From the NCBI GenBank assembly GCA_021779635.1, contig JAJYAH010000006.1, positions 1 to 31,395 on the forward strand: 31,395 bases of DNA, written 5' to 3'. The notes under the pieces are model-generated. The model was given only the letters and a program-made list of their open reading frames with translations. It did not search any database and was not told where the DNA came from. Of the stretch, positions 1 to 31,395 are shown one piece after another (the stretch's first letter is position 1; each line of letters starts with the position of its first letter). Both the position numbers and the translations under genes were made by a program. The DNA is from Pseudomonadota bacterium. Its GTDB lineage: Bacteria; Pseudomonadota; Alphaproteobacteria; Rhizobiales; Xanthobacteraceae.

Positions 1-1441
<1,441 letters not shown>

Positions 1442-1445
<4 letters not shown>

Positions 1446-2563
1446 GCGCGACCTCCCGACCGGTCCAGCAACACGCGGCCGCTGCCCTTCGACACGATCA
1501 CCAAGCCCTGCGCCGTGTCGCGCGCGGCGGTGATGCCGTGATATTTGCCGCCAACCCGGCTATGCAGGCTTTCCACCGCTTCGCCATCCTCATCGATGCG
1601 GACCAGCAGCCCGTACGAGCGCGGCGGCGCCCAGGGCTTCTCGATCCCGAGCGCCTTGATCGAGCCGAACTGCATCGGCTCGTGGCAATGACCGCTGGTG
1701 GCGAGCGCGGGCGAGATCCAGAGGTCCGGCGGGATGGTCTGCATCATCTCCTGGCGGAAATCGTCCTCGCGCAGCACGAACTCGACCAGATGGGTGCGCA
1801 CGGCGAACACGCTGAGCCAGAACCCGCCCCCCGCGCAATATCCGAGCCGCGCCGGATATCCCGGCATGTTGCCGACGACCGTCTGCGGCGTCGCGATGCC
1901 GCGGCCGGAGATGGCGGCGCGGCTGATCCGGTGGTTCCAGCTTTCGGTAAACCAGAGCGTCTTGCCGTCGGCCGCAATGGCAACCCCGCACGGATAATGC
2001 AGGTCGCGCAACAAGCTCTTCGCGCCGTCAAGCCCTGCGTCGCACGCGACCAGGCGGCCGAGGTGGTTCTGCTCCATGAGATCGCGAACCCAATCCTCGC
2101 GCTCGTGCCGACTGCTGCCGTCGGTCATGAAGATGCTGCCGTCGGCGGCAACGGTAACGCTGGTGAGGCATTGCAGCGGCTGGCTTTCGACCTGATTGAG
2201 CCAAGACTGCCGGCCACCGGCGTCGACCGCGGCCAAGCCGCGGCCGGCGACGCAGACCAGCAGGCGCCCATCGGGGTGAAAGGCCAGACCGCCTGCCGCA
2301 CCGTCGAACTCGGCGAAGACCGAGCGCGTCTCGTAGCCGACACCGGCCAGACGCAGTACCTGCTTGCCCGCGGAGACATAGATCGCGCCGTCGCCGCCTT
2401 CGGCGATATCGTCGGCGCCAGGAATCGGCGCTCCGATCGGGCTGAGCGCGTCCAACCGATCGTTCGGGGTATAGCCGCCGTCCATCGCCGGAATGGCATG
2501 CTGATCCCGGTTGGGAAACACGATCTGCTCGAGATCGCGCAGGAAATAGGTAAACACGCCCAT
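1442..2563 (-). CDS. Strictosidine synthase-like / SMP-30 family beta-propeller protein
   Basis: A 373-residue protein of the SMP-30/gluconolactonase/strictosidine-synthase-like superfamily, which are six-bladed beta-propellers that often hydrolyse lactones. Blade-type repeats are visible, such as AFHPDGRLLV (95-104) and VAADGSIFMTD (138-148). The blade holding the usual metal-site Asn reads YPCGVAIAADG (190-200), with Cys192 where the neighbouring fusion protein has Asn544. The later Asp position reads PGYPARLGY (234-242), without the Asp seen in the neighbour (Asp590). I infer that the canonical metal site is altered, so this may be a non-catalytic or differently acting paralogue. No signal peptide is evident, so it is probably cytoplasmic. 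It starts 3 bases after the fusion-gene stop and overlaps the ATPase gene by 4 bases. Family is clear; substrate and activity are unknown. Confidence 0.85.
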
Positions 2564-2566
2564 GAT

Positions 2567-4714
2567 CTACGCCCGGTCCCGTCGCTTGTTGCCCCAATAG
2601 GCCTCATATCCGGTCCAGGTCGGATCCCCTTTGTCGAGCTTGATACGACCGATCCGGTTGTTCTCGAGCCCGCCGAGATAGAGATAGCCCTTGTGCTCGC
2701 GCATCGAGGTCAAGGTCGAATGCGAGATACCGGTGGGATCCCAGTAGGATTCCAGCACCTCGCCGCTTTCGGTGAATTTCAGCACGCAGCCATGGTTCAG
2801 CCCCGGCGCCAGCCATTCGTCGGTCGGCACCTGCTTCACCATGCGCAGCCGGAAGCCCGGCTTCTTCATGGCGAGATCGAACACCGGCGTGCGGATGCCG
2901 ACCAGCGCCAGCCAGTAGTTGCCATCCGAGGCGCGGTTGATGTTGTCGCAATTGCCGGGCAGCTTATCGAGGATGACCTCCAGCTCGCCCTTGCGCGGCC
3001 CTTCCAGCCAATAGCGGAAGACCTGGCAGAGCGAGGTGCTGGCGATCAGCACCGACTTGCCGTCATGCGACACGCAGATGCCGTTCGGGAAATAGAAATG
3101 ATTGATCGCCGTCCAGGTCTTCTTGGTGGCGGGATCATAGACGACGAGACGGCCGTTCGGCCGCCCTTCCATGATGTCGAGGGAATTGGTCGTCATCTCG
3201 TAGCGCGTGGTGCAATCGCTGAAATAGATCTTGCCGTCCGGCGCTATGTCGAGATCGTCGGCCATGCGCAACCGGCTGTCGTCGTTCAGCTTGTACCAGG
3301 TACGGTTGGTCTCGTCGGTCACCTTGAAGAGTGTGCCGTCCGGCTTGATGCCGTAGACGCCCATGCCGGCAACGGCGACGATCAGGTTCTCGTCCTGGTC
3401 GAACTGCATGCCGAGCGGCCGCCCGCCGATATGGGCGAAGACCTCGCGCTGCTCGAAGTTCGGGCCGGAGAAACGGATGATATTGCCGTCGCGGGTGCTG
3501 CCATATAGCCGGTCATGCCGATCGAGAATAACGTCCTCGGGACCCTCCACCTGGTTGAGGCCGATGGCTTCAGCGTTGATCAGACGGTCGTTCTGGGCAA
3601 ACGGCGTCTTGCTGCCGCGCTCCAGCGACGGCGAGTCAACAAGGGGCACCGCCGCAGGGTTGACGTAAATCTTCTGGATTGCCTTGCCGCGGTTCTTGGC
3701 CCACTTGACGTCGATACCGACGGCCACAAGCAGGATGATGCCGATGATCCCCGAGGTGATGTAGCCCGGGATGCCCATGCGGACCAGGCCGTTGGTAAGC
3801 ACGAAGGTGATGATGCCGCCGAGCATGGCGCGCCAGACGGTGCCCTTGCCGCCGGCAAGCGAAACCCCGCCCAGGATGACGGCGGTCAGGGCCTGAAATT
3901 CCCAGCCGACCCCGGTCGTCGAATCCGTGCTGTTCTGGCGCGCGGCATAGAAGATGCCGCCGATCGCGCAGAGCATGCCCGACAGAGCATAGGTGAAGAG
4001 CAGCATGCGCTCGACCGGAATGCCGGCGTGGCGCGCCGCCTTGCGGCTGGCACCGATCGCGGTCAGGTGCCAGCCGTAGCGCGAGCGGCTAAGAAAGACG
4101 TGCCCGATGATCAGCACGACAATCAGCGTCGCGGCATTGATGGGAACGCCGAGCACATAGCCTTCGCCGAGGAAGTCCCAGGCATTGCTGTCGACCGAGT
4201 TGGTGGCGAAGACGGTGGCGAATTTCTCGTTCAGGATATTGACCGAGGCGCGCAGGATGATCAGCGTCACCAGGGTAGTGAGAAACGGACGCGCCTTGAG
4301 ATAGCCGATCAGCAGGCCGTTGATGCCGCCGATTGCAGCGCCGACCGCCATCGTGCCGAGGATGACCAGCGGAACCGGCAGCTCGGCGACGTTGAGCAGG
4401 AACAGCGCGGTGAAATTGCAGAGCGCGAAGATGGCGCCGACGCTGAGATCGATGCCGCCGGTGATCAGGCAGAACGCCATGCCGATGGCGACGAAGCCGA
4501 ACTCGGCATAGAGCCGCATCAGCGACAGAAAATTCTCCATTCCGGCATAGTTGGGAATCGTCGCGGAGAACCACAGCAGCAACGCGATCATCAAGGTGAA
4601 GGGGATCACCGGCTCGAACCACTGCTTCAGCAGCAGTTCCGAAAGCAGGAGCCGCGGCGACAGGCTGGCCTGCAACCGCGTGCCAAAGCCGGTGCCCATG
4701 GTACTGTCCGACAT
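2567..4714 (-). CDS. ABC transporter permease fused to strictosidine synthase-like/SMP-30 beta-propeller
   Basis: A 715-residue two-domain protein. Residues about 35-338 form an RbsC-type permease with many hydrophobic helices, the GGIDLSVG motif (86-93) and the family cytoplasmic loop ILGGVSLAGGKG (280-291). After a linker (about 339-380) comes a complete propeller of about 335 residues with ADDLDIAPDGKIYFSD (485-500), FPNGICVSHDG (542-552) and GNCDNINRASDG (587-598). These are strictosidine-synthase-like signatures. Candidate metal ligands are Glu390, Asn544 and Asp590. RbsC-type permeases end in the cytoplasm, so the propeller should sit at the inner mouth of the channel; this is inference. 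Stand-alone permeases are about 320-350 residues, so the length itself shows the fusion. ATG at 4714 is preferred over TTG at 4717 because AAGGAG lies 7 bases upstream. It pairs with the second permease of the operon. Confidence 0.9.
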   Translation of the reverse strand: MSDSTMGTGFGTRLQASLSPRLLLSELLLKQWFEPVIPFTLMIALLLWFSATIPNYAGMENFLSLMRLYAEFGFVAIGMAFCLITGGIDLSVGAIFALCNFTALFLLNVAELPVPLVILGTMAVGAAIGGINGLLIGYLKARPFLTTLVTLIILRASVNILNEKFATVFATNSVDSNAWDFLGEGYVLGVPINAATLIVVLIIGHVFLSRSRYGWHLTAIGASRKAARHAGIPVERMLLFTYALSGMLCAIGGIFYAARQNSTDSTTGVGWEFQALTAVILGGVSLAGGKGTVWRAMLGGIITFVLTNGLVRMGIPGYITSGIIGIILLVAVGIDVKWAKNRGKAIQKIYVNPAAVPLVDSPSLERGSKTPFAQNDRLINAEAIGLNQVEGPEDVILDRHDRLYGSTRDGNIIRFSGPNFEQREVFAHIGGRPLGMQFDQDENLIVAVAGMGVYGIKPDGTLFKVTDETNRTWYKLNDDSRLRMADDLDIAPDGKIYFSDCTTRYEMTTNSLDIMEGRPNGRLVVYDPATKKTWTAINHFYFPNGICVSHDGKSVLIASTSLCQVFRYWLEGPRKGELEVILDKLPGNCDNINRASDGNYWLALVGIRTPVFDLAMKKPGFRLRMVKQVPTDEWLAPGLNHGCVLKFTESGEVLESYWDPTGISHSTLTSMREHKGYLYLGGLENNRIGRIKLDKGDPTWTGYEAYWGNKRRDRA

Positions 4715-4758
4715 CAACGCACTCCTTCAGCGGGTAACTCCCGCCGCCCGGTGGTGGA

Positions 4759-4784
4759 CGACTCCCGCCGCGCGGCGGGAGTCG
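4759..4784 (-). repeat. Perfect 26-bp GC-rich palindrome downstream of binding-protein gene
   Basis: Two 13-base arms (CGACTCCCGCCGC and its exact complement) meet with no spacer. A partial extra copy of the arm (ACTCCCGCCG) lies at 4737-4746. The palindrome begins 12 bases after the binding-protein stop and ends 44 bases before the next start. It has no T-run on the transcribed side, so it is not a classic terminator. A role in protecting the upstream mRNA 3' end, so that the binding protein is made in excess over the membrane subunits, is the usual explanation for such sites and is inferred here. Confidence 0.75.
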
Positions 4785-4796
4785 CGATCAACCTTG

Positions 4797-5870
4797 TTAT
4801 TTCTTGTCCGGCGCCATCGGCACCGGCGAGGTTGCTGCCGTCTTCGGCAGGGCGAAGCAATTGCCGCCGCTGGCGTTGGTCTTGTCGAGCCAGATTGGCT
4901 GGGTGTACTGCTCAAGGTGCTTCTCACCCGGCTTCTGATTTTCTTCCAGCAAGGTGACCGCGGCGGCAACCAGATCGTGGCCCTGCTCGGTCGCCTTGTA
5001 GCTCAGGAACTTGTAGAAGTTCCCCTGGTTGACCTGGTCGCAATCGAGCTGCGAGCCCTCGCCCGAGGCATAAACCTTTACCTGATCGATCTTGCCCGCG
5101 TTGCGGATCGCCTGCGCGGCCCCGGATTCCATGATGCCCCAGAAGCCAATGCTGGCGCAGAGGTCGGGGTTCTGCTGGATCACGGTCGAGGTGATGTTGA
5201 GGGCGGCATTGGCATCCCAGTTCGCAGCCTGGTTGGAGACGACCTTGATCGATGGATCCTTCTTGAAGGTGTCCATGATGCCGCCGATCTGATCGACGCT
5301 GGCGGCGGCGGTGAGTTCACCCTGCACGATCGAGACCTTGCCCGACTTGCCGCTGCCGGCGCCACATTGCTTGACGACGTCCTCCGCCAGCAGACGGCCG
5401 ACCTCGTACCAGTCGCCGCCGACAAAGGCGTCAGACTTGTAGTTCGAGGACATGTTGACCTGGATGACATGGGTGCCTTGGGCCTCGGCCCGCTTCAATT
5501 CCTTCATCAGCAGCGTGACGCTCGGGTTCTGCACGATCAGCACATCCGGCTTGTCATTGACCAGGGCGGTCAGCGCCTGCTGCATCGCCGACGGATTGTT
5601 GTTAGGGTCGCGCACCACATACTTCATGCCGCGCCAGGCCGCTTCGGTGCGCACCACGCGCTCCCATTCGTCCTGCAATGGCACCCCGAGCGCGATCGGC
5701 AGGAAGGCGATGGTCTTGCCTTCAACAGCCTTATTGTAGTCAGCCCGAAGCTCATGCGCCGTCTTCGTGCCGCCTTCCTCTTGCGCCATCGCGATAAAGG
5801 GCGCCCCGGCCACCAGCGCAAAGCCTGCAAGTGTCAAGGCCGCCTTCGCCAGGAATGATTTCTGCAACAT
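4797..5870 (-). CDS. Sugar ABC transporter substrate-binding protein (RbsB-like)
   Basis: Periplasmic binding protein of 357 residues for the operon's importer. An N-terminal signal peptide is visible: Lys near the start, a hydrophobic core (about 9-27), and probable cleavage after AMA before QEEGG. The mature part has the periplasmic-binding-protein type 1 pattern, including KTIAFLPIALGVPLQDEW near residue 52, DVLIVQNPS near 110, and a GKVSIVQGELTAAA segment typical of the sugar-binding (Peripla_BP_4/RbsB) group. The start at 5870 is supported by GAGGGAGGA shortly upstream. It lies between two permease genes: 70 bases after the first, and followed by the 26-bp palindrome and then the permease-propeller fusion. 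The ligand cannot be told from sequence; the propeller partners make a sugar acid or lactone a reasonable guess. Confidence 0.9.
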   Translation of the reverse strand: MLQKSFLAKAALTLAGFALVAGAPFIAMAQEEGGTKTAHELRADYNKAVEGKTIAFLPIALGVPLQDEWERVVRTEAAWRGMKYVVRDPNNNPSAMQQALTALVNDKPDVLIVQNPSVTLLMKELKRAEAQGTHVIQVNMSSNYKSDAFVGGDWYEVGRLLAEDVVKQCGAGSGKSGKVSIVQGELTAAASVDQIGGIMDTFKKDPSIKVVSNQAANWDANAALNITSTVIQQNPDLCASIGFWGIMESGAAQAIRNAGKIDQVKVYASGEGSQLDCDQVNQGNFYKFLSYKATEQGHDLVAAAVTLLEENQKPGEKHLEQYTQPIWLDKTNASGGNCFALPKTAATSPVPMAPDKK

Positions 5871-5940
5871 TGTCGTCGTCCTCCCTCTCGTGTGTTATTT
5901 TGTGTGTTCTTAGTGGTGGCTTGCTTGACACCAGGGTGCG

Positions 5941-6963
5941 TCAATCGCCCTGCCGCGCGGTCTCCTCGTCCCGCGGATGCAGCCAATTGTCCAGAATGAT
6001 GGCGGCAAGCAGAACCACGCCGCGGATGATGTTCTGCACTTCGCTGTTCACGTCCATGATGGTGAAGGCATTGAGCAAGGTACCGATCAGGGCGCAGCCG
6101 ACCACCACGCTGAACACGCCGCCGCGGCCGCCGATCAGGCTGATGCCTCCGAGCACGACCACGAGGATAACGTCGAAGACATAGGTACCTTGCACCACCG
6201 CCATCTGAATGCTGCCGGTGGTGCCGACCCAGATCAGCCCGGCGATCCAGGCCAGGAAGGCCACGATCATATATTCGAGGACGATCAGCGGGCGGAGCGC
6301 AATTCCGGTCAGTCTGGCTGCCTCCGGATTGTCGCCCTGGGAATAGATGAAGCGGCCGGTCGAGGTGCGCGACAGAAAGAGATGAACAACCAACGCGCAA
6401 AGCGCAAAGACGAAGATCGGCATCGGCACGCCAAAGAGATGCCCGGCGCCGAGAAAGAGCAGCGAATGCGCATTCGTCGGCGCATAGACCACCCAGACCG
6501 GCGCGAACCAGAATGCGCCTCCGTAGATCACCGAACCGGCAGCCAGCGTGACGAAGAGCGCAGGCGCCTCGACGAATGCCACCATAATGCCGTTTATGGC
6601 GCCGATCGACAACGCGACAACGAGCGCCAGGAACGACGCCCAGAAGATCGACATGCCCATCTGCATCTCGATCAGCCCGACCGCCCAGGAACCTGCCATG
6701 ATGGCGACCTCACTGAGGTCGATGCCGCGGCTGATCACGATCAGGCCCATGCCGAGACCGAGGATGCCGAGAATGGAGATGCTGCGCACCAGGTTCAGCA
6801 GATTGGCGACGCTCGAGAAGCCCGGCAGGGTCAGGCTGAACAGGACGAGCAGCGCGACCGTGATGAGCAACACGATCTGTTCCTGCGACGGTTTCTTCAG
6901 CAACTGTCCAAGCAGACTGCCGACGGCCCCACGCTCACCGTCAGCCGATGCATCCAATGCCAT
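5941..6963 (-). CDS. Sugar ABC transporter permease (RbsC-like)
   Basis: A 340-residue inner-membrane permease with eight or more hydrophobic helices. It has the family motif SRGIDLSEVAIMAGS near residue 82 and the cytoplasmic coupling loop VLGGISLIGGRGG near 270. Length is normal for RbsC-type subunits. It is the first gene of the transport operon, and together with the fused permease at 2567-4714 would form a heterodimeric channel rather than the homodimer of the ribose system. The ATG at 6963 follows GGGAGG at about 9 bases. The C-terminus is short and charged (HPRDEETARQGD), with no propeller, unlike its partner. Upstream lies a 629-base gap that should hold the operon promoter. Confidence 0.9.
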   Translation of the reverse strand: MALDASADGERGAVGSLLGQLLKKPSQEQIVLLITVALLVLFSLTLPGFSSVANLLNLVRSISILGILGLGMGLIVISRGIDLSEVAIMAGSWAVGLIEMQMGMSIFWASFLALVVALSIGAINGIMVAFVEAPALFVTLAAGSVIYGGAFWFAPVWVVYAPTNAHSLLFLGAGHLFGVPMPIFVFALCALVVHLFLSRTSTGRFIYSQGDNPEAARLTGIALRPLIVLEYMIVAFLAWIAGLIWVGTTGSIQMAVVQGTYVFDVILVVVLGGISLIGGRGGVFSVVVGCALIGTLLNAFTIMDVNSEVQNIIRGVVLLAAIILDNWLHPRDEETARQGD

Positions 6964-7592
6964 GGCAGCGCGCCTCCCAGAATCTAACCTTCCAGTTTTC
7001 CTGGATATCGACTTGTCTTGCCTTCATCGTGCCCCGGCGCGGCCTTCGTAGCAAGCCCGAACCGACGCCGGGCCTTGTTATGTTGGTCTTGCATATCTCA
7101 GTCGGACGGTGCCCACGCCTCGCGGTGACCGGATATCTGCAAGCCTGATGACACCGTAACGGGCTTCTGGCAACGATCGCAACCAAAGCGCGATCTTCGC
7201 ACCGCTTGCACCGGAGGCCGGCCCGAACGGTAAGACCGCTCACCGATCAAAGCGGTTGTTCGTGTCATCGTTGCTTCCAGCCTTTCAAATTTTCCTTGTC
7301 TTCCGTCACGCGACGTCCCTGGCGCGGCGGCCGCCGGGCAAAGTCGAACCCCGTCGGACGCTTTTCCCGGATGCGCCAATCCGAAAAAGTAGGACACCTC
7401 GCTGCGCAAAGTAAAATAGAGGACTTGGATTGTAACGATAGCCTTTAGTCATGGATCGGTCCGGCCGGACGTCCTTAGGTCGCAACCCAACGGTTGCGGG
7501 CAGCATCAGTGGAGCGACGACGACATCCATCGATCGGATTGATCTCCAAGACCTCCTGTGAGCAAGACCTCGTGTGCCTCGGGGTAGAGGAC
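6964..7592. other. 629-base intergenic region, likely promoter and leader of the sugar ABC operon
   Basis: I find no convincing gene here; open frames on both strands lack start signals and family resemblance. Visible structure: an inverted repeat TCCAG-5-CTGGA at 6991-7005 close to the permease start; 7-base arms CCCGGCG/CGCCGGG at 7033-7039 and 7066-7072; 12-bp palindromes at 7325-7336 and 7459-7470; and a 7-base stem (CGCAACC-4-GGTTGCG) at 7481-7498, about 95 bases past the SDR stop. None is followed by a T-run. I could not identify a convincing -35/-10 pair or operator. A regulator for the sugar operon is not in the window. Confidence 0.4.
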
Positions 7593-8327
7593 TCAGAGAA
7601 TAAGGCCGCCGTCGACCACGATCGTTTGGCCGACAATGTAGGATGCCAGCGGCGACGCCAGAAACAAGGCCGCGCCTGCCATATCGGCGGGCGTGCCCAA
7701 GCGCCGCAGCGGAATATTCTTGACGGCCCCTTCGAGCCGAACCGGATTTGCCGTGGTGACCTTGGTCAGCTTGGTATCGACAAGACCGGGAGCAATGCCG
7801 TTGACGCGAATGCCATCCTCGGCCCACGCTTCTCCCAGCGTGCGGGTGAGGCCCACCGCGCCGGTCTTGGAGGCGTTATAGGCCGGATTTCCGACCGTCG
7901 AATGGTAGGCGGCGGTCGAACTGACGATGATGAACGAGCCCCTGGCTGCCTTCAGCATTGCATGAAACCGCGCGCCGCAAGCCATCAGGGACATCAGATT
8001 CACTTCCAGCACCTTGCGGAATCCGGGCATCTCGAACTCGCCGCGCTTGTAGATCACGGTGCCCTGCGCCAGCACCAGCACGTCGAGCCGATCGAACGCC
8101 GGCTTGAAGCTTTCGATCGCGTGGGGATCGCTGACATCGAGCTGCGCGTAGTGCAGGCCCTCGAGGTCGGAACCTTCCTGACCGGCATAATCCTTCGCCG
8201 CGGCCTTGGTGCCGCAGACATGAACGTCTGCCCCCTTGGCGCGAAACGCCTGCGCAATCCCGTTGCCGATGCCGCTGGAGCCGCCCACGACCAGCAGCGT
8301 CTTCCCGGTAAAATCCAGTTCATTCAT
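7593..8327 (-). CDS. SDR family NAD(P)-dependent oxidoreductase
   Basis: A 244-residue classical short-chain dehydrogenase/reductase, cytosolic. It has the Rossmann motif GGSSGIG (15-21), catalytic Ser at 136/137, and Tyr150/Lys154 in YNASK. The C-terminal IVGQTIVVDGG is the usual ending of the FabG-like group. The structural NNAG motif is replaced by LAQG (86-89), a modest departure. The N-terminal glycine motif GGSS rather than TGAS, with a non-acidic residue after strand 2 (CGTKAAAK), would favour NADP(H), but this is weak. The ATG at 8327 has GGGAGAG upstream. It is divergent from the TetR gene at 8402, which is its likely regulator. Substrate unknown. Confidence 0.88.
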   Translation of the reverse strand: MNELDFTGKTLLVVGGSSGIGNGIAQAFRAKGADVHVCGTKAAAKDYAGQEGSDLEGLHYAQLDVSDPHAIESFKPAFDRLDVLVLAQGTVIYKRGEFEMPGFRKVLEVNLMSLMACGARFHAMLKAARGSFIIVSSTAAYHSTVGNPAYNASKTGAVGLTRTLGEAWAEDGIRVNGIAPGLVDTKLTKVTTANPVRLEGAVKNIPLRRLGTPADMAGAALFLASPLASYIVGQTIVVDGGLIL

Positions 8328-8401
8328 GGCGCTCTCTCCCGATTAGGCCCTTTGCATAAATCATTTGACCTAGTTTGAAGTTAGTGGCCACATTGTCAAT
8401 C
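8328..8401. promoter_or_regulatory. Divergent promoter region between SDR and TetR genes
   Basis: Only 74 bases separate the two divergent starts, so both promoters and any TetR operator must overlap here. TTGACC occurs at 8365-8370 on the plus strand and TTGACA on the minus strand (8399-8394). They form an inverted TTGAC/GTCAA pair 25 bases apart. The palindrome GTGGCCAC lies at 8384-8391 between them. No good -10 box was found for either direction, so the assignment of individual elements is tentative. Confidence 0.35.
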
Positions 8402-9148
8402 ATGAAGGATGCAAGCACCCGGGATTTATTGAAGCTGGCGGCGCGCCGGCTGTTCGCCCATCGGGGTCTCGACGGCGTCAGCGTGCGCGACATCGTGCTC
8501 GCAGCAGGCCAGCGCAACAGCGGCTCGCTGCACTATTATTTCGGAACCAAGGAGAACCTGGCGCGCGAGCTTGTCAGCGACGGCGCCAAGCTGATCGATC
8601 AGCGCCGCAACGGTCAGCTCGACGACATCGAACGCGCAGGCGGGCCACGCCGTTTGCGTGAAATCATCGAAGTCCTGGTCTGGCCTTCGACCGGACTTGC
8701 GGGCGAGCGTGGCGAGGAAGATACCTACATCCGTTTCATTACCATTCTGCAGATGAGTCACCGGCAGCTGTTTCTCGATGCCCTCGAGGGGAGATGGGCG
8801 TCGGGATATGAGCGCTGCCTCGTGCATATCCGCCGTCTGCTGAAGGATATCGATCCGGTAATCCTGACCCAACGCCTGGTGTTCATGTCGCTCTATATGC
8901 GGGCTGCGATGTCTTCGCGCGAAGCGGCACTCGAGGCCGGCTCGCAGTCCCATCACTTCTGGAGCGCCGAAATTACCATGCAAAATCTCATTGACACGAT
9001 CGAGGGAATCCTGCGCCCGGCGCCGTCACGGCAAACCCGTTCTGCATTGTTGCGACAAAAGCGGACGCCGTCCGCGGCCCGTTCGGAGAAGCGGATCAAA
9101 AAGCCGGCCAAGTCGGTGCGCAGCCGGCACGATCATTTCCACCTGTAG
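8402..9148 (+). CDS. TetR/AcrR family transcriptional regulator
   Basis: DNA-binding repressor-type protein of about 248 residues. The N-terminal helix-turn-helix is clear: AARRLFAHRGLDGVSVRDIVLAAG, then NSGSLHYYFGTKENL, the standard TetR recognition-helix region. The ligand-binding half is not similar to anything I can name. The C-terminal 40 residues are strongly basic (RQKRTPSAARSEKRIKKPAK), an extra tail beyond the usual TetR length of about 200-220. ATG at 8402 is chosen over an upstream TTG at 8375 because the HTH begins immediately after it in the usual register; neither start has a clear ribosome binding site. It probably controls the divergent SDR and perhaps the binding protein downstream. 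Confidence 0.85.
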   Translation: MKDASTRDLLKLAARRLFAHRGLDGVSVRDIVLAAGQRNSGSLHYYFGTKENLARELVSDGAKLIDQRRNGQLDDIERAGGPRRLREIIEVLVWPSTGLAGERGEEDTYIRFITILQMSHRQLFLDALEGRWASGYERCLVHIRRLLKDIDPVILTQRLVFMSLYMRAAMSSREAALEAGSQSHHFWSAEITMQNLIDTIEGILRPAPSRQTRSALLRQKRTPSAARSEKRIKKPAKSVRSRHDHFHL

Positions 9149-9199
9149 GGTACCTGCCGGAACATAAAAACGCAGCAACAAGAAACAAAGGGGAAGGCC

Positions 9200-10417
9200 A
9201 TGACACATCGATCGATGATTATCGCGGCGGCAGCAGCAGCGATAATGTCCGTGAGCGCGGCAACGGCCGGCGATTACGGGCCCGGCGTCAGCGACACGGA
9301 AATCAAGCTGGGTCAGACGATACCCTATAGCGGACCGGCGTCTGCATACGGGACCATCGGCCGAATAGAAGAAGCCTACTTCAACATGGTCAATTCCAAG
9401 GGTGGCGTAAACGGACGCAAAATCAGGATGATCAGCCTTGATGATGCCTACAGTCCACCCAAGACCGTGGAGCAAACCCGAAAGCTGGTCGAGCAGGAGG
9501 AGGTTCTCGCCATCGTCGGCACCATCGGAACGCCGACGAATTCCGCGACGCAACGCTATTTGAACGCCAAGAAGGTCCCGCAGATATTCATCTCGACCGG
9601 CGCGGCAAAGTGGGATGACCCCAAGAATTTCCCGTACACCACCGCGCTGTACCCGCCCTATCAGATGGAAGGACAGATTTTCGCGAAGTACCTCCTCAAG
9701 AACAAGCCGGACGCCAAGCTCGGCGTGTTCTCGCAGAATGATGATGCCGGCAAGGACTACGTACGAGGACTGAAGGAGGGTCTGGGTGACAAGGCGGCGC
9801 AGATGATCGTCAAGGAAGTGACCTACGAGACTTCCGACCCGACCGTCGACTCCCAGATTGTGGCGCTGAAGGCATCCGGCGCTGACACGCTGTTCACCAT
9901 GGCGACGCCCAAATTCGGGGCGCAGGCGATCCGCAAGGTTGCGGAACTCGGCTGGACCCCGCTCAATTACGTCGTCAGCGTTTCGAGCTCGATCACCGGC
10001 GTGCTTGAACCCGCGGGTTTGACCGCTTCAAAAGGACTGCTGACGGCACTGGCATTCAAGACCGCCACCGATCCGCGCTGGAATGACGCCAAGGACGTGC
10101 AGGAATTTCGCGCGTTTCTGAAAGAATGGTTCCCGAAAGGCGATGCCGGCGACGCAAGCAATGTCGTCGGCTATGTCGCAGCCTTCATGACGGTGAAGGT
10201 TCTTCAGATGTGCGGCGACGATCTGACCCGGGATAATCTGATGCATCAGGCCACCAACCTGACCAAGGTGGAGGCGCCTCTCCTGCTGCCCGGCATCACG
10301 ATCACCACAACGCCGCAGCGCTACTCGCCCTATAACCAAATGCAGATCGCGCGCTTCGACGGCACCAGCTGGGTGCCGGAAGGTCCGGTGATATCAACCG
10401 GCGAACTCGGCCAGTAG
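9200..10417 (+). CDS. Branched-chain amino acid-type ABC transporter substrate-binding protein (LivK-like), stand-alone
   Basis: A 405-residue periplasmic binding protein (Peripla_BP_6 type). The signal peptide is evident: MTHR, an alanine-rich hydrophobic core, and probable cleavage after ATA before GDYG. The mature start DTEIKLGQTIPYSGPASAYG and the following VNSKGGVNGRKI are the family hallmarks. A good ribosome binding site (AAAGGGGAAGG) precedes the ATG. No permease or ATPase gene is adjacent. It may feed a Liv permease elsewhere, possibly the one at 20489-27398, or act with the upstream TetR as a local uptake accessory. Homologues in this bacterial group often recognise aromatic acids or other carboxylates rather than amino acids, so the name describes the family only. 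Confidence 0.9.
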   Translation: MTHRSMIIAAAAAAIMSVSAATAGDYGPGVSDTEIKLGQTIPYSGPASAYGTIGRIEEAYFNMVNSKGGVNGRKIRMISLDDAYSPPKTVEQTRKLVEQEEVLAIVGTIGTPTNSATQRYLNAKKVPQIFISTGAAKWDDPKNFPYTTALYPPYQMEGQIFAKYLLKNKPDAKLGVFSQNDDAGKDYVRGLKEGLGDKAAQMIVKEVTYETSDPTVDSQIVALKASGADTLFTMATPKFGAQAIRKVAELGWTPLNYVVSVSSSITGVLEPAGLTASKGLLTALAFKTATDPRWNDAKDVQEFRAFLKEWFPKGDAGDASNVVGYVAAFMTVKVLQMCGDDLTRDNLMHQATNLTKVEAPLLLPGITITTTPQRYSPYNQMQIARFDGTSWVPEGPVISTGELGQ

Positions 10418-10484
10418 GAACTGAACAGGCTTCTCCGGCGCCGGCGACAGCGCCAACCCAGCTTCAAGCGTCGTTGCCGGATGT

Positions 10485-11165
10485 CTACCCGCTGCCGTCA
10501 GGAGACCGACGTCGCCGAGGCTTGCCCTTGGCGCGCGCCGAGGGATCGTCGCGTTGCGGCGCCAGTGTCGTCGTTCCGTCGATGCGACTTTGTACGCGAA
10601 GACCATCGACGAAGACGTCGACCATCCGCAGCACGCTCTTCTGCCAGCCGGGCTGGTCGTGCATGTAGCACATGCCGACGAGAGTCCGCAGCACGTCTTC
10701 AGGGCTGATATCGGAGCGGATCTCGCCGGCGGCTATAGCGCGATCGAGCAAGGCGCCGATCGCTTTCGTCAGACGATCGAACGAATAGGCGGAGAGTTCC
10801 GACGAGCCCTGTACGGCGAGCGCCAGTGCCGCCGACATACCCTTCTTGGTGGCCACGAACTCGACATTGGATCGCAGCCAGCGGCGCAAGGCGTCGACTG
10901 GTGCGGCCTCGCTTTTCAACTGTTCCGCCAGTTCGCCGAGTTGCTGCACCTCGCGACGATAGACGGCTTCGAACAGCGACTCGCGGGTCGGGAAATGGCG
11001 GTAAAGCGTCCCGATGCCGACCCCGGCCCGTCTTGCCACCGCCTCCAGACTTGCATCCGGGCCGCCCGCGCTGAATACGGCCTTTGCTGCCTCCAGAACA
11101 CGCTCGCGATTGCGAACCGCATCGGCGCGGGGCTTCCGAACTGTTGCTGCGGTCCGATCTGGCAT
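10485..11165 (-). CDS. TetR/AcrR family transcriptional regulator
   Basis: A 226-residue repressor-type protein with an N-terminal helix-turn-helix: RERVLEAAKAVFSAGG, then SLEAVARRAGVGIGTLYRHFPTRESLF, a textbook TetR DNA-binding domain near residues 20-66. The C-terminal 25 residues are Arg/Lys/Ser/Asp-rich (AKGKPRRRRSPDGSG) and probably disordered. It is convergent with the binding-protein gene at 9200 (67-base gap) and divergent from the molybdenum hydroxylase operon starting at 11326. The 160-base divergent gap carries a 17-bp inverted repeat inside a predicted promoter, so this protein most likely represses the hydroxylase operon and perhaps itself. The inducer is probably an aldehyde or related aromatic compound; this is inference. 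Confidence 0.9.
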   Translation of the reverse strand: MPDRTAATVRKPRADAVRNRERVLEAAKAVFSAGGPDASLEAVARRAGVGIGTLYRHFPTRESLFEAVYRREVQQLGELAEQLKSEAAPVDALRRWLRSNVEFVATKKGMSAALALAVQGSSELSAYSFDRLTKAIGALLDRAIAAGEIRSDISPEDVLRTLVGMCYMHDQPGWQKSVLRMVDVFVDGLRVQSRIDGTTTLAPQRDDPSARAKGKPRRRRSPDGSG

Positions 11166-11191
11166 CCGGTTAACCCAGTAATTCCTGCCTC

Positions 11192-11220
11192 TTGAAAAAC
11201 GGAGGATGCCTCCGTATATG
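11192..11220 (+). promoter_or_regulatory. Predicted promoter with embedded TetR operator for the molybdenum hydroxylase operon
   Basis: TTGAAA (11192-11197) and TATATG (11215-11220) are spaced by 17 bases, a plausible sigma-70-type promoter. The inverted repeat ACGGAGG-ATG-CCTCCGT (11199-11215) has perfect 7-base arms and fills the spacer, overlapping the first base of the -10 box. Binding of a TetR dimer there would block RNA polymerase. The site sits 33 bases upstream of the divergent TetR start and leaves a leader of roughly 100 bases before the hydroxylase start. A GC-rich inverted repeat CCACC-4-GGTGG at 11257-11270 lies in that leader. Confidence 0.6.
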
Positions 11221-11325
11221 CGAAATAAGCGCCAAATCTGGACGACGCCCGCCGATCCACCCCGCGGTGGGCGGATCCAGAATGGGCTCGATCCCGTTTG
11301 ACATTAGCATTGATCGGAGCACTGC

Positions 11326-11823
11326 ATGAACCTCTCCATCAGCCTCACCGTTAACGGCGTGCGGCGGGACGTCGAACTCGAGGACCCCCGGGTCACGCTG
11401 CTCGACCTCCTGCGCGAGCGCCTGCATCTGACGGGAACCAAAAAGGGATGCGACCGCGGCCAATGCGGCGCGTGCACGGTCCTGGTCGAGGGCCGACGGA
11501 TCAATTCGTGCCTGGCTTTGGCGGTCAGCCATGACGGCGCCGACGTCCTGACCATCGAGGGTGTCGCCCGCGGGGACCAGCTTCACCCGCTGCAGGCGGC
11601 TTTCATAGCTCACGACGGCTTCCAATGCGGGTTCTGCACACCGGGCCAGATCATGAGCGCGCTTGGCCTGATTCGGGAAGCCCAAGCCGGTGATGATCCG
11701 GAACGGGTGCGCGAAGGCATGAGCGGAAACCTCTGCCGGTGCGGGGCCTATTCCGGGATCACGGACGCGGTGCTGGAAGTGCAGAAAAGCCTCGTCGAGG
11801 CCAACCAGAGGCGATCCGCATGA
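11326..11823 (+). CDS. Molybdenum hydroxylase small subunit, [2Fe-2S] protein (PaoA/CoxS-like)
   Basis: Electron-transfer subunit of 165 residues with both [2Fe-2S] clusters of the xanthine-oxidase family. Cys42, Cys47, Cys50 and Cys62 (GCDRGQCGAC...C) form the plant-ferredoxin-type site. Cys101, Cys104, Cys137 and Cys139 (CGFCTPG, CRCG) form the second. It passes electrons from the Mo site to FAD. The chain begins directly in the ferredoxin fold; an in-frame stop at 11311-11313 excludes an N-terminal extension, so there is no Tat signal. E. coli PaoA has one and is periplasmic, so this enzyme is probably cytoplasmic. GGAG lies 6 bases before the ATG. The stop overlaps the FAD-subunit start by 4 bases. 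Confidence 0.93.
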   Translation: MNLSISLTVNGVRRDVELEDPRVTLLDLLRERLHLTGTKKGCDRGQCGACTVLVEGRRINSCLALAVSHDGADVLTIEGVARGDQLHPLQAAFIAHDGFQCGFCTPGQIMSALGLIREAQAGDDPERVREGMSGNLCRCGAYSGITDAVLEVQKSLVEANQRRSA

Positions 11824-12878
11824 AGACCTTCGATTATATGAGACCCGCATCGATCGCCGAGGCGGTCGCGGCCGCGGCCGAACCGGGCGCCGCCTACCTT
11901 GCGGGTGGCACCAACCTGCTCGACCTGATGAAGGGTGGGATCACGCGTCCGAACCGTCTCGTCGACGTCTCGCGCCTGCCGGGACTGGATCGCATCGAAC
12001 GTCTACCCGATGGCAGCGTCCGCATCGGTGCGCTGGTTCGCAATGCCGATCTGGCGCACGATCCGGATTTCGCCCGCTCCTATCCCGCAATTGCCGAGTC
12101 GCTCCTGTCTGGCGCCTCCGCACAGCTTCGCAATGTCGCGACCGTCGGCGGCAATCTGTTGCAGCGGACGCGATGCGGATATTTCTATGATGTCGCGAGC
12201 GCCTGCAACAAGCGCGAACCGGGCGCGGGCTGCGATGCCCGTGACGGCGAGAACCGATTGCACGCGGTGCTGGGCTGGAGTGAAGCCTGCATCGCCACTC
12301 ACCCGTCGGATTTCTGTGTGCCGCTGGTCGCCCTCGATGCCGTCGCGGAGATTGAGGGCAGAACCGGCCGGCGCGAGATTGCAGTCGAAGACCTTCATCG
12401 TCTCCCCGGCGACACGCCTGCGCAAGAAAGCGCGCTCGATCGCGGCGATTTGATCGTAGCGCTGCGGCTGCCGGCCGAAGCCCGCGCATTCTCGGCGCAT
12501 CAACGCTATCTGAAGGTCCGCGAACGCACTTCCTATGCATTTGCCATCGTATCGGCCGCCGCGACGTTGCGGATCGAACAAGGCGCCATCCGGGATGCGC
12601 GGCTTGCGCTCGGCGGCGTTGCCGCCAAACCGTGGCGCGCCCGCGCCGCGGAGGAGATTTTGCAAGGCGCCCGTCCCGGACCCGACGCCTACCGCCGCGC
12701 GGCGGAAGTCGCGCTCGCTGGCGCGGCACCTTCCGGCGACAACCGGTTCAAGATCGAACTCGCGCAGCGAATCCTTGTTCGCGCCCTGACGCTCGCCGCG
12801 GCGGGAACGCCGGACCGCGTCGCGGCCCTTCCCGCCTCCCCTTTTTCCGCCCTCCCCGGAGCGCTCATCGATGCCTGA
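11820..12878 (+). CDS. Molybdenum hydroxylase FAD subunit with [4Fe-4S] insertion (PaoB/YagS-like)
   Basis: FAD-binding subunit of 352 residues. FAD-contact segments are AYLAGGTNLLDLMK (25-37) and ATVGGNLLQRTRC (107-119). Residues about 119-157 form a cysteine-bearing insertion: Cys119, Cys129, Cys138 and Cys157, in the pattern RTRCGYF...CNKREPGAGC...SEAC. This matches the segment that binds an extra [4Fe-4S] cluster in E. coli PaoB, and is absent from ordinary CoxM subunits. It points to the PaoABC aldehyde-oxidoreductase branch rather than CO dehydrogenase or xanthine dehydrogenase. The ATG at 11820 overlaps the previous stop (ATGA), and the 3' end overlaps the large-subunit gene by 8 bases. 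The C-terminal 30 residues are low-complexity Ala/Pro-rich. Confidence 0.9.
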   Translation: MKTFDYMRPASIAEAVAAAAEPGAAYLAGGTNLLDLMKGGITRPNRLVDVSRLPGLDRIERLPDGSVRIGALVRNADLAHDPDFARSYPAIAESLLSGASAQLRNVATVGGNLLQRTRCGYFYDVASACNKREPGAGCDARDGENRLHAVLGWSEACIATHPSDFCVPLVALDAVAEIEGRTGRREIAVEDLHRLPGDTPAQESALDRGDLIVALRLPAEARAFSAHQRYLKVRERTSYAFAIVSAAATLRIEQGAIRDARLALGGVAAKPWRARAAEEILQGARPGPDAYRRAAEVALAGAAPSGDNRFKIELAQRILVRALTLAAAGTPDRVAALPASPFSALPGALIDA

Positions 12879-15135
12879 GATCCATCTCACCCAAGCTCCT
12901 GCCCATCTGCGGCACGGCTCGAACATCGGCCAGCCACTGACCCGTCGCGACGGCGTCCTGAAGGTCAAAGGCGAGGCCCGCTACGCTGCGGACAACCACC
13001 CGGCCGGAATGCTGCACGCGGTTCTGGCGGTCAGCAGCATCGCGCGGGGCCGCGTGACCTTCCTTGACGTGCAAGCGGCCAAGCGCCACCCGGGCGTCGT
13101 CGAGGTCATGACTCCTGCCAACAAACCGCCGCTCGCGGAGGATCCGGACGCCAAGACGAATCCCTTCATGTTCCGGCTCGATCTCCTGCAGAACGACCGG
13201 GTGCGTTACGCGAACCAGTCGATTGCGGTGGTGATTGCCGAGACGCTCGAGGCTGCGACCGAAGGCGCCGCATTGCTGTCGCCACGATACGAAGTGTTGC
13301 CTGCCCGCGTGGGTCTCGATGCCGGAGAAAGCTTCGTGCCGCCCGCCATCGGCGTCGGCAATCCCTCCGAAATGCGGCGTGGCGATGTGGAGGCGGGTCT
13401 GGCGATGGCGTCGAAGCGCATCGACGCGACCTACGAGACCCCCACCCAGTACCACAATGCGATGGAACCGCACGCCATCGTGGCGGCGTGGGACGGCGAT
13501 GCGCTGTCTATCGATACGCCGACCCAGGGTCTCGCGATGGCCCAGGGGCGGATCGCCGGACTGTTCGGCATCTCACCGGAAAAGATCCATATTCGTAGCC
13601 CCTTCCTGGGTGGCGGCTTCGGATCGAAAGGTCTGATCTCCGGGCCACAGATCCTCGGCATCATGGCGGCTCGGCTGGTCGGACGGCCGGTCAAGCTCGT
13701 GCTGCGCCGCGAACACATGTATGGCCCCGTCGGCCATCGTGCGCCCACCCGCCAGACGCTTCGCATTGGCGCTGACGGCGACGGCTTGCTGACCGCGATC
13801 GATCATCACGCCAAGACGGTGTCGAGCAGCTTCGACGACTTCTTCGAACCGGCCGCCGACGCCTCGCATACGCTTTACGCGAGCCCCATCGCCACGTCGC
13901 ACGAGGCGGTGCGAGTTGACACCGGCACACCGTTGTTCATGCGAGCTCCGGGCGAGGCAACAGGCTCGATTGCGCTGGAAAGCGCGATCGACGAAGCGGC
14001 ATGGGCCTGCGGGATGGATCCGCTGGCATTCCGCCTCAAGAACTATGCCGAGGTCGAGCCGATTTCCGGCAAACCGTTCTCCTCGAAAGCCTTGCGTGAA
14101 TGCTACGCGCAGGGAGCCGAGCGCTTTGGCTGGTCAAGACGCCCGCTTGCCCCGCGACAATTGCGCGACGAGGCTGGCTTGCTGGTCGGTTGGGGAGTAG
14201 GCACTGCGACATTTCCGGCGCTGATGTTCCAGGCCGAGGCGCGCGCGGTGTTGCGAAGCGACGGCTCCGGCCTGATGGAAACCGGCGCCCACGACATGGG
14301 CCAGGGCGCCTGGACCGCGCTCGCCCAGATTGCATCAGACGGGCTCGGCCTCGAACTGGACCAAATGGAGTTCAAGGCAGGCACGTCCGACCTGCCGGAC
14401 GCGGGCATCGCTGGCGGCTCGGCTCATACCGCGACCGCCGGCATGGCTATCCACCACGCGGGGGCTGCCGTGATCGCCAAGCTTGCCGATCTGGCCACCA
14501 CCGATCAACGCTCGCCCCTGTTCGGCGCGGGCAACGCCGGCGTGGTAGCGCGCGACGGTCGTCTGTTCCGTCGCGACGATGAAATGAGAAGCGAGAGTTA
14601 TGCCGACATCCTCGGCCGCGCCGGCCTGAAGGAGATCGAAGCCCGCGGCAAGGGTGCCGCGGACCCCGCGTCGCAATCGACCTACGCCATGCATGCCCAT
14701 GGGGCGGTGTTCGCCGAGGTCAAGGTCGATCCCGATCTCGGTCAAATCCGCGTCACCCGCATGGTCGGCGCTTTCGCGGCGGGCCGGATCATCAATCCTC
14801 ACCTGGTGCGCAGTCAGATCTTCGGCGGCATGATTTGGGGCATGTCATTCGCGCTACATGAGCATGCCGTCATGGACCGGCGCTCCGGCCGCACACTCAA
14901 CCCCAACCTCGCAGAGTACCACATCCCGGTGAACGCCGACGTGCCGTCCCTGGAGACCCTCATGGTTGACGAGCACGATCCTCACGTGAACGCGCTCGGC
15001 ATCAAGGGGGTCGGCGAAATCGGCATCACAGGCTCGGCCGGCGCCGTTGCCAACGCGGTCTGGCATGCGACCGGAATCCGGGTGCGTCGTTTCCCGATCA
15101 GGATCGAGGATCTCGTGACGCCGGATTCAAACTGA
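12871..15135 (+). CDS. Molybdenum hydroxylase large subunit, molybdopterin-binding (PaoC-like aldehyde oxidoreductase)
   Basis: Catalytic subunit of 754 residues that would oxidise an aldehyde or N-heterocycle with water as oxygen donor. It has the N-terminal aldehyde-oxidase a/b hammerhead region (VKGEARYAADN near 32), the molybdopterin-contact motif GGGFGSKG (about 248-255), and the C-terminal KGVGEIGITGSAGA, in which Glu716 corresponds to the catalytic base of xanthine oxidase. Length fits PaoC (about 730). No signal peptide is present. No MoCo chaperone of the XdhC/PaoD type lies nearby, so maturation would depend on one elsewhere. It is the third gene of the operon. A broad aromatic-aldehyde substrate is suggested by the PaoB-type partner but not proven. 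Confidence 0.92.
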   Translation: MPEIHLTQAPAHLRHGSNIGQPLTRRDGVLKVKGEARYAADNHPAGMLHAVLAVSSIARGRVTFLDVQAAKRHPGVVEVMTPANKPPLAEDPDAKTNPFMFRLDLLQNDRVRYANQSIAVVIAETLEAATEGAALLSPRYEVLPARVGLDAGESFVPPAIGVGNPSEMRRGDVEAGLAMASKRIDATYETPTQYHNAMEPHAIVAAWDGDALSIDTPTQGLAMAQGRIAGLFGISPEKIHIRSPFLGGGFGSKGLISGPQILGIMAARLVGRPVKLVLRREHMYGPVGHRAPTRQTLRIGADGDGLLTAIDHHAKTVSSSFDDFFEPAADASHTLYASPIATSHEAVRVDTGTPLFMRAPGEATGSIALESAIDEAAWACGMDPLAFRLKNYAEVEPISGKPFSSKALRECYAQGAERFGWSRRPLAPRQLRDEAGLLVGWGVGTATFPALMFQAEARAVLRSDGSGLMETGAHDMGQGAWTALAQIASDGLGLELDQMEFKAGTSDLPDAGIAGGSAHTATAGMAIHHAGAAVIAKLADLATTDQRSPLFGAGNAGVVARDGRLFRRDDEMRSESYADILGRAGLKEIEARGKGAADPASQSTYAMHAHGAVFAEVKVDPDLGQIRVTRMVGAFAAGRIINPHLVRSQIFGGMIWGMSFALHEHAVMDRRSGRTLNPNLAEYHIPVNADVPSLETLMVDEHDPHVNALGIKGVGEIGITGSAGAVANAVWHATGIRVRRFPIRIEDLVTPDSN

Positions 15136-15425
15136 ACGATGACGAATGCGGCCGGAAACGGCTGCTGTACCATCTTCGTGGCCTATTCGCTTCATTGCAA
15201 CGGCGAGAAGTTCTGTTCGTCAGAATAAAGCGGAGGCGATCGGCTGACACCCAAATGCCGCTGAACTAAGGCCGCGTTGGCGCGCAACCTGCGTTGTTCT
15301 GTCCTCTTGATTGCAGGACTTGATTATAGAACTTGATGGCATAGCTCGCGGTCCGGATCCAGAACTCCCGATCGTTGGACGGATCACATTGCGGCGTGTA
15401 AGGTGAACGAGGATCAAGTTCACTG
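15136..15425. other. Intergenic region between hydroxylase operon and RND gene, with GAAA-loop hairpin
   Basis: The RNA-like stem GCGGCCG-GAAA-CGGCTGC at 15148-15165 (7 pairs, one G-U, GNRA-type loop) lies 12 bases after the hydroxylase stop. No T-run follows, so it is more likely a 3'-end stabiliser or part of a factor-dependent stop than an intrinsic terminator. The remainder should carry the promoter of the RND gene; no convincing -35/-10 pair was recognised. Before the RND start, AACGAGGATC at a rather long distance is the only candidate ribosome binding site. Confidence 0.45.
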
Positions 15426-18400
15426 ATGAGTCTTTCAAGCCCGTTTATCCGTCGGCCTGTCGCCACCACGCTGCTGACGTTCGGGTTGGTCGCCGCCGGC
15501 ATCATCGCTTTTTTCAAGCTCCCAGTCTCGCCGCTGCCCGATGTCGATATCCCGACCATTTCAGTGCAGGCGACACTACCGGGTGCGAGCCCCGGAGACG
15601 TCGCGACTACGGTCGCAAGTCCGCTGGAACGCCACCTCAGCCAGATCGCCGATGTCACCGAGATGACATCGGCGAGCGCACTCGGCTCGACGCGTATCAA
15701 TCTGCAGTTTGGCATCAATCGCAACATCAACGGTGCTGCACGTGACGTCCAGGCGGCGATCAACGCAGCGCGTGCGGATCTGCCGACCGCGCTGCGGAGC
15801 AATCCCAGCTATCGCAAGTTCAACCCCGCCTCAGCGCCAATCCTCATCTATACGTTGACGTCGGACACGCTGACCCCCGCCGAACTGTATGACGCGGCTT
15901 CGACCGTGCTGGCCCAGAAGTTGTCACAGGTCGAAGGCGTCGGTGAAGTCAGCGTCAGCGGCGGATCGCTACCCGCCGTGCGCGTCGAGCTCGTTCCGCA
16001 ATCTCTCTACAAATACGGCATCGGCCTGGAAGACGTCCGCGCTGAGCTTGGCAGCGCGAACGCCCACAGTCCGAAAGGCGGCATCGACGTCAAAGACCAG
16101 CGCTACCAGATCTATTCAAACGATCAGGCCACCAAGGCGGCGGACTACAAATCGCTGGTGGTCGCCTATCGCAATGGCGCGGCGGTCCGCCTGACGGACG
16201 TCGGCGAGGTGCTCGATTCCGTAGAGAACCTCCGCAATCTGGGCCTTTCCAACGGCAAGCTGGCGGTCATGATGATCCTATACCGGCAGCCTGGCGCCAA
16301 CATCATCGGGATGGTCGACCGCGTGAAGGCGCTGATGCCGCAACTGCAGGCATCGGTCTCACCCGCGATCGATGTCCGTCTCGCGGTCGACCGCTCGATC
16401 ACAATCCGGGCCTCGCTGCGGGACGTCGAGATCACGCTCATCATTGCCGTGATTCTGGTGATCCTCGTGGTGTTCGCATTCCTGCGCAGCGCACGGGCGA
16501 CGCTGGTGCCGGTAGTGGCTGTCGCGGTATCCCTGGTCGCGACCTTTGCGGTCATGTATCTGCTCGGATACAGCCTCAACATCTTCTCGCTGATGGCGCT
16601 CACGGTCGCGACCGGATTCGTGGTCGACGACGCCATTGTCGTGCTGGAAAACATTTCCCGTCACCTCGATGCAGGCAAGCCGCCGCTGGAGGCCGCGTTG
16701 CTGGGGTCGCGCGAGGTCGGCTTCACGGTGCTGTCGATGAGCGTGTCACTGATCGCGGTGTTTGTCCCGATCCTGTTGATGGGCGGCCTGGTCGGCAAGC
16801 TGTTCCGCGAATTCGCCATGACCATCACTATTGCCATCGTGATCTCGCTGGTGGTTTCGCTGACGACGACACCGATGATGTGCGCCGCGCTGCTGCGCGC
16901 GGAACGCGATCAGCCGCACGGACGGATCTATCGTGCCTGCGAGCGTGTCTTCGAGGCGCTGCTGAATTTCTACCGACGGACGCTTGCCGTCGCACTGCGT
17001 CATCCTCGCTCGGTGATGCTGATTCTCGCCGCAACCCTCGGCCTGAATTTCCATCTTTACAGCGTCGTTCCAAAAGGCTTCGTCCCGCAACAGGATACAG
17101 GATTGCTGATCGGATCTATTCAGGCCGATCAAAGCATCTCGTTTCAACTGATGCAGCAGAAGCTCAGACAGTTCGTCGACATCGTCAAGGCCAATCCGGC
17201 AGTCGACATCGCCGTCGGCTTTACCGGCGGTGGCGGACCGGGTCCGGGCGGAGGCTCAACCAACTCCGGCACCGTATTCGTCTCCCTGAAGCCGCTTCGT
17301 GACCGCGAGCTCTCAGCCGAGCAGTTGATCGGTGTGCTGCGGAATGAACTAGCCGCGGTGCCGGGCGCCACGCTGTTCCTGCAGGCGGTGGGGGATCTCG
17401 GCGCCGGCGGACGCTCCGGTAACGCGCAGTATCAATACACCCTGCAGGGATCGACGTTCGAAGAACTGAACGAATGGACGCCGAAGATCGTCGCGGCGCT
17501 TCAAACCGTGCCGGCCCTCGTCGATATCAGCAGCGACCAGCTGAACAACGGCCTCCAGGCCAACGTGACCATCGACCGCGATGCCGCCTCACGACTAGGA
17601 ATCATGGTCAGTCAAATCGATAACACGCTGTACGATGCCTATGGGCAGCGGCAGGTCTCGACCATCTACGTGGCGCGCAACCAGTACCACGTGATCATGG
17701 AGGTCGCGCAGGCGTACCTGCAGAACCCGCAGACACTGAAGGACGTTTATGTCAGCACCTCGGGCGGACCCGCCAGCGGCTCGCAAACGACCAACGCCGT
17801 GGCCGGGACTATCGTGTCATCGACGCAGGCCGCGTCTGTCAATTCGGTGGCGGCCAGCGCGGTCCGGAATCTTGCGACCAACTCGATCGGCGCCACCGGT
17901 AACGGTACATCGTCGACCGGGACGGCGGTCAGCACCAGCCAGGAGACGATGATTCCGCTGTCGAGCGTCGCTCGATTCGTACAAGGCCAGACACCGCTTG
18001 TCGTCAGCCATCAGGGAGTTCTGGTCGCAAACACGATCTCGTTCAATCTCGCTCCCGGCGTTTCGCTGAGCAAGGCGATTGCGACGATCGAGGAGACGAT
18101 GAACCGGATCGGAGTTCCGGCGACAATCCGCGGCTCCTTCCAGGGCGCCGCCAAGATCTTCCTGGAATCGCTTAGCAGTGAGCCGTTTCTCGTTCTCGCG
18201 GCGTTCGCGACGATCTACATCTCACTCGGGATGCTCTATGAAAGTTTCGTCCACCCGCTGACGATCCTGTCCACACTGCCCTCGGCCGGCGTCGGCGCGG
18301 TTCTGGCGCTGATGCTGTCTCATACCCAATTCGACATCATTGCGATGATCGGAGTGATCCTGCTGATCGGCATCGTGAAAAAGAACGCTATCATGATGAT

Positions 18401-18695
18401 CGATTTCGCGCTCGACGCCGAGCGCGTGCTTGGCCTGCCACCGGCGGAGGCGATCTACCAGGCCTGCCTGCTGCGCTTCCGGCCGATCATGATGACCACC
18501 ATGGCGTCGCTGCTCGGCGCTGTCCCGCTGATCGTCGGTATGGGTGAAGGCAGCGAGTTCCGCCAACCGCTCGGCATCACGATTATCGGGGGACTGGTCC
18601 TGAGCCAGATCCTGACCCTCTACACCACGCCCGTCGTCTATCTGTATCTCGATCGCTCCCGGCATTGGAGCAGGCGAATGCGGCGGAGCAGCTGA
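15426..18695 (+). CDS. RND (HAE-1) multidrug efflux transporter permease subunit
   Basis: Inner-membrane proton-driven pump of 1089 residues, close in plan to AcrB/MdtC. The N-terminus SSPFIRRPVATTLL and PVSPLPDVDIPTI is the family signature. The proton-relay pair Asp401-Asp402 in FVVDDAIVVLEN (TM4) and the TM10 lysine in GIVKKNAIMMIDFAL are both present, so the pump looks intact. An extra Ser/Thr/Ala/Gly-rich segment (about 777-840) is inserted in the second periplasmic domain before MIPLSSVARF; AcrB has nothing of that length there. No membrane fusion protein or outer-membrane factor gene is adjacent, so it must use partners encoded elsewhere. Placement between an aldehyde oxidoreductase and a Rieske oxygenase suggests export of a toxic aromatic, but this is only context. 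Confidence 0.95.
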   Translation: MSLSSPFIRRPVATTLLTFGLVAAGIIAFFKLPVSPLPDVDIPTISVQATLPGASPGDVATTVASPLERHLSQIADVTEMTSASALGSTRINLQFGINRNINGAARDVQAAINAARADLPTALRSNPSYRKFNPASAPILIYTLTSDTLTPAELYDAASTVLAQKLSQVEGVGEVSVSGGSLPAVRVELVPQSLYKYGIGLEDVRAELGSANAHSPKGGIDVKDQRYQIYSNDQATKAADYKSLVVAYRNGAAVRLTDVGEVLDSVENLRNLGLSNGKLAVMMILYRQPGANIIGMVDRVKALMPQLQASVSPAIDVRLAVDRSITIRASLRDVEITLIIAVILVILVVFAFLRSARATLVPVVAVAVSLVATFAVMYLLGYSLNIFSLMALTVATGFVVDDAIVVLENISRHLDAGKPPLEAALLGSREVGFTVLSMSVSLIAVFVPILLMGGLVGKLFREFAMTITIAIVISLVVSLTTTPMMCAALLRAERDQPHGRIYRACERVFEALLNFYRRTLAVALRHPRSVMLILAATLGLNFHLYSVVPKGFVPQQDTGLLIGSIQADQSISFQLMQQKLRQFVDIVKANPAVDIAVGFTGGGGPGPGGGSTNSGTVFVSLKPLRDRELSAEQLIGVLRNELAAVPGATLFLQAVGDLGAGGRSGNAQYQYTLQGSTFEELNEWTPKIVAALQTVPALVDISSDQLNNGLQANVTIDRDAASRLGIMVSQIDNTLYDAYGQRQVSTIYVARNQYHVIMEVAQAYLQNPQTLKDVYVSTSGGPASGSQTTNAVAGTIVSSTQAASVNSVAASAVRNLATNSIGATGNGTSSTGTAVSTSQETMIPLSSVARFVQGQTPLVVSHQGVLVANTISFNLAPGVSLSKAIATIEETMNRIGVPATIRGSFQGAAKIFLESLSSEPFLVLAAFATIYISLGMLYESFVHPLTILSTLPSAGVGAVLALMLSHTQFDIIAMIGVILLIGIVKKNAIMMIDFALDAERVLGLPPAEAIYQACLLRFRPIMMTTMASLLGAVPLIVGMGEGSEFRQPLGITIIGGLVLSQILTLYTTPVVYLYLDRSRHWSRRMRRSS

Positions 18696-18986
18696 TCGCC
18701 GCGCCGTCCATCGATGCGCCCAACGCGACGCCCCGATCGAGGGCAGCTACGCCGCCCTGCCGAAACGAAATGCCCTCGTATCCGCTTGCCGTCAACGCAT
18801 TGCATTTTTCCCGACAGGTCACAGCGCCGGCGGCATTGGCCAGAAGCGTCCGCTTCGATTGGATGAAAACGTCACGCTTGCAAAGACCTAACGCTCGTTA
18901 GAAACTGTTCCGGGCGACCCCGTCCGTGGATCGACCATGGAGGGCCGAAATAATCTAAAATAAGACAAATAAGAGGGAGGATGCCA
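18696..18986. other. Intergenic region upstream of the Rieske oxygenase
   Basis: No gene is supported. The region holds the candidate operator described separately (18888-18901) and an AT-rich stretch (about 18945-18972) just before the ribosome binding site AGAGGGAGG (18972-18980). GGGAGG directly abuts an ATG at 18981 and lies 6 bases from a second ATG at 18987, which decides the start chosen for the oxygenase. No terminator for the RND gene was recognised. Confidence 0.4.
18878..18906 (+). promoter_or_regulatory. Candidate TetR-type operator in a weak promoter before the Rieske oxygenase
   Basis: CTAACG-CT-CGTTAG (18888-18901) is a perfect 6-base inverted repeat with a two-base centre. 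It matches the AACG-N2-CGTT layout seen in many TetR operators. TTGCAA (18878-18883) lies upstream and GAAACT (18901-18906) follows at 17 bases; each matches only part of the sigma-70 consensus, so the promoter call is weak. The repeat is 86 bases before the oxygenase start. Its sequence differs from the repeat before the hydroxylase operon, so a different regulator is implied. Confidence 0.45.
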
Positions 18987-20171
18987 ATGGATCGCGCCAC
19001 CGAGATCGCATTGTGCAAGAAGCTCTTGCGCTATGTCGACACACGGACCACGGCGCTCGCCGACGCGCCGTGGGAAAACAGTGTCGACGCCTTTGCTTCG
19101 CCTGAGCGTCTCGCCCGCGAACAGCAGACCCTGTTTCGGGACTATCCGCTTTTGATGGGTATCTCGTCGGAATGGGCCGAGCCCGGTCAGTACCGTACCG
19201 ACGATCTTGCCGGCGTTCCGATTCTGATGGTGCGCGGAAGCGATGGTGTCCTGCGCGCTTTTCTTAATGTCTGCCGCCACCGCGGCGCCAAGATCGCGGA
19301 TGGTTGCGGTGCAACGAAATTGTTTCGTTGTCCTTATCACGCCTGGACCTACGATCTTGCAGGGCAGTTAAAAGCCATCCCCGCCGAGGCCGCGTTCGCC
19401 AATGTCAGGGAAAGCCGCCCCTCACTGGCGGCTCTGCCGCTGTGCGAAAAATACGGATTGGTCTGGGTCGTGCCGCGACCGGCGACGGACGGGGCAACCA
19501 CGTTCGATATCGATCCATGGCTTGGCGGCCTCGGGCCGGAACTCGCCTCTTATCGTATCGACACCTATCATCACTACGACCGGCGGCTGGTGCCGGAGAA
19601 GGCAAACTGGAAGATTCTCGTCGATACCTTTCTGGAAGGCTATCACATAGGTTTCCTGCACAAGGATTCACTGGGCTCGATTCTTTACGGCAACATCAGC
19701 GACTTTGAAGCCTTTGGAAACAACGCGCGCGTGATCTTGCCACGCAAAAAACTGGCGCGCCTGCGTGAACAGCCGGAAGCGGAATGGAGCCTGATGCGCA
19801 ATACCGCCATCGTCTATCTGCTGTTTCCCAACACGCTGTTCGTGCCGCAAGGCGATCACATCGAGATTCAGCGGATCTTTCCGGTCGACGGACGCATCGA
19901 TCGCGCGGTCATGGAAACCGGATTTTATGTGCCGAAGAAGCCCACTACCGAGGAAGAGAAGCTGCATTGGGAGAAGAATTTCGACCTGCTGGTCAAGGTC
20001 GTTTCCAACGAGGATTTCCCAACCGGGCGCAGCATGCAAATCGGATTTGGCTCCGGCGCGCAAACCCACGTCGTGTACGGTCAGGTTGAGCCCGGAATGA
20101 TTCACTACCACCAGGGCTTGCGCCGCGCGCTAAGCCTGCCGGTCGACGCCGACGCGCTGAAGGATCGTTAG
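18987..20171 (+). CDS. Rieske non-heme iron oxygenase, alpha subunit
   Basis: Ring-hydroxylating or demethylating oxygenase component of about 394 residues, cytosolic. The Rieske [2Fe-2S] site reads CRHRGAKIADG...CPYHAW, with Cys96, His98, Cys115 and His118. The mononuclear-iron region reads ANWKILVDTFLEGYHIGFLH, with His220 and His225 as ligands; the third ligand, an Asp, should lie about 110-130 residues later but was not pinned down. Length fits the alpha subunit of aromatic dioxygenases and of carnitine/choline-type monooxygenases. No beta subunit, ferredoxin or reductase gene is adjacent, so it may be an alpha-only oxygenase using reductases encoded elsewhere. ATG 18987 is preferred to 18981 on ribosome-binding-site spacing. 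Substrate unknown; neighbours suggest an aromatic or carboxylic acid. Confidence 0.92.
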   Translation: MDRATEIALCKKLLRYVDTRTTALADAPWENSVDAFASPERLAREQQTLFRDYPLLMGISSEWAEPGQYRTDDLAGVPILMVRGSDGVLRAFLNVCRHRGAKIADGCGATKLFRCPYHAWTYDLAGQLKAIPAEAAFANVRESRPSLAALPLCEKYGLVWVVPRPATDGATTFDIDPWLGGLGPELASYRIDTYHHYDRRLVPEKANWKILVDTFLEGYHIGFLHKDSLGSILYGNISDFEAFGNNARVILPRKKLARLREQPEAEWSLMRNTAIVYLLFPNTLFVPQGDHIEIQRIFPVDGRIDRAVMETGFYVPKKPTTEEEKLHWEKNFDLLVKVVSNEDFPTGRSMQIGFGSGAQTHVVYGQVEPGMIHYHQGLRRALSLPVDADALKDR

Positions 20172-20411
20172 GCAATACTAACTAGATCAAATCGAGGTGT
20201 TCATCATTGACACCCGGACGACAGGCATGCGGAACTGCCTATCAGGACGCGAATGATTAGAGGGACGGTCTGGAATGTAGGCCCCACCCCATGGGCTCGC
20301 CTCGTCGATCGTTGCCGGGCGGCACGACACGACCCCAGCAGGCCAACATCGGGATGAGGAATTGACCGAAAGCCGGCAAAAGACCGGCGCGGTCGAACCA
20401 AGGGGAAGCAG
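20172..20411. other. Intergenic region between Rieske oxygenase and Liv operon
   Basis: No gene is supported. Two small stems follow the oxygenase stop: GGTGT-9-ACACC (20196-20214) and AGGCA-8-TGCCT (20223-20240). Neither has a T-run, so termination here is unproven. TTGACA occurs at 20207-20212 without a good -10 partner. The Liv operon promoter should be in this stretch unless it reads through from the oxygenase gene. Confidence 0.35.
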
Positions 20412-20492
20412 ATGTCAACGAGACAACCGGTTCTGCCCGCGTCAGGGCACGAACATTTTTTCGTTCGACCATTCCACGGTCAGGTCGCATGA
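20412..20492 (+). CDS. Small ORF (26 codons) translationally coupled to livG
   Basis: ATG at 20412 follows AAGGGGAAG at about 6 bases, the best ribosome binding site in this area. The frame runs 26 codons (beginning MSTRQPVLPASG, ending FHGQVA) and its TGA overlaps the livG ATG by four bases (ATGA). livG has no clear ribosome binding site of its own, so ribosomes ending here could restart on livG. The peptide has no membrane segment or recognised family and has two His-rich spots (GHEHFF, PFHG). It may serve only to deliver ribosomes, or act as a leader peptide. It could also be a chance frame; ribosome profiling or conservation of the frame in relatives would decide. Confidence 0.45.
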   Translation: MSTRQPVLPASGHEHFFVRPFHGQVA

Positions 20493-21292
20493 GTGCGCTG
20501 GAGACGCGCACGGATTCGGCCGACGGGCCGGTTCAGCTGTCCGTTGCGGGCGTCGCCAAGCGGTTCGGCGGCGTCATCGCCGTTCAGGACATTTCACTCG
20601 ATCTGCGCAAAGGACAAATTCTTTCGATCATCGGTCCGAACGGCGCCGGCAAGACGTCGCTGCTCAACATGATCTCGGGGTTCTACAAACCCGATAGCGG
20701 GCGCATTCTGCTCGAAGGCCGGGACATCACGCGCCGGAAGCCGAGCGAGGTCGCGGCGATGGGAATCGCCCGGACGTTCCAGAATATCGCGCTGTTCAGC
20801 GGGCTCACGGTTCTCGACAATCTCATGCTTGGCCGTCACGTCCGGATGCGCGCCGGTGTGCTCGGCAGCGCGGTCTACTGGGGGATGGCCCAGCGCGAGG
20901 AAATAGCCAACCGCGAAGTGTGCGAGGAACTGATCGACTTCCTCAAGCTGCAGGACCTCCGCAAGCAGCAAACCGGCGCGCTCGCCTACGGCCTGCGCAA
21001 GCGGGTCGAACTCGGACGGGCGCTGGCGCTCGAGCCGAGCGTGATCCTTCTCGACGAGCCGATGGCCGGCATGAACCAGGAGGAGAAGGAGGACATGGCG
21101 CGCTACATTCTCGACGTCAATCAGGAGCGCGGCGTTTCCGTTGTGCTGATCGAACACGACATGGGCGTCGTCATGGACATCTCCGACCGCGTCGTCGTGC
21201 TCGATCGCGGCCGCAAGATCGCGGACGGCACGCCATCCGCTGTGCAACGCGAGCCTGTGGTGATCGAGGCCTATCTCGGAACCAAATCATGA
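20489..21292 (+). CDS. livG: Branched-chain amino acid-type ABC transporter ATP-binding protein LivG
   Basis: Cytoplasmic ATPase of 267 residues for the Liv-type importer. Walker A GPNGAGKT (49-56), the LivG-specific GIARTFQNIALF, Walker B VILLDEPMAGMN, and the switch histidine in IEHDMGVVMDISDRV are all present. The ABC signature is the LivG variant, reading LAYGLRKRVELGRAL instead of LSGGQ. An N-terminal extension of about 15 polar residues precedes the domain. The start overlaps the small upstream ORF and the stop overlaps the CoA ligase start, each by four bases (ATGA), so all three are probably translated in series. Confidence 0.93.
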   Translation: MSALETRTDSADGPVQLSVAGVAKRFGGVIAVQDISLDLRKGQILSIIGPNGAGKTSLLNMISGFYKPDSGRILLEGRDITRRKPSEVAAMGIARTFQNIALFSGLTVLDNLMLGRHVRMRAGVLGSAVYWGMAQREEIANREVCEELIDFLKLQDLRKQQTGALAYGLRKRVELGRALALEPSVILLDEPMAGMNQEEKEDMARYILDVNQERGVSVVLIEHDMGVVMDISDRVVVLDRGRKIADGTPSAVQREPVVIEAYLGTKS

Positions 21293-23241
21293 CCCACCCC
21301 CGCATCGGCCTTGCCGACAATCCCGCAACATCGACGCTACCGAAACTGCTTGAACGCAATGCGGCCACGTTCGGGCGCTCACCGGGCATGCGCGAAAAGG
21401 ATTTCGGCATCTGGAAAACCTGTTCCTGGCAGGACTATCTGGGGAACGTGCGCGACTTCGCGCTGGGACTCGCGGCGCTGGGATTCAAGCGTGGCGACAA
21501 GCTGTCTGTGGTGGGCGACAATTGTCCGCGGCTCTATTGGGCCCAGCTTGCAGCACAGGCACTCGGCGGTATCGCCGTGCCGGTCTATCAGGACGCAATC
21601 GCAACCGAACTGGTCTATGTGCTCAATCACGCCGAGGTGTCGGTGGTTGTCGCCGAAGATCAGGAGCAGGTCGACAAGATCCTGTCCTTAAAGAGCGACC
21701 TGCCGCATCTGCGCGCCATCATCTACGATGACCCCCGCGGCCTCGGCAATTACGACGATGCCATGCTGCAATCGGTTGCCGCGACCCGAAATGCCGGTCA
21801 GGCTTTCGGCGAAAGCCAACCGGATTATTTCGCGCGCGAACTCGGTCAAGGCGCCGCTGACGACATCGCGATGATCGCCTACACCTCGGGCACCACCGGA
21901 CGACCAAAAGGCGCGCTGCTCAGCCATCGCAACCTGATTGCGACCTCGGAAACCTATTTCAAGGTGGAGACCGCCAAGGCGGGAGACAACTGGCTGGCCT
22001 ATCTGCCGATGGCGTGGGTTGGCGACACGATCTTTTCGCTGAGCGCCGCGCTGGTCTGCGGCGTTACCGTCAACACCCCGGAAAGTCCTGAAACCGTGCG
22101 CCGCGATCTGCGCGAGCTTGGACCGCATGGCATCGTCGCACCGCCGCGGATCTGGGAGAGCCTGCTGACTGATATCCAGGTCAAGGCCGCCGACGCCAGC
22201 TGGCTCAAGCGCCGGACTTACGAATATTTCGGGGATCTGGCACGTCGGCGTGAGCTGATGAAGAGCGACGGCAAGCCGATTCCTTTCGCGACCGAACTCG
22301 CTTACCGGATCGGCGACTTCATCGTCTACGCTCCGGTGCGCGACCAGATGGGGTTTGGCAACGCTCGCTGGGCCCTGACCGGTGGCGCGCCACTCGGCGC
22401 CGATACGTTCCGCTTCTTCCGTTCGTTCGGTATCAACCTCAAGCAGATTTATGGTGCGACCGAACTCAGCGGGCTTGCCTGCACGCAGAGTGACGCCGAT
22501 GCCGACCCCAACACGGTCGGCCAGCCGGTACCGGGTTTTGAAATCCGTATCGATGATGCCGGCGAGGTGCAGGTGCGCGGCCCCGGCGTATTTGTCGGCT
22601 ACTACAAGCAGGAAGATGCGACCCGTGCAGCGATAACGCCTGACGGCTGGCTCAAGACCGGCGATGCAGGCTTGATCGGTCCGGACGGCCAGCTTGCGAT
22701 CATCGACCGCGCGAGGGATGTCGGAAAGCTGTCGGACGGCAGCCCGTTCGCGCCGCAGTTCACCGAGAACAAGCTGAAATTCAGCCCGTTCATCCGGGAG
22801 GCTGTGGCGTTCGGGGACGGACGACCTTTCGTGTCCGCGATGATTGCCATCGACCTCAGCACTACCGGCGCCTGGGCGGAGCGTCGCCGCCTGCCCTATT
22901 CGAGCTTCATGGATCTCAGCCGCAAACCGGAAGTTGCCGCGCTGATCATGGAGGAAATCGCCAAAATAAACGCGACGCTGCCTGAACCCAACCGGGTGCG
23001 TCGTTTCCTTCTGCTCAACAAGGAGCTTGAGGCCGACGACGCCGAGATCACGCGCACCCGCAAGGTCCGCCGCGGTTTCGTCGCCGAGAAATATGCCGGC
23101 GTCATCGAGGCATTCTACAGCGGGGCCAAAAATGTCGAGGTGACGATGGACATCACCTTCGAGGACGGCCGCAAAACTACATTGACGTCCCACATCGCCA
23201 TTCATGGCGAGAGTCCGGCAGCCGGCAGGAAGGCGGCGTAG
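21289..23241 (+). CDS. AMP-dependent acyl-CoA synthetase (long-chain fatty acid-CoA ligase type)
   Basis: Activates a carboxylic acid to its CoA thioester through an acyl-AMP intermediate. It has about 650 residues. The AMP-binding signature YTSGTTGRPKG is at 198-208; later motifs include IYGATELSG (ATP/acyl contact), WLKTGDAG near 453-460 and DRARDVGKLSDGSPFAPQFTENKLK, typical of the FadD15/long-chain ACS group rather than benzoate-CoA ligases. Length is normal for that group (about 600-650). The ATG at 21289 overlaps the livG stop, and livH follows 3 bases after its stop. A ligase within a Liv operon suggests that the imported solute is a carboxylate trapped as CoA ester on entry; that is inference. 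Chain length or ring specificity cannot be told. Confidence 0.92.
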   Translation: MTHPRIGLADNPATSTLPKLLERNAATFGRSPGMREKDFGIWKTCSWQDYLGNVRDFALGLAALGFKRGDKLSVVGDNCPRLYWAQLAAQALGGIAVPVYQDAIATELVYVLNHAEVSVVVAEDQEQVDKILSLKSDLPHLRAIIYDDPRGLGNYDDAMLQSVAATRNAGQAFGESQPDYFARELGQGAADDIAMIAYTSGTTGRPKGALLSHRNLIATSETYFKVETAKAGDNWLAYLPMAWVGDTIFSLSAALVCGVTVNTPESPETVRRDLRELGPHGIVAPPRIWESLLTDIQVKAADASWLKRRTYEYFGDLARRRELMKSDGKPIPFATELAYRIGDFIVYAPVRDQMGFGNARWALTGGAPLGADTFRFFRSFGINLKQIYGATELSGLACTQSDADADPNTVGQPVPGFEIRIDDAGEVQVRGPGVFVGYYKQEDATRAAITPDGWLKTGDAGLIGPDGQLAIIDRARDVGKLSDGSPFAPQFTENKLKFSPFIREAVAFGDGRPFVSAMIAIDLSTTGAWAERRRLPYSSFMDLSRKPEVAALIMEEIAKINATLPEPNRVRRFLLLNKELEADDAEITRTRKVRRGFVAEKYAGVIEAFYSGAKNVEVTMDITFEDGRKTTLTSHIAIHGESPAAGRKAA

Positions 23242-23244
23242 ACG

Positions 23245-24141
23245 ATGGGCGAAGATTCCGAATTCTTCTTCTCGCTTGTCGTCAACGGCATCTCGGTCGG
23301 GATGCTATATGCGCTGATCGCACTCGGTTTCGTGCTGGTCTACAAGGCGACCGAAGCGCTGAATTTCGCCCAGGGCGAATTCGTAATGCTCTCGGGTTAC
23401 ATCGCGGCGGCGCTGCTCGCCGCCAAGGGCATGCCGGTGATCGGCGCCATCATTGGCACCATCGCGATTATGATCGGGTTCAGCTTCGCATTGGAGCGGG
23501 TGGTGCTGCGTCCCCTGCTGGGACGGCCGATCGTCGCCGTCATCATGGCAACGATTGGCCTCGCAGCGATCTTGCGCGGTTTGCCGCCACTCACGTTCGG
23601 TGCGGAAACCCGCGCGGTGCCGCTGCCGATCGGAGATGACCCGCTGGTGATCGGCCCCGCCACGGTGCCGCCGATTCAGGCCATCGGTTTTGTGGTCACG
23701 TTGATATTTCTTGGTGGCTTTACCTGGTTCTTCAGAAAGAGCCGAGTCGGCGTGGCCTTACGCGCCGTCGCAGAGAATCAGCAGGTCGCCGCCGCCATGG
23801 GAATCAATGTCGAGCGCTACTTCGCGCTGGCATGGGCGATGGCAGGCATCGCCTCCGCCGTCAGCGGAATCGTCTGGGGCAACATGCTTGGCGTCGATGT
23901 CCAACTCGCGCTGGTGGGCCTCAAGGTGTTCCCGGTCGTGATCCTTGGCGGTCTCGATTCGATCGCCGGCGCCGTTGTCGGGGGCTTGACCGTTGGCGTC
24001 GTGGAGAGCCTGACTGCCGGATATATCGATCCCTATGTGGGTGGCGGCACCAAGGACTTTGCGCCTTATCTCTTGATGATCGCGGCGCTGATGTTCAGAC
24101 CCTACGGCCTCTTCGGCAAGCGCAAGATCGAACGGGTATAG
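23245..24141 (+). CDS. livH: Branched-chain amino acid-type ABC transporter permease LivH
   Basis: Inner-membrane permease of 298 residues with about eight hydrophobic helices. It begins with the typical LivH pattern (NGISVGMLYALIALGFVLVYK, then LNFAQGEFVMLSGY). The coupling loop near the C-terminus reads KVFPVVILGGLDSIAGAVVGG. It starts 3 bases after the ligase stop, with AGGAAGG about 11-12 bases upstream inside the ligase end, so it is tightly coupled to the ligase gene. It would pair with LivM as a heterodimer. Confidence 0.93.
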   Translation: MGEDSEFFFSLVVNGISVGMLYALIALGFVLVYKATEALNFAQGEFVMLSGYIAAALLAAKGMPVIGAIIGTIAIMIGFSFALERVVLRPLLGRPIVAVIMATIGLAAILRGLPPLTFGAETRAVPLPIGDDPLVIGPATVPPIQAIGFVVTLIFLGGFTWFFRKSRVGVALRAVAENQQVAAAMGINVERYFALAWAMAGIASAVSGIVWGNMLGVDVQLALVGLKVFPVVILGGLDSIAGAVVGGLTVGVVESLTAGYIDPYVGGGTKDFAPYLLMIAALMFRPYGLFGKRKIERV

Positions 24142-24154
24142 GAACGAAACCACG

Positions 24155-25222
24155 ATGTTTCATCGCGAGACCGGGGTTTTCAAGACCAGTTACGCCTCCG
24201 ATATGGCGCTTTACCCATTGCCGATCGCGCGCGGCACGATAGTCGCATTGTTGATCCTGTTCGTCGTGATCGTACCGCTCGTATTCGGCGAATATTTTCT
24301 CTCCATCATCAATCTGGTGCTGATCTCGATCGTCGGGGCGCTCGGTCTCAACATCCTTGTCGGCTACACCGGTCAGATCTCGATCGGTCACGCCGCTTTC
24401 ATGTCGGTGGGCGCCTACACCGCGGCCAATCTAGCGGTTCGAGCGGGGCTGCCGTTCTGGATCACATTGCCCGCCGGCGGCCTGATGGCGGCGATGGTCG
24501 GCGCGGTGGTCGGCATTCCGAGCCTCCGCATCAAGGGACTCTATCTCGCGATCGCAACGCTTGCCGGTCAACTCATCATTGAATGGATCATCAATCATGT
24601 ACCGTGGATTTCCGGAGGCACCCAGGCGTCTATCCAGGTCCCGCGCCCGTCGCTGTTCGGTTACGAACTGAAGACTCAGGGACAGCTCTATTTCTTCCTG
24701 CTGTTTTTCGCGCTGATCGCGATCGTCGCCGCACTCAATTTGGTGCGCAGCCGGATCGGGCGTGCTTTTGTCGCGATCCGCGATCAGGACATTGCCGCCG
24801 AGATCATCGGCATCGATATCTATCGTTACAAATTGATCTCCTTTGCGATCTCGTCGTTCTATGCCGGCGTCTGCGGCGTGCTTTACACCTATTACTTCGG
24901 TATCGCGAACTACGAGCAATTCCAGATCGGCGTCTCCATCGACTATCTCGCGATGATCATCATCGGCGGACTGGGTTCGGTGCTCGGATCGATCCTGGGC
25001 GCGGCATTCGTCGCTCTGCTGCCGCTCGCTATCCGCACGATGATGGAAAGCGTCAGCGGCATCTTCTTCGATGCCAGTGAGATAGCCACGGTGGTTTCGA
25101 GCATGAGGCTCGTTATCTTCGGGGCGCTGATCATCGTGTTCCTGGTGCTCGAACCGGAAGGATTGAACCGGCTCTGGCGCAACATCCGGAATTATTTCAG
25201 AGTCTGGCCGTTCTCCTACTAG
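24155..25222 (+). CDS. livM: Branched-chain amino acid-type ABC transporter permease LivM
   Basis: Second permease subunit, 355 residues. The N-terminal stretch (MFHRETGVFKTSYASDMALYP) precedes the first helix. Family motifs are LGLNILVGYTGQISIGHAAFMSVGAY near 67-90 and the coupling loop MIIIGGLGSVLGSILGAAF near 268-286. The segment RIGRAFVAIRDQDIAAEIIGID is typical of LivM. It starts 13 bases after livH with only a weak ribosome binding site (TAGGAACG). The C-terminus ends in a short hydrophilic tail (NRLWRNIRNYFRVWPFSY). Confidence 0.92.
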   Translation: MFHRETGVFKTSYASDMALYPLPIARGTIVALLILFVVIVPLVFGEYFLSIINLVLISIVGALGLNILVGYTGQISIGHAAFMSVGAYTAANLAVRAGLPFWITLPAGGLMAAMVGAVVGIPSLRIKGLYLAIATLAGQLIIEWIINHVPWISGGTQASIQVPRPSLFGYELKTQGQLYFFLLFFALIAIVAALNLVRSRIGRAFVAIRDQDIAAEIIGIDIYRYKLISFAISSFYAGVCGVLYTYYFGIANYEQFQIGVSIDYLAMIIIGGLGSVLGSILGAAFVALLPLAIRTMMESVSGIFFDASEIATVVSSMRLVIFGALIIVFLVLEPEGLNRLWRNIRNYFRVWPFSY

Positions 25223-25251
25223 GCACGGGCTCGCAACACGGGAGGAAGCAA

Positions 25252-26496
25252 ATGACGCACGTGAAAAGAGCCCGGACAGTAGCAGCGATCCTGGCCGGCG
25301 CGGTGGCTTTAGGCACGTATTCGGCTGGCGCCCAGGAAAAGGAGGTGCTGTTCGGCGAGCAATGCGACCGGACGGGCCCGACGCAGAACGTGGGCGTGTT
25401 CATGTGCCCCGGCTTCCAGGATTACATTGCGCTGGTGAACAGCAAGGGCGGCGTCGAAGGATACAAGATCAAGGTTCAGGAGATCGACAACGAATACAAG
25501 GTGCCGCCCGCAATGGAGGCGCACGAGCGCTTCAAGAAGGAAGGCGAGGTGATTGAGGCGCTTTACGGTACCCCACAGACTGCAGCACTCACCTCGAAGC
25601 TGGCCGAAGACAAGATCGTCGGTACGTCGCCGGGGTTCGGCACCGCCGCCGGCGCGGATGGCAAGCGCTTCCCTTACTTGTTCCCGATCGCGGCAACGTA
25701 CTGGTCGCAGGGCGCTGCTGCGGTCGCGTTTGCCAAGAAGCAGCTCGGCGGCAACCTGAATGGCAAGAAGATCGGTTATCTGTTCTACGATAACCCGGCC
25801 GGCAAGGAGCCGATCGTGATCCTTGAAGACCTGGCGAAAAAGGAAGGCTTCGAGTTGCGGACCTTCGCGGTGCCGCCGCCGGGGGTCGAACTCGGCGCGC
25901 AAGTTCTCGATATTACCGGCCGGTTCAAACCCGATTTCCTCATCACCCATCTGTTCGGCCGCTCGCCCTCGGTATCGATCAAGGAACTCAAAGCCAAGGG
26001 TTATCCGCTGAGCAAGGTGATCGCGCTGGTGTGGGGCGCCTCCGAAGCCGACGTGCGTGCCGCAGGCGGATTTGCCATCGCCGAGGGCTACAACACGCTC
26101 CAGTTTGCGGGTGTCGGCGAGGATTTCCCCGTCATCAAGGAGATCACCGAGATGTACAAGGCGCAAGGCAAGCCCGCACCGAAGGAGATCGATACGTCGG
26201 TCTACTACAACCGCGGTATTGTGTGGGCCGCCATGCAGGTCGAGGCGCTTCGCAACGCGATCAAGGCCGAGAAAGGCGGAATGCCGACGACCGAGGATAT
26301 GAAGAACGGCATGGAACACGTGAAGGACCTTTCCCTCGGCGGCATGGCGCCGCCGATGCAGGTCACGCCTGAGGACCATGAAGGCGGTGGATGGCTTCAG
26401 GTCTGGACCGTCAAGGGCGGCAAGTTTGTCAAAACGACCGACTGGTTTCAGGCCGATCGCGACGTGATCAAGGAGCACCTCGCCGAGGCCAAATAG
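25252..26496 (+). CDS. livK: Branched-chain amino acid-type ABC transporter substrate-binding protein LivK
   Basis: Periplasmic binding protein of 414 residues belonging to the Liv operon. It has a signal peptide with basic start (HVKRAR), a hydrophobic core and probable cleavage near AGAQ. The mature chain begins with EVLFGEQCDRTGPTQNVG and contains VNSKGGVEGYKIKVQEIDNEYK. The two early cysteines (in EQCD and MCPG) are close in sequence and might form a disulfide. GGGAGGAAG precedes the ATG. Such proteins bound to an in-operon acyl-CoA ligase probably recognise a carboxylate rather than leucine; this is inference from context. A strong hairpin follows the gene. Confidence 0.9.
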   Translation: MTHVKRARTVAAILAGAVALGTYSAGAQEKEVLFGEQCDRTGPTQNVGVFMCPGFQDYIALVNSKGGVEGYKIKVQEIDNEYKVPPAMEAHERFKKEGEVIEALYGTPQTAALTSKLAEDKIVGTSPGFGTAAGADGKRFPYLFPIAATYWSQGAAAVAFAKKQLGGNLNGKKIGYLFYDNPAGKEPIVILEDLAKKEGFELRTFAVPPPGVELGAQVLDITGRFKPDFLITHLFGRSPSVSIKELKAKGYPLSKVIALVWGASEADVRAAGGFAIAEGYNTLQFAGVGEDFPVIKEITEMYKAQGKPAPKEIDTSVYYNRGIVWAAMQVEALRNAIKAEKGGMPTTEDMKNGMEHVKDLSLGGMAPPMQVTPEDHEGGGWLQVWTVKGGKFVKTTDWFQADRDVIKEHLAEAK

Positions 26497-26503
26497 CAAA
26501 ACG

Positions 26504-26533
26504 GCGGCGGGCGCTCGCAAGGCCGCCCGCCGC
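26504..26533 (+). repeat. GC-rich hairpin after livK
   Basis: Perfect 10-base arms GCGGCGGGCG (26504-26513) and CGCCCGCCGC (26524-26533) enclose a 10-base loop, starting 7 bases after the livK stop. Only three T residues follow, so it could be a leaky terminator or, more likely, a 3'-end stabiliser that lets the binding protein be made in excess before the downstream livF gene. The same layout occurs after the sugar binding-protein gene at 4759-4784, with an unrelated sequence. Confidence 0.7.
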
Positions 26534-26603
26534 TTTGACTTGGTCGGCACGTTCCGGAAAGCCGTGTCCGCTCCCCAGGATCATTCGCAAGGCGCAATCA
26601 GAC

Positions 26604-27398
<795 letters not shown>

Positions 27399-27528
27399 AC
27401 GCCATGCCCAAGGGAGCGCGGTCTCCGCAAACCCTCCAGGCTTGACGGACCCGGTGGTGTGCCGCATGACAATCGGCTAATGCGAGTGGGCTGAACCACT
27501 TCGATTGAAGCCGTTTGGGGAGGATCGA

Positions 27529-28287
27529 ATGAGGCTGAACGGCAAGGTCGTGATCATAACCGGTGCCGCGCGCGGTATCGGTCAGGAATATGCCCGGGCC
27601 TGCGCAAACGCAGGCGCAAAAGTGGTCGCGACCGACATCAACGATTGCGGTCAGACCCTTGATTCGGTGAAGGCAGCTGGCGGCGACGCGATCGCGGTCA
27701 AGGTCAATGTCAGCGACATCCAGGCGACCGACGCGATGGTCGCCGCTGCCATAAAGGCGTATGGCCGTGTCGATGGGCTGATCAACAATGCCGCGCTCTA
27801 CGGGTCGCTGCGTGGCGGCAAGTTCGATGCCATCAGCGAGGCCGACTGGGACGCAACCATGGCGGTCAACGTCAAGGGCATCTGGAACTGCTGCAAGGCC
27901 GCGGTGCCTGCGATGCGCGAGGCCGGCGGCGGCAGCATTGTCAACATTGCCTCGCTCGCCGCAACCTACGGCCTCGCCTATGCGCTGCACTATACGACCT
28001 CGAAGGCCGCGGTCATTGGGATGACGCGCGGCCTTGCCCGCGAACTGGGCCGCGACAACATCCGCGTCAACGCGATTGCGCCAAGCGCTGTGCTGACGGA
28101 AGGCACGCAGGAGTTCTTTGGCGCCAAACACGCCAAGGCGCTGGAGGTCATTGCCGCCTCGCAGTCCATTCCCCGCAATCTTGTTCCTTCCGATCTGGCG
28201 GGAACGGCGATCTGGCTGTTGTCCGGCGCCAGCGGTTTCGTAACCGGTCAGACCATTTCGGTCGATGGCGGCACTGTGATGAACTGA
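27529..28287 (+). CDS. SDR family NAD(P)-dependent oxidoreductase
   Basis: Classical short-chain dehydrogenase/reductase of 252 residues. Cofactor motif TGAARGIG (11-18), NNAA (86-89), catalytic Ser142, Tyr155 and Lys159 (YTTSK), and the FabG-like ending VTGQTISVDGGTVMN. An Asp at the end of strand 2 (VATDIND) favours NAD(H). ATG at 27529 is preferred to a TTG 24 bases upstream because GGGGAGG lies about 5 bases before it. It is 130 bases after livF; TTGACG at 27442-27447 with CATGAC 17 bases on is a weak possible promoter, so it may be separately expressed. It could oxidise a hydroxyl on the imported acid or its CoA ester, but no substrate is shown. Confidence 0.9.
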   Translation: MRLNGKVVIITGAARGIGQEYARACANAGAKVVATDINDCGQTLDSVKAAGGDAIAVKVNVSDIQATDAMVAAAIKAYGRVDGLINNAALYGSLRGGKFDAISEADWDATMAVNVKGIWNCCKAAVPAMREAGGGSIVNIASLAATYGLAYALHYTTSKAAVIGMTRGLARELGRDNIRVNAIAPSAVLTEGTQEFFGAKHAKALEVIAASQSIPRNLVPSDLAGTAIWLLSGASGFVTGQTISVDGGTVMN

Positions 28288-28380
28288 ATTAGCCGAGCGA
28301 ATGGGACGATGATCAACGCACGAATACGGCCCGAACTCGGATCCCGGGGCTCAAAACCTTGCTAATATCAAATTTCCGTT

Positions 28381-28899
28381 TCAGTAATTCGCGTTGTCGT
28401 CCACGCCGTGCCCACGCTTGGGAACAAGAACCGTGCGCTCGAACGACATAAATTGCGTTCCGTCCGCCTTCCTGCCGAGTGTCTTGACCGACACAACGCC
28501 TTGGGTGGGCCGCTTGGCGGATTCCCGCTTATTCAGGACTTCAGACTCGGCGTAAATGGTGTCTCCAATAAAGACTGGGGCCGTGAGCTTGATGTCGTTC
28601 CAGCCCAAATTGCCAATTGCCTTTTGGCTGACATCGCTGACGCTCATGCCAGCGACAATCGAGAGAGTCAGGCAGCTGTTCACCAGCGGCCGGCCAAATT
28701 CCGACTTGGCCGCGTAAACCGCGTCGAAATGCAGGGGATGTTGATTCATGGTCAGTAGCGTGAACCACGTATTGTCCGTTTCTGAGATGGTCCGGCCGGG
28801 TCGATGTTCGTAGATGTCCCCGATCTCAAAATCCTCATAGTAACGGCCGTAGCTTTCCCGCAATCGGCGCCCGCCGACATTTTTCATCGTCGCAACCAT
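28381..28899 (-). CDS. MaoC family dehydratase/hydratase (hot-dog fold)
   Basis: A 172-residue single hot-dog protein that would hydrate or dehydrate an enoyl-CoA or beta-hydroxyacyl-CoA. The active-site stretch is FTLLTMNQHPLHFDAVYAA (46-64). The family pattern G-D-x-N-P-L-H-x-D becomes M-N-Q-H-P-L-H-F-D, so the catalytic Asp position is Asn52 while His57 is kept. This form is recognisable from the group that includes mycobacterial Rv2499c-like and C5-dicarboxyl-CoA hydratases; that comparison is from memory. The start at 28899 follows AGGAGAG at about 5 bases; a more upstream ATG would overlap the preceding gene. It is the last gene of the CoA-transferase operon, 25 bases downstream. Confidence 0.85.
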   Translation of the reverse strand: MVATMKNVGGRRLRESYGRYYEDFEIGDIYEHRPGRTISETDNTWFTLLTMNQHPLHFDAVYAAKSEFGRPLVNSCLTLSIVAGMSVSDVSQKAIGNLGWNDIKLTAPVFIGDTIYAESEVLNKRESAKRPTQGVVSVKTLGRKADGTQFMSFERTVLVPKRGHGVDDNANY

Positions 28900-28924
28900 C
28901 GTCGCTCTCCTGTGTCGCGCCGTC

Positions 28925-30058
28925 TCAGCGGACCTCTCCCCCAAGCGCCTTCTCAATGCCGGTTATCGCTTCGGTGTCCTGCCCGAGATTGGGCGTATGC
29001 AAATTGATCCGTGCCGGCTCGTTCGCAAAGTGAATCGGTGTCGAGATGTGCTTTCGTCCGTTCCCGTCCGTCACCACCATCCCCCGCGCCAGCAGGTGCG
29101 GATCCGCCAGCGCCTCCGGAAAGGTTTGTACGGGCCCGAAACAAACGTCGAACTCCAACAGCCATTCGGTCCAGTAAGCGAGCGGTTTGCCGCGAAACAA
29201 CCCGTCGAAATAAGCTATCACCGGTGCCTGATGCGGTCCCGGACCCCTTAGGCAGAGATCGATGAAGTCCGAACGTCCTAGGGCATTCAGCAAATTGCGA
29301 ATGAACTTTTCTTCCTGCCCTGCCAGGGTCAGGTATCGATCATCCGCTGTGCGGTAGATGCGATAAAATGCTGCGCCGCCGGTGGTTCGCTCATGCTTGG
29401 CGACCTGCTGCCGGCCTTCGGCGATCGCCGGTCCGAGAACGTTCACGCAGGCGGATATCATCGAATCGTGCATCGAAAGGTCGATATAGTCGCCAAGACC
29501 GGTCTGCCCGCGCCGCAGCAGCGCCATCAGCACGGCTGAAAGGCCCTGCAAGCCGGAAACGATGTCCGCGACCGGTACGCCCGGGATTGCAGGGGAGTTA
29601 TCGTTGCCCAGCGTGATGCTGAGCACGCCGCTTATGGCTTCGACCGCCAGGTCGTGCGCGGGTTTACGAAGATAAGGACCGTTTTGGCCAAACGCGCTGA
29701 TCGAACAATAGACGATGCGAGGATTGCGGGCCTTCACCCGTTCGTAGTCCACGCCCAGACGCGCTACGACGCCCGGGCGAAAGCTTTCGACGAAGACGTC
29801 GGCCGTTTCGCACAGCTTGAGCAATGTTTCCCTGTCACTGTCTTGCTTGAGATCGAGGACGATACTTTTCTTGCCTCGATTTACATTGCGAAAGAAAACG
29901 GTGCTGTCTCCGTCCAGCGGCCCGATCGACCGTCCGTGGTCGCCGCCAGGCGCTTCGACCTTGATGACCTCCGCGCCGTGATCGGCCATTGCAAGCGTCA
30001 GATACGGCCCAGGCAAAAACGATGACAGGTCGATGACGCGAATACCCTGCAGCTTCAT
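28925..30058 (-). CDS. CaiB/BaiF family (class III) CoA-transferase
   Basis: Transfers CoA between carboxylic acids through an aspartyl-CoA intermediate. It has 377 residues, close to the usual 380-430. The N-terminus LQGIRVIDLSSFLPGPYLTLAMADHGAEVIKVE is the family signature; Asp136 in RKPAHDLAVEAISG is the predicted nucleophile. It also has RGKKSIVLDLK (61-71) and GDYIDLSMHDSM. It starts 6 bases after the preceding CoA-transferase stop and ends 25 bases before the MaoC gene, so the two transferases probably act as separate enzymes of one pathway or as a heteromer. Donor and acceptor acids are unknown. Confidence 0.9.
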   Translation of the reverse strand: MKLQGIRVIDLSSFLPGPYLTLAMADHGAEVIKVEAPGGDHGRSIGPLDGDSTVFFRNVNRGKKSIVLDLKQDSDRETLLKLCETADVFVESFRPGVVARLGVDYERVKARNPRIVYCSISAFGQNGPYLRKPAHDLAVEAISGVLSITLGNDNSPAIPGVPVADIVSGLQGLSAVLMALLRRGQTGLGDYIDLSMHDSMISACVNVLGPAIAEGRQQVAKHERTTGGAAFYRIYRTADDRYLTLAGQEEKFIRNLLNALGRSDFIDLCLRGPGPHQAPVIAYFDGLFRGKPLAYWTEWLLEFDVCFGPVQTFPEALADPHLLARGMVVTDGNGRKHISTPIHFANEPARINLHTPNLGQDTEAITGIEKALGGEVR

Positions 30059-30064
30059 GCGGCA

Positions 30065-31225
30065 TTACCTGTCGACGGCAGCAAATTTTCGCGTTGTCAC
30101 AAAAGTCTCGTTATCGGCGCCGAGCGAGGCGCAAGCCGACGAATTCGGTCGCGCGCCATCGACCTTGAGCGGACTTGATAACAGCTTCAGCTCCGGATTT
30201 GCCGGATGAGCAACCGTGCGGATCATGCCGGAGCGCGCGACAAAGGGATTCTCCAGCGCTTGCGGCAGGCTATAAACCGGACCGACGGGAAGCTTGCCTG
30301 AAAGGCGTTGCAGCCAATTCTCCGTCGTTGCCTTGCGAAATTCCTCGTCGAGCACGGCGCTAAGCACTTCACGATTCAGCCTGCGGGCTTCCGGCGACGC
30401 AAAACGCGCATCTTCCAGCAGGTCATTCCGGTCCATGTCGGCGGTGAGATTGGTCCAGAATTTTTCCGTCATGCACATGACGAATATCCAGCCGTCCGCG
30501 GTCGGAAAGGTCTGAACCGGCGCAACCGAAAAATGCGAGCTGCGAGGCATTCGTTCGGTAACGTCGCCGTTGTTCAGGAACCAGGTCGCGGTGTAGCCGA
30601 GCTGATGCAGCGCCACGTCGAACAGGCAAGTGTCGACGTCGCAGCCTTTTCCTGTCTGGCGGGCGCGCATCAGGCATGACAGCAGCCCGACCATCCCGAC
30701 CATCCCCGTCATGTAATCGACGATCGATGGACCGAACCGGGAGGGCGGACCATCCGGCTCACCCGTTATGCTCATCAGGCCGGCCTCGGCCTGCATCAGG
30801 TAGTCGTAGCCGGGCCATGTCTTGCGTTCGTTATCGCGGCCATAGGCCGAAATATGCAGGCAGACGATCGCAGGGTTCAGCGATTGCAGGCTCGCATAGT
30901 CGATCTTGAGCTTTTCCGGCTGATCGCCGCGCAAATTGTTTACGACGGCATCGGACTCGACGACCAGCGCCTCCAGCGCCTCCCGGCCCGCCTGCGACTT
31001 GAGATCGAGCACAATGCTGTGCTTGCCGGAATTCCAGCTCTGGAAATATTCGCTGTCCGCAGCCCCGAGCAGATGAGGCCCGGTATAGCGCGCGGGATCG
31101 CCCCCGCTCGCGGCGTTTTCGATCTTGATGACTTCAGCCCCGAGGTCGGCGAGAAAGGTCGTTCCGTAAGGACCTGCACCAAACTGTTCGATCGCAAGGA
31201 TGCGCAAACCTTCGAGCGGCTTCAT
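30065..31225 (-). CDS. CaiB/BaiF family (class III) CoA-transferase
   Basis: Second class III CoA-transferase of the operon, 386 residues. It begins MKPLEGLRILAIEQFGAGPYGTTFLADLG and has GKHSIVLDLKSQ (68-78). Asp141 in TWPGYDYLMQAEAGLMSITG is the expected catalytic aspartate. It differs clearly from its neighbour, so this is an old paralogue pair rather than a recent duplication. ATG at 31225 is chosen because it overlaps the acyl-CoA dehydrogenase stop by 4 bases (ATGA) and begins the family N-terminus; the open frame continues further upstream but is shadow sequence. Pairing of two different members is common in operons for beta-oxidation-like degradation of dicarboxylates and cyclic acids. 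Confidence 0.9.
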   Translation of the reverse strand: MKPLEGLRILAIEQFGAGPYGTTFLADLGAEVIKIENAASGGDPARYTGPHLLGAADSEYFQSWNSGKHSIVLDLKSQAGREALEALVVESDAVVNNLRGDQPEKLKIDYASLQSLNPAIVCLHISAYGRDNERKTWPGYDYLMQAEAGLMSITGEPDGPPSRFGPSIVDYMTGMVGMVGLLSCLMRARQTGKGCDVDTCLFDVALHQLGYTATWFLNNGDVTERMPRSSHFSVAPVQTFPTADGWIFVMCMTEKFWTNLTADMDRNDLLEDARFASPEARRLNREVLSAVLDEEFRKATTENWLQRLSGKLPVGPVYSLPQALENPFVARSGMIRTVAHPANPELKLLSSPLKVDGARPNSSACASLGADNETFVTTRKFAAVDR

Positions 31226-31395
31226 GCCACCTTGTTCCTCTTGATCCACTGTTTCGCAATGATCATGCGTTGCATCTCGTTGGTGCCCTCGCCGATGCAT
31301 GTCAGCGGCGCATCGCGATAGAGCCGCTCGATGTCGTATTCCTTTGAGTATCCATAGGCGCCGTGGATACGCAGGCCTTCCGTGCTGTTTTCCAG
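31222..31395 (-). CDS. Acyl-CoA dehydrogenase, C-terminal fragment
   Basis: Only the last 57 codons are in the window; the gene continues past the right edge. The fragment reads LRIHGAYGYSKEYDIERLYRD and then IGEGTNEMQRMIIAK, the highly conserved C-terminal helix region of FAD-dependent acyl-CoA dehydrogenases, ending KRNKVA. It precedes two CoA-transferases and a MaoC hydratase and would supply the alpha,beta-dehydrogenation step before hydration. The stop overlaps the CoA-transferase start by 4 bases. The catalytic Glu is not in the visible part, so substrate class cannot be judged. Confidence 0.88.
   Translation of the reverse strand: MENSTEGLRIHGAYGYSKEYDIERLYRDAPLTCIGEGTNEMQRMIIAKQWIKRNKVA

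What the first reader, a model, noticed from the sequence alone, without database searches (positions are those of the whole stretch)
2567..4714. Membrane permease fused to a strictosidine-synthase/SMP-30-like beta-propeller
A complete RbsC-type permease (about residues 35-338) continues in frame into a complete propeller (about 380-715) that keeps candidate metal ligands Glu390, Asn544 and Asp590. RbsC-type permeases end in the cytoplasm, so the propeller should sit at the channel exit, where it could hydrolyse or isomerise a sugar lactone as it arrives. Coupling of transport and chemistry in one polypeptide is unusual for ABC importers. The reading frame is uninterrupted over 2.1 kb and the linker has no start signal, so it is not a simple assembly error.
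Basis: partly seen in the sequence, partly recalled or inferred. Interest (0 to 1): 0.72.

Follow-up and report, generated by a model that had tools for sequence, protein, structure and literature searches.

The report
Importer permease with built-in propeller enzyme
One half of a bacterial nutrient importer is fused to a ring-shaped protein that looks like an enzyme, and it travels with a second ring that has lost its metal-binding residues, so these bacteria may process a compound as they take it in.

Summary
The fusion is real. It lies on the minus strand (4714 to 2567, 715 aa): an RbsC-type permease followed in frame by a strictosidine-synthase-like (SSL) six-bladed propeller. It is an old, conserved family, not an artefact: 120 of 120 listed homologues have both parts, and 60 of 61 places found with the neighbouring gene as probe have a long fused-type frame upstream; the 61st is cut by a contig end. 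No split version was seen. It is one of five genes in a nearly fixed order: permease 2, binding protein, FUSION, second propeller, double ATPase. The second propeller has lost most of the site, with Arg (66 of 68) replacing one ligand. The C-terminus is predicted cytoplasmic. Best reading: a cytosolic hydrolase paired with a pseudoenzyme at the exit of an ABC importer. Architecture is shown; catalysis, metal, substrate and coupling are inferred. Neighbouring genes (CoA ligases, CoA transferases, dehydrogenases) do not favour a sugar. The closest solved homologue, rice TGW6, bound no calcium, which is a warning.

The parts
2567..4714 (-). Fused gene: RbsC-type permease + SSL/SMP-30 propeller, 715 aa from ATG 4714 (a TTG codon directly precedes it)
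3665..4609 (-). Permease part (residues 36-350); last helix 317-350 runs on as a stalk in the model
   Evidence: Pfam BPD_transp_2, model m64e7339b8d5b
2639..3604 (-). Propeller part (residues about 371-692)
3533..3538 (-). E393-D394, candidate metal ligands (pattern of PON1 Glu53-Asp54)
   Evidence: 67 of 67 and 67 of 67 conserved
3254..3259 (-). D486-D487 (pattern of PON1 Asn168-Asp169)
   Evidence: D486: D 49, N 18 of 67; D487: 67 of 67
3083..3085 (-). N544 (pattern of PON1 Asn224)
   Evidence: 67 of 67; profile match to PON1 at a constant offset (my reading)
2942..2947 (-). D590-N591 (pattern of PON1 Asp269-Asn270)
   Evidence: 67 of 67 and 67 of 67
1442..2563 (-). Second, separate propeller (373 aa), no evident signal peptide, metal site dismantled; R239 where the fusion has N591
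3..1445 (-). Double ATPase (RbsA/AraG-like), overlapping the second propeller by 4 bases; runs off the window
4797..5870 (-). Periplasmic binding protein (Peripla_BP_4), with signal-peptide-like start
5941..6963 (-). Second permease (RbsC type), no propeller

Best explanation
This is a five-gene CUT2 (RbsC/RbsA-type) ABC importer. One of its two permeases carries, through a short stalk of fixed length, a cytosolic six-bladed SSL-family propeller that keeps a paraoxonase-like metal site and is most likely a hydrolase. A second, free propeller of the same family, with its metal site removed, most likely docks beside it (for instance under the other permease) as a pseudoenzyme or ligand-sensing partner. 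The binding protein delivers a compound, the ATPase drives it through the permease pair, and the fused propeller hydrolyses a lactone, ester or conjugate bond as it emerges, trapping the product for CoA-thioester or dehydrogenase pathways encoded nearby. Shown: fusion, operon, conserved site, loss of the site in the partner. Supported by prediction: cytosolic side, folds. Inferred: catalysis, docking, substrate class, coupling.
For: Architecture in 120 of 120 listed homologues and 67 of 68 stretches, the other cut by a contig end. Of 61 second-propeller places, 60 have a frame of at least 700 aa with a propeller match just upstream and the 61st has the fusion's last 116 residues at a contig end; none of the 60 frames lacked the partner. 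Residues at seven PON1 ligand positions kept (PON1 ligands from passages of PMC7916636). Standalone SSL propellers keep most of the same set. The partner lost it: the N591 equivalent is Arg in 66 of 68, the D590 equivalent Ala/Ser/Gly in 68 of 68. Model folds match TGW6, strictosidine synthase, DFPase and PON1. Lys/Arg count in predicted inner loops 11 (N-terminus not counted), in outer loops 0, fitting C-terminus inside. Spacer length fixed at 52-55. Neighbouring enzymes are CoA ligases, SDRs, CoA transferases and aldehyde dehydrogenases.
Against: No activity, metal or complex was measured. TGW6, the closest solved homologue, has the comparable Glu/Asn/Asn/Asn set and showed no calcium in the crystal (PMC10958001 section 5). 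Neighbourhoods vary and name no single substrate; the commonest neighbour cluster (a LysR regulator) is in 13 of 45 loci only. Placement of permease relative to propeller in the model is not constrained (pTM 0.67). The hydropathy ranges of the partner propeller's start (0.37-1.14) and of the binding protein's start (0.95-1.95) overlap, so 'no signal peptide' rests partly on reading by eye. An SSL fold can be non-hydrolytic (strictosidine synthase).
Confidence: 0.45

Rival explanations
1. The fused propeller is not an enzyme but a cytosolic ligand-sensing or gating domain that regulates transport (as regulatory domains do in some other ABC importers, recalled); the two propellers form a regulatory pair.
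For: The second propeller has clearly lost its site yet keeps other polar positions almost without change (R256 66, E261 68, E266 68, R336 67, H342 67 of 68). TGW6 shows that an SSL site of this type can be metal-free.
Against: The fused copy keeps the seven ligand-type positions across sequences as little as 37% identical; a purely regulatory domain would not need them.
Confidence: 0.27
2. The propeller is a hydrolase, but fusion only fixes its amount and location; there is no mechanical or kinetic coupling to transport.
For: Same family occurs free-standing with most of the same ligands (20 standalone proteins), so the chemistry needs no transporter.
Against: Fusion not undone in any of the 61 places and spacer length fixed to 52-55 residues, suggesting geometry matters.
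Confidence: 0.2
3. The propeller lies in the periplasm and processes the substrate before uptake.
For: PON1-type relatives are secreted or lumenal and calcium is more available outside the cytoplasm (recalled).
Against: Lys/Arg sit in loops 139-142, 211-233, 282-292 and 338-351 and in none of the predicted outer loops, fitting C-terminus inside; the partner propeller has no evident signal peptide in the 7 proteins examined.
Confidence: 0.05
4. Assembly or annotation artefact joining two genes.
For: None found.
Against: Same join in 120 of 120 listed proteins from several sources, in six complete plasmids and in 67 of 68 stretches.
Confidence: 0.01

Closest known systems
CUT2 / RbsABC-type ABC sugar importers (BPD_transp_2 permease, double ATPase, Peripla_BP_4 binding protein)
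   Same: All transporter parts are of this type; the ATPase has two Walker A/B blocks with one unusual motif each (GENGAGKST/LGTAK and GLIGSGRTE/LSGGN), as recalled for RbsA.
   Different: One permease carries a C-terminal propeller, a second free propeller accompanies it, and no sugar-specific NCBIfam model reaches its cut-off.
Strictosidine-synthase-like (SSL) propellers, e.g. rice TGW6 (8KG3), an IAA-glucose hydrolase
   Different: Fused to a permease; has Asp394 and Asp487, and mostly Asp486, where the TGW6 chain has Ser, Gly and Asn (alignment); TGW6 showed no calcium.
Paraoxonase-1 and DFPase (six-bladed calcium hydrolases)
   Different: Only about 17-18% identity over the fold match; bacterial, predicted cytosolic, transporter-fused.
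RPA3624 beta-propeller lactonase (8DJF) and XC5397 gluconolactonase (3DR2)
   Different: Single-domain structures; sequence identity 16-17%.

Membership tests
CUT2 (RbsC-type) ABC importer | BPD_transp_2 permease(s), tandem-NBD ATPase and Peripla_BP_4-type binding protein in one operon | tested here: met
CUT2 (RbsC-type) ABC importer | Transports a pentose or hexose | tested here: inconclusive
   Sugar-specific NCBIfam models that match are all far below cut-off; recurrent neighbours scanned are not sugar kinases or isomerases; no transport data
Strictosidine-synthase-like propeller family | SSL_N and Str_synth domains and six-bladed propeller fold | tested here: met
Strictosidine synthase (the enzyme) | Pictet-Spengler condensation of tryptamine and secologanin | not testable with these tools
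   No biochemical data; bacterial context makes it unlikely (inference)
Calcium-dependent propeller hydrolases (PON1/DFPase/SMP-30) | Conserved metal ligand set in the central channel | tested here: met
   By sequence: E393, D394, D487, N544, D590, N591 67 of 67 each; D486 Asp 49/Asn 18 of 67; PON1 ligands from passages of PMC7916636. Geometry was not measured
Calcium-dependent propeller hydrolases (PON1/DFPase/SMP-30) | Bound metal and hydrolase activity | not testable with these tools
   TGW6 with a similar set had no calcium
Calcium-dependent propeller hydrolases, second propeller 1442-2563 | Conserved metal ligand set | tested here: not met
   D590 equivalent Ala/Ser/Gly 68 of 68, N591 equivalent Arg 66 of 68, N544 equivalent Asn in only 8 of 68, D487 equivalent Ala in 62 of 68; the E393-equivalent acid is kept in 60 of 68

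The most novel reading that the evidence does not exclude
An ABC importer with a catalytic/pseudo-catalytic propeller pair built into its cytosolic mouth: the fused propeller hydrolyses the cargo as it exits, and the metal-free twin (an arginine in place of a metal ligand) completes the site or reports occupancy to the ATPase, so that chemistry and transport are coupled, an ABC counterpart of group translocation.
Probability: 0.3. Interest if true: 0.85.

Novelty: new variant of a known kind. Interest (0 to 1): 0.62.

Why it matters
If the fused propeller acts on the cargo, this is a widespread way to make uptake through an ABC importer effectively irreversible by chemistry, normally associated with sugar phosphotransferase systems. 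It would give a testable model for coupling catalysis to an ABC cycle, explain what many 'SMP-30/gluconolactonase' and 'strictosidine synthase' annotations in Proteobacteria belong to, and offer a natural active/inactive propeller pair for studying how a metal site is lost.

Tried and rejected
Assembly artefact: rejected. Split genes in relatives: searched with the second propeller as probe, none found. Other fusions: two long frames with weaker propeller hits, L193 (664 aa) and L194 (528 aa), gave no match to the fused permease; read as standalone propellers with long open frames. In-operon duplication of the two permeases: not supported; in an 88-row quick tree fused permeases (24) and second permeases (24) are each one group and the 40 generic permeases need two changes, so the two are not neighbours. 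Recent duplication of the two propellers: not supported; fused, second and standalone propellers form three groups, with a long branch (1.31) to the second (quick, unrooted). Substrate from neighbours: no single pathway; three of the clusters whose representatives I printed (numbers 6, 15, 17, in 7, 3 and 3 loci) looked like spurious frames and were dropped by eye; 10 of the 15 printed were scanned with Pfam. Literature: no paper describing this fusion was seen in searches (no papers; one paper each; PMC6759348 checked by passages; PMC11925935 not opened; 506 papers, 25 listed, none on the fusion by title or abstract start). Most subscription papers are not held, so this is weak evidence of absence. 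PMC3223731 was searched for passages and had nothing on this system; passages of PMC3654945 gave 10 as the commonest predicted TM number of CUT2 permeases. Other phyla: no second-propeller-strength match in 246 and 199 genomes of the phyla of a Saccharopolyspora and a Paenibacillus genome (two weak matches) nor in 7 scattered genomes; the tool warned that a blank without a positive control shows nothing.

Full report
Observation. The 2567-4714 frame is on the minus strand; the plus-strand reading has an internal stop. From ATG 4714 it gives 715 aa: an RbsC-type permease and, in frame, a strictosidine-synthase-like (SSL) propeller (Pfam BPD_transp_2, SSL_N, SGL, Str_synth). The best NCBIfam match of the permease is the ribose permease model, at 173 bits against a cut-off of 398, so it is an RbsC relative but not shown to carry ribose. 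The host organism was not identified (no genome held).

Is it general? A protein search gave 3327 matches among the 7999 candidates scored; the 120 listed all carry both domains at 77-96% identity over at least 93% of the query (the other 3207 were not seen). tblastn on plasmids found 15 records with a place covering at least 80% of it at 41-50% identity, in Rhizobium, Shinella, Sulfitobacter, Celeribacter, Salipiger, Paracoccus, a Paracoccaceae bacterium, Paraburkholderia and Pantoea (three places join two pieces). Six of the 15 were opened and show one annotated gene of 685-708 aa each.

The operon. I read 68 stretches, the window included: six from plasmids, 21 from named genomes (L009-L029, the fused-type ones among the 80 loci) and 40 of the 61 second-propeller places (fetched). 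They are not all independent: 49 of 67 differ by more than 10%, and L028 and L189 are the same contig. In 67 of 68 the fused frame is present; the other (L027) starts inside the propeller at a contig end. All five genes - permease 2, binding protein, FUSION, second propeller, double ATPase - were labelled, on one strand, in 63 of 68. The five others are L014, L016, L022 and L027, cut by a contig end, and L190, whose second propeller scores under the first label threshold but passes a lower one. In L005 and L012 the listing shows one gene out of turn because its open frame starts far upstream (the annotated genes of L005 are in the usual order). L153, L160, L162 and L179 have extra transporter labels nearby. 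In the window the ATPase start overlaps the second propeller's stop by 4 bases.

A test of the join from the other side. Searching whole genomes with a profile of the second propeller alone (A3) gave 61 strong places (E below 1e-50) in 45 genomes. Of these, 51 are in the phylum and order samples (two of them in the centre genome G001) and 10 only in genomes that I had chosen because they hold a fusion. In 60 a frame of at least 700 aa with a weaker propeller match lies within 600 bases upstream on the same strand; in the 61st (G559) the contig ends 382 bases upstream, and that piece encodes the last 116 residues of the fused propeller. None of the 60 long frames was without its partner. The permease part was read directly in the 40 places fetched. 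I left 31 matches with frames of 336-664 aa and E of 2e-30 or weaker out of this tally; of these, 18 were used as standalone propellers and a few long or odd ones were checked for a permease. In one search alone 2 of 18 partners were not listed because only 5 candidates per genome were scored; one search shows both. Strong matches were in 11 of 398 and 35 of 297 genomes of the phylum and order samples around a Bradyrhizobium genome, and in 0 of 246 and 0 of 199 genomes of the phyla of a Saccharopolyspora and a Paenibacillus genome (no positive control there). Four genomes have three copies.

The metal site. Residue numbers count from ATG 4714; scripts counted the preceding TTG as 1. In 67 fused sequences (lowest pair 37% identical) E393, D394, D487, N544, D590 and N591 are each 67 of 67, and D486 is Asp in 49 and Asn in 18. 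Passages of PMC7916636 list the PON1 ligands as Glu53, Asn168, Asn224, Asp269, Asn270 (catalytic) and Asp54, Asp169 (structural), which is the same run of doublets. [quoted passage not shown] both placements are my reading of the printed output. Twenty standalone SSL propellers have Glu393 in 20, Asp394 in 16, Asp/Asn486 in 20, Asp487 in 18, Asn544 in 20, Asp590 in 20 and Asn591 in 17 of 20.

Caution on the metal. Section 5 of the TGW6 paper (PMC10958001) reports no calcium in the crystal, although TGW6 is an IAA-glucose hydrolase (title and start of abstract). The fused propeller has Asp where TGW6 has Asn-167 (in 49 of 67), and adds Asp394 and Asp487, but occupancy remains unproven.

The second propeller. 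Profile-profile comparison aligns its residues 29-370 with nearly the whole fused propeller (probability 99.95, 313 columns). In 68 sequences the position of E393 is acidic in 60, but the others are dismantled: D486 becomes Thr in 54; D487 becomes Ala in 62; N544 is Asn in only 8; D590 becomes Ala/Ser/Gly in 68; N591 becomes Arg in 66. It keeps its own nearly invariant set (E261, E266, R336, H342 and others). I read it as a pseudoenzyme with an arginine near the former metal position; this is inference.

Origin. In a quick 94-row tree the fused propellers (21), second propellers (53) and standalone propellers (20) are each one side of a branch (SH-aLRT 95, 100, 99), which fits a single fusion event. 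Fused permeases (24) and second permeases (24) are likewise each one group among 40 others. Both trees are unrooted and of the quick kind.

What it might handle. Around 45 loci (of 49 non-redundant ones; four dropped out of the script) the recurrent neighbours were, by Pfam on one representative per cluster, LysR 13, AMP-binding ligase 10, SDR 9, an ABC ATPase 7, CoA-transferase III 7, aldehyde dehydrogenase 7, GntR 5, enoyl-CoA hydratase 4, MmgE/PrpD 4, zinc alcohol dehydrogenase 3. The window itself carries an SDR, a molybdenum-hydroxylase trio, a Rieske oxygenase, a CoA ligase and two CoA transferases. One operon (Pantoea) does lie beside sugar-type genes such as a dihydroxyacetone kinase and a sugar-binding regulator. 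Overall this points to acids, alcohols, esters or lactones rather than ordinary sugars, and to cargo that differs between operons; weak inference.

Verdict. The architecture and the strict pairing of two propellers, one with and one without the site, are solid; the mechanism is a well-founded hypothesis. No description of this system was seen in the paper searches made. The fused gene is in public databases under generic names such as 'ABC transporter permease' or 'SMP-30/gluconolactonase/LRE family protein'.

Noticed in passing
window 4718-4797: Strong RNA hairpin between the binding-protein gene and the fusion (12-bp GC stem; -42.1 kcal/mol, z -2.95 against shuffles); may set a higher level of binding protein than of the downstream genes.
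   Followed up: partly
window 20489-27398: A second, LIV-type ABC system (two BPD_transp_2 permeases, two ATPases, Peripla_BP_6) with an AMP-binding CoA ligase (773-aa frame) set inside it.
   Followed up: no
window 28925-31300: Two adjacent CoA-transferase family III genes, fitting CoA-thioester catabolism in this region.
   Followed up: no
window 11326-15135: Three-subunit molybdenum hydroxylase ([2Fe-2S], FAD, molybdopterin subunits), nearest to PaoC-type aldehyde oxidoreductase but below its cut-off.
   Followed up: no
window 15426-20171: MdtC-like RND efflux permease followed by a Rieske ring-hydroxylating oxygenase alpha subunit.
   Followed up: no
8KG3 (TGW6) sequence, alignment: The residue before Asn-272 of TGW6 is Asp, so TGW6 also has the Asp-Asn pair of PON1 (269-270); section 5 of the TGW6 paper counts only Glu-59 as acidic in the site.
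   Followed up: partly
genomes G062, G198, G479, G601: Three second-propeller places in one genome, each with the fused frame beside it, suggesting the module has been copied for different cargo.
   Followed up: partly
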